From Actinomycetota bacterium (GTDB taxonomy: Bacteria; Actinomycetota; Actinomycetes; Actinomycetales; Microbacteriaceae): 59,443 nt of DNA. The notes under the pieces were generated by a model, which had not been told where the DNA came from, ran no database searches, and saw nothing but the letters and a program-made list of their open reading frames with translations. The DNA is taken from positions 1-59,443 of the forward strand of contig JAIUOH010000020.1 in NCBI GenBank assembly GCA_020161315.1, read 5' to 3'. Every line of letters begins with the position of its first letter. Position 1 is the stretch's first letter. Made by a program: the position numbers and the translations under genes. Below are positions 1 to 59,443 of this stretch, in pieces.

Positions 1-1508
1 ACGCGGCGGCCGCCCGTCGCTGTCGTGAGGGCGAGCTCGACGGCGTCGAGATCAGCGCGGCGCATGGCCTCTTCGTCGCGTCGTTCCTCAGCCCGCTGAC
101 CAACCATCGAGACGACGAGTTCGGCGGCGACTTCGACCGCCGGCTCGAGGTGACCAGGCGCCTCCTGGACGCGACCCGCGCCGAGATCGGCCACGACCGG
201 ATCCTCGGCATCCGGCTGGGGATCGACGACCTCACTCCCGGTGGCCTCACCCCCGCGGACGGGGCGAGGATCGCCCGCGCGCTTGAGGACCGCGTCGACT
301 ACATCAGCGTCATGGTCGGCAACAACAACCGCTTCGAGGCGCGCGTCCGGCACTGGCCGCCCACCCCCGCGGCGCCCGGCCTCTTCCGCGACGCGGCCCA
401 CGTCGTCACCTCGGCGGTGAGCAAGCCGGTCGCCGCGGTGGGGAGGGTCCTGACCCTGGCGCTGGCCAACGACATGGTCGACGCCGGGGACGCCGACCTG
501 GTCGGGATCGTGCGCGCGCAGATCGCCGAGCCGCGGCTCATCCCGCTCAGCCTCGCGGGCCGCCCGGAGGAGGCGCGGCCGTGCCTCGGCATCCAGGTGT
601 GCAACAACAGCCTGCTCGCCGGGCAGCCGTTGACCTGCGCCGTCAACGCGGACGTCGCGGACTCCGCCGGGCTCGACGGGCTGCCCCGGCTCGACGGGCT
701 CACGGCCGCCGTCGTGGGTGCGGGCCCGGGCGGGATGGAGGCCGCCCGGCGCCTGGCCGAGCGGGGCGCGGCGGTCACCCTCTTCGAGGCGGGCTCCCGG
801 CTCGGGGGGCGCCTCGCGCAGTGGAGCACGGCCCCGAGCCGCCGCGAGGTGGGCCGGTACGTCGCCTGGCAGCGCCGTACCCTCACCCGCCTCGGCGTCG
901 ACATCAGGCTCTCGACGCGCGCCCGGGCGCTCGACATCGCCGAGCTGGCGCCGGACGAGGTCATCCTGGCGACCGGCGCCCCCGACATCGCGGTCGAGGT
1001 GCCCAGCGACGGCACGGTCGGCGTACTCACCGCCGACGAGGTCTTCGGCCTCCCGCTCACCGGCTCCGTCGTCGTCTACGACATCCCGGGCGCCATCGAC
1101 GCCATGCTCATCGCCGAGTACGCCGCGGCGCAGGGCGCACGGACCACGCTGGTCACCTCCCGGATCCACGTCGGCGAGGGGGAGGGCGTCAACTCGCTCT
1201 TCCCGATGCTGCGCACCCTCGCCGAGGCCGGCGTCGACTGCGTCGAGCGCGCCCGGCTGACCGGCATCAGCCGCGGACGCGTGCTCGTCGAAGGAATCTT
1301 CGGCGACCCCGAGCGCGCCCTGCCCGCCGACCACCTCGTCACCTGGGCGGGAGGGACCCCCGACCTCACCCTCAGCGCCGAGCTCGACGCGCTCGGCGTC
1401 CGCCACCGGGTCATCGGCGACGCCGTACGCCCGCGTCGCTTCGTCGACGCCACCTCCGAGGCCAAGCTCGCGACCGACGGCCTCGCGGCGGCGGCTCCCT
1501 GTAGCTGA
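1..1508 (+). CDS. Old Yellow Enzyme/2,4-dienoyl-CoA reductase-type flavoprotein (5' end outside window)
   Basis: The reading frame is open from base 3 and upstream of the first ATG, so the gene enters the window already running. The first visible residues hold the HGxFxxxFLSPxxNxRxDxFGG pattern of FMN-binding OYE barrels. An iron-sulfur-like segment follows (PCLGIQVC...C), then a GAGPGGMEAAR dinucleotide-binding motif and an ATGAP motif, as in trimethylamine dehydrogenase and 2,4-dienoyl-CoA reductase. Such enzymes use FMN, FAD and usually a 4Fe-4S cluster to reduce enoyl compounds or demethylate amines. The cluster motif is odd: the usual CxxCxxxC is here C-x5-C, with the second Cys replaced by Ile, so a normal cluster is unlikely. 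The substrate is unknown. Codon use is far more GC3-biased than in the genes after 17.7 kb. Confidence 0.85.
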   Translation, partial: AAAARRCREGELDGVEISAAHGLFVASFLSPLTNHRDDEFGGDFDRRLEVTRRLLDATRAEIGHDRILGIRLGIDDLTPGGLTPADGARIARALEDRVDYISVMVGNNNRFEARVRHWPPTPAAPGLFRDAAHVVTSAVSKPVAAVGRVLTLALANDMVDAGDADLVGIVRAQIAEPRLIPLSLAGRPEEARPCLGIQVCNNSLLAGQPLTCAVNADVADSAGLDGLPRLDGLTAAVVGAGPGGMEAARRLAERGAAVTLFEAGSRLGGRLAQWSTAPSRREVGRYVAWQRRTLTRLGVDIRLSTRARALDIAELAPDEVILATGAPDIAVEVPSDGTVGVLTADEVFGLPLTGSVVVYDIPGAIDAMLIAEYAAAQGARTTLVTSRIHVGEGEGVNSLFPMLRTLAEAGVDCVERARLTGISRGRVLVEGIFGDPERALPADHLVTWAGGTPDLTLSAELDALGVRHRVIGDAVRPRRFVDATSEAKLATDGLAAAAPCS

Positions 1509-1615
1509 CGTCATACGAACTGCGGCCTATTGCCCGCCGTACGTATGACGTCCTGGCGATCCTCCGCGGGACGTCATACGGATGGTGGCCGATAGCCCGC
1601 GGTTCGTATGACGTC
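1507..1615. repeat. Two tandem 46-bp palindrome-ended repeats
   Basis: Two 46-bp units (1507-1552 and 1570-1615), 63 bp apart, each begin with GACGTCATACG and end with its exact reverse complement, CGTATGACGTC. The interiors are similar but not identical (both contain GGCC.AT.GCCCGC). The first arm overlaps the stop codon of the flavoprotein gene. They could act as a terminator, a regulator-binding array or a small mobile palindrome; there is no T-run. Confidence 0.8.
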
Positions 1616-1682
1616 AGGGAGGGGTGGGGTACGGCGTGCGCGACCCCCGGTGGTGACGGCCCGGACGGCCTCCGCTAGTTTC

Positions 1683-1705
1683 TGAGAACAGCAATGATTC
1701 TCATT
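1683..1705. promoter_or_regulatory. Fur/Zur-like palindrome before the ABC ATPase genes
   Basis: AATGA-TTC-TCATT (1693-1705) is a perfect palindrome in an A/T island within very GC-rich DNA. It overlaps a second inverted repeat, TGAGAA-N9-TTCTCA (1683-1703). The shape resembles actinobacterial Fur-family (Fur/Zur) operators. It sits just upstream of the RBS and GTG start of the first ATPase gene, which suggests metal-responsive control of a metal or metallophore importer. The regulator identity is inference. Confidence 0.45.
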
Positions 1706-1720
1706 AGTCAGGAGGCGGGT

Positions 1721-2497
1721 GTGACGGCACTCGAGGTGCGCGGGCTGACCGTCCGGCTGCACGGGCGCACGGTCGTCGACGGCGTCGACTTCGAGGCCGG
1801 CCCGGGGGAGCGTCTCTGCCTGCTCGGTGAGTCGGGCTCGGGCAAGTCCGTGACCGCCCGCGCGATCGTTGGCCAACAGCTGCCGGGCATGGAGCTCAGC
1901 GGCAGCGTCCTGGTCAACGGCCGCGACGTGCTCGGCGTACCCCCGGCGCGACGGGCCGGCCCGGACCGGGTCGCGATGGTCTTCCAGGACTCCGCCTCGG
2001 CGCTCCACCCGCTGGTGAGGGTCGGCACCCAGGTCGCCGGGGCCCTGCGCCGTCAGGGCGTCGCCGCCGACGAGGCGACCGACCGGGCCGTCGAGCTCCT
2101 GGCCTCCGTCGGGCTCGACGCACCGGGCATGGCGCGCCGCGTGCCCTGCCAGCTCTCCGGCGGCCAACGGCAGCGCGCCTGCATCGCGCTCTCGCTTGCC
2201 ACCGGCGCGCCGGTCATGATCGCCGACGAGCCGACCACCGCCCTCGACGTGGTCGCCCAGGCGCGGGTGCTCGACGTGCTGCGCACCAAGGTCGACGCCG
2301 GTACGGCGCTGGTCTTCATCACCCACGACCTCGCCGTCGCCACCAGCCTGTGCGACCGGGCGGTCGTCCTGGCCGGCGGGCGGGTCGTCGAGTCCGGGCC
2401 GCTGCCACAGCTGCTCTGGGAGGGCACCCACCCCTACACGCGCGAGCTGTCCGCCGCGGCCTACGAACAGGTGCTGCCGCACGAGGTGACCGCGTGA
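1721..2497 (+). CDS. ABC transporter ATP-binding protein, Dpp/Opp/Nik type (DppD-like)
   Basis: ATPase subunit of a peptide/nickel-type importer, expected on the cytoplasmic face of the membrane. Walker A (GESGSGKS), signature LSGGQRQR, Walker B (VMIADEP) and the switch His (ITHD) are all present, and the C-terminus has the HPYTREL segment typical of OppD/DppD proteins. The GTG at 1721 is preferred over the ATG at 1694 because GGAGG at 1711-1715 is correctly spaced and the ATG lies inside the palindrome. The stop overlaps the next gene (GTGA). No permease genes are visible nearby, so the transporter is incomplete in this window. Confidence 0.85.
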   Translation: MTALEVRGLTVRLHGRTVVDGVDFEAGPGERLCLLGESGSGKSVTARAIVGQQLPGMELSGSVLVNGRDVLGVPPARRAGPDRVAMVFQDSASALHPLVRVGTQVAGALRRQGVAADEATDRAVELLASVGLDAPGMARRVPCQLSGGQRQRACIALSLATGAPVMIADEPTTALDVVAQARVLDVLRTKVDAGTALVFITHDLAVATSLCDRAVVLAGGRVVESGPLPQLLWEGTHPYTRELSAAAYEQVLPHEVTA

Positions 2498-3300
2498 GCG
2501 CCCACCAGATCGCGCAGCCGCTGATCGAGGTGGACCACGCCGTACGCCGCTACCGGGCGACGGGCGCCGCCGCCGCGAACGGGCGCTGGAACACCGTGCT
2601 CGACGACGTCTGCCTCCGCTTGGAGCAGGGCTCGACCACGGCACTGGTGGGCAGCTCGGGCGCCGGCAAGACCACCCTCGTCCGCTGCCTGCTGGCGCTG
2701 GACCACCTCGACCACGGCACGGTCGCCTGCCGCGGCCGCAGCCTGCGGCCCGGGCCCGCGCGGTCGCTGGGCTGGTTCCGGCGGATGGTGCAGTACGTGC
2801 CCCAGGACCCCGCGTCCTCCCTCGACCCCCGGCGGCGGGTGCGCGAGCTGATTGCGGAGCCGCTACGGCGCCTCGGCGTCGAGGGCGACCACCCGGCGAT
2901 GGTCGCCGAGGCGCTCGACCACGTCGGCCTGGGCCAGGGCCTGGCCGACCGGCGCCCAGGGGAGATCTCCGGCGGGCAGGCACAGCGGGTCGCGATCGCG
3001 CGCGCCATCGTCACCCGGCCCGAGCTGCTGGTCGCCGACGAGCCGGTCAGCGGCCTCGATCTGCCGCTGCGCCAGCAGGTGCTCGACCTGCTGGCCCGGC
3101 TCCACCGCGACGACGGCACCGGCATCCTCCTGGTCTCCCACGACCTCGCCGCCGTCGTACGACTCTGCGACCGCACCGTCGTGATGGAGCACGGGCAGGT
3201 CGCCGAGGACGGACCGACCGAGCGGATGTTCACCGACCCGTCCCACCCCGCGACGCGGCGCCTGCTCGCCGCCGTACCGAGGCTCCCGCGCCCGGCCTGA
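2494..3300 (+). CDS. ABC transporter ATP-binding protein, Dpp/Opp/Nik type (DppF-like)
   Basis: Second ATPase of the pair. It has Walker A (GSSGAGKTT), signature ISGGQAQR, Walker B (LLVADEP) and SHDLA, and ends with the HPATRRLLAA segment of OppF/DppF proteins. The GTG start overlaps the preceding stop codon, so the two are translationally coupled and probably form a heterodimer. The truncated substrate-binding lipoprotein follows 49 bp downstream. The metal-type palindrome upstream suggests nickel, zinc or metallophore uptake rather than peptide uptake, but the substrate cannot be read from the ATPases. Confidence 0.85.
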   Translation: MSAHQIAQPLIEVDHAVRRYRATGAAAANGRWNTVLDDVCLRLEQGSTTALVGSSGAGKTTLVRCLLALDHLDHGTVACRGRSLRPGPARSLGWFRRMVQYVPQDPASSLDPRRRVRELIAEPLRRLGVEGDHPAMVAEALDHVGLGQGLADRRPGEISGGQAQRVAIARAIVTRPELLVADEPVSGLDLPLRQQVLDLLARLHRDDGTGILLVSHDLAAVVRLCDRTVVMEHGQVAEDGPTERMFTDPSHPATRRLLAAVPRLPRPA

Positions 3301-3349
3301 GCCGAACCCCCACACCTGTCAGCGATTCACCGAGCAAGAAGGAACCCCC

Positions 3350-3604
3350 ATGCCCACATCCCAGCACCCGAGGCGCGCCCTGACCCTCGCCTGCGCGATC
3401 GCCGCCCTCGGGCTCACCGCGTGCTTCAACCAGGCTCCGAGCGAGGAACGCGCCGACAACGGCGCCTCTGGCGACTCGGGCGGCGACCGGATCCGGGTCG
3501 CGATGCTGCTGCCGCCGCGATCCGGCCTCACGCCGCTGAACGACGACGCGTTCAAGCTGTCGCGCTGGCAGACCGCCGAGACGCTGATCGTGCTCGACGA
3601 CCTC
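3350..3604 (+). pseudogene. Substrate-binding lipoprotein (SBP family 5-like), truncated at a junction
   Basis: It starts with a lipoprotein signal: MPTSQHPRRA, a hydrophobic stretch, then lipobox LTAC with Cys24. The mature part, rich in D/G/S, leads into IRVAMLLPP...LSRWQTAETLIVLDDL, as at the N-terminus of family-5 peptide/nickel-binding proteins. Such proteins have about 500 residues; here homology ends near residue 85. The frame then continues only as the antisense of the relaxase gene, with no meaningful protein. It is the expected partner of the two ATPases. Either recombination truncated it or the contig is joined wrongly here. Confidence 0.75.
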
Positions 3605-4258
3605 GACTCCGCGAGCGTTCGCCTCGGCGACGAATACCGCCATGCTCGGCTGCGCATGAGCCAGCGCGGCAGCACGCGCCTCGGCGACCGCATCACCGAG
3701 CTGCTGGTCGAACTCGGACAGCGCGGCACGCCGGGTCACCCAGACATCGAGAGGCTTGCGCTGCCGCGGCTCGATCACTTGCATGCCCATCTCACGAGCA
3801 AGCTCGTCATTGGCTCGCTTGACCTGCCAGTGCACCCGGTAGTCGCGCAGGGCAAGCCCTGTGACCTCGTCATGGTTGAGCACGGTTACGTGGGCGTGCA
3901 GCACGCCGCCGTCGTCGTGCACCACGACCATGCACGGGCTGTTCGGGTGCATCTTCTTCGCGAGCATGAACCCGTAGTCGCCCATGCACTGTTGGTCGCG
4001 GGGATTGGTCTTGTCGAGCTCGTCGGATCCGGCAGAGACAATGTAGCTCTGAGCCTTGACCCGTCGGCCATGCTGCTCTGCGAGCCGGTTGCCCAGCGCG
4101 ATGAACTCCTCGATGCTCGCAGCATCGACATAGAAGCCGGGCGCGATCCTGTCGGTGCCCTGGCGCAGGTGCTGGTGCTTCTTACCGCCGGTGCCGTAGC
4201 TGAGGTAGTCAGCCCGTGCCCCGAGGTCGTAGACCGGCGAGACCTTCGGCGCGATCAT
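3600..4258 (-). pseudogene. Relaxase/mobilization nuclease, truncated at the C-terminus
   Basis: Relaxases nick oriT and carry the transferred strand. The start at 4258 (MIAPKVSP) overlaps the mobC stop by ATGA. An early Tyr-containing segment (ADYLSYG, about residues 17-22) is a candidate nicking site, and GVLHAHVTVLNHD (about 118-130) is the HxH...N metal-binding motif of MOBP-type relaxases. Recognisable sequence ends near residue 216-220 (NARGVEV). The frame stays open to 3230 only because the opposite-strand DNA is GC-rich; that tail is antisense to the lipoprotein and ATPase genes and is not relaxase. The protein lacks the rest of its nuclease and C-terminal domains, so it is probably inactive. 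Confidence 0.75.
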
Positions 4259-4677
4259 GACGCCACCCCCTTCGAGCTGCCGCCGAGCAGCGCGACCAGC
4301 TGTTCGGTCTGCGCGGCCCATTCCTCGACCACCGGGCCCAGCTCGCCCAGGTCGATGACCCCCCGGTATGCGAGGCGCACGAGCTGATTCAGGTTGACCC
4401 CGACCCGCTTCGTATCGACGCGCAGCGCGTCTCGTGCCGCCCGATCCTCGGGCGAGAGCTGCGGCGGCGTGGCCCCCGCAGCTCGGTCGCGCCGCTCGGG
4501 AGGCAGACCCAGCCGCTCCCGTGCCGCACCGACCGACGCGCCCCGGATGAACGCCGAGGGCGTCAAACCGTAGCGCGCCGCCGCCCGCTCGACCAGCGCG
4601 TCTTCAGCTTCGCTGAAACGTGCTGACCGCTTGCGCGACTTGTTCGCAGGCGCTGCCTGTGCTGTAGCATCACTCAT
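4255..4677 (-). CDS. mobC: MobC-like relaxosome accessory protein
   Basis: A 140-residue protein. It has a basic N-terminus (KSRKRSARFSEAEDALVERAAARYGLTPSAF...) of the ribbon-helix-helix type and a central VGVNLNQLVRLAYRG motif, the hallmark of bacterial mobilisation protein MobC. MobC helps open and position oriT DNA for the relaxase. The start at 4677 follows a strong AGGAGAG ribosome site. It overlaps the relaxase start by 4 bp, so the two are translationally coupled. The candidate oriT lies about 100 bp upstream. Confidence 0.85.
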   Translation of the reverse strand: MSDATAQAAPANKSRKRSARFSEAEDALVERAAARYGLTPSAFIRGASVGAARERLGLPPERRDRAAGATPPQLSPEDRAARDALRVDTKRVGVNLNQLVRLAYRGVIDLGELGPVVEEWAAQTEQLVALLGGSSKGVAS

Positions 4678-4774
4678 CGCTCTCTCCTTCCAGTCGTGAG
4701 CATGTCGTCTCGGAGGCAACCGCGAACGCAAGCAGGCACCCTGTCCGACATCGATACGCTCGTCGTCCAGTGCG

Positions 4775-4830
4775 CCGCTTGCCAGGGGGTCCGGGCTGCG
4801 CCCGCCCCCTGGACCCCCACACCCGGGGTC
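4775..4830. other. Candidate oriT hairpin upstream of mobC
   Basis: CCAGGGGG (4782-4789) pairs with CCCCCTGG (4805-4812), and an inner CGGG/CCCG pair leaves a CTGCG loop. This makes a 12-bp stem with a 2-nt bulge. The arm contains TGCGCCCGCCCC, which resembles the GCGCCCT nic core of IncQ-type origins. It lies in the non-coding gap between mobC and the coiled-coil gene, where an oriT is expected. The assignment rests on position and pattern only. Confidence 0.4.
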
Positions 4831-4897
4831 GGCATCATGCTCGTGCGCTTCGCGCTCGAGCACTCTGCCGACCGGGCGATCCCCTCCGCGTGCACGA

Positions 4898-5212
4898 TCA
4901 GCCCAGCTGACCGTGCTCGTAGCGGCGGGCATCGGCGTCGCCGTGGCTGCTGGTCGCAGCCACCGGCTCCGTGTGCGCCTTCCGCTCAGCGGCGGCAGCA
5001 CGGGCGAGCTTCGAGCGCTTCGCGCTCTCGTTCGCCAGCTCGGCGCGCGCTGCTGCTTCGAGCTGCGCGGCGATGTCAGCGTGATCCATGCGCAAGGCGA
5101 CAAGCACCTTCGCGTCGATCTTGCTCTGCTCGGCAGCGGCACGCTCGCGCAAGCGCTTCATGCGCTTGGCGTGGGCGGCCTTGGCCTGCTCGATCTCGTC
5201 CTGCATCGACAT
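4898..5212 (-). CDS. Small charged coiled-coil protein of the mobile element
   Basis: A 104-residue, Ala/Glu/Lys/Arg-rich protein (MSMQDEIEQAKAAHAKRMKRLRERAAAE...) predicted by eye to be almost entirely helical coiled coil, with a short polar tail. There is no signal peptide or membrane segment. It lies between rep and mobC in the same orientation, so an auxiliary role in mobilisation or replication control is possible. No family is recognised. ATG at 5212 is chosen; a weak GAAGAG lies upstream. Confidence 0.6.
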   Translation of the reverse strand: MSMQDEIEQAKAAHAKRMKRLRERAAAEQSKIDAKVLVALRMDHADIAAQLEAAARAELANESAKRSKLARAAAAERKAHTEPVAATSSHGDADARRYEHGQLG

Positions 5213-5294
5213 AGTGTTCTCTTCTCGTCGTTGTCGTCAGCTCGCACCCGGTCTGGGGCTCGCAGCCGCCACTCGCGGGCGACTCGGGTCTAGG

Positions 5295-5981
5295 TCATTC
5301 GCCGCAAAGCCGCTCGACCAGATCGGCGCGCATCCTGCCCAACAGATGCGCGGGAAGCGGCACCCGGTCAAGATGCGGGAGACGGTCAGCCCACGCCCGC
5401 ATGAACCGGCTGCGGTTGCTGTTTGCCCGCCACAACAGCGGCTCCACCGTCATCACGGTCTCAGGGTCGGTGTAGGCGTACATGAGCAGCAGCTCGACCG
5501 TTTCGACCTCGCCGAGGGGGCAAGCCAACTTCGTGGCACGGGCCTGGCGTTCGCGCCACTTATCGACCTGAGCCCACAGGCCCGGGTCAGACACGAGGAT
5601 CGAGTCGCGGGAATAGAGCGCCTTGCCGCGCGCCTGCTGCTCTGCATCGTCGTGAGGAAGATACGACACGAACCCGAGGAAGGCGTCCCGGGCGCTCCTA
5701 CCGCGACCGGCGATCAGCGGATCGAGGTCGATCAGATCGGCGGCGAGATCGAGACCGCGCGACAGCCGACGACGCATCTCGGGGAGCGCGACCCGCGTCG
5801 GGCACAACATGGCACCTTGGGTGTGCGGCGCTGCGCTATCGCGGTCATGTAGGCCGACGGCGTACTCGTGCACAGTGCGCTGCGGGTCGAGCACGGCCAC
5901 GACATCCGCCGGGGTCACGAGGTCGGCGGGAATGGTCAGACGGAACCCCGCGTAACGCGGGCCCCTGGTATTCTTGGTCAT
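5295..5981 (-). CDS. rep: Plasmid replication initiator, Rep_2-like rolling-circle type
   Basis: A protein of 228 residues from ATG 5981 (MTKNTRGPRYAGF), with GGAAAG upstream; an in-frame start at 6020 has no better RBS. The segment VSYLPHDDAEQQARGKALYSRDSIL matches the YLxH...K..Y....I layout of the pMV158 RepB (Rep_2) family, and APHTQGAML resembles the HUH metal-binding strand with one His replaced. Such proteins nick the double-strand origin and start rolling-circle replication. The neighbouring mobC and relaxase support a plasmid origin. Whether the initiator is intact cannot be judged from sequence alone. Confidence 0.65.
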   Translation of the reverse strand: MTKNTRGPRYAGFRLTIPADLVTPADVVAVLDPQRTVHEYAVGLHDRDSAAPHTQGAMLCPTRVALPEMRRRLSRGLDLAADLIDLDPLIAGRGRSARDAFLGFVSYLPHDDAEQQARGKALYSRDSILVSDPGLWAQVDKWRERQARATKLACPLGEVETVELLLMYAYTDPETVMTVEPLLWRANSNRSRFMRAWADRLPHLDRVPLPAHLLGRMRADLVERLCGE

Positions 5982-6071
5982 AGGAATCTTTCCGACGACC
6001 CTCGCCTGGCGCGCTATCAACGCCCAGATCCCGCGAGGGTCGTCTCTTTCTTGAGACGGCTCTTGCGGGGG

Positions 6072-6326
6072 TCAGGCGGCGGTGCGCGCGAACACGTCGC
6101 GCAGCGCCTGCTCGGAGATGCGCAGCGGGCTGTTGTTGCCCTTCTTGCCGCGCGGGTAGAACACGGTCAGCTCGCCGCGCTCGATCATACGCTGCACGGT
6201 CTTCACGCTGATGCTCAAGCGCTCGGCGACCTCGGGGATCGTGTAGGCGCGCAGCAGCTCGTCGCTAGTGGCAGCGGCGGTGCCGGTCTTGCGGGCAGTG
6301 GTGCGGGTGCTGGCGGTGGTGGTCAT
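6072..6326 (-). CDS. Helix-turn-helix DNA-binding protein, excisionase/MerR-like
   Basis: An 84-residue protein with a Thr/Ala-rich N-terminal tail. A winged-helix core (AYTIPEVAERLSISVKTVQRMIERGEL...) follows, ending in an ISEQALRDVF helix, as in the excisionase/BldC family (HTH_17). It is the gene of the block nearest the tRNA cluster and lies just upstream of rep. It could be an excisionase or the copy-number or transcription regulator of the element. The absence of an adjacent integrase leaves the choice open. Confidence 0.75.
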   Translation of the reverse strand: MTTTASTRTTARKTGTAAATSDELLRAYTIPEVAERLSISVKTVQRMIERGELTVFYPRGKKGNNSPLRISEQALRDVFARTAA

Positions 6327-6581
6327 CGAAGCTCCATAGCGGTGGTGATCTTCGCTGATCTCGCTATCTTGCTTCGGCGGGGTGCGACTCCCGTCGGAGG
6401 GCCTGTATTCGCTGCTCGGCTTGCCCTAGGTTCCCGCCCAGCCGAGTCGAGCGGGGATCCTGCACAGACGCGCCGTCACTGGCGGGTCACCAAACAGGCT
6501 ACCACGGACTCTGACCGAATGTGCTGGTCATGACACGAAACGATGTTCCCCGTATATTCCCCGCAGCAGGGTTCCCCGCGT
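6327..6581. other. Non-coding right flank of the Rep/Mob block with TTCCCCG repeats
   Basis: There is no credible gene here. Three copies of TTCCCCG occur at 6546, 6557 and 6572 in one orientation, in a short A/T-richer patch. They could be iteron-like sites for the initiator or part of an attachment region; nothing else identifiable is seen. Confidence 0.4.
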
Positions 6582-6619
6582 GTAAAATGAAGAAGACCCG
6601 CAGAAATCTGCGGGTCTTC
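6582..6619 (-). terminator. Rho-independent terminator after tRNA-Val(GAC)
   Basis: A 13-bp perfect stem (6592-6604 with 6607-6619, loop AA) is followed on the minus strand by TCATTTTACA. It lies just past the 3' end of the minus-strand tRNA gene, so it should end the tRNA-Gly/Cys/Val transcript. Confidence 0.8.
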
Positions 6620-6624
6620 GGGAG

Positions 6625-6696
6625 TGCGCGATACTGGGATCGAACCAGTGACCTCTTCCGTGTCAGGGAAGCGCGCTACCGCTGCGCCAATCGCGC
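6625..6696 (-). tRNA. tRNA-Val (GAC)
   Basis: Cloverleaf read on the minus strand: acceptor GCGCGAU/AUCGCGC, T8-G9, a D-arm, anticodon loop CTGACAC with anticodon GAC, TTCGATC T-loop and discriminator A. CCA is not encoded. It is the last of three co-oriented tRNA genes. Its 3' end faces the Rep/Mob block. Confidence 0.95.
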
Positions 6697-6725
6697 CTAT
6701 ATTTAGGCTATTTAATTGTAGTGCG

Positions 6726-6796
6726 AGGTGGCGACGGGATTCGAACCCGTGTATACGGCTTTGCAGGCCGCTGCCTCGCCTCTCGGCCACGCCACC
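6726..6796 (-). tRNA. tRNA-Cys (GCA)
   Basis: Minus strand: acceptor GGTGGCG/CGCCACC, anticodon loop CTGCAAA with anticodon GCA, T-loop GTTCGAATC, discriminator T. This is the middle gene of the minus-strand Gly-Cys-Val tRNA cluster. Confidence 0.95.
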
Positions 6797-6841
6797 GGAG
6801 TGGTTGACACCACAAGCGGCCCGAACTAATCGGGCCACTGG

Positions 6842-6914
6842 AGCGGATGACGAGACTCGAACTCGCGACCCTCACCTTGGCAAGGTGATGCGCTACCAAC
6901 TGCGCTACATCCGC
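6842..6914 (-). tRNA. tRNA-Gly (GCC)
   Basis: Minus strand: acceptor GCGGATG/CATCCGC, D-arm GTAGCGCAGTTGGTAGCGC, anticodon loop TTGCCAA with anticodon GCC, T-loop GTTCGAGTC, discriminator T. It is transcribed first in the cluster; its promoter should lie in the AT-richer DNA at 6920-6990. Confidence 0.95.
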
Positions 6915-7096
6915 ATGTTCACTTTGCTTTTGCTCTTCGCTGTGCGCCGTGTACTTGAATGACTATAGGGGAACTTTGCAAGGTGCCGCAAATCGAGCCG
7001 CCAATACGGCGTGTTCCCCCGAAAAACAACCCATTTCGGTAACGTTCCGGTGAGTTTGGCGAGATTCACCTCTCACCTCACCCAATACTTGAATAC

Positions 7097-8122
7097 ATGG
7101 CAGTCGCTGCGAAGAAAATCATCTCCAGGATTTTCACCTGCGTGCTCGTGCTTGCGCTACTCGCCGGCGGTATCGTCGCGTATTTGCATCGGCAGCAGAT
7201 CAACGATCATTTCGCCGCGCAGCGGTTCGAGCCCACGGCTCAGATTGTGACTCTCACGAACGACCTGCGGCTGACAGAAGCTGGGCACAGAATTTTCTGG
7301 GCCTCCGCTCCCACTCTTGACGCGAGCCAGAACTTTAACCAGCAGTGCGCAAAGGTCGAACATTCTGAAGAGGGGCACATTCTCGGCTGCTTTACCGAGA
7401 GTCGTATTCACCTATTTGAGATTACAGACGAGCGACTCAATGGCATTGTTGAGGTCACTGCGGCGCACGAACTGCTCCATGCCACGTTCGCTCGCCTGGG
7501 AGATGGTGAGCGATCCTCGCTCGTTCGAAAACTCAACTCGCTCTATGACGAGCTTGCCGCGAAAGACCCGGAGCTTGAGCGACGAATGTCGGTGTATTCC
7601 GGTCTCTCTCGAACAGCGTTTGCGAACGAGCTGCACTCTGTGCTCGGAACCGAGCAGCGCGAGTTGCCAGAGTGGCTCGAACAGCACTATGCGACCTGGT
7701 TCAAAGATCGCGGGGTGATTCTCGACTACTTCGATAGCTATCACGCCATCTTTAACGAGTTGAAGCAGCGGGCCGCTGAGCTTCAGTCGGAAATGACCGC
7801 ATTGCGCACCGATGTTGAGCAGCGAAGCGTCACGTACGACGCGGCGGTTGAGCAGTTCAACAGCGAGTGGGCGACGTTTGTCGCGCGCAACGAAGCTTTT
7901 GAGTTCTCTGACAATCCGGCAGAGTTTTATCGGCTTCGCGCTGACTTTTACGAGCGGCGTGATGCGCTCGGTGCTGAGATGCGCAGCCTGAACGCTGACA
8001 TTGATCGTTACGAGCAGATGCGCGCCGAGTTGCAGGAGCTTGGCGAGCTTAATCATGAGCTTGAGCAGCAGCTTGATAGTGCGCTCGCACCGCCGGCTCC
8101 TGCGCCGACTGGTGAGGTGTAG
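7097..8122 (+). CDS. Membrane-anchored protein with an HExxH metallopeptidase-like motif
   Basis: A protein of 341 residues. One N-terminal membrane segment (about residues 8-28) is followed by an extracytoplasmic region. EVTAAHELLHATFARL (about 117-131) contains HELLH, the zinc-binding pattern of metallopeptidases, and NELHSVLGTE, about 50 residues later, could supply a third ligand. The C-terminal half is a long Glu/Arg-rich coiled coil (about 220-325) with a short Pro/Ala tail. The family is not recognised, and peptidase activity is inferred only from the motif. The gene stands alone between tRNA genes and is followed by a hairpin. Its codon use is less GC3-biased than that of the two neighbouring mobile blocks. 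Confidence 0.75.
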   Translation: MAVAAKKIISRIFTCVLVLALLAGGIVAYLHRQQINDHFAAQRFEPTAQIVTLTNDLRLTEAGHRIFWASAPTLDASQNFNQQCAKVEHSEEGHILGCFTESRIHLFEITDERLNGIVEVTAAHELLHATFARLGDGERSSLVRKLNSLYDELAAKDPELERRMSVYSGLSRTAFANELHSVLGTEQRELPEWLEQHYATWFKDRGVILDYFDSYHAIFNELKQRAAELQSEMTALRTDVEQRSVTYDAAVEQFNSEWATFVARNEAFEFSDNPAEFYRLRADFYERRDALGAEMRSLNADIDRYEQMRAELQELGELNHELEQQLDSALAPPAPAPTGEV

Positions 8123-8129
8123 CGAGGGA

Positions 8130-8150
8130 TGCGCGGCGTGTCGCCGCGCA
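8130..8150 (+). terminator. Perfect 9-bp GC hairpin after the HExxH gene
   Basis: TGCGCGGCG-TGT-CGCCGCGCA begins 8 bp past the stop codon. It has no T-run, so it is either a weak intrinsic terminator or a transcript-end stabiliser. Confidence 0.6.
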
Positions 8151-8226
8151 CTGTGCCTGCGTGGTCACGCGCCCCTCAGAAATCGTGTAACATCGTTGAG
8201 GTTGGCTTCGCTGCAGCGGGGCAAAC

Positions 8227-8299
8227 GGGCGATTGGCGCAGTTGGTAGCGCGCTTCCTTCACACGGAAGAGGTCATCAGTTCGAGTCTGGTATCGCCCA
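8227..8299 (+). tRNA. tRNA-Val (CAC), target gene of the integrated element
   Basis: Acceptor GGGCGAT/ATCGCCC, D-arm GGCGCAGTTGGTAGCGC, anticodon loop TTCACAC with anticodon CAC, T-stem ATCAG/CTGGT, discriminator A. The 5' half is chromosomal. The 3' half from about 8256 is supplied by the element, and the displaced original 3' half is at 17680-17724. The two versions differ by a compensatory T-stem change (A-T here, G-C at attR), so the tRNA stays functional. Confidence 0.95.
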
Positions 8300-8300
8300 C
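8256..8300. repeat. attL of the tRNA-Val element
   Basis: 45 bp matching 17680-17724 with two mismatches (positions 8278 and 8288). The first 22 bp (8256-8277, anticodon loop to variable region) are identical to the other copy and are the likely crossover core. Confidence 0.9.
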
Positions 8301-8306
8301 AGCGAA

Positions 8307-8338
8307 GAACCCCTGGTCAGGCCAGGGGTTCTTCTTTT
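8307..8338 (+). terminator. Terminator after tRNA-Val(CAC)
   Basis: GAACCCCTGG/CCAGGGGTTC (loop TCAGG) is followed by TTCTTTTTC. It lies inside the element, which therefore supplies both the tRNA 3' half and a new terminator. Confidence 0.9.
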
Positions 8339-8374
8339 TCTGCTTGCAGGAGTGGCGCTGTTGGGTGGCCCAGA

Positions 8375-8395
8375 ATCACCCCAAAATCACCCCGA
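8375..8395. repeat. Inner direct repeat, left copy (candidate integrase arm site)
   Basis: A 21-bp sequence containing ATCACCCC and then AATCACCCC. It is repeated exactly at 17591-17611 in the same orientation. Each copy is about 70-75 bp inside its att core, as expected for arm-type binding sites of a tyrosine integrase. Confidence 0.75.
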
Positions 8396-8430
8396 GGCGC
8401 AGAAGAGGTCGCGCACGCTCGTAGGTGGGG

Positions 8431-9615
8431 CTACCGACTGAGGCCGCGCCCGCGCTCGAGCGTGCTGCTGTGCCCTGAGCCAGCGCCGAAGCTGTCGAGG
8501 TTCGGCAGCTTGCGGGCACGCTTGGCGAGGGTCTCGGAAGCGGACTTGTTGAGCACGTCCAGTGCAGCGCGGTCGGCGAAGTCGCCAAGGTGGTGCAGGT
8601 AGCGTGCAGTGATCTGAATGGAGCCATGCCCGAGCCACGCCTGAACAGTCGTCAAGGGCACGCCCCGAATCAGCCACTCGCACGCTGCGGTGTGGCGGAG
8701 GTCGTGAAGGCTACGCCCGCGCCCCAGGCTCTCCCAACTCGTCGCGCGCACGAACGAGGTGCGGTAGAGCTGTCCACCGCGAGGGCTGGTGAACAGCAGG
8801 TCGGTGGGCTGCTTGCCTGCGGCGGAGCGGCGGATTGTCGGCACGAGGTAGTCGGGAATGGGAACCTTGCGGCTCTTGCCGGACTTCGGCGCTTTGACCG
8901 GCGAACCCTCGGGCTGGTTCCGAATGACATGCAACATCGGCATAGGCGTCTCGGTGAAGCCGCGCACCTGCATCGCTCGCAGCTCGCCCCAGCGCAGGCC
9001 AGTGCGACCAAGAATGAGCACGAGGTCACTGTAGGTCGAGTCGAGTTCCGCGACCTGCCGCACGACCTCCTCGAACTCGGGCGCAGGCAATGGACGCATG
9101 TCCTCACGCGCCCGCCGGTCTTTCGGAGGCGGTGTGGCGATCACAGGGTTGTGCGAGATGTAGCCCTCAGCAACGCACCAGCTGAAGAACGATGAGAGCG
9201 AGGTTCGGTAGCGGGTTACCGTTGTTGCTACGAGGTCGCGTTTCAGCAGATCGTCCTGCCACTTCTGAATCGCACTGGGGGTCACTTTGACGGCGTGCAG
9301 CTTGCGAAACCAAGTAGGCAGCACCGGCTCGCGTTTGCTGGTGCTCGCGCGCTGCCCCTCAGTAGGAAGCAGGTAGCGATCGGTGTCTAGCGTCGTCTGG
9401 CTGACGCGCCCCTCGCGCTGTTCGAGCCATTGTCCGAGCAGCGTTTCGATCGAGACTTTGCCAGTGCTCGGGTTGTAGCCGTGCTCGTCAAGCGTTGTCC
9501 GTTGGCGTCGCTCCCACTCGACCGCGCTTCGTTTTGTGTCGAAGCGTCGAGTGCTCACGACCTTGCCCGCGATCTTGAGTCGCCCCTCCCACTTGTCACC
9601 GCGACGCACTGGCAT
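8431..9615 (-). CDS. int: Tyrosine recombinase (integrase) of the element
   Basis: A 394-residue site-specific recombinase. The N-terminal part is an Arm/SAM-like DNA-binding region (SIETLLGQWLEQ...). The catalytic domain carries GRTGLRWGEL (Arg about 208), a Lys-rich beta-hairpin (about 245-250), HDLRHTA (His304, Arg307), WLGHGS (His330) and nucleophile Tyr339 in ARYLHHL. All expected catalytic residues are present. The ATG at 9615 is preferred because AGAGGAG lies just upstream; the longer frame from 9666 runs into the excisionase gene. It overlaps the xis end by 20 bp, so the two are coupled. It should act on the 3' half of tRNA-Val(CAC). Confidence 0.95.
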   Translation of the reverse strand: MPVRRGDKWEGRLKIAGKVVSTRRFDTKRSAVEWERRQRTTLDEHGYNPSTGKVSIETLLGQWLEQREGRVSQTTLDTDRYLLPTEGQRASTSKREPVLPTWFRKLHAVKVTPSAIQKWQDDLLKRDLVATTVTRYRTSLSSFFSWCVAEGYISHNPVIATPPPKDRRAREDMRPLPAPEFEEVVRQVAELDSTYSDLVLILGRTGLRWGELRAMQVRGFTETPMPMLHVIRNQPEGSPVKAPKSGKSRKVPIPDYLVPTIRRSAAGKQPTDLLFTSPRGGQLYRTSFVRATSWESLGRGRSLHDLRHTAACEWLIRGVPLTTVQAWLGHGSIQITARYLHHLGDFADRAALDVLNKSASETLAKRARKLPNLDSFGAGSGHSSTLERGRGLSR

Positions 9616-9847
9616 GAGCTGCTCCTCTTCGCGGTGGACGATGCTGTGCGGTGGTTTTCGCGGCAAGCCATGCTTCTATGTCGTTCACGCGGTAACGCGG
9701 CACGCCCTCAGCGAGCCAGTAGACGGCTGGCCCCTCCCCGGACTGCCGCCAACGAACGAGCGTGGACTTGGATACCGACAGCCATGCGGCCACTTGATCG
9801 GTGCGCAGCAGACGATCGCCCGGAGGGGTTCCGATCAAGTCAGTCAT
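9596..9847 (-). CDS. xis: Excisionase-like HTH protein
   Basis: An 83-residue protein with a winged-helix core: LLRTDQVAAWLSVSKSTLVRWRQSGEGP...VPRYRVNDIEAWLA, the AlpA/excisionase HTH_17 pattern. It lies directly upstream of, and overlaps, the integrase gene, as in many actinobacterial tRNA-targeting elements. There it directs excision and may repress its own promoter. The palindrome at 9871-9900 upstream is a possible target. The C-terminal basic tail (HRPPRRGAAHASASR) overlaps the int start and may be unstructured. Confidence 0.85.
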   Translation of the reverse strand: MTDLIGTPPGDRLLRTDQVAAWLSVSKSTLVRWRQSGEGPAVYWLAEGVPRYRVNDIEAWLAAKTTAQHRPPRRGAAHASASR

Positions 9848-9870
9848 AGCGTTACCTCAAGTGTTGGCAG

Positions 9871-9900
9871 TTACGCCACTCTATCGCACACCTGGCGTAA
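9871..9900. promoter_or_regulatory. Inverted repeat in the xis / 9946-gene divergent region
   Basis: TTACGCCA (9871-9878) and TGGCGTAA (9893-9900) form an 8-bp perfect inverted repeat, 14 bp apart, between divergent genes. This is a good candidate operator for the excisionase or for the HTH protein encoded at 9946. Confidence 0.6.
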
Positions 9901-9945
9901 TGGCTAGTGCGTGAGATTGTTCTCAGCGTCCAGTAAGGTGGAACC

Positions 9946-10641
9946 ATGAGTCAAGACGTGGAGGATGTGCCGCTGCTGGTTCCCGAAGACCTGCCAGCCG
10001 GCTGGGTGATGCCCGACCCTCCCGTGATCGCATCCTCTGCCGAGTCGGTCGCCATTGATGCCGCACTCAAGTACGACAAGCTGATCTACCCCACGCCAGG
10101 GCCGGACGGAGAACTGAGCGGCTACAACGATGGCCGCGATGGGCGCTGGTTCCTCATCGAGCACGTCCAGTCCTACACCCGTGTGCTACTGCGGTTGCAA
10201 CGCCAGTACCTCATGCACCAAGAGCCGATGGGTGAGGTGCGGATCACCGGAATCATCTACCTGCCCGAGCAGGCCGGTGACCCGGTGGCAAGCCCCATGC
10301 TCCGAAACCTCCCCACGTCAAGGATTGAGGCGGCGATCAACCGCCGCCAGTTCACCGTCACCGGAGCCACCCGCTTCGAGGGCGGCACACTCACCATGCC
10401 CTCGGGCCGCACCCTCCAGTTCAGTGAAGTTTTGAAGCCGTTGGGGAACCCGAAGCGCACCCCCGACTTCTACGAAGTCGTCGCCCTCCAACACACCCGC
10501 CTCGTGGACGACGGCGAACCCAACCCCACCGCGCGCATGGCCGAAATCAGCCGGGTGCCGCTCTCGACCGCTCAGGGATGGGTCGCCCGCGCCCGCCGCA
10601 AAGGACTCCTCCCACCCGGACGCCGAGGACGCGCCGGATAG
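9946..10641 (+). CDS. Uncharacterised element protein with a C-terminal HTH-like segment
   Basis: A 231-residue protein. The N-terminal half has acidic and Pro-rich parts with no recognised fold. The last 40 residues (RMAEISRVPLSTAQGWVARARRKGLLPPGRRGRAG) look like a helix-turn-helix with the sTvxxWvxxAR(r)xGlL pattern found in many actinobacterial mobile-element proteins of unknown function. It has an AAGGTGG ribosome site 4 nt before ATG 9946. Divergent transcription from xis-int across a palindrome suggests it regulates the element. Confidence 0.7.
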   Translation: MSQDVEDVPLLVPEDLPAGWVMPDPPVIASSAESVAIDAALKYDKLIYPTPGPDGELSGYNDGRDGRWFLIEHVQSYTRVLLRLQRQYLMHQEPMGEVRITGIIYLPEQAGDPVASPMLRNLPTSRIEAAINRRQFTVTGATRFEGGTLTMPSGRTLQFSEVLKPLGNPKRTPDFYEVVALQHTRLVDDGEPNPTARMAEISRVPLSTAQGWVARARRKGLLPPGRRGRAG

Positions 10642-10659
10642 CCGGACGAGGCGCAGGGC

Positions 10660-11142
10660 ATGACTGATGTTCCCTTGAGGGGCGCAACGGCGGCAGACCG
10701 TGGGCTGCTCGCGCGGGCGACGCTCGACAACCTGAACTGGAACGGCCCACGCTTCACCATGAGCGAGGTCGAAGACACCCCGCAGTTTCGCCACTACTAC
10801 GACGGCTGGCCGACCGGCGGAGACTTCGGCCTTGTCGCAGAGGACGCCGCAGGGGTAGCGGTCGCGGCGGTCTGGCTCCACTACTTCACCGCAGACGACC
10901 CCGGCTACGGGTTCGTCGCGGAGACCACCCCGGAACTGAGCATCTGGGTCGATGCCGAGCATCGAGGCCAAGGCATCGGTGGACTGCTCCTGCGCGATGT
11001 GATCGAGGTGGCCCGATCCCGTGGCGTCACCGCTATCAGCATCTCGATCGAGGACGGCAACCCCGCCGCGAGGCTATACGCCCGGCACGGCTTCCGGCCC
11101 GCCCCGCACGGCGCACCGGGCTGCCTACTCATGGAACCCTGA
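10660..11142 (+). CDS. GNAT family N-acetyltransferase
   Basis: A 160-residue protein. The acetyl-CoA site is ELSIWVDAEHRGQGIGGLLLRDVIEVARSRG (V/I..EHRGQGIG, about residues 87-112), and NPAARLYARHGFRPAP is the usual GNAT C-terminal motif. The acceptor is unknown; an amine, a peptide terminus or an antibiotic is possible. It starts 19 bp after the preceding gene and probably shares its transcript. It is cargo rather than a transfer gene. Confidence 0.85.
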   Translation: MTDVPLRGATAADRGLLARATLDNLNWNGPRFTMSEVEDTPQFRHYYDGWPTGGDFGLVAEDAAGVAVAAVWLHYFTADDPGYGFVAETTPELSIWVDAEHRGQGIGGLLLRDVIEVARSRGVTAISISIEDGNPAARLYARHGFRPAPHGAPGCLLMEP

Positions 11143-11166
11143 CGCAAGCCTTCCGCCGCCTCGCGG

Positions 11167-11574
11167 TCAGTCAATGACGGCGGCAACCGCTTCGATCTCG
11201 ACCAACTGGTCGTCGTAGCCGAGCACGGTCACGCCCATCAATGTGCTCGGCACGTCGTGCTCCCCGAAGGCGTCGCGCACGACCTCCCACGCCGTGACAA
11301 GATCGCTCTGCGACGAGGATGCCACCAGTACCCGCGTGCTGATGACATCTTGGATCGTCGCACCGGAAGCAGTGAGCGCGCGCTTCATCGTCTCGATACA
11401 CGCGGCAGCTTGACCCGCGTAGTCACCGACAGCGACGGTGGCACCGCGTTCGTCCAACGGGCATGATCCGGCGAGGAAGATCAGTCGAGAGTCTTTCGGC
11501 GCTGTCGCCGCATACGCGTACTCGGCAACGTCTGAGAGGTCGGCGGCGCGGATCAACTGGACAGAACTCGGCAT
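11167..11574 (-). CDS. RidA family enamine/imine deaminase
   Basis: A 135-residue RidA/YjgF/UK114-type protein. The family fold is indicated by LIFLAGSCPLDERG, AACIETMKRALTASGATIQDVISTRVLVAS, with the substrate-carboxylate-binding Arg in STRV, and LVEIEAVAAV near the C-terminus with the conserved Glu. RidA proteins hydrolyse reactive 2-aminoacrylate and related imines made by PLP enzymes. It converges on the GNAT gene, with 24 bp between the stops. Its role on a mobile element is unclear, possibly metabolic stress relief. Confidence 0.85.
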   Translation of the reverse strand: MPSSVQLIRAADLSDVAEYAYAATAPKDSRLIFLAGSCPLDERGATVAVGDYAGQAAACIETMKRALTASGATIQDVISTRVLVASSSQSDLVTAWEVVRDAFGEHDVPSTLMGVTVLGYDDQLVEIEAVAAVID

Positions 11575-11816
11575 GCCTCCATTCTCTCAGGACGTCCGAC
11601 GCCGTCGCATCTGCGCCAACCGACCCCGCACCGCCGCCCCTCCGCCGCACACATCACCGCGTACGCCCAGCACACGACGCCGCTGCACCCCTCCCGCCAA
11701 CAGCCTGCCTATCTCCCGGCACCACCGGACTTCTCGCCTCTTTCTCAGCGAATGAACGTAATCTAAGTGCCGTAGTTGCTGATACACTAGATTATCAGTG
11801 AGGCAGACGCAGGGCG
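11575..11816. other. Leader of the relaxase gene with a short palindrome
   Basis: No gene is seen. CTGATA-N8-TATCAG (11779-11798) is an inverted repeat in an A/T-rich patch about 20 bp before the relaxase start, a possible operator. The element's oriT should lie near here; no convincing nic motif is recognised. Confidence 0.4.
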
Positions 11817-14800
11817 GTGGTCGAGATGCAGGGCGGCGTACTCCCGTTCCGGGGTACCGGGGCTGATGCGCTGCGCTATGTCGAGGCCGACCGTTCCCGC
11901 GCTGACGACTACTACCTCGGCAATGAGGCGACCGTCGCGCAGTTCGCCCAGCTCGACGGCACTGGCGAGGTGACCGTCGAGCTGGGTCTTGAACCGGCGG
12001 CGTATGCAGGGTGGGTGGACTGGACGCATCCGTTGACCGGGGAGCAGATGGGCAAGCCCCGGCGTGCGGGGTCGGATCGGCAGGCCTCGCCCCGATTCAT
12101 GGAAATGGTCATCAACACCCCCAAATCGTTGTCGATCGCCGCCGCCCTGCACCCCGAGGTGTCGGCGGCGTTGGACGCGGCCCAGCAGGACGCCCTCTCG
12201 GAGATTCGGCGCTGGCTCGCCCTCCACTCGGTGACTCGCGTTGGGTCGTTGGGGGCGCAGGAGGTCGTGCCCGTCGAGCAGATGCACGTCGTCGGGATCA
12301 CGCACCGCACCAGTCGGGCGGGTGATCCGCACCGGCATATTCATATGCAGATCGGGATGAGGGTGTGGGCGGCGGGCAAGTGGCGGGGGTTGAATGGTGC
12401 GGCGTTGTTCCGGCAGCAGGACGCGATCCGCGCCCTCGGTACTGCCGTGATCGCCGCCAGCCCGCAGCTCACCGACGTGCTCGACCGTCACGGCCTCACT
12501 CTCAACCCGGCAACCGGCGAAGTCACCGAGTTGCAGCCATTCAACACGGTGATGTCGAAGCGGGGTGTGCAGGTGCGCCGCAACCTCGACCGCCTCGAAG
12601 CCGAATGGCACGAGGCGCACCCCGGCGAGAGCATCGGCCCGGTCGTCGCCTCGCGCCTCAGGGCCGAGGCGTGGGCGTATCAGCGGCCCGCGAAGAAGCC
12701 CGCCACGCTCGCCGATGAGGCCGCATGGGTGACCGAGCTACGCGAGGCCGGATACGACCCCACCACCTTGCAACGCCCTGCGCCGCGCGCGTCAGTGTCG
12801 CTCGATGATCTGAGTGTGCAGGAGGTTGCGTCGCGCACGCTGGATCGGTGCGCCGCCGCCGCGTCCGCGTGGACGGCGCACACCGTGACCGAGCACGCGA
12901 CCCGGATCATGACCGAGTACGGCGTGCGCGCGACGCCTGCGGAGATACGCGACTTCATCACTGTCGTGTCGCGGCTGGCGTTGGAGGACTGCTTCACGAT
13001 CCTCCCACCCGACACGCCCCGACCGGAGTATGTGGCGCATTGGACGAGCGTGCGCGTCATGCAGGCCGAAACCGAACTCCGCGACCTCATCACCGCACAA
13101 GTGCCCGACGATGAGCCGCCGCTGCCGGACATGCAACAACTGGCGCAGGTCGCCGACCTCGACGCAGGCCAGACGGAGGCCGCCGCTGCCCTCGCCTCCA
13201 CCGACCCGCTCGTGATCGTTGAGGGTGCAGCAGGGAGCGGGAAGACAACGATGCTGGTGGCGGCTATCGAGGTCGCCGCGCAGCAGGGCAGGTTGTCGCG
13301 GGTGGTGACGCCGACGAAGAAGGCCGCTGATGTTGCGCAACACGAACTCGGCACCCCCACCGCATCCGTCGCAGCCCTCGTGCACGCGCACGGCTGGCGC
13401 TGGAACCGCGACGGCGTATGGACGCGCCTCACGCCCGGCGACACCGACCCCGAAACCGGGCGCACCTACACCGGAGTGCCGAAAGCCTCGCGGCTCGCAT
13501 CCGGTGAGCGGGTGATGGTGGACGAGGCCGGGATGCTCGACCAAGACACCGCAATCGCACTATTCACCGTCGCCGCCGAAGCGGGCGCAACGCTCGCGCT
13601 CGTCGGCGACCGGGCGCAACTCCCCGCAGTCGGCAGAGGCGGCGTGCTCGACATGGCCGCAGCCATTCGGGGTCGCACCATCGACATGTCCGAGGTGCAT
13701 CGCTTCACCGATCCCGCCTATGCGGAACTCTCGGTGCGGTTGCGCGACCGGGATGATCCGGGTGTGATCTTTGACCAGCTCGGATCGCTCGGCTTGATCC
13801 ACCTGCACACTGATGCGGAGAGTCTGCGCGAGCACATCGCCCAGCAGCGCGGCGATGGGGAGGCGGTCACGGTCGCCACCAACGACGAAGCCGCACGCCT
13901 GAACGAGCGCATCCGCGACCACCGCACCCACACCGGAGCCGTAGACGACGAGGCGACCGCGACGGGCAGCGACGGCCTTCCCATCGGTCGGGGCGACCTG
14001 ATCCAGACCCGGAAGAACGACACCACCCTTGGGGTGGCAAACCGGCAACTGTGGGTCGTGCAACACGTCGAGAGTGACGGCACCGTGTGGGCGGTCGAGG
14101 CAGGCAACAAGAGGAAGCGCGAGCACACCGTGCAACTGCCCGCGGCCTACGTCACCGAGCACACCCACCTCGCCTACGCCTCGACCGCCTACGGCGTGCA
14201 GGGCGTCACCGCGCCGGGATCGCACACGATTCTCTCCGACGCGATGAGTGGAGCCGCCGTGTACGTCGGAATGACCCGAGGCAAGCAAGAGAACCAGTTG
14301 CACATCATCGCCGAGAACACCGCCGACGCCCGAGCACAGCTCATCGACGCCGTAGAACGCGACCGGGCCGACCGAGGACTCACCCACGCCACACAGCAAG
14401 CAGCAGAGGCCGTGCGCGGGCTGGTCGACGACGGCCCCGTCAAGCGCGTTAACACTGAAATAGCCACCCTCACGGCGCAGGCCGAGCGAGCCGAGCACCG
14501 AGCGGCACAGTGGCGGCAGGCAGCCGACGCACTCACTGAACTGCACGCGCAGCAGCGTCACGAACGCGACAATGCACGCCAGGCCAGCGATGCCGCGACC
14601 CGGCAGCTTGAGCGGGTGCGCGGCGAGGTCGCCGCGCCGCTCACTGAGCAGGCATCGGCGGCGTTGACCGAGTGGCAGGCTGCCGACACCAAGCGGCAGA
14701 GTGCCCGCGACCGCCTGCGCGCGGTCGGCAGGTTCGGCAAGCGCCGCGCCACCAGAGAACACCACACCGCCCAGACCCTCACCCGTGACGCCGAGCAGCG

Positions 14801-15287
14801 ACTGACGAACGCTTGGGGCGAGCCGCCCCGCTGGAACGAGAACAGCGCCGCCTGGATCGAGCGCGCCACCAGGCCACGCATCGACGCCGACCCGCGCGTG
14901 ACCGAGGCCGCCGCACAGCAGGAGGCCGCAGCGACAGCGGTGCGCAAGACGCTTGAACCCGACGAGCTGCCGCGCCTGCGCGTCTACGCTCGCATCTTCG
15001 GCGCGGACACGGTGGTGAAGAACCGGGCGGCCTACCTTGACGCCCGACCACGCGCGAACGCCGAGAACCAGACCCGCACCGCGCGACACGCCCGCGCCGA
15101 AGTCGCGGTGCTACACGCGCTCACTCCCGCCGAGGCGGTCGAGCGGATCGAGCAGACCCGCGCCGCCGAGCAAGCCGCGCGCGAGGCCGCTGAACGTGCT
15201 CTTGCTGAGCGTCGTCGCCAACTCCACCACGAGCCGCACACACGCGACAGCACCCCGCACCATGACGGCCCGTCCCTGGGCTGGTGA
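11817..15287 (+). CDS. traA: MobF conjugative relaxase-helicase (TrwC/TraA type)
   Basis: A 1156-residue protein. The N-terminal TrwC relaxase domain has a DDYYLG segment (Tyr32/33, candidate nicking tyrosines), SPRFMEMVINTPKSLSIAAAL and GDPHRHIHMQI with the three metal-binding His (172, 174, 176). A RecD-like helicase follows, with Walker A EGAAGSGKTT (about 470-478) and Walker B VMVDEAG (about 566-572). The C-terminal 270 residues are charged coiled coil. It would nick oriT, stay covalently bound to the strand and drive unwinding. GTG at 11817 is given; ATG at 11826 is equally possible. No secretion genes accompany it, so the element is mobilizable rather than self-transmissible. Confidence 0.92.
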   Translation: MVEMQGGVLPFRGTGADALRYVEADRSRADDYYLGNEATVAQFAQLDGTGEVTVELGLEPAAYAGWVDWTHPLTGEQMGKPRRAGSDRQASPRFMEMVINTPKSLSIAAALHPEVSAALDAAQQDALSEIRRWLALHSVTRVGSLGAQEVVPVEQMHVVGITHRTSRAGDPHRHIHMQIGMRVWAAGKWRGLNGAALFRQQDAIRALGTAVIAASPQLTDVLDRHGLTLNPATGEVTELQPFNTVMSKRGVQVRRNLDRLEAEWHEAHPGESIGPVVASRLRAEAWAYQRPAKKPATLADEAAWVTELREAGYDPTTLQRPAPRASVSLDDLSVQEVASRTLDRCAAAASAWTAHTVTEHATRIMTEYGVRATPAEIRDFITVVSRLALEDCFTILPPDTPRPEYVAHWTSVRVMQAETELRDLITAQVPDDEPPLPDMQQLAQVADLDAGQTEAAAALASTDPLVIVEGAAGSGKTTMLVAAIEVAAQQGRLSRVVTPTKKAADVAQHELGTPTASVAALVHAHGWRWNRDGVWTRLTPGDTDPETGRTYTGVPKASRLASGERVMVDEAGMLDQDTAIALFTVAAEAGATLALVGDRAQLPAVGRGGVLDMAAAIRGRTIDMSEVHRFTDPAYAELSVRLRDRDDPGVIFDQLGSLGLIHLHTDAESLREHIAQQRGDGEAVTVATNDEAARLNERIRDHRTHTGAVDDEATATGSDGLPIGRGDLIQTRKNDTTLGVANRQLWVVQHVESDGTVWAVEAGNKRKREHTVQLPAAYVTEHTHLAYASTAYGVQGVTAPGSHTILSDAMSGAAVYVGMTRGKQENQLHIIAENTADARAQLIDAVERDRADRGLTHATQQAAEAVRGLVDDGPVKRVNTEIATLTAQAERAEHRAAQWRQAADALTELHAQQRHERDNARQASDAATRQLERVRGEVAAPLTEQASAALTEWQAADTKRQSARDRLRAVGRFGKRRATREHHTAQTLTRDAEQRLTNAWGEPPRWNENSAAWIERATRPRIDADPRVTEAAAQQEAAATAVRKTLEPDELPRLRVYARIFGADTVVKNRAAYLDARPRANAENQTRTARHARAEVAVLHALTPAEAVERIEQTRAAEQAAREAAERALAERRRQLHHEPHTRDSTPHHDGPSLGW

Positions 15288-15349
15288 CCACGCCAAAACC
15301 AAGTAGTCGGCCCAGTCGCCGGTGGCACGGCAGTGCAACCACTGGGGAA

Positions 15350-15871
15350 CTATCCAGCCTTTGGGGGAAGGCGAACCTCAAGCGCTTCGATGGCGGCGCG
15401 CGCTTCCTGCGCGTCGATGCCCTCAGCGATGGCTGCCAGGGCAGCCCGCCAGGCGGCGGCGAGCACTCGCCCAAGCACAGGAGAATATGTGGCCGAGCTG
15501 AGCACGTCAGCGAGGCGATCGCCGTCCGCTCCGGCCGGAGGTGCTCCCAGGATGCGTAGGAACCGCTCGCTGACTGCGAAGTCGAACCCGACCAGGAGAG
15601 CCGCCCGCACGGCGGTCGCGTGATCCGCCCCGCTGGCAGCGACCGCGCCTTCCATTCGATCCAGCAAGCGGCGCTCTACATCGGCTCGGACGAACTCGTA
15701 CAGCCCAAGCTTGCTGCCGAAGTGGTGATAGAGCGCACCAGTAGTCACTTCGGCCGCTGCCGACAGTTCGCCGACGGTGACCTCGTCAAAGGCGCGTGCT
15801 CCGAAGGCAGTCACCGCCGCGAGGACTAGTCGACCCTTCGGGGACGACGACACCGGAATCCACTCGCGCAT
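15350..15871 (-). CDS. TetR family transcriptional regulator
   Basis: A 173-residue protein. The N-terminal HTH runs RLVLAAVTAFGARAFDEVTVGELSAAAEVTTGALYHHFGSKLGLYEFV (about residues 13-57), a canonical TetR_N domain. The Ala-rich C-terminal ligand domain is short. It is transcribed away from the VOC gene, with a palindrome between them, so it most likely represses that gene and itself. The effector is unknown. Confidence 0.9.
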   Translation of the reverse strand: MREWIPVSSSPKGRLVLAAVTAFGARAFDEVTVGELSAAAEVTTGALYHHFGSKLGLYEFVRADVERRLLDRMEGAVAASGADHATAVRAALLVGFDFAVSERFLRILGAPPAGADGDRLADVLSSATYSPVLGRVLAAAWRAALAAIAEGIDAQEARAAIEALEVRLPPKAG

Positions 15872-15876
15872 GAAAC

Positions 15877-15891
15877 CATAATACTGTTATG
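15877..15891. promoter_or_regulatory. Candidate TetR operator
   Basis: CATAA-TACTG-TTATG is an inverted repeat within 6 bp of the TetR start codon and 39 bp before the VOC gene, in an A/T-rich divergent promoter region. Confidence 0.65.
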
Positions 15892-15929
15892 CTCAGAAAG
15901 AATCACGTTACGACACCGAAAGGCCAGCC

Positions 15930-16280
15930 ATGAAACTGGAGTTCCTGTTTATCCCGACCACCGACCTCAACGCCTCGCTCGCCCTCTACCGCGACGGGCT
16001 CGGTTTCACCGAGTTGTGGCGTGAGGGTGACGCCACCGTCGCGCTGACGCTGCCCGGGAGCGAGGTGCAGATCATGCTCGACGCGAATGACCCCGAGGCT
16101 CCTGCTGGCCCGATCTTCGTGGTCGAGAGCGTCGCCGACTTCCACGCGAAGCGGCCTGAGGCGCTGAGCGTAATCGAGGAGCCTGCCGACATCCCTGGTG
16201 GCGCTATGGCGACCTATCAGGAGCCGGGCGGTGCCGTTCTCTACCTCCTTGACCAGTCCACGGACGCCGAAGCGGGCTGA
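15930..16280 (+). CDS. VOC (glyoxalase/bleomycin-resistance/dioxygenase) family protein
   Basis: A 116-residue protein with a single vicinal-oxygen-chelate domain: LEFLFIPTTDLNASLALYRDGLGFTELWREGDATVALTLPG, then a second repeat ending TYQEPGGAVLYLLD with a late metal-type Glu position. The family includes glyoxalases, drug-binding resistance proteins and dioxygenases; the substrate here is unknown. A GAAAGG ribosome site precedes ATG 15930. Pairing with a divergent TetR regulator suggests an inducible detoxification or resistance function. Confidence 0.8.
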   Translation: MKLEFLFIPTTDLNASLALYRDGLGFTELWREGDATVALTLPGSEVQIMLDANDPEAPAGPIFVVESVADFHAKRPEALSVIEEPADIPGGAMATYQEPGGAVLYLLDQSTDAEAG

Positions 16281-16430
16281 ATGGCAACGTCTGCCTCTGC
16301 GAACGAGAGCGGCGTTGCCTGCGAGTCGGAATCCACAACAGGTTCGCGTACGTCCGTGGATGCCGAAGTCTGTCTTGTGCGCGAGGGGTCGAGGCATACC
16401 GCTTGATTCCCTCGCTGTCGGTTGACGCGA

Positions 16431-16520
16431 CTACCGCGTCTTCTCCCACACCGTGCCCCGGTGAATCCCGAGCTGACGAGTGGCCTCGGGGACAATCCGC
16501 AGCTTCTCTGGGAGAATAGA
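16431..16520 (-). pseudogene. Fragment of an HTH-containing protein
   Basis: The minus-strand frame ending at the stop at 16431-16433 reads RIVPEATRQLGIHRGTVWEK and then TR, a plausible helix-turn-helix C-terminus. No start or further homologous sequence is seen upstream, because the 16541 gene begins there. It is probably the decayed tail of a regulator. Confidence 0.3.
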
Positions 16521-16540
16521 GGCGACGAGAGGAGGCGGTC

Positions 16541-17032
16541 ATGGCGTTTCAGGGTGAGGTGCTGTCGATCGGCGCATTGCTTGAGCGCGCACAGGCCGCC
16601 CCACGCCACACGCCCGGCGCAGGCGTCGGCGTGCGCCATACGGCAGCGGGGAACGCTGCTCACGCGGCCGAGTTGCTGGCCTCTGGTGATACGCCAGAAG
16701 CGTGCTGGCGGTTCGGTGTACTCCAAACACTGGATGACTATGCTTCGACGCTTCGACGCGGAGGTGCGCAACTCGCTGCCGAGGTGTTCTCGACCGAACC
16801 TGCCCCAACGGGTTCGGTGCAGCTCGATGCCGCGTTCGCGGCGCTGGCAGACCACCTTGCGGAGTGCGACGGGTGGACGGCTCCGCTCTGGGCTGTTGAT
16901 CCCGCACGACACACTGAGGCGTGGTATCCGGCTGTGCCTGCAATCTTCCGTGAGGAAGCAGAACAGGACAGCCCGCGAGCGTTCCGTCAGCGCGGTATCT
17001 TCATCACCGACCGGTCACTGAGCCGAGCATGA
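16541..17032 (+). CDS. Uncharacterised partner protein of the nucleotidyltransferase cassette
   Basis: A 163-residue soluble, mostly helical protein with no signal peptide. The C-terminal segment (LWAVDPARHTEAWYPAVPAI..., then SPRAFRQRGIFITDRSLSRA) is its most distinctive part and resembles proteins found next to NTases in other actinobacteria (recalled, not searched). AGGAGG is correctly placed before ATG 16541. Its stop overlaps the start of the NTase gene (ATGA), so the two are translationally coupled. The order, a small helical protein followed by an MNT-like enzyme, is that of a toxin-antitoxin or defence pair. Which one is toxic cannot be told. Confidence 0.65.
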   Translation: MAFQGEVLSIGALLERAQAAPRHTPGAGVGVRHTAAGNAAHAAELLASGDTPEACWRFGVLQTLDDYASTLRRGGAQLAAEVFSTEPAPTGSVQLDAAFAALADHLAECDGWTAPLWAVDPARHTEAWYPAVPAIFREEAEQDSPRAFRQRGIFITDRSLSRA

Positions 17033-17586
17033 CGAGGATCGGCGGCGAACTCGGTGCGGAGGATGTTCGGGCACTGTTCCAAGAACTCTCTGACCACCTC
17101 GCCGCCAAGCAGGTGCACGCGCAGCTCTTCGTCGTGGGCGGGGCGGCAATGGCTCTCGCATATGACCGTGACCGCCTCACCCGCGACGTTGACGCGGTGC
17201 TTGTGCCTGCCCCGGAGGTGCGCGAAGCAGCCGAGGCAATCGCCGATGCACGCGGGCTGGAGCCGGACTGGCTCAACGACGCAGCGAAAGGATTTCTGCC
17301 CGGCCAGGACGAGCACCCTGAGACAGTGTTCGAATCGGACTGGTTACTTGTGCAGATCGCATCGCCCGGCTACATGCTTGCGATGAAGCTGCACGCCTCA
17401 CGCGACGAGACCGATCTGAACGACGCCACGACCCTGTTTACTCTGCTCGGGTACACCACCGCAGAGCAGGCAATCGAACTGTTGACGAGCACCTATCCGC
17501 TGGGGCAGCTCCTGCCGAGGCACCGCTACGTCGCCCAAGATATTGCCGAGCGCGCAGCCGCTCGCAGAGCCGAACAAGGCCTCTGA
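17029..17586 (+). CDS. Nucleotidyltransferase (DUF6036/MNT-like)
   Basis: A 185-residue protein. AQLFVVGGAAMALAYDRDRLTRDVDAVL (about residues 32-59) is the nucleotidyltransferase signature, with GG...RxTxDxD giving the metal-binding acidic pair (Asp at about 55 and 57). PGYMLAMKLHASRDETDLNDA is the second conserved block of DUF6036/AbiEii-like NTases. Such enzymes can transfer nucleotides to tRNA or to a protein partner in type IV or VII toxin-antitoxin systems. It is coupled to the preceding gene by a 4-bp overlap and is the last gene before the attR end, a frequent place for cargo defence genes. Confidence 0.8.
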   Translation: MTRIGGELGAEDVRALFQELSDHLAAKQVHAQLFVVGGAAMALAYDRDRLTRDVDAVLVPAPEVREAAEAIADARGLEPDWLNDAAKGFLPGQDEHPETVFESDWLLVQIASPGYMLAMKLHASRDETDLNDATTLFTLLGYTTAEQAIELLTSTYPLGQLLPRHRYVAQDIAERAAARRAEQGL

Positions 17587-17590
17587 ACCG

Positions 17591-17611
17591 ATCACCCCAA
17601 AATCACCCCGA
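17591..17611. repeat. Inner direct repeat, right copy (candidate integrase arm site)
   Basis: Exact 21-bp copy of 8375-8395, same orientation, 69 bp before attR. Between it and attR, ATTCAT/ATGAAT arms (17618-17623 and 17651-17656) form another inverted repeat, and GGGTCTC/GGGACACCC suggests a further small hairpin. Confidence 0.75.
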
Positions 17612-17679
17612 TAACGGATTCATGGGTCTCTGGGACACCCGTAGGCCCTTATGAATCAAGGGAAACCCGGTTTTGACCA

Positions 17680-17724
17680 CCTTCACACGGAAGAGGTCAT
17701 CGGTTCGAGTCCGGTATCGCCCAC
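17680..17724. repeat. attR: displaced 3' half of tRNA-Val(CAC)
   Basis: 45 bp corresponding to 8256-8300. It retains the original host T-stem (ATCGG/CCGGT) and acceptor 3' strand but has no tRNA 5' half, so it is not a functional gene. The original host terminator follows at once. Confidence 0.9.
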
Positions 17725-17730
17725 TAGAGA

Positions 17731-17756
17731 AAGACCCGGCTGCGGCCGGGTCTTTT
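17731..17756 (+). terminator. Original terminator of tRNA-Val(CAC)
   Basis: AAGACCCGGC (17731-17740) pairs with GCCGGGTCTT (17745-17754), followed by TT. Before integration it followed the tRNA; now it follows attR. Confidence 0.85.
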
Positions 17757-17817
17757 GCGTTTGAGCGGCGTGCTGGCGATCAGCCCCCACTCAGCGGGCT
17801 CGCGCGACAATTGCTTG

Positions 17818-18807
17818 GTGAGAGCGGTGAACGAGCGTAGCGCGCAGCTAGGCGATAGGCCCGCACAGCTTACAACGAGGTCTGGCACGCGCGACCGCGG
17901 AAGCCGACGTTCGAGCATCTCTCGGTGGCTGCTGCTCGCTGCACTCGCCCTTGTCGCGCTCATGCTGCTCGGCAATCTACCGGGAGCGTTCGGCACAGCT
18001 ATCGCCGTCGTGACGCCGTGGCTTGGCTTTGCGGTGTTGTTGCTCGCTCTCGCAGCGCTGCTCACGAGGCCTCGCACTATTTGGCTTGCCGCGTTACCTG
18101 CACTTGTCTGGGCGACCACAGTGTGGGGGTTTCTGCCGGCCCCAATGCAGAGCGACCCAAGCAGCGCCGATGGAGGCCTGCTGGTCGCAACCCAGAACGT
18201 GCAGGCTGGCTCGGGCACAGGTGAGCTGTCTGCGCAAACGCTCTCCGCAACTGGCGCCGAGGTGATCGCGTTCACCGAGATCGATGGCGACACAGGGTCG
18301 TCGATCGAGCAGACGCTGACCGAAAGCTACCCGAACGTCTCGCGGGTTGGCACCGTGGGGGTCTGGAGCAAGTACCCGATCTTGAGCGAAGAGCCGCTCG
18401 AGTTGGGGCTTGGCTGGAAGCGGGCGCTGCGCGTCGAGATCGATGCGCCAGCGGGGTCGGTGGCCATCTACGTGGTGCACGCCGCCTCGGTGCGACCTGG
18501 TGCGCAGGGCGAGCGGGACAGCATGCTGAGAGCACTCGGGGCAGAGATCGCAGCTGATCCGAGCCCACACGTCATCGCCATGGGCGATTTCAATGCGGCC
18601 TCGACAGACCCTGCACTCGATAGCGTGCGGGGCCAGCTCGCCGAGGCCCGATTCTCTGGCATCGGCCCGTCGTTCACCTGGCCGACTGCATTGCCGATCG
18701 TGCGCATCGACCATGTGTTTCAACGCGGCTTTACGCGGGCCTCGGCGCAGTCGATGCCGGCGGGAGGCAGCGATCACCTCGCGATCTTGGCTGCCCTACA
18801 GGGTTAA
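17818..18807 (+). CDS. Membrane-associated endonuclease/exonuclease/phosphatase family protein
   Basis: About 330 residues. Two or three hydrophobic helices near the N-terminus (LLLAALALVALMLL, then a longer pair) precede an EEP domain. ATQNVQAGSG is the N/Asn metal motif, TEIDGD the metal-binding Glu, VVHAASV and AMGDFNA the catalytic DxN, and GGSDHLAI the catalytic DH. This fits DNase I/sphingomyelinase-like phosphodiesterases facing outward. The frame is open from TTG 17755, but that codon lies inside the terminator; GTG 17818 or 17827 is more plausible. The substrate is unknown. The end overlaps the convergent GNAT gene by 12 bp. Confidence 0.8.
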   Translation: MRAVNERSAQLGDRPAQLTTRSGTRDRGSRRSSISRWLLLAALALVALMLLGNLPGAFGTAIAVVTPWLGFAVLLLALAALLTRPRTIWLAALPALVWATTVWGFLPAPMQSDPSSADGGLLVATQNVQAGSGTGELSAQTLSATGAEVIAFTEIDGDTGSSIEQTLTESYPNVSRVGTVGVWSKYPILSEEPLELGLGWKRALRVEIDAPAGSVAIYVVHAASVRPGAQGERDSMLRALGAEIAADPSPHVIAMGDFNAASTDPALDSVRGQLAEARFSGIGPSFTWPTALPIVRIDHVFQRGFTRASAQSMPAGGSDHLAILAALQG

Positions 18808-19284
18808 CCCGTAGCGCTGCATCGGGTATCCGGCTATCGGGTGCGGGCTTGGATCGCCCATCGCCACGAACCCTGCCCGCTCGTACAACTCGATCGCCCG
18901 GCTGTTTACGTCTCTCACCTCGAGCTCTAGAGCCGCATAGCCCTGCTCTCTGGAGTGATGAATCGCATCAGCGAGTAGTGCGCGACCGACACCGCCACCG
19001 ACCCCATCAGGGTCGACAGCAACAAAGTGTAGGTACGCCACGGTCGGGGCATCATTCACTGTCTCGACTAGCGCAAACCCCAGGCGAGGGGCCGTGGCAA
19101 CGCTAAAGCGCACTGACGGGATCGCCAGTGACTTTCGTACCCATTCCGCCATCGCCTGTTCATCAACCGAGCCGTCGCGCGCCGCAAGTGCACGCACCCA
19201 AATGTTTGCGCAGAGGTTGGCATCTTCAGGCACAACGCCGGTTCGAATGGTCACGGGTGGGGGAGTCGCATTGCTTTTCGTCAC
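18796..19284 (-). CDS. GNAT family N-acetyltransferase
   Basis: A 162-residue protein. The acetyl-CoA site is AVDPDGVGGGVGRALLADAIHHSREQGY (about residues 90-116), and NSRAIELYERAGFVAMG is the standard C-terminal GNAT motif. The acceptor is unknown. It is convergent with the EEP gene and divergent from the membrane protein gene at 19356. It is a stand-alone gene with ordinary chromosomal codon use. Confidence 0.88.
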   Translation of the reverse strand: MTKSNATPPPVTIRTGVVPEDANLCANIWVRALAARDGSVDEQAMAEWVRKSLAIPSVRFSVATAPRLGFALVETVNDAPTVAYLHFVAVDPDGVGGGVGRALLADAIHHSREQGYAALELEVRDVNSRAIELYERAGFVAMGDPSPHPIAGYPMQRYGLTL

Positions 19285-19355
19285 GGTTCAAGTATTGTGC
19301 ACGCACGCGCCTAGGTGCGCTCGTGTTTACCCACGGTTCAGATAGGCTCTCAGCT

Positions 19356-20303
19356 ATGGTGTGGGGCTGGGTGCAACGAGTCGTGGGCTCGCTGCTCGTG
19401 TCTCCCTCGAAACTGGCCGACATGCCGGCGCTTGCCGCTCACTCGCTCTCGCCAGAGCACGTCTGTGACGCAGCGGGCGTACAGCGCCTGGCTGAGCTTG
19501 GCCCGCACAACGCACTCGTCGTATCGGTTGACGATGTGGTGAGCCCAGCCGCTCGGGCGCGCACCCTGTGGCATGCGCTTGAGGGTGGCGTGGTGATCCT
19601 CTTCGTTGAAGCCGTGAACACGGCTGAGGGGTTGCGCCTGACCAACGAATTGCGCGGGATCGCCGTGCGCCTCGACGAACCGCCCGAAACTGGGCAGCGT
19701 GCGCTCTACGGGGTAAATGTGACGGCACTGCTGCGGGCAACGCTCGCGGGCCCGGAACAGGGACACTTAGAAGATGCGCTTCGCGGTATGCCCGCCCATC
19801 GCACACCCCGCAAGGCGCTTGCGCTGCTGCCCGAATCAATGCTGGTGCAGCGAACGAACTGGGTGCAGCGCACGCTGCGACACCCCAGCATGCCCGTCTA
19901 CCTGATCGTGTTCATCTATTCGTCGCTACGAGTGCTGCCTGTCGCGCTTATCCGTGAGTTTCACGGCAGCCTTCTCGTGCTCTGGGCGATCGACATAATC
20001 ACCGCCGTGCCCTATACCTGGGGTGTGCTCGCGATGTTGTTTGCGCCAAAGCGACGCATACGCCTGCTGGCCGCGCTGACTACGCTGGTGACATTTGTGG
20101 GGCCGTACGTCTACTTCTGGATGCACGGAAGGGGCTACCCGCCCTACGTGCCGATTGTGATCGTGGCGCTCACACTCGGCAGCGTGCTGCTCGAAGCGAA
20201 CCGCTACCGGCAAGAGCAGCAGTTACGCAGGCGCTACCGCTCGGTGTCTGCCGCTCCCGCCAAGACGGTTTCGTCGGCCGAGACAGCCGCAGAAGCTCGC
20301 TGA
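19356..20303 (+). CDS. Uncharacterised integral membrane protein
   Basis: 315 residues. The N-terminal half is a soluble domain (about residues 1-170) with no recognised motif. Then four hydrophobic helices follow (VYLIVFIYSSLRVLPVALI, LLVLWAIDIITAVPYTWGVL, LLAALTTLVTFVGPYVYFW, VPIVIVALTLGSVLL), then a basic tail. ATG 19356 is chosen because upstream in-frame codons run antisense through the GNAT gene. The last 70 bp overlap the convergent phosphatidylcholine synthase-like gene, an unusually long tail-to-tail overlap. Confidence 0.7.
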   Translation: MVWGWVQRVVGSLLVSPSKLADMPALAAHSLSPEHVCDAAGVQRLAELGPHNALVVSVDDVVSPAARARTLWHALEGGVVILFVEAVNTAEGLRLTNELRGIAVRLDEPPETGQRALYGVNVTALLRATLAGPEQGHLEDALRGMPAHRTPRKALALLPESMLVQRTNWVQRTLRHPSMPVYLIVFIYSSLRVLPVALIREFHGSLLVLWAIDIITAVPYTWGVLAMLFAPKRRIRLLAALTTLVTFVGPYVYFWMHGRGYPPYVPIVIVALTLGSVLLEANRYRQEQQLRRRYRSVSAAPAKTVSSAETAAEAR

Positions 20304-21007
20304 GACCGTTTTGCGGTGACGGTGCGAATGAGACCGAGCACCACGATCCAGAGCCCTGAGACGATCCAGATGATAAATGCCCAGTGCACCTGCACCGGGT
20401 AGTAGACCACAAGCACGCCAGACGATACGACCCAAGCGAGGGTCGCGATTACGTTGAGCGCCATAAACCTCTTGACGCGGAACGGGTGCACAAAGGTAAT
20501 CGGCGCCCAGGTGAGCACAGAGAAGAAGACCACGATGATCGCGTTGACGAGTGTGTTTGGCTGGGCGAGCCAGAGTGCGAGGGCGACAATGTTCCATGTC
20601 GCGGGAAAGCCCATGAAGTAGTAGTCATCGGTCTTCATCTTCGTGTTCGCGTAGCAGAACATCGAGGTGACATTGATGAGCACGAGAAGCACGACCGCAA
20701 GCGTGCCCTCGCCGAGCAGCCCTGCCCGATACATGAAGAGCGCCGGAATGAACGTCCAGGTCAGATAGTCGACCACGCAGTCGAGGATCACCCCGTCAAA
20801 GTTCGGGGCGTACTTTTTGACGTCTGCGCGTCGGGCGAGCGAACCATCGACCCCGTCGACGACGAGGGCTATGCCGAGGTAGAGCCACATCAGCTTGTGC
20901 TGGTCTGCGAAGAGGGCGAGCATTGCGAGCGTTGCCCAGATCACTCCGGTGAGCGTGAATGCGTGTACTGACCAGGCGGCGACGACGCGAGTGCGGTGAG
21001 AGGTCAT
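20234..21007 (-). CDS. pcs: CDP-alcohol phosphatidyltransferase, phosphatidylcholine synthase-like
   Basis: A 257-residue integral membrane enzyme. VDGVDGSLARRADVKKYAPN and then FDGVILDCVVDY (about residues 45-76) give the CDP-alcohol motif DGxDGxxAR(x)nFDGxxLDxxxD. The spacing and the PALFMYRAG context are those of phosphatidylcholine synthase (Pcs), which condenses CDP-diacylglycerol with choline. Seven to eight hydrophobic helices follow. A phosphatidylinositol or glycerophosphate synthase is the alternative, but those are shorter and lack the FDGxxLDxxxDY context. ATG 21007 or GTG 21013 may be the start. It sits just upstream of, and divergent from, thrS. Confidence 0.78.
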   Translation of the reverse strand: MTSHRTRVVAAWSVHAFTLTGVIWATLAMLALFADQHKLMWLYLGIALVVDGVDGSLARRADVKKYAPNFDGVILDCVVDYLTWTFIPALFMYRAGLLGEGTLAVVLLVLINVTSMFCYANTKMKTDDYYFMGFPATWNIVALALWLAQPNTLVNAIIVVFFSVLTWAPITFVHPFRVKRFMALNVIATLAWVVSSGVLVVYYPVQVHWAFIIWIVSGLWIVVLGLIRTVTAKRSQRASAAVSADETVLAGAADTER

Positions 21008-21080
21008 AATCACACGACTCTAGTCGAAGAGCCACACCCGCTAGGATTAGTGGGTCTATTTAGCTCGAAGGAGTCGAACC

Positions 21081-23063
21081 GTGGCAGATGGTTTCAGCCT
21101 GTTCACCGACCGTTCTATCGTCGCGATGCGCGTGAACGGCGAATTGCGCGATCTCGCGGCAGAGGTGACAGAGACCGACACGGTCGAGCCTGTCGCAATC
21201 GACAGCGAAGACGGACTAAACATTCTGCGCCACTCGGCAGCGCACGTGCTCGCGCAGGCGGTGCAGCGCATCAATCCAGAGGCCAAGCTCGGCATCGGCC
21301 CTCCCATCACCGACGGTTTCTACTACGACTTCGACCCTGCATCGCCCTTTACTCCCGAGAATCTTCGCGAGATCGAAAAAGAGATGCAGAAGATCGTCAA
21401 GCAGGGCCAACGCTTTGTGCGTCGGGTTGTGACCGATGACGAGGCCCGCGCGGAGCTCGCGAACGAGCCGTACAAGCTCGAATTGATTGGGCTCAAGGGT
21501 GGCGCTGGTGACGAGGTTGCTGGCAACGACAACGAGAACGTTGAGGTCGGCGGTGCCGAGCTCACCATCTACGACAACATCGATCCGAAGACCGGCGAGC
21601 TGTGCTGGAAAGATCTCTGCCGCGGCCCGCACGTGCCGAATACCCGCATGCTCGGCAACGGTTGGGCGCTCATGCGCGCCTCGGGCGCGTACTGGCGCGG
21701 CAGCGAGAAGAACCCCATGCTGCAGCGCATCTACGGCACCGCATGGCCCTCGAAAGACGAGTTGCGTGCCTACCAGCTGCGCCTCGAAGAGGCTGCAAAG
21801 CGCGACCACCGCAAGCTCGGCAAAGAGCTTGACCTTTTCTCGTTCCCCGAAGAGATCGGCTCGGGAATGTCGGTATGGCACCCTCGCGGCGGCATTATTC
21901 GTGGCGAAATGGAGCAGCACGCGCGCAAGCGCCACATTGAGGGCGGCTACACCTACGTGTACACGCCGCACATCTCAAAAGAAGATCTCTTCTGGCAGTC
22001 GAACCACCTGGTCAACTACAAAGATGACATGTTTCCGCCGATTCGCATCGACGAAGAAACCGATGCCGAGGGCAACGTCACCAAAAAGGGTGTCGACTAC
22101 TACCTGAAGCCGATGAACTGCCCAATGCACATTCTCATTTACAAGGAGCGTGCGCGCAGCTACCGCGATCTGCCCTTGCGCCTCGCCGAGAATGGCACGG
22201 TCTATCGCTACGAGCTCTCAGGTGCGTTGCACGGCCTCACCCGCGTGCGCGGCTTCACTCAAGACGACTCGCACCTCTTCGTCGCGCCCGACCAGCTTCA
22301 GGAAGAAGCAGGTAAGGTGCTTGAGTTCATCATCTCGATGCTGCGTGATTTCGGTCTCGAAGACTTCGAGCTTGAGCTCTCGATGAAAGACAACGAGAAA
22401 GATAAGTGGATCGGCACCGAGGAGTTCTGGGAGTCGTCGACCGACGCCCTGCGCCAGGTGGCACTCGCTTCTGGCCTAAAGCTCACCGAGGTGCCGGGCG
22501 AGGCCGCGTTTTACGGTCCCAAGATCGACTTGAAGACCCGCGATGCGATTGGTCGTGTGTGGCAGCTCTCGACCGTGCAGGTTGACCCGAACCTGCCTGA
22601 GCGCTTCGACCTCGAGTTCACCGGTGCCGACGGTGAAAAGCACCGTCCCATCATGATTCACCGTGCCCTGTTCGGTTCGATCGAGCGCTTCTTCGCGATT
22701 CTGCTTGAGCACTACGCCGGTGTGTTCCCGGTGTGGCTCGCACCAGTGCAGGTAGTGGGTATTCCCGTGGCCGAGCAGTACGGGGATTACCTCGACGGCG
22801 TGATCTCGCAGCTGCGCGTCGCAGGTGTGCGCGCCGAGGTTGACCACAGCGACGACCGCATGCCGAAGAAGATTCGCACGCACACGAAGGCGAAGGTTCC
22901 GTTCCAGCTCATTGCTGGCGAAGAGGATCGCGCGGCCGGTGCCGTGAGCTTCCGCTTCCGCGATGGCACGCAGATGAACGGCGTGCCGGTAGACGAGGCG
23001 ATCCAGCGCATTCTGCGATCGATTGAGACGCACGAGCAGGTGACCACCGCGTGGATCGAGTAG
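21081..23063 (+). CDS. thrS: Threonine-tRNA ligase
   Basis: A 660-residue class II synthetase that charges tRNA-Thr. In order: a TGS domain (about 1-65), the SAD editing-type domain beginning [14 protein letters not shown] with HSAAH and [24 protein letters not shown], and a catalytic core containing [11 protein letters not shown] with the zinc Cys, [11 protein letters not shown] (motif 2 region with a zinc His) and [13 protein letters not shown] (motif 3). The C-terminal anticodon-binding domain starts [13 protein letters not shown] 21081 follows AAGGAG. It overlaps the next gene by 13 bp and leads a thrS-HIT-yebC-ruvC transcript. No T-box is seen upstream. Confidence 0.97.
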
Positions 23064-23623
23064 ACGGGGCGCACGCTGAAACGCTCGCCGAAAGCGGGCT
23101 GGTCGGCGACCCCGATGACATGCAGCGCCTGTGGACGCCGCATCGCATGGTGTACATCGCTGACACGCATCAGCCAGATGAGCATGACTGCCCGTTCTGC
23201 CATGCGCCATCGCTAGACGACGAGCAGGCGCTCATCGTGTACCGAGGCGAGACTTGCTACGCCCTGCTGAACCTCTACCCGTACAACAACGGGCACCTAT
23301 TGGTGTGCCCGTACCGCCACATCTCGACCTATGACGAGGCGACGCCAGAAGAGGTTGCCGAGATCGGTGCGATTACGCAGACCGCAATGCGCGTGCTGAA
23401 AGAGGCGATGGGTTGCCACGGTTTCAACATCGGCATGAACCAGGGCGAAATCGCAGGGGCGGGCATTGCCGCACACCTGCACCAGCACATCGTGCCGAGG
23501 TGGCGTGCGGACGCCAACTTCTTCCCGATCATCGCGAAGACCAAGGCCCTGCCGCAGCTGCTTGGCGATGTTCGCGAGAGGATCGCGGCCGCGTGGCCCG
23601 TGGACCCAGGACCAAGGCGCTAG
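23051..23623 (+). CDS. HIT domain protein, Ap4A hydrolase/phosphorylase-like
   Basis: A 190-residue protein. CPFCHA (about residues 46-51) supplies zinc-type Cys residues, [17 protein letters not shown] is the HIT-family middle, and [10 protein letters not shown] (about 141-150) is the HxHxHxx catalytic triad. Actinobacterial members next to thrS hydrolyse diadenosine polyphosphates or related adenylates. The GTG start lies inside the 3' end of thrS (13-bp overlap), suggesting coupling to the synthetase that can produce Ap4A. Confidence 0.88.
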
Positions 23624-23675
23624 CGAATCTCAATAGACTTTTCATAACGACTGAACTTACGAAAGAGGAGCTCCC

Positions 23676-24440
23676 GTGTCCGGACACTCCAAGTGGGCAA
23701 CCACGAAGCACAAGAAGGCCATTATCGATTCGCGTCGCGCGAAGGCTTTCGCCAAGTACATCAAGGTGATTGAGGTCGCTGCGCGCATTGGTGGCGCCGA
23801 CCTCGAGGGCAACCCGGCGCTCGCCGATGCCGTGCACAAGGCAAAGAAGCAGTCGGTTCCCGGCGACAACATTGACCGCGCCATCAAGCGCGGCGCGGGT
23901 ATCTCGGGTGAGGTCGTCGAGTACACGACGATCATGTACGAAGCGTACGGCCCGAACGGCGTGGCGCTCATGATCGAGTGTCTGACCGATAACAAGAACC
24001 GTGCCGCCGCCGAGGTGCGCACCGCGCTCAGCCGTAACGGTGGCAACCTCGGCGAGCAGGGCAGTGTCGCGTACAACTTCGAGCGCAAGGGTGTCATCAC
24101 CGTGCCCGCCGAGGGCACGACCGAAGACGATGTGCTGATGGCCGTGCTCGACGCGGGTGCCGAAGAGGTCAACCCGACGCCGAACGGCGAGGCATTCGAG
24201 GTGCTGACCGAGGCCACCGATCTGGTTGCAGTGCGCACCGCGCTCGTTGAGGCCGGCATCGACTACGAGTCGGCCGACGCCGAGTTCGTGCCAAACCTGA
24301 AGGTTGAGATCGATGCAGACACCGCGCGCAAGGTGTTTCGCCTGATCGATGCACTCGAAGACAGCGACGATGTGCAGAACGTCTTCTCGAACTTCGATCT
24401 CACCGCTGAGGTGCAGGCCGAGCTCGAGAGCGACGACTAG
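23676..24440 (+). CDS. yebC: YebC/PmpR family transcription/translation regulator
   Basis: 254 residues, full length for the family. [30 protein letters not shown] is the invariant N-terminus, followed by [36 protein letters not shown] and the [28 protein letters not shown] block. YebC proteins bind DNA as regulators and, from recent work, help ribosomes through difficult proline stretches. The gene stands directly upstream of ruvC, its usual genomic place. GTG 23676 has AGGAG at the correct distance. Confidence 0.95.
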
Positions 24441-24455
24441 CAGGAGCCTGAGCGC

Positions 24456-24563
24456 TTGCGCATCATCGGCGTCGACCCTGCACCAAGACGCTCGAGGCAA
24501 AGCATCGCTTTGCGCACCGTATGTGCGGCAGCCGCCTCGGCTGCCGTCTGTCTGGTGAAATAA
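24456..24563 (+). CDS. Possible leader peptide resembling the ruvC start
   Basis: A 35-codon frame from TTG 24456 (AGGAG 12 nt upstream) reads MRIIGVDPAPRRSRQ..., almost identical to MRIIGIDPGLTR of RuvC, then diverges and stops 4 nt before the ruvC ATG. Nineteen of 22 bases match the true ruvC start, in another frame. Two hairpins lie inside (24497-24513 and 24526-24546). It may be a duplication scar or a translated leader controlling ruvC. Confidence 0.35.
   Translation: MRIIGVDPAPRRSRQSIALRTVCAAAASAAVCLVK
24497..24546 (+). promoter_or_regulatory. Tandem hairpins between yebC and ruvC
   Basis: GCAAAGC-ATC-GCTTTGC (24497-24513) and CGGCAGCCG-CCT-CGGCTGCCG (24526-24546) are perfect stems in the 127-bp gap. 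The second ends 21 bp before the ruvC start. Neither has a T-run, so attenuation, translational control or mRNA stability is possible. Confidence 0.6.
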
Positions 24564-24567
24564 GTCC

Positions 24568-25185
24568 ATGAGAATCATCGGCATCGACCCTGGCCTGACC
24601 CGTTGCGGTGTTGGCATCGTGACCTCAAGCCAGGGTCGACGCGTCACCTTCGAGCACGTCGAGGTGTTGCAGAGCCCGGCGAGCGCGACTCAACCCGAGC
24701 GTATTCACCGCATCGGGTCGAGCATCGAGCGGTTGCTCGATGGGCACAAGCCCGATGGAATCGCGCTCGAGCGCGTGTTCGCGCAAGATAACGTTGCGAG
24801 CGTGATGGGCGTTGCCCAGATCAGCGGCGTCGTCATGTATCTCGCCGAGCAGCGGGGCATTCCAGTGGCGCTCTACACCCCGAACGAGGTGAAGGCACAG
24901 GTCACCGGGTACGGTGCCGCCGATAAGGCCCAGGTCACCACAATGGTGACGCGCTTGCTCGGTCTTGCGGCTCCGCCCAAGCCCGCTGACGCCGCCGACG
25001 CGCTTGCGCTGGCGATCACTCATGCCTGGCATTTGGGGCGTGGCGGGGCTGCCAACAGGCAGACAGAAAACCGCTCAGCGACTGCGGGCCCGTTGCCCGC
25101 GGTCGGGGGCGAAACCCCGGCGCAGCGTGCCTGGCGTGAGGCCGAGCAGAAACAGGGCCGTCGCCGAGGCGCCCGCGGCGGCTAA
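24568..25185 (+). CDS. ruvC: Crossover junction endodeoxyribonuclease RuvC
   Basis: A 205-residue Holliday junction resolvase. The acidic catalytic set is present: Asp7 in GIDPGLTRCG, Glu68 in ALERV, and Asp141 and Asp144 in KPADAADALALAITH. The C-terminal 35 residues beyond the standard fold are a low-complexity, Arg-rich tail. It resolves four-way junctions after RuvAB branch migration. In most actinobacteria ruvA and ruvB follow directly; here a convergent dehydrogenase gene follows 9 bp later, so ruvAB must lie elsewhere. Confidence 0.95.
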   Translation: MRIIGIDPGLTRCGVGIVTSSQGRRVTFEHVEVLQSPASATQPERIHRIGSSIERLLDGHKPDGIALERVFAQDNVASVMGVAQISGVVMYLAEQRGIPVALYTPNEVKAQVTGYGAADKAQVTTMVTRLLGLAAPPKPADAADALALAITHAWHLGRGGAANRQTENRSATAGPLPAVGGETPAQRAWREAEQKQGRRRGARGG

Positions 25186-25193
25186 AACTGATG

Positions 25194-26189
25194 TCAGAGT
25201 AACTCAGCGCGCAGCTGCGCCGCCGTGCGGGGTGAGAGCAGCCCCGGTGCGACATCGAACGGGGTCTTCGCGCCGTGATCGCCCGATCGGCTCATGCGGG
25301 CCGCCGCCCTAGCGTAGGCCACGAGCACGCTCGCGGTGAACTCGGGGTTCGAATCGAGGGCGAGCTGGTACTCGATCACCTGGGTCGCGCCGGCAGAGGT
25401 ATTGCCGCTGCGAATCACGAAGCCGCCGTGCGGCATGCCGCCGTGATCGCGCGCAAGCTCTTCAGCAGAAATGTAGTGCACGGTGGTGTCGTAGGGCTCG
25501 AAATAGTCGGGCATGTTTACGATCTCGGCACGAACGGCCTCGGGGTCTGCCCCCTCGGCAAGCACGACGTAGCACTCGCGCGTGTGCCGCTCGCGGGTGC
25601 TGAGCTCGGGGTGATCGCCGGCACGCACTCGGGCAATGGCCTCGTCTGACGGCAGGGTGTACTGCACGCCACCAGCAACACCCGGCACGCGGCGCAGTGC
25701 GTCAGAGTGCCCCTGGCTCAGGCCCTTGCCCCAGAACGTGTAGCTCGACCCCTCGGGCAGAATCGCCTCTCCAAACAAACGGTTGAGCGAGAAGAGCCCC
25801 GGATCCCATCCCACCGAGATGATCGCGGTGGTACCAGCCTTGCTTGCCGCTGCGTCGACCGCGTCGAAGTGCGCCGGAATATGCGAGTGGTTGTCGTAGC
25901 TATCGACCAGGGAAAACCGGGCCGCGAACTCGGGGCTTTGCCTGGGCAGGTCATCGCGAGATCCACCGCAGAGCACGAGCACGTCGATGTCGTCACGATC
26001 CTCGTAGAGAGCCGACATCGAGAACACGCTTGTTGACTTGTGTGCCGTGGCGACGGTGCCCGGGTCGCGGCGAGAGAATACGCCGACGAGATGCATATCG
26101 GGGTTCAGCCCGATCGCTGTCTCAACCCCGCGCCCGAGGTTGCCGTAGCCGACGATGCCGATGCGAATCGGTGAGTTCACGAGTGTCAT
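25194..26189 (-). CDS. ddh: meso-Diaminopimelate D-dehydrogenase
   Basis: A 331-residue NADPH enzyme that aminates tetrahydrodipicolinate in one step to meso-DAP, bypassing the acylated DapD/E/F route. IRIGIVGYGNLGRGVETAI is the nucleotide-binding start, VFSRRDPGTV follows, and SVGWDPGLFSLNRLFGEAIL, FWGKGLSQGHSDALRRVPGV and HGGFVIRSGNT are signature blocks of the Corynebacterium-type Ddh family. It is full length. It is convergent with ruvC (9-bp gap) and close to uppS, so both feed the cell wall, though they are not one clear operon. EC 1.4.1.16 by family. Confidence 0.93.
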   Translation of the reverse strand: MTLVNSPIRIGIVGYGNLGRGVETAIGLNPDMHLVGVFSRRDPGTVATAHKSTSVFSMSALYEDRDDIDVLVLCGGSRDDLPRQSPEFAARFSLVDSYDNHSHIPAHFDAVDAAASKAGTTAIISVGWDPGLFSLNRLFGEAILPEGSSYTFWGKGLSQGHSDALRRVPGVAGGVQYTLPSDEAIARVRAGDHPELSTRERHTRECYVVLAEGADPEAVRAEIVNMPDYFEPYDTTVHYISAEELARDHGGMPHGGFVIRSGNTSAGATQVIEYQLALDSNPEFTASVLVAYARAAARMSRSGDHGAKTPFDVAPGLLSPRTAAQLRAELL

Positions 26190-26240
26190 CCTTGGGGTAG
26201 TGCGCAGTGCTGCGTGTATCTGCGGTAGCTGGAGAAGTGG

Positions 26241-27026
26241 CTATGCCCCGCTGGGGCGATCTACTGCGCCGCCAAAGCGACGGTCGCGATCTTGATAGAT
26301 CTCGATGGCGCGCCACAACTCGCGGCGATCGAAGTCGGGCCACAGCGTGTCGAGAAAGACCATCTCTGCGTAGGCAGACTGCCAGAGCATGAAATTGCTG
26401 GTGCGCTGCTCGCCGCTCGAGCGCAGAAACAGGTCTACCTCGGGCAGCTCGGGCACGTACAGGTGTCTCGCGATGGTGCGCTCGGTGATGCCGTGGGGTG
26501 ACAGGCGCCCGGCGGCGACTTCGTTGGCGATCGAGCGTACTGCGTCGGTGAGCTCGTTGCGGCCGCCATAGTTCACGCACATGGTCAGGGTCAGGCCGGT
26601 GTTGTTCGCGGTGGCCCGTTCAGACGCCTTGAGTTCGTTGATGACCGAGCCCCAGAGCCGCGGGCGGCGGCCTGCCCATCGCATGCGCACGTTCCATGCA
26701 TCGAGCTGCGCGCGACGCCCTCGGAGCACCTCGCGGTTGAAGCCCATTAGAAAGCGCACCTCGTCGGGTGATCTGCGCCAGTTTTCGGTAGAAAATGCGT
26801 AGACACTGAGGTGGGTCACACCGGCCTGAATCGCCCCCGCAACGACGTCGAGCAGCGCTTGCTCGCCCTGTCGGTGACCTTCGACGCGGGGCAAACCGCG
26901 CTGATTTGCCCACCTGCCGTTGCCGTCCATAACGATCGCAACGTGTTTCGGCACCTGACCGCGAAAGGTGGGCGGGTGTTCGCCGGTCCAGTCGACCGGC
27001 ACCAGTTCTGAGGGGGCTCGGCGCAT
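26241..27026 (-). CDS. uppS: Isoprenyl transferase (undecaprenyl/decaprenyl diphosphate synthase)
   Basis: A 261-residue cis-prenyltransferase. [27 protein letters not shown] has the catalytic Asp and first conserved block, [14 protein letters not shown] the third, and [26 protein letters not shown] the fifth (RTSGE-like, with RSSGEQR). It builds the lipid carrier for peptidoglycan and wall-glycan assembly. The frame is open upstream, but ATG 27026 starts the conserved family N-terminus. It lies 61 bp downstream of recO in the same direction, probably one transcript. Confidence 0.93.
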
Positions 27027-27087
27027 GCTCACAGACCCAACTGTAGCGCTCGGTTGGCATCGAACCGCGCGGCGGTGCGGCGCGGGG

Positions 27088-27804
27088 CTAGTTAGTGCGC
27101 AGCGAGCGCAGACCGCGCTCCATATGCCACTGCGCGTAGGCGGCGATAATGCCCGATGCCTGGCCACGTTCGAGGTCGTCAGACTCAAGCGCCAAGCTCC
27201 AGTCGCCGCTTAATAGCGCCGCAAGCAACACGATGCTGCCGGGCTCCAGCTTTGGTGTGCCCGGCACCGCACAGTTCTCACAGACCACGCCGCCCATTTG
27301 CACCGCCACGTGCTGGTGCGGGCCGGGAGCCCCGCAGCGCACGCACTCGTCGAAACCGGGCGCCCAGCCGGCGGCCGAGAGCGCGCGCAGGAGGTAGCCG
27401 TCACGCAGCAGCTCGGGAGCGATCTTGCCCTGCGCGAGCGTGCGCAGCGCGCCGACCAGAAGCCGATACTGTTCGGGGGCGGGCCCGCCCTCGCTCAGCC
27501 GCTCAGCGGTTTCGACCATCGCGCTGCCTGCGCGGTAGCGATCGTAGTCTTCGCTGATGTGTGGGCCGTAGGCGCCGAGCGTGGAGGCCTGGGTGATGGT
27601 GTCGAGCGTGCGCCCCTCGAAAAGCTGCAGGTCGGCGACCATGAATGGCTCGAGCCTCGCCCCAAACTTTGACGAGGTGCGTCGCACTCCCTTTGCTACC
27701 ACACGAATAATGCCGCGGCCGAGCGTTAGCAGCGTGACGATTCGGTCGGCTTCGCCGAGCTTCTGGGTGCGCAGCACAACGCCTTGCTCGCGATACAGGG
27801 GCAT
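27088..27804 (-). CDS. recO: DNA repair protein RecO
   Basis: A 238-residue protein. An N-terminal OB fold ([24 protein letters not shown], then [17 protein letters not shown]) precedes a helical domain with a four-Cys zinc site, CVRCGAPG...CENCAVPG (about residues 155-180). RecO loads RecA at gaps with RecR. The gene order recO-uppS is conserved in actinobacteria. It diverges from dusB, with an 83-bp gap holding both promoters. Confidence 0.95.
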
Positions 27805-27887
27805 GCCTGCAATTCTCTCGCACTCTGCGGGGCCTGGCGATCCCGCGCCCTGAAACCCGAAGCATGGCTATGAGAGAATGGCAGCAT

Positions 27888-29084
27888 ATGTCTACCGCAA
27901 CTCTGAACGACTCGCGACTGCGCATCGGTCCACTCACTCTCGACGTGCCGGTCGTGCTTGCGCCCATGGCGGGCATCACGAACACCGCCTTTCGTCGGCT
28001 CTGCCGCGAGTACGGTGCTGGCCTCTATGTGAGCGAAATGATCACGACCCGCGCGCTTGTTGAGCGTACGCCCGCGTCGATGCGTCTCATCAAGCACCAC
28101 GAGAGCGAGACGCCGCGGTCGATTCAGCTCTACGGCGTCGACCCTGTCACCGTGCGCGAGGCCGTGCGATTCTTGGTTGACGAAGACCTCGCCGACCACA
28201 TCGACCTGAACTTCGGCTGCCCGGTGCCCAAGGTGACCCGCAAGGGTGGCGGTTCGGCCCTGCCGTGGAAGAGTGATCTTTTTGAGGCGATCGTGACGCA
28301 GGCAGTGAAGGCCGCGGGCGATATTCCGCTTACCGTCAAGATGCGCAAGGGCATCGATGAAGATCACCTGACCTATCTTGACGCCGCGCGCGCAGCAGAA
28401 GACGCGGGCGTCGCCGCTATCGCCCTGCACGGTCGCACGGCGAGCGAGTTCTATTCGGGTCACGCCGACTGGTCGGCGATCGCAAAGCTGAAAGAGACCA
28501 TCACGAGCGTGCCCGTGCTCGGCAACGGCGACATCTGGTCGGCCGACGACGCGATTCGCATGGTGCGCGAGACCGGCTGTGACGGCGTCGTCGTCGGCCG
28601 TGGCTGCCTCGGCCGTCCGTGGCTCTTCGGCGATCTTGTCGCGGCGTTTCGCGCCGAGGCAGGCGAGATCTCGTGGAGCGACGCAGAAAAAGCGATCGCG
28701 AAGCCGCCGCTCGGCTTCGTGATGCGGGCGATGCGTCGCCACACCGAGCTGCTCGTCGAGTTTTTTGACGGCGAAGAGGATCGCGCCTGCCGCGACATTC
28801 GCAAGCACGTCGCCTGGTACTTCAAGGGCTACGGCGTCGGCGGCGATCTGCGCCGCTCACTTGCGGCGGTCGAGTCGCTGGAGCAGATGGACGAAATCTT
28901 CTCAACCATGGACCGCTCAATGCCGTACCCCGGTGAGGGTGCCGAGGGCCAGCGCGGTCGTGCGGGCAGCCCGAAGCGTGTAGTGCTGCCAGACGGTTGG
29001 CTGAAGAGCCGCACGAGCGAGGGCGTTGATTACTCAGAGCTCGTCGAGGCCGAGCGCCAGGGGCTCGGTGGCGACGGTGGTTGA
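27888..29084 (+). CDS. dusB: tRNA-dihydrouridine synthase
   Basis: A 398-residue FMN enzyme that reduces uridines in the tRNA D-loop. LAPMAGITNTAFRRLCREYGAGLYVSEMI is the FMN-barrel start. HIDLNFGCPVPKVTRKGGGSALPWK contains the catalytic Cys, and GNGDIWSADDA and GVVVGRGCLGRPWLF are phosphate-binding loops. The C-terminal part is a typical Dus helical domain plus a 40-residue charged extension. ATG 27888 is preferred over ATG 27864. It overlaps the dgt start by 17 bp. Confidence 0.93.
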   Translation: MSTATLNDSRLRIGPLTLDVPVVLAPMAGITNTAFRRLCREYGAGLYVSEMITTRALVERTPASMRLIKHHESETPRSIQLYGVDPVTVREAVRFLVDEDLADHIDLNFGCPVPKVTRKGGGSALPWKSDLFEAIVTQAVKAAGDIPLTVKMRKGIDEDHLTYLDAARAAEDAGVAAIALHGRTASEFYSGHADWSAIAKLKETITSVPVLGNGDIWSADDAIRMVRETGCDGVVVGRGCLGRPWLFGDLVAAFRAEAGEISWSDAEKAIAKPPLGFVMRAMRRHTELLVEFFDGEEDRACRDIRKHVAWYFKGYGVGGDLRRSLAAVESLEQMDEIFSTMDRSMPYPGEGAEGQRGRAGSPKRVVLPDGWLKSRTSEGVDYSELVEAERQGLGGDGG

Positions 29085-30381
29085 GTCGGCGGCACTGGTC
29101 GAGCTGTCGGCGCACGAGGGCTACGAAGCCCGCGACCTCGAGCGGTTTCTGCCCGAGCATCACAGCGGCAGCAGAAGCGATTTTGCGCGGGATCGCGCGC
29201 GCGTGTTGCACTCGAGCGGGTGGCGCAGACTCTCTGCGAAGACCCAGGTCATCAGCCCGACCGCTGGTGTTGACTTTGCCCGCAACCGCCTGACGCACTC
29301 GCTTGAGGTCGCGCAGATTGGGCGTGAGCTTGCGGCGTCTCTCGGGGTTTCGCAAGACGTGGTTGATGCCGCTTGCCTCGCGCACGACCTCGGGCACCCG
29401 CCCTTCGGCCACAACGGCGAGAAGGCGCTGAGCGAATGGATGGCTGGCTTCGGTGGCTTTGAGGGAAACGCGCAGACCCTGCGTATCCTGACGCGCCTCG
29501 AGCCGAAGCGTTTCGCGGCCGACGGTACGAGCGTCGGGTTGAACCTCACTCGGGCGACGCTCGATGCGAGCTGCAAGTACCCCTGGTCGCTTGATGAGGC
29601 GGGTGTGGGCAGCGCCTCTGGCGGGGTGAAATTTGGCTACTTCGCAGACGATGCTCCCGTGTTTGAGTGGTTGCGCGCTGGCGCGCCGGCGCGGCAGAAG
29701 TGCGTTGAGGCGCAGATTATGGATTTCTCAGACGACGTTGCCTATTCGGTGCACGACTTCGAAGACGCTATCGTGTCTGAGCACATCGACCCGCAGTTTC
29801 TTACCGCACGCTCGGGGCACGACGCGCTCATTCGCATCGTTGCCGAGTGGGCCGGGGGAGACTTCACCGCGGACGAACTCGGCGCAGCGTTCGATCGTAT
29901 GTCTGCGGGCGAGAACTGGCCGACGAGCTGGGACGGTTCGCGCGCACACCAGGCGGGTCTGAAGAACTTCACGAGCGACATGATTGGCCGCTTCGCGCGC
30001 GAGGCGATTCGCGCAACGGTCGACGAGGCCGATGGGCGCTCGCTCGCTCGCTACGGCACCGGTGGATACGGTGCCAACGTCGTGGTGCCGCGCGAGATTC
30101 GCGCCGAGATTGCTGTGCTGAAGGGTATCGTGGCGGCCTACGTCATGCAGAGCGATCGTCGCCAGCCCGTGTACCGTCGCCAGCGCGGCCTGCTGATCGA
30201 GCTGCTGCATACCCTGTGGGAGGCTGGCCCTGGCGAGCTCGAGCCAGCCTACGCGGCAGATTTTCGCGCGGCCCCAGACGAAGCCACGGCGCGCCGCGCG
30301 ATGGTCGACCAGGTCGCCTCGCTTACCGACCAGTCGGCAATCGCCTGGTACGAACGGCTCTGCACGGCCCCGTTGGTGTAA
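29068..30381 (+). CDS. dgt: Deoxyguanosinetriphosphate triphosphohydrolase-like protein
   Basis: A 437-residue HD-domain protein that splits dGTP or other dNTPs into nucleoside and triphosphate. FARNRLTHSLEVAQIGRELA and HDLGHPPFGHNGE are the metal-binding H...HD motifs, and MDFSDDVAYSVHDFED holds the distal Asp. GTG 29068 (AGGGG at 29059-29063) sits inside the end of dusB, giving a coupled dusB-dgt pair. In actinobacteria dgt normally precedes dnaG; here ltrA and hipBA have been inserted between them. Confidence 0.9.
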   Translation: MATVVESAALVELSAHEGYEARDLERFLPEHHSGSRSDFARDRARVLHSSGWRRLSAKTQVISPTAGVDFARNRLTHSLEVAQIGRELAASLGVSQDVVDAACLAHDLGHPPFGHNGEKALSEWMAGFGGFEGNAQTLRILTRLEPKRFAADGTSVGLNLTRATLDASCKYPWSLDEAGVGSASGGVKFGYFADDAPVFEWLRAGAPARQKCVEAQIMDFSDDVAYSVHDFEDAIVSEHIDPQFLTARSGHDALIRIVAEWAGGDFTADELGAAFDRMSAGENWPTSWDGSRAHQAGLKNFTSDMIGRFAREAIRATVDEADGRSLARYGTGGYGANVVVPREIRAEIAVLKGIVAAYVMQSDRRQPVYRRQRGLLIELLHTLWEAGPGELEPAYAADFRAAPDEATARRAMVDQVASLTDQSAIAWYERLCTAPLV

Positions 30382-30395
30382 GACAGCACCGACAT

Positions 30396-31559
30396 ATGCG
30401 CGCACAGAGCGGCGGAACCGCGCAGCAGCAGTCGGATCGAGATGAGTCGCGCGCCGACTGGATGGAGCTCTTCTTCGATCTCGTATTCGTCGCGCTGATC
30501 GGGCAGCTCTCGACGGGGCTGCGCGAGCACACCTCGTTCGGCGCGGCGCTCGTCTTTCTGGCTCTTTTTGCATCGGTGTGGTGGTCGTGGGTGAACCTCA
30601 CATACACCATTAATGTGCAGCTCGGGCTCTCGCGGCGCGCGCTCGCCGGTTACATGCTTACGGCGATGGCTGCGGTTGGTGCCGTGGCGATAGCGGCTCC
30701 CGAGGCAGTCGGCGACCGTGCGTGGCTCTTTGCGCTCGGCAACGCGGGGCTCAGATGCGTGATGCTCGCGCTGTGGGCGCGCCGCACCTGGGCGGTGAGC
30801 GCCGGCTCGCGGGCCCGAATTCTTGCTTACAACGGCGCAACTGCGTTGCTCTGGTTCGCTTCGGCACTCGTGCCCGCGCCCGCCTGCTATGCGCTGTGGG
30901 CCGTGGCGATTCTCTGTGAAATCGCGCTGCTACTCGCAAGCGCGCCCGGAATGCTGAGCCGAGTGCAGACGTTTCGCGTCGAGCACCTTGCAGATCGCTT
31001 CGGCACGCTGGTGATCATTGCGCTCGGCGAATCGGTGCTTGCCATCGTCGTCGCGCTTTCTGCTGCGTTCACGGCGCAGGCAGCGATCGTAGCCGGGCTC
31101 TCGCTGGTGATCGCCGCCTGCCTAGCGTGGGTGATGTTCATGTACGGCATCGATTCGATGCGTAGCGGGCTTGAGCGCCTCGTCGCCGCGGGCGATTCGA
31201 AGGGCATCATTGGCACCTTTGCGTTCTTACCCTACTTTCTCGTCGCTGGCGTGATGTTGCTGTCGGGAGCCCTTGCGATTGCGATTCGTGAGCCGCAGCA
31301 GGTGCTCCCCGCGGTATCGGCCCTGTCGCTCAGCGGTGGCATCGTGCTGTTCTATGCGGCGAACACGCTAATTGGGCTTCGCTACGGGCTGCGGCGGCGA
31401 TTCGTGCTCGCCTGGGCGGTGCCCTCGCTGCTGTTGCCGCTCGCAGTGCTGCCGCTCGCGCTCGGTGTGGCGGCTGGCTGGGCCGTCGCCGCGATGGCGG
31501 CGATCTTGGTGGGGCTCGTCATACAGGCAGAGTGGCTGGGGCGACATCGCACGGAATAA
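30396..31559 (+). CDS. ltrA: Low-temperature-requirement A family membrane protein
   Basis: A 387-residue protein with about 10-12 hydrophobic helices. WMELFFDLVFVALIGQLSTGLREHTS is the ELFFDLVFVAA signature of the LtrA family (known from Listeria monocytogenes growth at low temperature), and VEHLADRFGTLVIIALGESVLAI is the second conserved block with the ALGE motif. The molecular function is unknown; transport is suspected. It starts 14 bp after dgt and is probably read from the same transcript, with no terminator between. Confidence 0.85.
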   Translation: MRAQSGGTAQQQSDRDESRADWMELFFDLVFVALIGQLSTGLREHTSFGAALVFLALFASVWWSWVNLTYTINVQLGLSRRALAGYMLTAMAAVGAVAIAAPEAVGDRAWLFALGNAGLRCVMLALWARRTWAVSAGSRARILAYNGATALLWFASALVPAPACYALWAVAILCEIALLLASAPGMLSRVQTFRVEHLADRFGTLVIIALGESVLAIVVALSAAFTAQAAIVAGLSLVIAACLAWVMFMYGIDSMRSGLERLVAAGDSKGIIGTFAFLPYFLVAGVMLLSGALAIAIREPQQVLPAVSALSLSGGIVLFYAANTLIGLRYGLRRRFVLAWAVPSLLLPLAVLPLALGVAAGWAVAAMAAILVGLVIQAEWLGRHRTE

Positions 31560-31639
31560 TAGACGATTCTTATGGCGAAAATAGTAGTCATATCTATTAG
31601 TTAAGGCTAGAATTGACTGCATAAGAGATCGGGGTCGCT
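31560..31639 (+). promoter_or_regulatory. A/T-rich promoter region of hipBA
   Basis: The 80-bp gap is much more A/T-rich than its surroundings. It contains a CTTATG...CATAAG inverted pair at its two ends and several TAG/CTA-type half sites. It probably holds the autoregulated HipB operator and -10 element, but the exact sites are not resolved. Confidence 0.45.
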
Positions 31640-31927
31640 GTGGCGGGGTATCGCATTGATCGACAGCTTGTCGAGTTCGGCGAGCATGTTCGTGGCTGGC
31701 GAATGGTGCTGGGCCTCACAGCGCAGCAGGTCGCTGAGCGCGCAGATATTTCGAGAGACACCCTGCGAAAGATCGAGTCAGGCGAAGCAGGCGTGAATTT
31801 TTACAACGTCGCGCAGGTGCTTCGCGCCCTTGGCATACTCGACCAGGCCGTCGCCTCGGTTGACCCGCTCAGCAGCGACATCGGCAGGCTGCGCGCCGAC
31901 AGGCTGACAAAAAGGCGCGCGCGATGA
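31640..31927 (+). CDS. hipB: HipB-like antitoxin, XRE family
   Basis: A 95-residue protein. The HTH spans WRMVLGLTAQQVAERADISRDTLRKIESGEAGVNF (about 20-54), a standard Cro/CI fold, followed by a short helical tail with basic C-terminus. HipB binds its own promoter and neutralises HipA. It overlaps the HipA start by ATGA, the classic coupled arrangement. GTG 31640 has a weak GGGG ribosome site. Confidence 0.85.
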   Translation: MAGYRIDRQLVEFGEHVRGWRMVLGLTAQQVAERADISRDTLRKIESGEAGVNFYNVAQVLRALGILDQAVASVDPLSSDIGRLRADRLTKRRAR

Positions 31928-33165
31928 CCACAATCGAGGTGTGCTGTGAGGGGGCGAACGATACCCGGCTCATTGGGTTGGCATACTTCACGCGAAGCCG
32001 GGGCCACATTGCCACGACATTCGCGTACGATACCCACTACCTCGCAAACGGTGGTCAGAACATCGACCCTGAACTTGTGCTTGGGCCGGGAGCCCAGCAC
32101 TGGCCGGGTCTGCTCGGAGCATTCGCCGACAGCGCGCCCGATAGGTGGGGGCGAAACATCATCGAGAAAGCTGAACGAATTCGCGCACGTGAAGAGGCGC
32201 GAGTGCCACGCGGGCTCGATGATTTTGATTTTCTGCTCGGGGTAAGCGACGACACGAGGCAGGGGGCACTGCGTTTGCGGGCACCGGGTGGGCAGGAATT
32301 TCTCGGGGCTCCTTCTCGAGTGCCGCGTCTCGTCTCGCTACCTGCGCTCTTGCGAGCGAGCGATGAGTTGGCGTCTGACGACGACTCGTCGACCGCGGTG
32401 AAGCAGCTTCTCGACACGGGCACCACGGGCCTGGGTGGCGCCCGGCCTAAGGCCTCCGTTCGGCTCGACGATGGCAGCCTTGCTATCGCAAAGTTTCCGC
32501 ACAGCAGCGATAACTGGGATGTGATGGCGTGGGAGGCCACCGCGCTCGACCTGCTTGAACGAAGCGGGGTTAAGGTGCCGTGGCGCCGTCTTGCCAGGGT
32601 AGGCGATCGTGGCGTACTGATTCTCAAAAGGTTTGACCGCTCGAGCTCAGGCGAAAGAGTTGGCTACATCAGTGCGATGACCGCTACAGCTTCACGCGAC
32701 GGCGAGCGTCGCGACTACGCCGACATCGCAGACGCAGTGCGCGATCTCTCGCTCTCCGTGAAGCGGGATCTCGCTGAGCTGTTTCGGCGTGTGGTGGCGA
32801 GCGTGGCGCTCGGCAACACTGACGACCACCTGCGCAATCACGGGTTTCTCGCAGCGCGCGATTCTTGGGCGCTGAGCCCAGCATTTGACGTGAACCCGAA
32901 CCCAGATATCACTCGCAGCAGGTCAACCTCGATCTTGGGGGCCGACGCGTTTCCAGACGAGGTCGATGCGCTATTTGCTTTCGCCGACGAGTGCGACCTG
33001 AACCCGACACATGCGCGCGAACAACTCGGCCTAGTGATGAGCGGTTTCGAGAACTGGCAAGAGCTCGCCCGGGCGAATGGCATCGCGGCCCGCGAAGTAG
33101 CGATGATGGCCGAGTCAATCGAGCCGAGAGTGCAGGCAATTGCTGCCGCGCTCACCGCATACTGA
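31924..33165 (+). CDS. hipA: HipA-like serine/threonine kinase toxin
   Basis: A 413-residue protein. GTTGLGGARPKASVRLDDGSLAIAKFP (about 166-192) is the Gly-rich nucleotide loop with the catalytic Lys, NTDDHLRNHGF (about 298-308) has the catalytic Asp300 and Asn305, and SPAFDVNPNPD (about 318-328) has the metal Asp322, matching Escherichia coli HipA D309, N314 and D332. The N-terminal subdomain is present. HipA kinases inactivate glutamyl-tRNA synthetase or other targets and cause persistence; the target here is unknown. All catalytic positions are intact. Confidence 0.88.
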   Translation: MTTIEVCCEGANDTRLIGLAYFTRSRGHIATTFAYDTHYLANGGQNIDPELVLGPGAQHWPGLLGAFADSAPDRWGRNIIEKAERIRAREEARVPRGLDDFDFLLGVSDDTRQGALRLRAPGGQEFLGAPSRVPRLVSLPALLRASDELASDDDSSTAVKQLLDTGTTGLGGARPKASVRLDDGSLAIAKFPHSSDNWDVMAWEATALDLLERSGVKVPWRRLARVGDRGVLILKRFDRSSSGERVGYISAMTATASRDGERRDYADIADAVRDLSLSVKRDLAELFRRVVASVALGNTDDHLRNHGFLAARDSWALSPAFDVNPNPDITRSRSTSILGADAFPDEVDALFAFADECDLNPTHAREQLGLVMSGFENWQELARANGIAAREVAMMAESIEPRVQAIAAALTAY

Positions 33166-33188
33166 ACGTTCTGACTAGACTGCTTGCT

Positions 33189-35060
33189 ATGGCTGGCCGC
33201 ATTCGATCCTCCGACATCGAAGAGGTCAAGCGTCGCACCAACCTTGCCGACCTGGTGGGGGAGCACGTCGCGCTGAAGACCGGCGGCATCGACTCGATGA
33301 AGGGGCTCTGCCCCTTTCACGACGAGCGCAGCCCGAGCTTTCACGTGCGCCCGAGCCTTGGTTATTACCACTGCTTTGGTTGCGGTGAGTCGGGCGACGC
33401 GATCAGTTTTTTGCAGCGCATGGATCACCTCACCTTTACCGAGGCGGTCGAACGGTTGGCTGCGCGCCTGCACTACGTGCTCAGCTACGAAGAGGGTACC
33501 GAGCGGCGCGAAGACGGGCCAAACCGTGCGCGCCTGTTTGCCGCCCACGAGGCGGCGAGCGCGTTCTACACTGAGCAACTGCGCGGTGAAGAAGCCCAGA
33601 CCGCCCGAGAGTTTCTCGAGCAGCGCGGCTTTGACGAGGCCGCGTGTGCGCGCTTCGGCGTCGGCTATGCACCGCGCGGCTGGGACGGTTTGACGAAACA
33701 CCTCGCCGCGCAGGGCTACACGCAGAAAGAGCTCGCGCAGTCGGGGCTTGCGAGCGAGGGGCAGCGCGGCGTCTACGACCGCTTTCGCGGCCGCATCGTC
33801 TGGCCGATTCGCGATACCAGCGGGCAAACCGTCGGCTTCGGTGCGCGAAAACTCTACGAAGACGACGGCGGGCCGAAATACCTCAACACGCCCGAGACGC
33901 CGATCTACCACAAATCGCGAGTGCTCTATGGGCTTGACCTCGCAAAGCGCGCCATATCGAAGGGCAAGCGCGTCATCGTGGTCGAGGGCTACACCGATGT
34001 GATGGCCTGCCACCTTGCGGGCGAGGAAGCCGCCGTGGCGACCTGTGGCACCGCCTTCGGCAAAGACCACATCTCGGTGCTGCGCCGCGTGATGGGAGAC
34101 GATGCAGCGGCAGAGGTGATCTTCACCTTCGACCCCGATGAGGCCGGGCAGAAGGCCGCGCTGCGGGCGTTCAGTGACGAGAAGCTCTTTAGTGCGCAGA
34201 CCTACGTCGCTGTGGCGCCCGACGGCCTCGACCCCGCAGACCTCAGGCTGCACCGAGGCGACGAGGCGGTGCGCGAGCTATTTACCCGCAGGGTGCCGCT
34301 CTTTGAGTTTGCGCTGCGACAGGCGATCTCGCGATTCAACCTCAATACCGTAGAGGGCCGGGTTTCGGCACTTCGCGCGTCTGCGCCGATTATTGCCGAG
34401 CTCAAGGATCGCGCGCTGCAACCCGGGTACACGCGCGAGTTGGCGCGCATGCTCGGCATGGAGCTTGGCGAGGTGCAGCGAGCAGTGCGAGCCTCAGGAG
34501 GCAGCTCGCGCCGCAGGCCTGACGCGCAGGCGCCCGGCGGATCCTCGTATGAAATGCAGCAGTTCGAAAGTGAGCCCGCGAGACCGCGCGCCACGCTCGC
34601 TTCGCTGCCAGCGACCCCGGGCGTGCGACTCGAACGAGACGCGTTGATGGCGATGCTGCAGCAGCCGCAAGCGATTGGCGCTGCGCTCATGGCGCAGGCG
34701 GTGACCGCCGAGGTCGGCGACCCCGCGCTCAAGGTGGTGCGTGACTCGATCGGCGCTGCGCTCGCAAGCATGGCAGAACCAGGCTGGTTCGAGCGCGTGC
34801 TCGCCGAGGCACCCGAACCCTACCGTGAGCTGATTCGCGAGCTCGCCCTCGCACCGATTCCGCAAAATCGACCCGAACTGCTCGAAGCGTATTCGCGCGG
34901 TGTAGTGACCTCGCTGCTCGATCGTGACCTGCTCTCGCTCAAGTCTGAGCTTGTTGCGAGAATGCAGCGCATTGGCGACCCCAGCGATCCGGGGTCGCGA
35001 CGCATTCAAGAGCAACTCGCCGCGCTTGAGTCGGCACGCCGCAGCCTGCGCTCAGAATGA
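33189..35060 (+). CDS. dnaG: DNA primase
   Basis: 623 residues. An N-terminal CHC2 zinc ribbon (CPFHDERSPSFHV...YHCFGCGESGDA, about 38-70) is followed by the RNA polymerase core and a Toprim domain (VIVVEGYTDVMAC, then FDPDEAGQKA). The C-terminal DnaB-binding region is weakly conserved. It makes primers at the fork. ATG 33189 begins the family N-terminus; the frame's upstream part is antisense to nothing functional and overlaps hipA. It starts 23 bp after hipA. Confidence 0.95.
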   Translation: MAGRIRSSDIEEVKRRTNLADLVGEHVALKTGGIDSMKGLCPFHDERSPSFHVRPSLGYYHCFGCGESGDAISFLQRMDHLTFTEAVERLAARLHYVLSYEEGTERREDGPNRARLFAAHEAASAFYTEQLRGEEAQTAREFLEQRGFDEAACARFGVGYAPRGWDGLTKHLAAQGYTQKELAQSGLASEGQRGVYDRFRGRIVWPIRDTSGQTVGFGARKLYEDDGGPKYLNTPETPIYHKSRVLYGLDLAKRAISKGKRVIVVEGYTDVMACHLAGEEAAVATCGTAFGKDHISVLRRVMGDDAAAEVIFTFDPDEAGQKAALRAFSDEKLFSAQTYVAVAPDGLDPADLRLHRGDEAVRELFTRRVPLFEFALRQAISRFNLNTVEGRVSALRASAPIIAELKDRALQPGYTRELARMLGMELGEVQRAVRASGGSSRRRPDAQAPGGSSYEMQQFESEPARPRATLASLPATPGVRLERDALMAMLQQPQAIGAALMAQAVTAEVGDPALKVVRDSIGAALASMAEPGWFERVLAEAPEPYRELIRELALAPIPQNRPELLEAYSRGVVTSLLDRDLLSLKSELVARMQRIGDPSDPGSRRIQEQLAALESARRSLRSE

Positions 35061-35112
35061 TGCCGGGCCTGGGTACGCTGAAAGCACCACGGTATTCACG
35101 GGAGGAAACTGC

Positions 35113-35961
35113 ATGATCGAGCCAGTCAGAGACGCTGACCCGGCAGTTGCGGTGTCTGATCTTTCACTCATGTACCCGGCGCACAGCGGCGCAAAAGCGT
35201 TCAATGCGGTTGACGGGCTGAGCTTTCAACTGGGGCGCGGCAATGTGCTCGCCCTGCTCGGAGAGAGCGGATCTGGCAAGTCGACAGTCGCGAGATTCTT
35301 GGCCGGTCGCGCAAACGACGCGGGTGAGAAGCACGCGCGCATTCGGGTGAGTGGGGGCGACGCGCAGGTGCTCGGCACACCGATGCGCAAGCTCGGGCGT
35401 CGCGCGAGGACTCGGCTTACCGCGCACGTGGGGTTTCTTGCGCAAGACGCCGGGGCGACGCTCACCCCGGAGCTCAACGTCGGCGACATTCTGCTGCAGC
35501 CGATTACCGAGCGCACCAAACACTTCGATCGAGAGCAGCTCGGTAGTCAGATCGCCGAGATGATGGATATCGTTTCGCTGCCGCTGACAAAACTTAAGGA
35601 GTATCCGTACGAACTCTCGAAGGGTCAGCGGCAGAGGATCGCGGTCATGCGCTCGCTGATGCTTGCGCCCTCGCTGCTCATTGCTGATGAGCCAACACTC
35701 GGTGTTGACGCGAACAATCGACCGCGCATCGTCGAGCTACTGAAGTGGTTTCGGGAGCGCACCGCTGCGAGCATGATTCTCGTGAGTCACGACATTGGCA
35801 TGCTCGAGGCGCTCGTGCACGACGTGCTGGTGTTGCAGCAGGGAAGTCTCGTGGGTGCGGGCGATATCAACGAGATTTTTCGGCAGGCTGATCACGGCTA
35901 CGTGCAGCGGCTTGCGACGGCATTGCGTGCTACCGCGTATGACGAGGTTGCCGAGGAATAG
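35113..35961 (+). CDS. Orphan ABC transporter ATPase, DppF/OppF-like
   Basis: 282 residues. Walker A GESGSGKST, Q-loop FLAQDAGATLTPELNVGDIL, signature ELSKGQRQRIAV (Lys replaces the first Gly of LSGGQ), Walker B LLIADEP and SHDIGM are all seen. GGAGGA lies 6 bp before ATG 35113. No permease or binding protein is nearby; it lies between dnaG and the tRNA cluster, so its partner is encoded elsewhere or it has another role. Confidence 0.8.
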   Translation: MIEPVRDADPAVAVSDLSLMYPAHSGAKAFNAVDGLSFQLGRGNVLALLGESGSGKSTVARFLAGRANDAGEKHARIRVSGGDAQVLGTPMRKLGRRARTRLTAHVGFLAQDAGATLTPELNVGDILLQPITERTKHFDREQLGSQIAEMMDIVSLPLTKLKEYPYELSKGQRQRIAVMRSLMLAPSLLIADEPTLGVDANNRPRIVELLKWFRERTAASMILVSHDIGMLEALVHDVLVLQQGSLVGAGDINEIFRQADHGYVQRLATALRATAYDEVAEE

Positions 35962-36057
35962 CCCCAAGAGGTGCAGAAAGCGGGCGACACGCGGTGCGCC
36001 CGATTTGCGTGGGCTTTCTGAAGCTTGATAAGCTAATTCCCGTTGCCTAGGCAATGA

Positions 36058-36130
36058 TCCCCTGTAGCTCAGCTGGCAGAGCGCTTGACTGTTAATCAGG
36101 ATGTCACTGGTTCGAACCCAGTCGGGGGAG
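36058..36130 (+). tRNA. tRNA-Asn (GTT)
   Basis: Acceptor TCCCCTG/CGGGGGA, D-arm GCTCAGCTGGCAGAGC, anticodon loop CTGTTAA with anticodon GTT, T-loop GTTCGAACC, discriminator G. It is the first of three co-oriented tRNA genes. Confidence 0.95.
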
Positions 36131-36132
36131 CG

Positions 36133-36159
36133 AAACCCTCACTTTGGTGAGGGTTTTCG
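36133..36159 (+). terminator. Terminator after tRNA-Asn
   Basis: AAACCCTCAC pairs with GTGAGGGTTTT around a TTTG loop region, directly after the tRNA. Confidence 0.8.
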
Positions 36160-36187
36160 TGAATGAGGTGAACGTTCGCCTCATCAC

Positions 36188-36258
36188 GGGGCTGTAGCTC
36201 AATGGTAGAGCCTCTGTCTTCCAAACAGATTACGCGGGTTCGATTCCCGTCAGCCCCT
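36188..36258 (+). tRNA. tRNA-Gly (TCC)
   Basis: Acceptor GGGGCTG/CAGCCCC, anticodon loop CTTCCAA with anticodon TCC, T-loop GTTCGATTC, discriminator T. 71 nt. Confidence 0.95.
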
Positions 36259-36398
36259 CGGTGAATGTCGATTCGGCTCGCTCGAAAGGGTCGGTCGTTT
36301 TCGATGCTCACTAAATATCTCCGTTGATTCGGTCGGTTTTAGGCAATGCGCTTTGCGGCGGCGAATGTTCCGCTAGACTTGCAGGGTTGTCTACTCAC

Positions 36399-36473
36399 CG
36401 GGGTATAGCTCAGCTTGGCTAGAGCGCCCGCTTTGGGAGCGGGAGGTCGCAGGTTCGAATCCTGTTACCCCGA
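36399..36473 (+). tRNA. tRNA-Pro (TGG)
   Basis: Acceptor CGGGGTA/TACCCCG, anticodon loop TTTGGGA with anticodon TGG, T-loop GTTCGAATC, discriminator A. It lies 61 bp before tig. Confidence 0.95.
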
Positions 36474-36534
36474 CAGGAGCCTTATGGCTCGCGACACCGA
36501 TACGACTGACAACTGAGATATTTGAGAGGCCAAA

Positions 36535-38016
36535 TTGCCGAAGACAAACGTAGAGAAGCTGAGCCCGACCCGGGTCAAGCTCTCGGTCGACATCACCATT
36601 GCTGATCTCGAGCCCTTCCTGAAGCAGGCTTACAAGACCATCTCGGAGCAGGTTTCGATTCCCGGCTTCCGCAAGGGTCACGTGCCCGCTCCGATCATCG
36701 ACCAGCGCGTTGGCCGCCAGGCCGTTATCGAGCAGGCCGTGAACGACTCGCTCGATTCGTTCTTCCAGGCTGCGCTCGCTGAGACCGAGACCCAGCCGAT
36801 GGGCCGCCCCACCGCTGACGTTGCGAAGTGGCTCGACCTCAAGGATGCGAAGAGCGAAATGACTCTCGTGTTCGAGGTTGAGGCTCGCCCCGAGTTCAAG
36901 CTGCCCAAGTACGACGGCCTCAAGATTGAGGTTGACAACGCTGAGGTCGGCGACGACGCAGTCGAGACCGAGCTGACCAAGCTGCGCGAGCGCTTCGGCA
37001 ACCTCGTGACCGTCGACCGCCCGGCAAGGAGCGGCGACTTCGTTGAGCTCGACCTTGTTGCTCGCATCGACGGCAACGACGTTGATCAGGCAAACGGCGT
37101 CTCGTACGAGGTTGGCGCGGGCAACATGCTCGTTGGCCTCGACGAGGCAGTCGAGACGCTGACAGCTGGCGAAAGCACCACCTTTACCTCGCAGCTGCTT
37201 GGCGGCGAGCACGAGGGGCAGGATGCAGAGGTCGAGGTTTCGATCACCGCTGTCAAGGAGCGCGAGCTCGCAGCAGCTGACGATGACTTCGCTCAGCTCG
37301 CAAGCGAGTTCGACACCATCGCGGAGCTGCGCGAGAGCCTCGCGGAGCAGGTTGCACAGGCAGCCGTGTTCGCGCAGGGCCGTCAGGCGCGCGATATCTT
37401 CACCGAGACCCTCATCGAGAAGGCCGGTATTCCGGTCAGCGAAGAGCTCGTTGAAGAAGAGGTACACCGTCACCTTGAGGGCGAGGGTCGCCTTGAGGAC
37501 GACGAGCACCGCGCTGAGGTTCGCGAGTCGACCGAGAAGCAGCTCGCACTGCAGCTGTTGCTCGACGCAATCGTCGAGGCTGAAGAGATCACTCCGACGC
37601 AGAACGAGCTGTCGCAGTACATCTTCCAGTCGGCTCAGCAGTACGGCATGGATCCGGGCCAGTTCATCCAGGCAATCAGCCAGGGCAACCAGATGGGCAT
37701 GATTGTTGGCGAGGTTACTCGCAACAAGGCGCTCGCTGTTGCTCTCGCAAAGGCGAAGGTTGTCGACAAGAACGGCAAGGCTGTCGACCTCAGCGAGTTC
37801 ACCGCTGTCGATAGCGACGAGGTCGAAGAGGCTGAAGAGACCGTCGAGGCTGCTGCAACTGAGGAGAAGCCGAAGAAGGCTGCTGCGAAGAAGAAGGCAG
37901 CTGAGAGCGACTCGGTAGACGACGCTGAGGCGAAGAAGGCCGCTCGCTCGGCCGCTGCTAAGAAGGCAGCTGCAACCCGCGCCGCAAAGAAGGCTGCTGA
38001 AGAAGCCGGCGAGTAA
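36535..38016 (+). CDS. tig: Trigger factor
   Basis: A 493-residue ribosome-associated chaperone and peptidyl-prolyl isomerase. The N-terminal ribosome-binding domain has [21 protein letters not shown] (the GFRxGxxP signature, about residues 43-60). An FKBP-type domain (about 155-240) and a helical C-terminal chaperone domain follow. The last 70 residues are a Lys/Ala/Glu-rich tail with repeats such as [14 protein letters not shown] 36535 is the start, with GAGAGG upstream. It is followed by a strong terminator and then the clp genes it cooperates with. Confidence 0.95.
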
Positions 38017-38035
38017 CTCCCGCTTCTTTCACACG

Positions 38036-38078
38036 AGGATCCCTCGCACTCTGAGCATTTCAGGGTGCGGGGGATCCT
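38036..38078 (+). terminator. Strong hairpin terminator after tig
   Basis: AGGATCCCTCGCACTCTGA (38036-38054) pairs with a near-perfect complement ending GGGGGATCCT (to 38078), loop GCATT, followed by TCGCTTTC. It separates tig from the clp operon. Confidence 0.85.
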
Positions 38079-38117
38079 TCGCTTTCTGCGAACTTTCCGC
38101 CTTGCTTGGCAGCTGAG

Positions 38118-38134
38118 AAACGCCGTGGGCGAAC
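38118..38134 (+). promoter_or_regulatory. ClgR-like operator before clpP1
   Basis: CGC-CGTGG-GCG with flanking A and AAC (38120-38134) differs at one position from the ClgR consensus WCGCYNANRGCGWWS. ClgR activates clpP1P2 in other actinobacteria. It lies 65-80 bp before the clpP1 start. Confidence 0.5.
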
Positions 38135-38198
38135 ACAGCAGATTGCGTGCCCGCGAGTCTGTAGCCTCATATCAGGCACAAATTGAAGGAGTGCAGCT

Positions 38199-38783
38199 AT
38201 GGCTGAACCGATGGCGCCGAACAGTGTGTTCGAGCGACTGCTGAAGGACCGCATCATCTGGCTTGGGTCAGAGGTGCGCGATGAGAACGCGAACGAGATC
38301 TGCGCCAAGATTCTGCTGCTCGCGGCAGAAGATCCCGAGGCAGACATCTACCTCTACATCAACTCGCCCGGTGGCTCGATCACCGCGGGCATGGCGATTT
38401 ACGACACGATGAGCTTTGTGCCGAACGATATCGTTACCGTGGGCATCGGCATGGCGGCCTCGATGGGTCAGTTCTTGCTGACCGCTGGCACCAAGGGCAA
38501 GCGCTACATCACGCCGAATGCTCGCGTGCTGTTGCACCAGCCGCACGGTGGCTTCGGTGGCACCGCAAGCGACATTCAGACCCAGGCGCAGCTCATCACC
38601 TCGATGAAGAATCGTCTCGCCGAGATCACCGCCTCGCAGACGGGCAAGACCGTTGAGCAGGTCAACGCAGACGGTGACCGCGACCGCTGGTTCAGCGCCG
38701 AAGAGGCCCTCGAGTACGGCTTCGTCGACTTCATTCGCGACTCAGCAAGCGATGTCGTCGGTGGCGGCGGCACCAAGAAGTAG
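38199..38783 (+). CDS. clpP1: ATP-dependent Clp protease proteolytic subunit ClpP1
   Basis: A 194-residue serine peptidase. Catalytic Ser88 lies in GMAASMGQF, His113 in VLLHQPHGG and Asp162 in [26 protein letters not shown] is the oxyanion and strand motif. In actinobacteria ClpP1 and ClpP2 form mixed double rings. Here clpP2 follows 23 bp downstream and clpX after that. ATG 38199 follows GAAGGAG. Confidence 0.96.
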
Positions 38784-38806
38784 CACGTAAGGCACAGGAG
38801 ACATTG

Positions 38807-39475
38807 ATGCATAACACTCAGCCCCAGGCGGGCGTTTCGCCCCTGATGATGCCGAACGCACGGTACGTGCTGCCGCAGTTCGAAGAGCGCACCACGTACG
38901 GCACGCGCTTCACCGATCCGTACGCAAAGCTGTTCGAAGATCGCATCATCTTTCTCGGTGTGCAGGTCGACGATACCTCGGCAGACGACATCATGGCGCA
39001 GCTGCTCGTGCTCGAAAGCAAAGACACCGAGCGCGACATCATCATGTACATCAACTCGCCGGGCGGCTCGTTCACCGCGATGACCGCGATCTACGACACG
39101 ATGCAGTACATCAAGCCGCACATTCAGACTGTGTGCCTTGGCCAGGCTGCCTCGGCTGCCGCGGTGCTGCTCGCGGGCGGCACGCCAGGCAAGCGCCTCG
39201 CGCTGCCAAACGCACGCGTGCTGATTCATCAGCCCTCGACCGGCCAGGGCGGTCACGGTCAGGCCAGCGACATCGAGATTCAGGCGCGTGAGATCATGCG
39301 CATGCGCGAGTGGCTCGAGACGACGCTTTCGAAGCACTCGAAGCGCAGCGTCGAAGAGGTGAACCGCGACATCGACCGCGACAAGATTCTCGATGCCAAC
39401 GAGGCGCTTGAGTACGGTCTGATCGATCAGGTGCTCACCAGCCGCAAAAACCCACAGCCGGTTCTCGGACAGTAA
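38807..39475 (+). CDS. clpP2: ATP-dependent Clp protease proteolytic subunit ClpP2
   Basis: A 222-residue second ClpP paralogue. [19 protein letters not shown], Ser116 in GQAASAAAV, His141 in VLIHQP and Asp about 190 in DIDRDKI are present. It has a longer N-terminus than ClpP1, with [14 protein letters not shown] before the core. It has AGGAG 6 nt before ATG 38807 and is cotranscribed with clpP1. It pairs with ClpP1 and is served by ClpX. Confidence 0.96.
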
Positions 39476-39594
39476 ACTGAGTACGGTTCCGGCACGCCGA
39501 TCCGCAGGGAGCGGCGTGCCGGAAAGCCGAATGTCAGTGGTGCCAGTTAGGCTCGGCACAACCGCAAGTTACTTTCATTTCTGGGGAGGCGCGT

Positions 39595-40866
<1,272 letters not shown>

Positions 40867-40895
40867 GCGGCGCCAACTAGCGAGACATCGCCTCG

Positions 40896-41393
40896 CTAAG
40901 CGGTGCGCAGCAGGTCGTAGTTTACGAGCACGCTGCCGTCTTCCTGTGGGATCGTCAGCGCCTGCACCGTGAGGATCGCGCTGTTCAGCGTCGCTGCGGT
41001 GCCGCCCTCGGTGGTTTCTACTTCATCAGACACGGTAAACGAGTTGCCTGTCACAATCGCGCCCCAGAGTGAGGTTGCGGCGGCGGCATCTGCGGCACGC
41101 AGCACGAGAAACCATTGGTCGCTGCCTCGTTCGCCTGCGTTGTAGATCGTGACACCATCGGGCAGCACGAATGCGTCGCTGGGAAAGCTCTCGGGCAGCG
41201 TCGTTTGCAGCACCTCTTCGGGCTGCTCTTGCCCACCCCACTTGGTTTCTGGACTCGTGGTCTGCTTCTCTTTGTCGATGCTCCCCGCGGCCTCCCCGGG
41301 CTCGGGGGCACACGCCGCAAGGGCGAACACCAGTGTGGTGGCGAGGGCTGCGCCAAGCATTGACCTTGAGAAACTTTGCGTGTGCTGCTGCAT
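40896..41393 (-). CDS. Putative lipoprotein
   Basis: 165 residues from ATG 41393, chosen because CGGAGG stands 6 nt upstream; the frame also has starts at 41414 and 41429. The N-terminus MQQHTQSFSRSMLGAALATTLVFALAACAPEPG is a lipoprotein signal with lipobox LAAC. The mature part is a small acidic domain with no recognised family. It lies convergent to clpX and downstream of the small valS-linked gene. The function is unknown, and it is expected at the outer face of the membrane. Confidence 0.7.
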   Translation of the reverse strand: MQQHTQSFSRSMLGAALATTLVFALAACAPEPGEAAGSIDKEKQTTSPETKWGGQEQPEEVLQTTLPESFPSDAFVLPDGVTIYNAGERGSDQWFLVLRAADAAAATSLWGAIVTGNSFTVSDEVETTEGGTAATLNSAILTVQALTIPQEDGSVLVNYDLLRTA

Positions 41394-41416
41394 TGGGGGC
41401 CTCCGGGTGCTCATGG

Positions 41417-41659
41417 TCAGTTCAACCAATCGTCGTCGTCTTCGTTTGATTCTGTGACGAGGATCGCCCGCCCATCGAGATCACTTGTTACAAGGGCAAC
41501 GTCATCGAGTGCGCAGCGAGGCCTACCCTCGAGCCAAGTGAGTGTCCACGAGACTGCGCCGGGGTGGGTGGCCTCTTGTGCAGCGATTGCCCCGTGCAGA
41601 GCCGAGGGCACGCTGCGGTGAGGTGGTTCACCCACCCGCCAGCGTGCCCCCAACTGCAT
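41417..41659 (-). CDS. Small conserved protein downstream of valS
   Basis: An 80-residue protein (MQLGARWRVGEPPHRSVPSALHGAI..., then WTLTWLEGRPRCALDD). It begins 7 bp past the valS stop in the same direction, so it is very likely cotranscribed. Similar small proteins in other Microbacteriaceae are sometimes labelled Fe-S oxidoreductase (recalled, not searched), but no cysteine cluster is visible here to support that. No function is claimed. Confidence 0.6.
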   Translation of the reverse strand: MQLGARWRVGEPPHRSVPSALHGAIAAQEATHPGAVSWTLTWLEGRPRCALDDVALVTSDLDGRAILVTESNEDDDDWLN

Positions 41660-41666
41660 GGTGTGC

Positions 41667-44276
41667 CTAGCCTGCTGCCTCGGTCGGAGCGAGACGAATC
41701 TCGTCTACCGAAACTGAATCGACCTCAGCCGCCTCAATGCGCAGCTCGGTGATGCGGCCAACGCCCGCGAGATCGTCTGCTGCAAGGCGCAAGCGATCCG
41801 CGTCGGCGGCGGGTGCCAGCACGATTGCGAGTTCGACGGGGGTCTTCTGCGAGGCCTTGGCGGCGGTCTTTGCGCCGCGAATGCCGATGAGCGCGCGGCC
41901 GACAAGAGCGAGTAGCTCGGGGTCAGCGTCGTCGCCAGCGAGGGCGAGCGCCTCGGCTGCCTCGGGCCATGCGGCGGTGTGCACTGATCCCGCTTCAAAC
42001 CAAGACCACACCTCCTCGGTGGCGTAGGGCAAGAACGGAGCGAGCAGGCGTGTGAACATCGAGAGTGCGGCGCGAAGCGCGGTTACTGCCGAGGCCTGTG
42101 GCTGGCCCTCGCCGCCGTGTGCGCGCTCCTTCACGAGTTCGAGGTAGTCGTCGCAGAACGTCCAGAAGAACGACTCGGTGAGTTCGAGCGCGCGTGCGTG
42201 ATCGTAGTTCTCGAAGGCGCGGGTTGCCTGCTCGACGACCTGCGCAAGGTTTGCGAGCATCGCACGATCGAGCGCCTCGGTCACGGTGCCAGCAGCCGAG
42301 TCGTCAAACGAGAGCGTGAACTTCGCGGCGTTCAAGAGCTTGATCGCGAGGCGACGGCCGATCTTGATCTGCGTGGGGTTCTGCGGGTCGAACGAAGCGT
42401 CAGTGCCGAGCTTTGCCGAAGCTGCCCAGTAGCGCACCGCGTCAGAGCCGTGCTGCTCGAGCATGCCGGCTGGGGTGACGACGTTGCCCCTCGACTTCGA
42501 CATCTTCTTGCGGTCGGGATCGAGGATCCAGCCCGAGATGCCGGCGTGACGCCAGGGGAGGGTGCCCGCCTCGAGCTCGCTGCGCAGCAGGGTCGAGAAC
42601 AACCAGGTGCGAATGATGTCTTGGCCCTGGGGGCGTAGATCAAACGGATAGACGAGATCGAAGAGCTCGCTGTCGCGTTCCCAGCCGCCCGCGAGCTGCG
42701 GGGTGAGCGACGAGGTTGCCCAGGTGTCCATCACGTCGACCTCGCCCTGGAAGCCACCCGCAATGCCGCGCTGAGCCTCGGTGAAGCCGGCGGGCACGTC
42801 GCTCGAAGGATCGACGGGCAGCTGCGAGACCTCGGGTAGCAGCGGCTGGTCGAAGACCGGGTTGCCGTCTGCGTCGAGCGGGTACCAGACCGGAATCGGC
42901 ACGCCGAAGAATCGCTGGCGCGAGATGAGCCAGTCGCCCGAAAGGCCCTCGACCCAGTTCTCGTAGCGAACGCGCATGAAGTCGGGGTGCCACTCAAGCT
43001 CTTTGCCGTGCGCCAGCAGACGCTCGCGCAGCTCTTCGTCGCGGGCGCCGTTCTTGATGTACCACTGGCGGGTCGAGACGATTTCGAGGGGCTTGTCGCC
43101 CTTCTCGAAGAACTTCACGGGGTGGTTAATCTTGCGAATCTCGCCCTGCAGCTCGCCCGAAGCCTGCAGCAGCTCGACCATGGTCTGCTTTGCGCTGAAG
43201 ACGGTCTTGCCCGCGATCTGCGCGAATGCCTCAAGGCCCGCCTCGCTTGTGATTGCCTCGGGTGCCTCGCTGATGACGCGGCCGTCGAAGCCGAGAATTG
43301 CGCGGTTAGGCAGGTCGAGCTCGCGCCACCACACGACGTCGGTGACGTCGCCGAAGGTACAGATCATGGCGATGCCGGTGCCCTTGTCTTTCTGCGCGAG
43401 GTGGTGCGCGAGCACGGGCACCTCGACGTCGAAGACGGGGGTCGTGACGGTCGAACCGAAGAGGGGCTGGTAGCGCTCATCGTCTGGGTGTGCCACGAGC
43501 GCGACACACGCTGCGAGCAGTTCGGGGCGCGTCGTGTCGATGACGATGTCGCCCTGGCCGTCGGTGCGGTGAAACGCGAGTGCATGGTAGGCGCTCGGCT
43601 GCTCGCGATCTTCGAGCTCGGCCTGGGCCACTGCGGTGCGGAAGGTGACATCCCACAGCGTCGGTGCCTGCGCCTGGTAGGCCTCGCCGCGCTCGACGTT
43701 GCGGATGAATGCGAGCTGCGATGCGCGAAGCGATTCTGCGCCGATCGTGCGGTAGGTCTGCGCCCAGTCGACCGAGAGGCCGAGGGTGCGCCACAGGTCT
43801 TCGAACTGCTTCTCGTCTTCGATGGTCAGGCGCTCGCACAGCTCAATGAAGTTGCGGCGCGAAATTGGCTGCTGATCGGCCGCCTTGATGCTCTTGCCGT
43901 CGCCGCCCTCGTGCGGCGGCACAAAGCCCTCGACGTAGGGGAGCGAAGGGTCGCAGCGCACGCCGTAGTAGTTCTGCACGCGGCGCTCGGTTGGCAGACC
44001 GTTGTCGTCCCAGCCCATTGGGTAGAAGACCCGCTTGCCGCGCATACGCTGAAAGCGGGCGACCGTATCGGTGTGGGTGTAGCTGAAGACGTGGCCGACG
44101 TGTAGCGAGCCCGAGGCGGTGGGTGGCGGCGTGTCGATGCTGTAGACGCAATCGCGACCGATTGTGGTGCCGTCAGCGCTCTCGCGGTCGAAACGGTAGG
44201 TTCCCTGCTCTTCCCATACGGCACCCCACTTCGCTTCGAGGCCTTCGAGTTGGGGTTTGTCTGGGATAGCGCTCAT
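41667..44276 (-). CDS. valS: Valine-tRNA ligase
   Basis: An 869-residue class I synthetase. PPPTASGSLHVGHVFSYTHTD contains the HVGH (HIGH) motif, and KKMSKSRGNVVTP is the KMSKS loop. The CP1 editing domain lies between, and the anticodon-binding region and coiled-coil C-terminus (ELRIEAAEVDS...) are present. It charges tRNA-Val, including both valine tRNAs of this window. ATG 44276 follows CGGAGG. No T-box is seen in its 155-bp leader. Confidence 0.97.
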   Translation of the reverse strand: MSAIPDKPQLEGLEAKWGAVWEEQGTYRFDRESADGTTIGRDCVYSIDTPPPTASGSLHVGHVFSYTHTDTVARFQRMRGKRVFYPMGWDDNGLPTERRVQNYYGVRCDPSLPYVEGFVPPHEGGDGKSIKAADQQPISRRNFIELCERLTIEDEKQFEDLWRTLGLSVDWAQTYRTIGAESLRASQLAFIRNVERGEAYQAQAPTLWDVTFRTAVAQAELEDREQPSAYHALAFHRTDGQGDIVIDTTRPELLAACVALVAHPDDERYQPLFGSTVTTPVFDVEVPVLAHHLAQKDKGTGIAMICTFGDVTDVVWWRELDLPNRAILGFDGRVISEAPEAITSEAGLEAFAQIAGKTVFSAKQTMVELLQASGELQGEIRKINHPVKFFEKGDKPLEIVSTRQWYIKNGARDEELRERLLAHGKELEWHPDFMRVRYENWVEGLSGDWLISRQRFFGVPIPVWYPLDADGNPVFDQPLLPEVSQLPVDPSSDVPAGFTEAQRGIAGGFQGEVDVMDTWATSSLTPQLAGGWERDSELFDLVYPFDLRPQGQDIIRTWLFSTLLRSELEAGTLPWRHAGISGWILDPDRKKMSKSRGNVVTPAGMLEQHGSDAVRYWAASAKLGTDASFDPQNPTQIKIGRRLAIKLLNAAKFTLSFDDSAAGTVTEALDRAMLANLAQVVEQATRAFENYDHARALELTESFFWTFCDDYLELVKERAHGGEGQPQASAVTALRAALSMFTRLLAPFLPYATEEVWSWFEAGSVHTAAWPEAAEALALAGDDADPELLALVGRALIGIRGAKTAAKASQKTPVELAIVLAPAADADRLRLAADDLAGVGRITELRIEAAEVDSVSVDEIRLAPTEAAG

Positions 44277-44431
44277 GCCTGGCCTCCGGGGTCAATATGG
44301 GCGGCACCGCGTAGTCGGTGGGGCTGCGATCATTGCGAGTCAGCCCTGCCCTGGTGCCTGATGGTGAACCCCACTAGTTTAGCCGATTCAGGGGTGACGG
44401 GACCGAATCGATGGGCCGTGTCAGCGCTTGC

Positions 44432-44914
44432 TCAGGCCTGCAGTTCGACCCCGATCAGTGTCTCGTTGTCGGCAGGGTTACCGCCCGGCTCTGGCTCGGT
44501 CAGGTACTGTTCCCAGGAGTTGCCCGACGGGGTGAGGCCTTGCCCGGCGATCCAAGAGAAGAGACGCTCGTAACCGGCACCGAGCTGGTTGTAGTCGCCG
44601 CGAACAAGCAGGGTTGCCGCTCGGCCGGCGGGGAGCGTTTCGGAAGCAATGCCGTCGGTGTCGTCGCCTACATTGAATTGCTCCTCGACGGGCACCGCGA
44701 CCGATAGATCGAGCGTGTCGCCTGGGGAGCCGTGCATCACTCCCATTGGCGGGGCCGATGGTGTCACGCCCGCGGCGCCGAGCGCGGCAAAGATCGCAGG
44801 GAACGCGCGGTCGTAGAGTGCGGGAATCGCATCGAACGCAACGGTGTCGCGCACCACCACAAGGTGTCGCTCCGGTAGCTCGATAACCTCTGGCGTCGAA
44901 AATTGCTCGCTCAT
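44432..44914 (-). CDS. GyrI-like effector-binding domain protein
   Basis: A 160-residue protein from ATG 44914: STPEVIELPERHLVVVRDTVAFDAIPALYDRAFPAIFAALGAAGVTPSAPP, then YNQLGAGYERLFSWIAGQGLTPSGNSWEQYLTEPEPGGN. The layout matches the stand-alone GyrI/SOUL-type AraC effector-binding (BmrR-like) domain, which binds small hydrophobic molecules. There is no DNA-binding part. Its start overlaps the divergent DUF3054 frame, so both share a promoter region. Confidence 0.8.
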   Translation of the reverse strand: MSEQFSTPEVIELPERHLVVVRDTVAFDAIPALYDRAFPAIFAALGAAGVTPSAPPMGVMHGSPGDTLDLSVAVPVEEQFNVGDDTDGIASETLPAGRAATLLVRGDYNQLGAGYERLFSWIAGQGLTPSGNSWEQYLTEPEPGGNPADNETLIGVELQA

Positions 44915-44933
44915 GGGTGCGAGAATACTCTTC

Positions 44934-45335
44934 GTGCGAAAGAACGTAAATAGCAAGGGATCGCGGCCGGGCGTCGTGTTCGCCGCTGCCCTGGCCGACG
45001 CGCTCTGCGTGGTGGGGTTTGCTGCGGCCGGCAGATCGCAGCACGCCGAGGCAGCGACGCTCGCCGGGCTGTGGCAAACTGCGTGGCCGTTCTTGGCGGC
45101 ACTCGCAATTGTCTGGCTCGTGGCGGTGGTCTGGCGCCGGCCGCTTGCCGTGCTGCGCAGCGGGGTGCCCGTGTGGCTTGGCACTCTCTCCGTCGGCATG
45201 GTGATGCGCGTGATCTTCACCGACGGCGGCGCACCCCTGGCCTTCGTGCTGGTCGCCGCCGGCACGCTTGGCGTGCTACTTGTGGGGTGGCGGCTGCTCG
45301 CTGCTGCGATCTTCAGGTTGCGCAAGCCGCGCTAA
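44934..45335 (+). CDS. DUF3054 family membrane protein
   Basis: A 133-residue protein with four hydrophobic helices: GVVFAAALADALCVVGFAA, TAWPFLAALAIVWLVAVVW, VWLGTLSVGMVMRVIFTD and LAFVLVAAGTLGVLLVGWRLL. This is the DUF3054 pattern, unknown function, widespread in actinobacteria. The GTG 44934 start is uncertain; ATG 44913 is in frame and overlaps the divergent gene. Confidence 0.75.
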   Translation: MRKNVNSKGSRPGVVFAAALADALCVVGFAAAGRSQHAEAATLAGLWQTAWPFLAALAIVWLVAVVWRRPLAVLRSGVPVWLGTLSVGMVMRVIFTDGGAPLAFVLVAAGTLGVLLVGWRLLAAAIFRLRKPR

Positions 45336-45359
45336 GCGCATATCGTTTTTCGATAGAAA

Positions 45360-45386
45360 CAGATTGTAAAGCGATTGGATAATCTG
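45360..45386. promoter_or_regulatory. Inverted repeat over the DUF2975 start
   Basis: CAGATT (45360-45365) and AATCTG (45381-45386) form an inverted repeat in an A/T-rich promoter patch. The right arm reaches the GTG start codon, making it a candidate operator for the downstream HTH protein. Confidence 0.5.
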
Positions 45387-45880
45387 TGCGCAAAGAGATC
45401 ATTGTCGCGCTGAAAGCGTTGATCGTGCTGATGCTGCTCGCGCTCGTCGCATTTCAGGTGGTTATCGTGCTGGGAATGGGCGAGGGCCTGACAGAGGAGT
45501 TCGGTGACGACGCCAAAGTGATGGTCGTGCTCTGGAGTTGCGTCTTCGCCTTTGTGATCTGCGCTCAGGCGGGGCTGATTTTCGTCTGGCGACTCGCGAC
45601 ATTCGCGACCGAGGGCACGATTTTTAACCGTCGTGCATTCGGGGCGGTGAACGGCATGATCGTCTCGGTGCTCGCGGGCTTGACTTTCGCCGTGATTGCG
45701 ACAGTTACGGTGGTTGTGACCATGGGCATTGGCGTGCCGCCGATGGTGGCGGGTGTTGGTGTCTTCATCGCGCTCACCTGTCTCGCGCTCGCCCTGGTCG
45801 TGGTGATCATGCGGGCGCTGCTGCGCCAGGCCACCGAGTTTCAGAGCGAACTCGAAGAGGTGGTCGGATGCCCATTCTGA
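45386..45880 (+). CDS. DUF2975 family membrane protein
   Basis: A 164-residue protein with four hydrophobic segments: LIVLMLLALVAFQVVIVLGM, VMVVLWSCVFAFVICAQAGLIFVW, GMIVSVLAGLTFAVIATVTVVVTMGI and a long last one, with a C-terminal FQSELEEVV tail. It fits DUF2975, usually paired with a small HTH protein, as here. GTG 45386 is at or very near the transcript start, so translation may be leaderless. It overlaps the HTH gene by 13 bp. Confidence 0.8.
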   Translation: MRKEIIVALKALIVLMLLALVAFQVVIVLGMGEGLTEEFGDDAKVMVVLWSCVFAFVICAQAGLIFVWRLATFATEGTIFNRRAFGAVNGMIVSVLAGLTFAVIATVTVVVTMGIGVPPMVAGVGVFIALTCLALALVVVIMRALLRQATEFQSELEEVVGCPF

Positions 45881-46089
45881 TCAATCTTGATGTGCAGCTC
45901 GCGAAGCAAAAGATGGGCGTGAATGAGCTTGCCGACGCGATCGGTATCACGCCCGCAAACGTGTCGGTGCTCAAGAACGGTCGCGCAAAGGCAGTGCGCT
46001 TTACCACCCTTGACGCGATCTGTAGGGTGCTCGAGTGTCAGCCCGGCGACATTCTCGAGTGGGTACCGGCTAGCGACGAACCTAACTAG
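45868..46089 (+). CDS. Small XRE/YozG-like HTH regulator
   Basis: A 73-residue protein: ILINLDVQLAKQKMGVNELADAIGITPANVSVLKNGRAKAVRFTTLDAICRVLECQPGDILEWVP. This is the compact YozG/HigA-like HTH found after DUF2975 genes. It overlaps DUF2975 by 13 bp and is coupled with it. The pair is probably a membrane sensor or effector with its own repressor. Confidence 0.85.
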   Translation: MPILINLDVQLAKQKMGVNELADAIGITPANVSVLKNGRAKAVRFTTLDAICRVLECQPGDILEWVPASDEPN

Positions 46090-46107
46090 CGAAGTGCGCT
46101 AAACTCT

Positions 46108-46340
46108 AGGCAGCGACTGTGAACCGGCCATCACCGGTGAGTCTTCGGAAGAACGGCGGCCGTGATCCTCTTTCAATAAAAGGATCCCAGCCACTCACTA
46201 GAACCGAACGGGTACGGCCCGTGACAGCCGAACGAAGAGGCCCAAGGTGCTCGTGCAAGCGAGGCGGCGGGCAAGCGGGGTGGTACCGCGGGTAAGAACT
46301 TTTAGATTCTCGCTCGTCCCGGCAGATGAATTCGTAGCGA
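46108..46340 (+). promoter_or_regulatory. Translational T-box riboswitch of ileS
   Basis: A leader in front of ileS. The short Stem I has the Ile specifier ATC (46130-46132) between CCGG arms; the GTGAACCGGCC and CGGTGAGTCTTCGG parts match actinobacterial ileS T-boxes. The T-box sequence TGGTACCGCGG is at 46281-46291, where TGGT pairs with the uncharged tRNA end ACCA. It should free the ribosome site of ileS when tRNA-Ile is uncharged. A TAAACT -10 element lies just before it. Confidence 0.92.
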
Positions 46341-46361
46341 ACATCGACAGCCGGAGAACCC

Positions 46362-49300
46362 ATGACGTACCCCAAGCAGCACACCGACGCAGTCTCGGCG
46401 AAGCAGCCGAAGCACGCCGCGAGCGAGGCCACGCAGACGGCCGGCGTTTCGCCGTCGCCGAAGTTTCCGGCTATCGAGCAGGGCGTGCTCGCGTTCTGGC
46501 AGCAGGACGACACGTTTCGCGAGTCAATTCGCCAGCGCGAGGGCTGCGAAGAGTGGGTGTTCAACGACGGTCCCCCCTTTGCTAACGGTTTGCCGCACTA
46601 CGGTCACCTGCTGACCGGCTACGCCAAAGACGTGTTTCCGCGCTTCCAGACAATGCGGGGCAAGAAGGTCGAGCGTCGCTTCGGCTGGGACACGCACGGT
46701 CTGCCCGCAGAGCTTGAAGTGATGAAGCAGCTTGGCATCACCGAGAAGAGCGAGATTGAAGACATGGGCATCGATGTCTTCAATAAGAAGGCAAAGGAGT
46801 CGGTGCTCTTCTACACGAAGGAGTGGGAAGAGTACGTTACTCGCCAGGCGCGCTGGGTCGACTTCGAGAACGACTACAAGACGCTCAACCTGAGCTTCAT
46901 GGAGAGCGTGCTCTGGGCGTTCAAGCAGTTGCACGAGAAGGGTCTCGCCTACGAGGGCCACCGCGTGCTGCCTTACTGCTGGCGCGACGAGACCCCACTC
47001 TCAAACCACGAGCTGCGCATGGACGACGACGTGTATCAGATGCGTCAGGATCCCTCGGTCACCGTGACCTTCCCGATGCGAGGATCGCGCGCGGCCGAGC
47101 TCGGACTCGACGGCGTGCGCGCGCTCGCGTGGACGACGACGCCCTGGACCCTGCCGACGAACGCCGCGCTCGCGGTGGGGCCGGCGATCGAATACGCCGT
47201 GGTGGCGGGTCACCTCATCGCCCTCAACCTGGTCGGCAACTACGCAAAGGAGCTCGGCTTCGCCTCGGCAGACGAAGCGCGCGACGCAGTCGAGCGCACG
47301 ATTGTCGGTGCCGAACTCGACGGTGTCGAGTACGAGCCAATCTTTGACTACTACACCGACACCGAGAAGTGGGGCACCGAAAACTGCTGGCGCATTCTCG
47401 TAGACGATTACGTCGGTGCGAGCGACGGCACGGGCATCGTGCACCAGTCGCCCGCCTACGGTGAAGACGATATGCGCATCACGACGGCTGCGGGCATGCC
47501 GACCATCGTGAGCCTTGATGATGGTGGCCGCTTTGTGAATGCCGTGACCGATGTGGCGGGCGAGCTCTGGTTCGAGGCCAACCGTCCGCTGATTCGCCTG
47601 CTGCGCGAGCGCGGCCGCCTGCTGCGCGAGCAAAGCTACGAGCACAGCTACCCGCACTGCTGGCGCTGCCGCAACCCGCTGATCTACAAGGCAGTCTCGA
47701 GCTGGTTTGTGCGTGTCACCGAGATCAAAGAGCGCATGCTCGAGCTGAATGAAGAGATCACTTGGGTGCCCGGCAACGTGAAGCACGGTCAGTTTGGCAA
47801 GTGGCTCGAGGGCGCGCGCGACTGGTCGATCAGCCGCAATCGCTACTGGGGCAGCCCGATTCCGGTGTGGAAGAGCGACAACCCCGACTACCCACGTGTC
47901 GACGTGTACGGTTCGCTCGAAGAGCTTGAGCGCGACTTTGGCACGCTGCCCGTGAACCCGGAGTCGGGCGAGGTCGATCTGCACCGTCCCTACATCGACT
48001 CGCTGACGCGCGTGAACCCAGATGACCCGAGTGGTCAGTCGACCATGCGTCGCATCGAAGACGTGTTTGACGTCTGGTTCGATTCGGGCTCGATGCCGTT
48101 CGCTCAGGCGCACTACCCGTTCGAGAACCAGGACTGGTTCGACGAGCACCAGCCCGCCGACTTCATCGTTGAGTACATCGGGCAGACCCGCGGCTGGTTC
48201 TATGTGATGCACGTGCTCGCGACCGCGCTTTTTGATCGCCCGGCGTTCAAGAACGTGATCAGCCACGGCATCGTACTCGGCAGCGACGGCAACAAGATGT
48301 CGAAGAGCCTGCGTAACTACCCAGACGTGAACGAGGTCTTCGACCGCGATGGCTCAGACGCGATGCGCTGGTTCTTGATGGCCTCGCCCGTGGTGCGCGG
48401 CGGCAACCTGATCGTCACCGAAGAGGGCATCCGCGAGGGTGTGCGCCAGTTCTTGCTGCCGCTGTGGAGCACCTGGTACTTCTTTAGCCTCTACGCGAAC
48501 GCAGACGGTTACGACGCTGAGTGGCGCACTGACAGTGAGGATCCGCTCGATCGCTACATTCTTGCGAAGACGGGCGGCCTCGTGCGCGACGTTGAGGTGC
48601 ATCTTGAGGCGCTTGACACCACGTCGGCTGCCGAGTCGCTGCGTGACTACGCCGAGGTGCTCACCAACTGGTACGTGCGTCGCTCGCGTGACCGCTTCTG
48701 GGAGGGCGTATACGGAGACAACGGTCAGCCTTCGAACAAGCAAGCCTTCAACACGCTCTACACCGTGCTCGAGACCGTGGCGCGTGTCGCCGCGCCGCTC
48801 GCGCCGCTCGTGAGTGAAGAGCTGTGGCGTGGTCTCGGCCACACCGCAGGCCGGAGCGCCGGTCGTTCGGTGCACCTCGAAGACTGGCCAGTCGCAGACG
48901 CGTTCCCCGTCGACGATGAGCTCGTCGAAGCGATGGACGAACTGCGCCAGATCACCTCGCAGGCGCTCGCGCTGCGCAAGGCAGAGCGACTTCGTGTGCG
49001 CCTGCCGCTCGCGAAGCTCAAGGTTGTCACCGCCCGCAAGAAGGCTCTGAAGCCGTTTGCCGCGATCCTCGCCGAAGAGCTGAACGTGAAGAAGGTGAAG
49101 CTGAAGCGCCTGAAAGACGATAGTGCCGAGAAATACGGCATCGTACAGACGCTCACCGTGAACGCGCGTGCCGCCGGCCCGCGCCTCGGTAAGAACGTGC
49201 AGCAGGTCATCAAGGCGGCCAAGAGCGGCGACTGGAGCGAGGTCGACGGCATCGTGACCGCCGGCGGCATCGCGCTCGAGGCGGGGGAGTACGAGCTCAC

Positions 49301-49712
49301 GCTTTCGACCGCGTCTGGCGAAGACAGCCGCGACGCGCTCGGGCTGCTGCCCGGTGGCTGCTTCGTGCTGCTGCGCACCGAGACCACCCCAGAGCTTGAG
49401 GCCGAGGGTGTCGCTCGCGACGCGATCCGTGCGGTGCAGGAGGCGCGCAAGAACGCGGGCCTCGAAGTGAGCGACCGCATTATGCTGCAGCTCGCTGCCG
49501 CTGCGCCGCTCGCAGCCGCGCTTGAGACGCACGCAGAGCTGATTCAGGGTGAAACCCTGGCGACTGAGCTGACCGTTGTGATCGATGAGGCTCCGAGCGC
49601 TGACGAGGCTGCTCGCGGCGAGTCGGGTGCCGCCTCAACGGTTGCTGGTGCGCTGGGCATCGAAAAATCGCCGCTCGGTATTACGATCGACGTACACGGC
49701 AGCATCGCCTGA
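46362..49712 (+). CDS. ileS: Isoleucine-tRNA ligase
   Basis: A 1116-residue class I synthetase of the long actinobacterial type. [20 protein letters not shown] has the HIGH-type motif, [13 protein letters not shown] is KMSKS, and YGEDDMRI belongs to the editing domain. The C-terminal extension is a helical and zinc-less tRNA-binding domain. It charges tRNA-Ile and is controlled by the T-box upstream. ATG 46362 follows CGGAGA. It leads a run with folC and the DUF4233 gene. Confidence 0.97.
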
Positions 49713-49744
49713 CGGCGACTCGCCACTATGGACTGGAGCGCCAC

Positions 49745-51097
49745 ATGACCGGAGCAGAACGCGCCGCAGAGCGAGTCTACGAAGAGCTGTTGACCCGCGT
49801 GGGCGAGGCAAACCCGCGCCCACGCATCGAACCGGTACGTCGGCTCGCCGAACTGGTCGGCTCGCCGCAGTTGTCGTACCCCGTGATTCAGGTTGCGGGC
49901 ACCAACGGCAAGACCTCGACGAGCCGAGCCATTGAGTCACTCGTTCGCGCCCACGGGCTGCGCACGGGTCTCTTCACGAGCCCGCACCTCGTCGATTTCA
50001 CCGAGCGCTTTCAGATTGACGGCGAGCCCGTCAGCGGCAAGGTGCTCGCCGATGCGTGGGATGAGCTTCGCTTGCCCCTGCAGGTGCTTGATGCTGAGCT
50101 CGAGGCCGAGGGCATGGGGGCAATCACCTTCTTCGAGGCGCTCGCGGTGCTCGCGTTTACGTTGTTCGCCGACGCGCCCGTCGATGTCGCGGTGATCGAG
50201 GTCGGCATGGGTGGTGAGTGGGATGCGACGAACATCGCCGATGCTCAGGTCGCCGTGTTCACGCCGATTGACCTCGACCACACGGCAGTGCTTGGCCCAG
50301 ATATTGAGACGATCGCCCGCACCAAATCGGGCATCGTGAAGCAGGGCAGCACTGTGGTGACGGCCTCGCAGGCCGCGACCGCGCTTGTCGAGCTTGTTGA
50401 GGCTGCAGAGCGCGAAGACGCACACATTTTCGTTGCGGGTCGCGATTTTGACGTGACCGAGGATCTGCTCGCAGTGGGCGGCCGCCAGGTCTCGTTGCGC
50501 GGCCTGCACGGGCACGAGTATGACCCTGCATTCGTGCCGCTCTACGGCGCGCATCAGGCACTGAACGTGTCGCTCGCGGTGGCGGCTGTCGAGGCGTTCT
50601 TTGGCGCGGAACGCCCGTTGCCCGAAGAAGTGCTCGACGAGGGCCTCGGTGGGCTGACCTCACCTGGTCGCCTGCAGCTCATCGGTAACGAGCCGATCGT
50701 CTACGTCGATGCGGCGCACAACCCGCACGGTGCTGAGGCGCTCGCGCGGGCGGTCACCGAGTCGTTCGCGTTTACCGAGCTCGCGCTTGTGACAGGCATG
50801 ATGGTCGATAAGGACGCCGAGGGCGTGCTTGGGGCACTGTTGCCAATCACCGACGCACTGTTCTTGTCGCCGATTGATTCGCCTCGCTCGCTTGAGGTTG
50901 AAGATCTGTATCAGGTCGCTGGTGGTTTTGAGCGCGATGGTGTTACTGAGGTTTCGGAGTCTCTCGTAGAGGCGCTTGATGCGGCACGCGAGTGGGCGCA
51001 GCAGGGTGACGGGCGCGCAGTGCTTGTTGCCGGCTCGGTGCTGTTGGCGGGCGAGGCAATTCAGTGCTCGCGCAATGAAGGGTGGGGCATCGCGTGA
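49745..51097 (+). CDS. folC: Dihydrofolate synthase / folylpolyglutamate synthase
   Basis: A 450-residue Mur-ligase-like enzyme that adds glutamate to dihydropteroate and folates. VIQVAGTNGKTSTSRAIESLVR is the P-loop, TSPHLVDFTERFQIDG the folate loop, VAVIEVGMGGEWDATN the metal Glu, and VYVDAAHNPHGAEAL the late His-rich motif. The usual place is after ileS or valS. It overlaps the DUF4233 gene by 4 bp (GTGA). Confidence 0.95.
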   Translation: MTGAERAAERVYEELLTRVGEANPRPRIEPVRRLAELVGSPQLSYPVIQVAGTNGKTSTSRAIESLVRAHGLRTGLFTSPHLVDFTERFQIDGEPVSGKVLADAWDELRLPLQVLDAELEAEGMGAITFFEALAVLAFTLFADAPVDVAVIEVGMGGEWDATNIADAQVAVFTPIDLDHTAVLGPDIETIARTKSGIVKQGSTVVTASQAATALVELVEAAEREDAHIFVAGRDFDVTEDLLAVGGRQVSLRGLHGHEYDPAFVPLYGAHQALNVSLAVAAVEAFFGAERPLPEEVLDEGLGGLTSPGRLQLIGNEPIVYVDAAHNPHGAEALARAVTESFAFTELALVTGMMVDKDAEGVLGALLPITDALFLSPIDSPRSLEVEDLYQVAGGFERDGVTEVSESLVEALDAAREWAQQGDGRAVLVAGSVLLAGEAIQCSRNEGWGIA

Positions 51098-51558
51098 GCC
51101 GCGATAAGAATTCAGACGCAGAGGAGCTGCAGCTTTCGCCCTCGGAGACCGCCGCGCACAACGCCGCGATGCGTCTCGCCGGTGCTGGTCGGGGCGAGGT
51201 TGACGCGAAGACTCAGCGCGCACTCGCGTCGATTACCCTCGGCTTTGAGCTGATCGTGGTCGTGCTGATTGGGCTCGCGATCTTTGGGCTGAGCCTGCTC
51301 GAGCCGCGTGAGCTTGGGCTGTGGATCGCCGGTGGGCTCGCCGCTGCGTGCGTGCTTGCGCTCGGTTTCATGCGAGTTGGACGCGTCGGCATCTGGCTCG
51401 GTTGGCTTGTGCACGCGCTGATGCTGGCGACCGCGTTCATCCTGCCAGCTTCGCTCGTGGTCAGCCTGTTGTTCACTGCGCTCTGGGTCTACTGCATGGT
51501 AAAGGGCGCGCAGATCGATCGAGGTCGCCGCGAGCACTTCGCATCGTTCACGAATTAG
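51094..51558 (+). CDS. DUF4233 family membrane protein
   Basis: A 154-residue protein. A charged N-terminus is followed by four hydrophobic helices (ASITLGFELIVVVLIGLAIFGL, GLWIAGGLAAACVLALGFM, IWLGWLVHALMLATAFILPASLVVSLLFTALWVYCMVKG). DUF4233 proteins commonly sit between folC and ndk in actinobacteria; here ndk is absent and a repeat tract follows. Function unknown. GTG 51094 overlaps the folC stop. Confidence 0.85.
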   Translation: MSRDKNSDAEELQLSPSETAAHNAAMRLAGAGRGEVDAKTQRALASITLGFELIVVVLIGLAIFGLSLLEPRELGLWIAGGLAAACVLALGFMRVGRVGIWLGWLVHALMLATAFILPASLVVSLLFTALWVYCMVKGAQIDRGRREHFASFTN

Positions 51559-51587
51559 CGGCAGCGTTTCAACTGAGCGGGTAAGCA

Positions 51588-51738
51588 CTTGATTGATTGA
51601 TTGATTGATGTGCCGTTCAATCAGCCTGTCGGTTAATCAGGTACCTATGCGTCAGTCGGTTCAGTCGATCAGTCAGTCAGCCAAGTCGCCAGCAAGTCAG
51701 GTAAGCAACCGGATAGGCAGTCAGGCGGTCAGGCAATT
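51588..51738. repeat. Low-complexity tract: TTGA tandem repeats, then CAGTC-rich DNA
   Basis: The tract opens with five tandem TTGA units (about 51590-51610). For the next 130 bp it is a patchwork of TCAATCAG, TTAATCAG, CAGTCAGTCAG and GTCAGGC words on one strand. No gene is seen. The tract separates DUF4233 from the convergent HNH gene and could vary in length by slippage. Confidence 0.75.
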
Positions 51739-53589
51739 TCAGTAGGGTGACGGTTCTGCACCGCTCTTGCCGGTTGCCTTCTTGCCAGGTTTTACTTGTT
51801 CGAACCTGACGGTGCTTGGTGGGGTATCGGTGTAGTTCCTTCCGGTCGGTGATTTCCAGTGCAGCTCCCCGTCACCGGTTTGGGTGACCCGCCACCTGCC
51901 GTGGTGTTTCATCGTGTGATGCCCACGACACAAATGTGCAAGGTTCGTCGTCACTGTCGCCCCGCCTTTGGCGGCGTCGATAGTGTGATCGATGTCGCAC
52001 CGGTGTGCGGGGGCACGGCACCCGGGGAACCTGCAGTGCTCATCTCGTACCGCAAGCAGTCTGCGCATCTGCTCAGATGGGCGGTACCGGTCAACACTCA
52101 TCACCGCCCCAGTGACAGGGTGAAGCCTCGTGAGATCCCAGTGCGTCACTGTCGCGGCAAGGTCTCGCGCGGTGGTGGTACTGATGGGTCCGTGTCCGGT
52201 GAGTTCTGGTGGTGGGAGTGAGGTCGGGGCGTCGTATTCTTGCTGCAAAAGTGCGAGCGGGTCGGTGTGATCGGGTAGTGCGCCGTCGCTATCTGGTGGA
52301 ACAGCGTTGATACGGGTAACGAAAGTTTCCGGGTTGATGCGCAACTCGTTCGTGAAGAGGGTTTCGTCGGTCACGATGACCTGGATATTCGCCTGCACCT
52401 GAGTTCTCGACTCCACATCCCGGAAGGCGCCGCCGAGATGCTCGCCCTCAAGTCGTTCACCATCGAGATCTGTTTGTCGGAGTGTTTCGCTGAACAGGTC
52501 GGTGCGGATCTGATCACGAGTACGCCGCACAAACACCGGGGCCGCAGGAACGCCATCAACGTCGACCTGCGGCTGCGTAGGCTCAGCAGGAGACACTCTC
52601 GAAGACTGCCCCAGCTGCCCCAGCTGCCCCGACTGCCCTGATATCTCTGTGCGCTCTGCTTGTTCGTCGTGTAGGTGTTCTGCGTGTGCGAGTTGTGTCG
52701 ATGCCCGAGTGAGTCGGTCGTAAATCTGGTGCGCCTCAACCGCAGGCAAATACGCGCACAGATCACTCATCCCGTCGTCACGGTCAACCACCCACACTCG
52801 GCGCTCCTGCACGGCAATCTCGAACCGTTCGTTGATGGTGCGTTCTGCGTATTGTTCTGCGAGCCGTCGTGCGATCGGGCGGAGCCGTGCCGGGGTCTCA
52901 CGAATCGCGTACGTGAGCACGGCCTGCTCGTACTGGTGACGTTTACACATGGTTTCGAACGAGTCGTTCTCACCAATCACCCGCCCTGCGGTCATGATCA
53001 CCTCGGTGTGCGCCAAACTCAGGGCGCCGTCACGGAGCTCGTCGAAGGTGTCTGGGTAACGGGTGGTGAGTTCGTGCGCGTGCGCCAGCCGACGTTCTAC
53101 GGTGTGTTCGCTGAGGTGCAGGGCGCAGGCGAGTTCTGCACGGATCGCACGATACGCAAGCTCCGCAGGCGCAGCACCAGACACGGGCACACCGTCAACG
53201 TAAGTGGCGTGCAGATCGGGGGAAGCGAGATCGAACGCTTCGGCATACAGCAGTACTTGGGCGGCATCGGCAGCACGACGACGCAACTCGCTCCGCTCAA
53301 GCCGCGACACGACGGAATCGAGTGCGAGCAGATGGGGTGGGACCTTCGTACCCTGTACCGGATCGATCACCGTCCCTGTCGTGGTGCCGCCCATACGAAC
53401 GCCAGCATCAGCGCGGTTGGCACGCCCAGCAGGGTTGGTACGCCCAGCAGGACTGGTGTGCCCAGCCTGAGTGGCGCGCGACCTCGGACCACCAGACCCC
53501 GGAGACCACACACCACCGGACCGCGGAGACCGCGACGAGCGCGGTTGCCGTGGTGGCGGCGGTGAGGGTGATGCTGGGTTGGTGGACAT
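51739..53589 (-). CDS. DUF222/13E12-type HNH endonuclease
   Basis: A 616-residue protein from ATG 53589. A Pro/Ser/Arg-rich N-terminal tail with an AGRTNPAGRANRA repeat precedes the DUF222 domain (about residues 85-300). A low-complexity linker (SGQSGQLGQLGQSS) follows. The HNH domain near the C-terminus contains RDEHCRFPGCRAPAHRCDIDHTIDAAKGGATVTTNLAHLCRGHHTMKHHG, with the H-D-H...N...H of HNH and zinc-type Cys. Such proteins are multi-copy and mobile in actinobacteria. Their role is unproved; some may be group-I or repeat-related endonucleases. It has neighbouring repeat tracts on both sides. Confidence 0.9.
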   Translation of the reverse strand: MSTNPASPSPPPPRQPRSSRSPRSGGVWSPGSGGPRSRATQAGHTSPAGRTNPAGRANRADAGVRMGGTTTGTVIDPVQGTKVPPHLLALDSVVSRLERSELRRRAADAAQVLLYAEAFDLASPDLHATYVDGVPVSGAAPAELAYRAIRAELACALHLSEHTVERRLAHAHELTTRYPDTFDELRDGALSLAHTEVIMTAGRVIGENDSFETMCKRHQYEQAVLTYAIRETPARLRPIARRLAEQYAERTINERFEIAVQERRVWVVDRDDGMSDLCAYLPAVEAHQIYDRLTRASTQLAHAEHLHDEQAERTEISGQSGQLGQLGQSSRVSPAEPTQPQVDVDGVPAAPVFVRRTRDQIRTDLFSETLRQTDLDGERLEGEHLGGAFRDVESRTQVQANIQVIVTDETLFTNELRINPETFVTRINAVPPDSDGALPDHTDPLALLQQEYDAPTSLPPPELTGHGPISTTTARDLAATVTHWDLTRLHPVTGAVMSVDRYRPSEQMRRLLAVRDEHCRFPGCRAPAHRCDIDHTIDAAKGGATVTTNLAHLCRGHHTMKHHGRWRVTQTGDGELHWKSPTGRNYTDTPPSTVRFEQVKPGKKATGKSGAEPSPY

Positions 53590-53639
53590 GGCACTAGTAC
53601 ACCAGCGACCACTGACATTCACGGGCCTCGACGGGCTGC

Positions 53640-54166
53640 CCGTGGTTCAAAGATTCGTGAGTATTTTGTGGGGTACACACAACCCGCAAAACACAGTGTC
53701 AAAAGACGGGGTGATCCTCGCACCTCTCGACAAGCTCGAGGAGCGAAGAGAACGGGCAGCGGGTGTTCTCTCGCGCCCTTCGACAAGCTCAGGGGGCGAG
53801 AGAACAGATCTCAAGGCGAGAGGGAACCGGCAGTGGCTTGGCGCGGGTGCGGGGCTTTGGATTGTGCGCATGGTCGGGCCTGGCGGGAGCGCGCCCTGCG
53901 CGCGGATGGATCTGCACGCAATCCAAAGCCCCGTACTCGTGGCGCAAAGCACTAACCGCTACGAGAAGCGGCTCACCATGGCGGGCGCGGCCTGCTCGAT
54001 GTAGTCGCGAAACGCTACTTCGGGCAGGGCTGATCTTCGCACCTCTCGACAAGCTCGAGGAGCGTCAGGCAGGCGCAGACAAGCTCAAGGATCGAGGGGA
54101 ACAAGCTCAGGCAGGCGCAGAACAGGCTCAGAGGCTGGCAAAGCGAGCTCAGCCCCGCAAACCGCC
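53640..54166. repeat. 530-bp gene-free block with REP-like palindromes
   Basis: No credible gene is seen. Two near-identical units GATC(C/T)TCGCACCTCTCG..., each ending CTCGAGGAGCG (53713-53744 and 54032-54064), carry the CTCGA-CAAGC-TCGAG hairpin. A third, related palindrome (53765-53805) has GTTCTCTCGCGCCC arms around CGACAAGCTCA. Between the units, a 14-bp perfect inverted repeat, GGGGCTTTGGATTG (53851-53864 with 53919-53932), encloses 54 bp. Further CAAGCTCAGGCAGGCGCAGA-type repeats follow at 54080-54130. This is a cluster of extragenic repeats. Confidence 0.75.
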
Positions 54167-54493
54167 CTAAAAGAAGTTCAGCAGCACGATGTACACGGTG
54201 GTGCCCGCGAAGATGCTCAGCAATGCCCGCCGCCCCAAGAACAGATGCGTCACCACGGTCACGGCAGAGGCAACCGCCACAACCCAGAGCTTGTCGGGTC
54301 TTGCGCTGATCTCGCCAGACAGCATGACGACCGCGAGGATCACTAGCAACCCCGCAGGCATCCACTGCCCGAGGGCTTTCACGAACTTGGACTTGCGCAG
54401 CGGCTTCAGAATGGCGAAAGGCAGTGCGCGCAGCAATACCGTGATGATGCCACCGATTGCGACAGCCGCGATCATGTACCAGATGCTAGGCAT
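54167..54493 (-). CDS. azlD: AzlD-like branched-chain amino acid permease subunit
   Basis: A 108-residue membrane protein with three hydrophobic helices: IWYMIAAVAIGGIITVLLRALPF, MPAGLLVILAVVMLSG and a last pair ending TTVYIVLLNFF. LRALPFAILKPLRKSKFVKALGQWMPAGLL is the AzlD signature region. It overlaps azlC by 8 bp and forms a two-component exporter with it. ATG 54493 is chosen; the upstream part of the frame is antisense-like Arg-rich sequence inside azlC. Confidence 0.88.
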   Translation of the reverse strand: MPSIWYMIAAVAIGGIITVLLRALPFAILKPLRKSKFVKALGQWMPAGLLVILAVVMLSGEISARPDKLWVVAVASAVTVVTHLFLGRRALLSIFAGTTVYIVLLNFF

Positions 54494-55265
54494 TCGACCG
54501 ATCCTCTTCGGTGCTATCGAGCGCGCCACCGTGCGACCTGCGTTGCCAGAGGAACCTCGCAACGAGCAAAAGCGTGAAGATCGCGAGTGCCGCGATCAGT
54601 GACGCACCAGGGAACGCAACCATGGCGACCGCGACCGAGAGTCCGGCAAGAATGACTGACGGAACTTCGCGCCTCGAACGCACGGCGTCGAGTGCCATCA
54701 CGATGAAGAGCGACACGAGTGCGAACTCGAAACCCTCGATCGGCTCGGGTAGCAGGCTCGCGACGCAAACACCAACCAGGCCGCCACCGACCCAGTAAGC
54801 CTGCATGAGCAGCTGGCCGGTGAGCATGCGGGTCGAGGTGAGTTTCTCGGGCGGCATGAGCACGTAGGTTGCGTAGGCCTCGTCGATCATCGCGTAGATC
54901 GAATACGCGCGGCCCAGGCCTGGTTTCACCACCTGAATCGGAAAGCTCAAGGGGTAGAACACATGCCGAAAGTTCAGCGCAAACACGGTTGCGGCGATCG
55001 TCACAAGGGGAGTGGCCGCCGCGATCATGCTGACGAGCAGCAACTCAACTGACCCCGCAAAAATGCCGATCGAGAGCGCGGGCGCGAGCCACCAGGGTAG
55101 TCCCGCCTGAATCACGAGAAAGCCGAGCGCGACCCCGAGTGGGAAGATACCGATGCCTACGCCGAGCGAATCGATCGCACCGCCTCGAATGCTGGCGGCG
55201 CGACTTGCCGTGCGACCCGCACCGGGGTCGGGTGGCGATTGATCAGGTGCGGGATCTTTGCTCAC
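54486..55265 (-). CDS. azlC: AzlC family branched-chain amino acid exporter subunit
   Basis: A 259-residue membrane protein. GGAIDSLGVGIGIFPLGVALGFLVIQAGLPWWLAPALSIGIFAGSVELL and NFRHVFYPLSF (NxRH) are the AzlC signature, with several further helices and DEAYATYV in the loop. Together with AzlD it exports branched-chain or other amino acids. GTG 55265 is the start. It is transcribed first, with azlD following in the same operon. Confidence 0.92.
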   Translation of the reverse strand: MSKDPAPDQSPPDPGAGRTASRAASIRGGAIDSLGVGIGIFPLGVALGFLVIQAGLPWWLAPALSIGIFAGSVELLLVSMIAAATPLVTIAATVFALNFRHVFYPLSFPIQVVKPGLGRAYSIYAMIDEAYATYVLMPPEKLTSTRMLTGQLLMQAYWVGGGLVGVCVASLLPEPIEGFEFALVSLFIVMALDAVRSRREVPSVILAGLSVAVAMVAFPGASLIAALAIFTLLLVARFLWQRRSHGGALDSTEEDRSNA

Positions 55266-55347
55266 CTCACGATGCTATCCGAGCGCTGGGCTTGCGTGCC
55301 GCAGCGCCGAGCAAAGGGGAGAGCGCCTCGGGCACCGGGTGTCCTGA

Positions 55348-55959
55348 TTACTCGGCGAGCAGCACGCACAGGCGTGCAATCACCTTTGTGTCTGCCGTGT
55401 ACTGCTGGGTCTCTTCGTTGAAGCTCGCATTCGAAGTCTTGGTCACGTCGAGAAATGCGGTGTAGGGCCCGCCATCGACTCCGATTGTACTCTGCGGCCC
55501 GGAGATGCTGAACACGCCACCAGCCTCATCGAAGAATGGCGAGCCACCCTGGGGTGATACCTCGCCGCCCTCTGGCTGAATGTACGCGATATCCCAGGTG
55601 TAGGTGGGCGAACCGCTCGTGTCACCCGTGTAGGTGAAGGTGATTTTGTCACTTTCGCTTTGCAACGGGTACACATCAAGCGCGGGATCAACCGTCACCT
55701 CAGGATCGACGAAGAGGTCATATCCCGCGGTGGTAGCGCTAGAGCAGTCGGCATCCGCACCGGCAGCTTTGCTCGTTGCCGGCTCCTCGCTAGACGCGGT
55801 GCCGGCGCTATCGGTGGTCGCGGGAGCGGTGGGGGTGCATCCCACGAGCGGCACGATTCCGAGCAGTGCGGCGGCAAGCAGTGCAGCACTGCCCGAGGCG
55901 CCTCTCAGGGGTGAAACTTTGGTGACAGGGGCCGTGCGGCGAGAAATGTGAGTACGCAT
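55348..55959 (-). CDS. Putative secreted lipoprotein
   Basis: A 203-residue protein. The N-terminus is basic, followed by a hydrophobic stretch (GSAALLAAALLGIVPLVGC) with lipobox LVGC. A Thr/Ser/Ala-rich linker precedes a small acidic domain with one further Cys pair (ADCSSATTAGYDLF... and ARLCVLLAE) that could form a disulfide. No family is recognised. It lies 82 bp upstream of, and co-oriented with, azlCD, though a shared promoter is not evident. Confidence 0.7.
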   Translation of the reverse strand: MRTHISRRTAPVTKVSPLRGASGSAALLAAALLGIVPLVGCTPTAPATTDSAGTASSEEPATSKAAGADADCSSATTAGYDLFVDPEVTVDPALDVYPLQSESDKITFTYTGDTSGSPTYTWDIAYIQPEGGEVSPQGGSPFFDEAGGVFSISGPQSTIGVDGGPYTAFLDVTKTSNASFNEETQQYTADTKVIARLCVLLAE

Positions 55960-56024
55960 GGCATCATCGTCGCGATGTGTGCTGCTCCCGCACAGTGGGG
56001 TTTCGTACTATTTTGCGATTGCGA

Positions 56025-57725
56025 TCATAACGATTCGGGTGCCGCCGCCCGCACCAGCCGCGCAACCCCAGTACGCGTGCGTACGCCCCAGCGTCGGTGT
56101 ATCTCGGTGAGGTGCTTTTCAACGGTCTTCATGCTAATGCCAAGTTCGTTGGCGATCTGCGCGTTTCCGAGGCCGCGTTCGACGCGTTCTGCGACCTCGC
56201 GTTGACGGGTGGTAAGTATCGGCGGGGGATCGCTCGGCCCCGGGAGCAGCGCACCAATACGAGTCGCGACAACCAGGCGGCTTGCCGCAGAAAATGCGGT
56301 GAGCACGCGTGACACGTGTGTGCGTACCGTGTGCGGTGAGAGGTACAAAGTTGTGGCTATCTCGGTATTGCTGAGGCCCGCGGCGATGAGCATGGCGACT
56401 TCCCGCTCTCGTTCCGAGAGCCCAGACCACGCACTGCCCGGCGTGGGGCTCAGGCGTCTTCCGGCGGCGCGCATCTCTTGCGCAGCGGCACGGCGGGCGG
56501 CAAGATGCCCACTGGCCTCGCTCAGCTCAAGCAGTAGCTCGAGCCCGGTGGCCGCGTCTGCCGGGCGATGCGCAGCGATACGAGCGCGTGCGGCGACGAT
56601 CTCTGCTTCGGCTGCCTCCACGAGTCGCCCCTCGGCGAGCGCAACTGAGGCCGCCTCTTGCGCGAGCGTCTCTGAGCTGTGTGGGTCGCCGCGTAGCAGT
56701 TGCACCCTTGCTTGCGTTCGTAGCAGAGTCGGCCGCGCGGGCTTGCCAGCGGCGGTTGTTTCAATTGACTGCAGCCAAGCCTCGGCGGCTTCTAGGTCGC
56801 CCTCGGCGCTTGCGAGGGCTACGAGGGTTTCAAGGCTCAGCGCGTCGTCAATCTCGAGCAGCGGGCCGCAGCTTCGCGAGAGATGCACGCGATAGGCGGC
56901 CTGCACGAGATCGCCAGTGCCAAGATACCCGTAGGCCACCAGTACCTGGAGCCCGGCCGATCGATAGCTGCGCGCGATACCGGTTTCGTCACGCAGCCGC
57001 TCCATGAGCTGCTGCGCAGTCGCGCGGTCGTCTGCGTTGCCGGCTATGAGCATGTGGGTTGCCGCAACCACGGGTTCCAACTGCTCGGGCACGGGTGTGC
57101 TGATCCTGCCGATCTCTTCTTCAGCAGCGGCAACCCTGCCCGCGAAGAGCAGAGTGCGAGCGCGCATCAGAGCACCCAACACGTGGGCAACCGCAGCCGA
57201 ATTGGCTTGCGGGCCCCCGGGGTCTGGTGGCACCAGCCCCGCGCCAGCATCTACGAGCGCCGCGGCTTCGGCGACGCGACCGCAGGCGAGCCGAGATTCG
57301 GCGAGTTGATAGCGCAGAAAGTGTTCGAGGGGCGACCCAGGCTTGGCCAGTGCTGCGATTGATTGTTCTGCGGCGAGCACCTGCTGCCAGTCGTTGTCGA
57401 ACTCTTGCTCGAGAGCACCGTCAAAGGGCGAGTCGGGGCCCCATGCCGCAGCAAACGAGAGCGCGGCTGCGGCTACCATGCGGTCAGCGCTCCCAGAGGG
57501 AGTCTGGCGCGCGAGCGCCCACGACCGATGCGCTAGCTTGCGAGTGCGTTTCGGTCGCAGCGCGTGCAGCGCAGCGATGCTCGCCAGGCCCAGCTTGATC
57601 GAGGCATGGTCGCTCGATGCCGCCTGCTCGACCAGCAGTCGAGAGGCCTCGAAAGGTGCGTTGTGTTCGATGCCCCGCAGCAGAACATCAAGGGCAGATG
57701 CGCCAGATTGAGGGGGTGCATGCAC
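56025..57725 (-). CDS. LuxR-type regulator with two tandem C-terminal HTH domains
   Basis: A 566-residue protein. The N-terminal 430 residues are helical and Ala-rich with TPR-like repeats, as in MalT/LAL regulators, but with no visible P-loop. Two GerE-type HTH domains follow: GLSEREREVAMLIAAGLSNTEIATTLYLSPHTVRTHVSRVL (about 437-477) and TTRQREVAERVERGLGNAQIANELGISMKTVEKHLTEIHRR (about 505-545). One such domain is usual. GTG 57725 is the start. The target genes are unknown; it is flanked by a lipoprotein gene and the DUF1844 gene. Confidence 0.88.
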   Translation of the reverse strand: MHAPPQSGASALDVLLRGIEHNAPFEASRLLVEQAASSDHASIKLGLASIAALHALRPKRTRKLAHRSWALARQTPSGSADRMVAAAALSFAAAWGPDSPFDGALEQEFDNDWQQVLAAEQSIAALAKPGSPLEHFLRYQLAESRLACGRVAEAAALVDAGAGLVPPDPGGPQANSAAVAHVLGALMRARTLLFAGRVAAAEEEIGRISTPVPEQLEPVVAATHMLIAGNADDRATAQQLMERLRDETGIARSYRSAGLQVLVAYGYLGTGDLVQAAYRVHLSRSCGPLLEIDDALSLETLVALASAEGDLEAAEAWLQSIETTAAGKPARPTLLRTQARVQLLRGDPHSSETLAQEAASVALAEGRLVEAAEAEIVAARARIAAHRPADAATGLELLLELSEASGHLAARRAAAQEMRAAGRRLSPTPGSAWSGLSEREREVAMLIAAGLSNTEIATTLYLSPHTVRTHVSRVLTAFSAASRLVVATRIGALLPGPSDPPPILTTRQREVAERVERGLGNAQIANELGISMKTVEKHLTEIHRRWGVRTRTGVARLVRAAAPESL

Positions 57726-57788
57726 TTCGCGCGATCCTTGTCGATACTGCTGCGGCCGCGTTGCCGGGAGAGAATCGTCGAGGTGAGC

Positions 57789-58142
57789 TTAGATCACCGA
57801 GCCGGTGTACTTTTCACCCGGACCCTTGCCCGGCTCGTCAGGAATCGCCGAGGCTTCGCGGAAAGCAAGCTGCACTGAGCGCAGGCCGTCGCGCAGCGGG
57901 CGAGCGTGAGAATCGCTGATCTCGGGGGCACCTGCGGTGATAAGGCCGGCGAGCGCGTTGATGAGTTTGCGCGCCTCGTCGAGATCGGTCTCGTTCTCGG
58001 GGTCTTCAGAAAGACCGCACTTAATAGCGGCGGCACTGAGTAGATTGACTGCGGCAGCGGTGATGATCTCTACGGCCGGCACCTCAGCGATGTCTCGTGC
58101 GGCGCTCTGCGCGTCGGTCTGTTCTGTCTGCTGCTCGCTCAT
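57789..58142 (-). CDS. DUF1844 family protein
   Basis: A 117-residue protein: EVPAVEIITAAAVNLLSAAAIKCGLSEDPENETDLDEARKLINALAGLI, then RPLRDGLRSVQLAFREAS, the DUF1844 core. It lies directly upstream of, and divergent from, infC, which is its usual place in actinobacteria. The function is unknown. AGAGGA lies before ATG 58142. Confidence 0.85.
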   Translation of the reverse strand: MSEQQTEQTDAQSAARDIAEVPAVEIITAAAVNLLSAAAIKCGLSEDPENETDLDEARKLINALAGLITAGAPEISDSHARPLRDGLRSVQLAFREASAIPDEPGKGPGEKYTGSVI

Positions 58143-58189
58143 CGTGCGTCCTCTGCGTGTCGTTACCTTGCGTGTGGGGCAAAGCCTTG

Positions 58190-58410
58190 CTAAGATTCTA
58201 AAGGTTCACGGCATGATGCCTTGAACTTGCAAGTGGAGATCCTCCCACCCCACGCCGATATACAGGCTACCGGGTAGTTGACGCCCCGTTTCGCTCGCCA
58301 GAGCAAACAGCTGAAAAGGGTGTAGAGCAACAATTTCGTGGCTCTTGATCTGCGCCTGCAAAAGAACTGAGCATGCAGCAACCCTCACGGGAAAGCGATG
58401 CACACGATCT
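58190..58410 (+). promoter_or_regulatory. Long structured leader of the infC-rpmI-rplT operon
   Basis: A TAAGAT -10-like element near 58190 is followed by a 23-bp imperfect palindrome (GTTCA-c-GGCAT-g-ATGCC-t-TGAAC, 58204-58226) and about 200 nt with no gene. IF3/L20 operons are often controlled by structured leaders that bind L20 or IF3, so autoregulation is likely. No exact family is recognised. Confidence 0.55.
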
Positions 58411-58422
58411 AAGGAGCCGGCG

Positions 58423-59049
58423 ATCAGCGATCCCCGTACTAACGAACGAATCAACGCCAAGGAAGTGCGTTTGGTTGGTCCCAGCGGCGAACAGGTCGGC
58501 GTGGTGCCGATCAGCACTGCCCTGCGCCTTGCTGCCGACGCCGATCTCGATCTGGTCGAGGTTGCCCCGAACTCGAAGCCTCCCGTGGCTAAGATCATGG
58601 ACTTCGGTAAGTTCAAGTACGAGGCAGCGCAGAAGGCAAAAGAAGCTCGTCGCAATCAGGCGAACACCGTGCTCAAAGAGGTGCGTTTCCGCCTGAAGAT
58701 CGACAAGCACGACTATGAAACCAAGACCAAGCGTGCCATCGGCTTCTTGGGTCAGGGTGACAAGGTAAAGGCCATGATCCTGTTCCGCGGTCGTGAGCAG
58801 TCACGCCCCGAGATGGGCGTGCGCCTGCTGCAGCAGTTCGCAGAAGATATCGCCGAGTTCGGCACCGTCGAGAGCTCGCCTCGCATCGACGGCCGCAACA
58901 TGGTGATGGTCATCGCCCCGCTCAAGAACAAGAGCGAAGCGAAGGCCGAGCAGAACGCTCGCCGCGCTGAAGAGAAGGCCTCGCGTCGCTCGGACAAGCC
59001 GAGCGAGACCGGCACCATCGAGGTCGTAGAGGCCGCACCGGCCGAGTAG
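58423..59049 (+). CDS. infC: Translation initiation factor IF-3, starting at AUC
   Basis: A 208-residue protein. Conserved IF3 sequence starts at once: (I)[25 protein letters not shown], then [40 protein letters not shown] and [19 protein letters not shown] at 58411-58416 stands 6 nt before ATC 58423, and no ATG, GTG or TTG lies in frame between TTG 58345 and that codon. In enterobacteria infC starts with AUU, which lets IF3 repress itself; here AUC appears to play that part. The C-terminal tail is Ala/Glu-rich. Operon: infC-rpmI-rplT. Confidence 0.93.
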
Positions 59050-59127
59050 TTTTCCGGTGGCGGGCTCGCCAGTCACCGATACCCACGTAGTCGCCCAGGC
59101 GACGCGCACCACAACAAGGAGATAGAG

Positions 59128-59322
59128 ATGCCTAAGCAGAAGACCCACTCGGGGGCGAAGAAGCGGTTCAAGGTAACCGGCAGCGGCAAGCTGATGAAGC
59201 AGCAGGCCGGCATGCGCCACAACCTCGAGGTCAAGGCCTCGAAGCGTAAGCGCCGTCTGAACGCCGACCAGGTACTTTCGGCTGGCGACGTCAAGCAGGC
59301 CAAGAAGCTGCTGGTGCGCTAA
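59128..59322 (+). CDS. rpmI: 50S ribosomal protein L35
   Basis: A 64-residue basic ribosomal protein: [44 protein letters not shown], the full L35 pattern. AAGGAGA lies before ATG 59128. It is the second gene of the IF3 operon, 78 bp after infC. Confidence 0.97.
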
Positions 59323-59361
59323 GCACCGCCCGAGCTACAAGAACTTTAAGGAAGAACTGAA

Positions 59362-59443
59362 ATGGCAAGAGTAAAACGGGCCGTCAACGCCCACAAGAAG
59401 CGTCGCGTTATTCTCGAGCGCGCAGAGGGCTACCGCGGACAGC
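59362..59443 (+). CDS. rplT: 50S ribosomal protein L20 (3' end outside window)
   Basis: [27 protein letters not shown] is the invariant start of L20, which assembles early on 23S rRNA and often represses this operon. It is cut by the window end after 27 residues. AAGGAAGAA lies upstream of ATG 59362. Confidence 0.95.

Follow-up and report, generated by a model that had tools for sequence, protein, structure and literature searches.

What is the DNA lodged in the tRNA-Val(CAC) gene of this Microbacteriaceae contig, and by what means would it have arrived and be able to leave? In the window, i.e., the whole 59,443-nucleotide stretch that was analysed, positions 8256–17724 form an integrated element of ~9.4 kb, situated in the anticodon loop of that gene. 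We are confident that it is an integrative and mobilizable element (IME) whose integrase uses ATCACCCC-type arm sites, crosses over in the anticodon loop and supplies the element's own tRNA 3' half. Sequence-level support covers the anatomy, the family, the empty sites and the exchange of tRNA tails in one relative. The ends are built as follows:

8227–8300, +, complete tRNA-Val(CAC) target gene; 5' part from the host, 3' part from the anticodon loop onward most likely element-borne
8256–8300, +, attL core, 45 bp, the 3' part of the complete tRNA-Val(CAC); T-stem pair 52–62 is A-U
8258–8264, +, anticodon loop TTCACAC, putative 7-bp crossover region at attL, placed by the start of repeat identity
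8304–8339, +, terminator-like hairpin directly 3' of the tRNA, probably element-borne (read by eye)
8375–8395, +, left arm-site pair, two ATCACCCC 11 bp apart; exact 21-bp inner repeat
17591–17611, +, right arm-site pair; exact 21-bp inner repeat
17653–17670, +, block of the GAATCA-GGGAA type between right arm and core (by eye)
17680–17724, +, attR core, displaced tRNA 3' fragment with T-stem pair 52–62 as G-C; 45-bp repeat
17727–17760, +, terminator-like hairpin 3' of attR, seen in the sequence and most likely the host's original

The two 45-bp repeats differ at two positions, which by hand numbering of the tRNA form T-stem pair 52–62 (A8278/T8288 on the left, G17702/C17712 on the right). When the ~250 bp adjoining each end on the inside were put through 1000 mononucleotide shuffles, the longest word in common was 13, against 21 observed. 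The idea of a larger island, with a third copy of att, was rejected: neither the window nor, at E 0.001, the assembly contains such a copy, and the other tail-like match in the window is tRNA-Val(GAC). A DNA search of the assembly, also at E 0.001, gave no second tRNA-Val(CAC).

Ten proteins are encoded between the repeats, together with one conserved non-coding block:

8431–9666, −, tyrosine integrase, 411 aa; open frame, Pfam Phage_integrase over the curated cut-off
9596–9847, −, excisionase-like HTH protein overlapping the integrase gene; open frame, Pfam HTH_17 over cut-off
9946–10641, +, conserved 231-aa protein with a suspected C-terminal HTH (PHROG HTH at E 0.002)
10660–11142, +, GNAT acetyltransferase, cargo (Pfam)
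11167–11574, −, RidA/Rid family protein, cargo (Pfam Ribonuc_L-PSP; NCBIfam matches below cut-off)
11750–11779, +, non-coding block 5' of mobF, candidate oriT or control region on account of its conservation
11817–15287, +, MobF (TrwC-type) relaxase with SF1-type helicase, 1156 aa (open frame, families, motifs)
15350–15871, −, TetR-family regulator, cargo (Pfam)
15930–16280, +, glyoxalase/VOC-fold protein, cargo, divergent from the TetR gene (Pfam)
16541–17032, +, 163-aa protein, open frame with a 4-nt overlap with the next gene, no Pfam match
17029–17586, +, AbiEii/DUF6036-like nucleotidyltransferase (Pfam, homologs)

This anatomy bears out a first-pass annotation of the same DNA, which had described the 45-bp end repeats, the inner 21-bp repeat, a tyrosine integrase with an overlapping excisionase, a full MobF relaxase-helicase and a lack of secretion genes. 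The excisionase also matches the NCBIfam family 'excise', below that family's cut-off, and homologs of it lie beside the integrase in seven relatives. The relaxase scores 116.6 bits against NCBIfam MobF (cut-off 100) and exceeds the curated cut-off of Pfam TrwC; a search of solved structures returned no match to it at E 0.001. Integrase and relaxase both carry the expected motifs, which we take to be marks of active enzymes. A plasmid or phage origin of the integrase was rejected, as neither plasmid records nor phages gave a match at E 1e-30; a viral-contig scan matched five stretches by pattern, with no relative among them. Among the remaining genes, the 231-aa protein has no Pfam match and has homologs in five other elements (52–91% identity), and homologs of the 163-aa protein lie near the right end of two relatives (L049 and L110). 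The 163-aa protein and the nucleotidyltransferase next to it may possibly form a stability (toxin–antitoxin-like) pair.

Several traits of a canonical IME are present: (i) site-specific integration with direct repeats; (ii) its own integrase, apparently intact as judged from the open frame, family match and motifs; (iii) its own canonical relaxase; and (iv) the absence of a coupling protein or mating channel, none of the ten proteins between the repeats exceeding a cut-off for secretion-system families in Pfam or NCBIfam. Two ATPase matches to the relaxase in the profile search, T2SSE and DotB, are sub-threshold. An autonomous integrative and conjugative element, with transfer genes missed or located elsewhere, would carry its own type IV secretion system or TraB-type pump, and neither occurs in the element. 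The host genome does encode a VirD4/TraG-type coupling protein, but it lies on a different contig (contig 24) beside other recombinases, no secretion gene lies between the repeats, and an AAA_10 (VirB4-type) match is absent from the assembly at E 0.001. Gene content thus disfavours an autonomous element, which we regard as highly improbable. The IME would instead use a helper's secretion channel.

Searching related genomes for the integrase and the att core, as the first-pass annotation had proposed, yielded ten other elements with related integrases (65–79%), located in tRNA-Val(CAC), tRNA-Val(GAC) or tRNA-Pro(CGG). Left out of the counts were L048 (34%, tRNA-Arg, tail repeats, no arm pair) and L051 (23%), as well as L098 and L107, which duplicate the counted loci L045 and L042, respectively. 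With the window included, both ends were found in seven elements, and in all seven the att repeats mark the ends, so that they are boundaries linked to the element. Repeat identity begins at the anticodon loop or 2 bp before it in all seven, and exactly 72 bp separate the end of the right arm pair from the loop that follows it in 7/7 right ends, including that of the tRNA-Pro element. The left arm pair is present in nine of 11 left ends. By eye, most of the 10 other left ends have a hairpin resembling 8304–8339 after attL, and a similar GAATCA-GGGAA type block occurs in 6/7 right ends, the window among them, and is missing in Actinotalea. The candidate oriT block (11750–11779) is present in the window and in 4/4 related mobF elements searched; outside that search, it is unrecognisable by eye in the aligned upstream region of a plasmid relative. 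One further element has the same MobF module in the same tRNA-Val(CAC) gene together with a serine integrase, and ends its own reading frame inside that gene. Since the exact 72-bp distance between arm pair and loop persists in elements that sit in a different tRNA, arm recognition appears to have been kept while the target changed. On balance we lean slightly towards a cross-genus actinobacterial family of MobF IMEs in which arm recognition (motif and right 72-bp spacing) is frozen, the target has moved among tRNA-Val(CAC), tRNA-Val(GAC) and tRNA-Pro(CGG), and the mobilization module is shared with the serine-integrase element.

The element could also be a former IME that has lost its mobility and persists because of its cargo or its tRNA tail, a reading whose account of the origin overlaps with that of an IME. 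Only one copy turned up in the sampled genus of the window, with no further integrase copy above 50% identity in tRNA-Val(CAC) in the remaining 53 genomes. Decay is visible among relatives: in one (G174) a stop interrupts int and the ~57 kb searched contain no right end, another (L049) retains only the last quarter of int, and the Actinotalea attR has lost 4 bp. The window, however, has both att cores and both arm pairs, and int, xis and mobF are all open. We consider immobility unlikely, if a real prospect. The IME may have moved recently, in line with the impression of the first-pass annotation.

Where within the tRNA gene the crossover falls determines which tail belongs to whom. It is likely to be the anticodon loop. 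The displaced 3' tRNA fragment starts at that loop in 7/7 elements with a right end, which places them in the anticodon-loop class of tRNA integration. Sublocations within tRNA genes are reportedly the topic of Williams 2002. Empty sites exist among related genomes, as the first-pass annotation required: in 4/12 aligned stretches of the window's genus, tRNA-Val(CAC) is followed by the thrS block after 93–101 bp, an interval that in the window holds the element plus 3.3 kb, and two of four Humibacter congeners (G276, G109) have the site without the element. In the element-bearing Humibacter (G229), the attL and attR tails differ at four positions; the attR tail equals that of 3/4 congeners and the attL tail that of 0/4. 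The same attL tail occurs in G174, a sister element in another genus with an 89% identical integrase. The Humibacter element thus has the host tail at attR and the element tail at attL, with G174 in support; L042 does not follow this pattern.

For the window, the same polarity is most likely, as judged from a single genome, its nearest sampled relative (G032). This genome is the closest over thrS among 11 relatives compared (89.7%, next 82.9%) and carries the attR-type T arm; over 144 bp at the tRNA, G035 (92%, A-U) matches best, ahead of G032 (89%). The G032 assembly is a draft; next to the site it has a tRNA segment in inverted orientation and a run of N, and as this run lies at the edge of the inverted segment we did not rely on the inversion. 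In the 51 genomes of the genus that were read, pair 52–62 of intact genes is A-U in 40 and G-C in 11, and the exact attL-type T arm is found in 34/51, so on the window's evidence alone the polarity could be the reverse. Of the earlier proposal that the element brings its own 3' half and terminator and leaves the host's at attR, the Humibacter tails uphold the general scheme, and for the window it most likely holds, by way of G032. The accompanying idea that a compensatory T-stem change is a signature of tRNA repair was rejected: intact genes in the genus may carry either allele, so the swap is natural variation.

If the crossover lay at the tRNA gene's 3' end, the whole tRNA at 8227–8300 would belong to the host and the attR fragment with the G-C pair to the element. 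The frequency of the attL-type arm just given, the commonest intact allele of the genus, would suit this, and it is the simplest reading of one pair of elements, L042 and L050, which are 98.8% alike over 5.95 kb and yet differ in their attL tails, that of L042 fitting a tRNA 5' half of foreign type, which would suit a crossover at the tRNA end. Against it are (i) the Humibacter attL tail, absent from all congeners and common to the sister element in another genus; (ii) repeat identity and arm spacing, both keyed on the anticodon loop in 7/7; (iii) the attR-type T arm of G032; and (iv) the condition of L042 and L050 themselves, the left arm pair being absent from the first 120 bp of both. Because of this absence the two may be rearranged, and L042 was set aside as a guide to the crossover position, although it still counts against the anticodon loop. 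We judge a crossover at the tRNA end to be quite improbable.

With the anticodon-loop crossover, the integrase would bind the paired ATCACCCC-type arm sites that flank the core of the circular form and recombine that form with tRNA-Val(CAC) at its 7-bp anticodon loop. The tRNA gene would then consist of a 5' half from the host and a 3' half, with terminator, from the element, and would still give a working tRNA; the 3' half of the host would end up at attR. Excision, the reverse reaction, would be assisted by Xis. For transfer, the MobF relaxase would nick an oriT, perhaps at 11750–11779, and the strand would use the secretion channel of another element to exit the cell.

The element is of a known kind, an IME, and its mode of integration is ordinary. 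In the Islander database paper (PMC4383910), whose table has 2083 islands in the anticodon-centred class, the arrangement is likewise a tRNA with a displaced 3' fragment, and the integration logic is no different. With canonical IMEs, as a 2017 review describes them (PMC5704250), the element shares its own integrase, a tRNA target left whole, its own relaxase and no coupling or channel genes; it differs in its MobF relaxase, as the relaxases of the canonical IMEs known to that review are MobP, MobQ, MobV or MobC and never MobF. The Mesorhizobium MOBF IMEs (PMC8627217) are alike in having a MobF relaxase, integration at tRNA and other genes and no channel, but they are alphaproteobacterial and most have a traACD locus, whereas the ten proteins here include no match to TraC or TraD. 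A further likeness, in the relaxase, is to the MobF of Rhodococcus and Microbacterium plasmids such as pLW1 (~57% identity over nearly the whole length, three records), which is plasmid-borne; around two pLW1-like plasmid relaxases, the relaxase was the only one of the element's genes found. Among the literature matches listed, no title or abstract opening describes this element or any actinobacterial MobF IME, and such a lineage was not found in print among them. With the integration logic being textbook, the useful part is the family. If it is real, it is a natural series in which to study changes of target among tyrosine integrases: the arm-site code and its spacing stay fixed over three tRNA targets, which allows the integrases to be compared residue by residue for what sets core specificity. 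At one and the same tRNA, the same mobilization genes also accompany an integrase of the tyrosine type in one case and of the serine type in another. Actinobacterial IMEs would moreover gain a MobF lineage; for Actinobacteria the 2017 review gives a single canonical IME, with another relaxase, and names ATE-1 (MobV) (PMC5704250).

The island at 8256-17724 of the window is bounded by direct repeats at 8256-8300 (attL) and 17680-17724 (attR), whose only two differences together make up T-stem pair 52-62, A-U in attL and G-C in attR. A complete tRNA-Val(CAC) was recognized at 8227-8300 by both ARAGORN and Rfam, and a search of the element's own assembly (G000) at an E value of 0.001 revealed no further copy. 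The longest word shared between the regions ~250 bp inside each end is 21 bp, compared with 13 bp in 1000 shuffles, and its two copies are exactly alike. The repeats reported in the first-pass annotation, at both ends and again inside them, are therefore real. The G+C content is 66.3% in the element and 63.9% in the remaining contig (contig 8 of 74 in a 3.01 Mb assembly, 99.26% complete with 5.29% contamination). The gene content is as follows.

Genes of the integrated element
First five genes, in order: integrase; excisionase; conserved 231-aa protein; GNAT protein; RidA
Last five genes, in order: MobF relaxase; TetR; VOC protein; 163-aa protein; AbiEii/DUF6036-like nucleotidyltransferase
16541-17586: the 163-aa gene and the nucleotidyltransferase gene, overlapping by 4 nt

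By its repeats and genes, the element is a complete-looking MobF integrative and mobilizable element (IME) in tRNA-Val(CAC), as originally proposed. The 163-aa and nucleotidyltransferase genes also occur together near the right end of a partial related locus (L049), with the 163-aa homolog alone noted in the Humibacter element; the pair is a possible stability module. As to a possible helper, a VirD4/TraG-type coupling protein is encoded on another contig of the same assembly, in what is likely another mobile element:

G000 contig 24, ~20601-27748 (L153): serine recombinase, VirD4/TraG-type coupling protein, tyrosine integrase

FtsK-type matches are present on other contigs, and AAA_10 (VirB4-type) had no match in the assembly at E 0.001.

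Relatives of the integrase are sparse. At E 1e-30, matches were found in 5 of 54 genomes of the genus, the close ones being only the element's own copy and that in G016 (68%); at E 1e-110, 5 of 398 genomes sampled evenly from the family matched, own copy included. A scan of species genomes yielded 11 loci, two distant (34% and 23%) and nine at 65-79% over the best segment, including the partial loci L049 and L050. Adding G174 (71%) to the nine close loci brings the other elements to ten. In the elements of Compostimonas, Humibacter and Actinotalea, both the 231-aa protein and mobF are present again. Among 75 plasmid records matching the relaxase at all, three match at ~57% over nearly its whole length, and no other element genes were found around two of these three. 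One of the two distant integrase relatives, in Actinomyces oris (L048, 34%), lies with a tRNA-Arg tail repeated at 5210-5254 and 11191-11235; this repeat likewise starts at the anticodon loop and is without the arm pair.

Judged from position beside the integrase end, the target is tRNA-Val(CAC) in the window, Compostimonas, the G084 MAG, Microbacterium sp. 18062, Humibacter, Lumbricidophila, M. schleiferi and G174, tRNA-Val(GAC) in Leucobacter sp. Ag1, and tRNA-Pro(CGG) in Actinotalea K2 and a Bifidobacteriaceae MAG. Right ends were located in seven elements; that of G174 was not found within ~57 kb past the left core. In all seven, the right pair of integrase arm sites, [A/C]TCACCC[C/G]-NNN-ATCACCCC, stops 72 bp short of the anticodon loop, including that of tRNA-Pro, and the window alone has a perfect ATCACCCC pair there. 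A block of the GAATCA-GGGAA type lies between right arm and core (17653-17670), with a similar block in 6/7 right ends; it is a possible binding site for Xis or a host factor. Of 11 left ends, 9 have the left arm pair, and L042 and L050 lack it within the first 120 bp.

These two loci bear on where the crossover occurs. They are 98.8% identical over 5.95 kb, and despite this likeness the attL of L042 is a complete foreign-type tRNA-Val(CAC), a broken 5' half of the native type lies ~185 bp upstream of it, and the island's far end holds a tail that is also of the native type (11244-11551 and 3926-3968 on the MAG contig); the one congener read has the usual-type gene. The whole tRNA may have been replaced by island-borne DNA, and taken alone L042 and L050 would favour crossover at the tRNA 3' end. 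However, their lack of left arms suggests, in our reading, rearrangement, and we favour crossover in the anticodon loop, which would leave an element-borne tRNA 3' half at attL and the host's at attR.

The polarity of the tail is clearest in Humibacter (G229), where attL and attR tails differ at four positions. Three of its four congeners carry the attR tail, one carries another tail and none carries the attL tail, which is shared by the sister element in G174, of a different genus (integrase 89%); the attL tail therefore most likely travels with the element. The element is absent from the site in G276 and G109, where the left flank enters the tRNA and the G229 attR right flank resumes beyond, unbroken in G109 and after a gap in G276 (~55 bp there, 105 bp in G229). 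In G177, the same flanks enclose ~2.5 kb. Among 51 readable genomes of the window's genus, 40 have A-U and 11 have G-C at pair 52-62 of the intact gene (2 of 53 other genomes yielded no gene). By thrS, the gene block right of the tRNA site, G032 is nearest among 11 genomes (89.7%) and has the attR-type T arm, followed by G022 (82.9%) with the attL type; when 144 bp at the tRNA are compared instead, G035 (A-U) outranks G032. A G-C host and an A-U element would fit, on the evidence of one draft genome, G032. The idea that the element brings its own 3' half is thus most likely right for the Humibacter element, with G174 in support, and has this narrower basis in the window itself.

Related genomes also have empty tRNA-Val(CAC) sites. 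The thrS block lies beyond the tRNA in 10 of 12 aligned stretches of the genus, at 93-101 bp in four, ~0.3 kb in two, and ~1, 1.3, 3.3 and 12.6 kb (G047) in one each; G033 has no thrS block within its aligned stretch, and in G032 the site is inverted and has a run of N. Within the window, tRNA and thrS are separated by the element and 17725-21035, of which 18770 onward is common to G032. This 3.3 kb encodes Exo_endo_phos, GNAT and CDP-OH_P_transf proteins and a 391-aa frame without a match; it is missing from genomes with the 0.1 kb gap and is perhaps an older insertion. Extra copies of the tRNA tail lie 12.7, ~41 and ~46 kb downstream in G015 (L078), G001 (L079/L080) and G037 (L097), none of which has a match to this integrase, and the tRNA appears to be a hot spot used by islands of several types.

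In G047, a serine recombinase of 616 aa with Resolvase, Recombinase and zinc-ribbon domains comes after tRNA-Val(CAC) (L138 1708-3558). Its final 13 codons and stop codon are antisense to the tRNA tail. Beyond it lie the 231-aa protein (90%) and mobF (85%) of the window's element. The other end was not found; that the set forms one element is an inference. The MobF module thus appears to accompany either of two unrelated recombinases at the same tRNA. In G020 (L033) and G007 (L018), the first 40 bp past the tRNA resemble the sequence beside this recombinase, and its type may be present there too.

The chief interest of the family lies in an arm code kept while the tRNA target changes, and in the apparent integrase swap. 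The tRNA-repair signature noted initially is ordinary among tRNA islands, since in the Islander tables 3760 islands carry a 3' tDNA fragment and 2083 have anticodon-centred sites (PMC4383910). Among the literature matches listed, no description of this MobF actinobacterial IME family was found. A 2017 review places MobF in no canonical IME and counts one canonical IME in Actinobacteria (PMC5704250), and three contigs with MOBF relaxases are described in a Leucobacter study (PMC6868719); MOBF IMEs were reported from Mesorhizobium after that review (PMC8627217).
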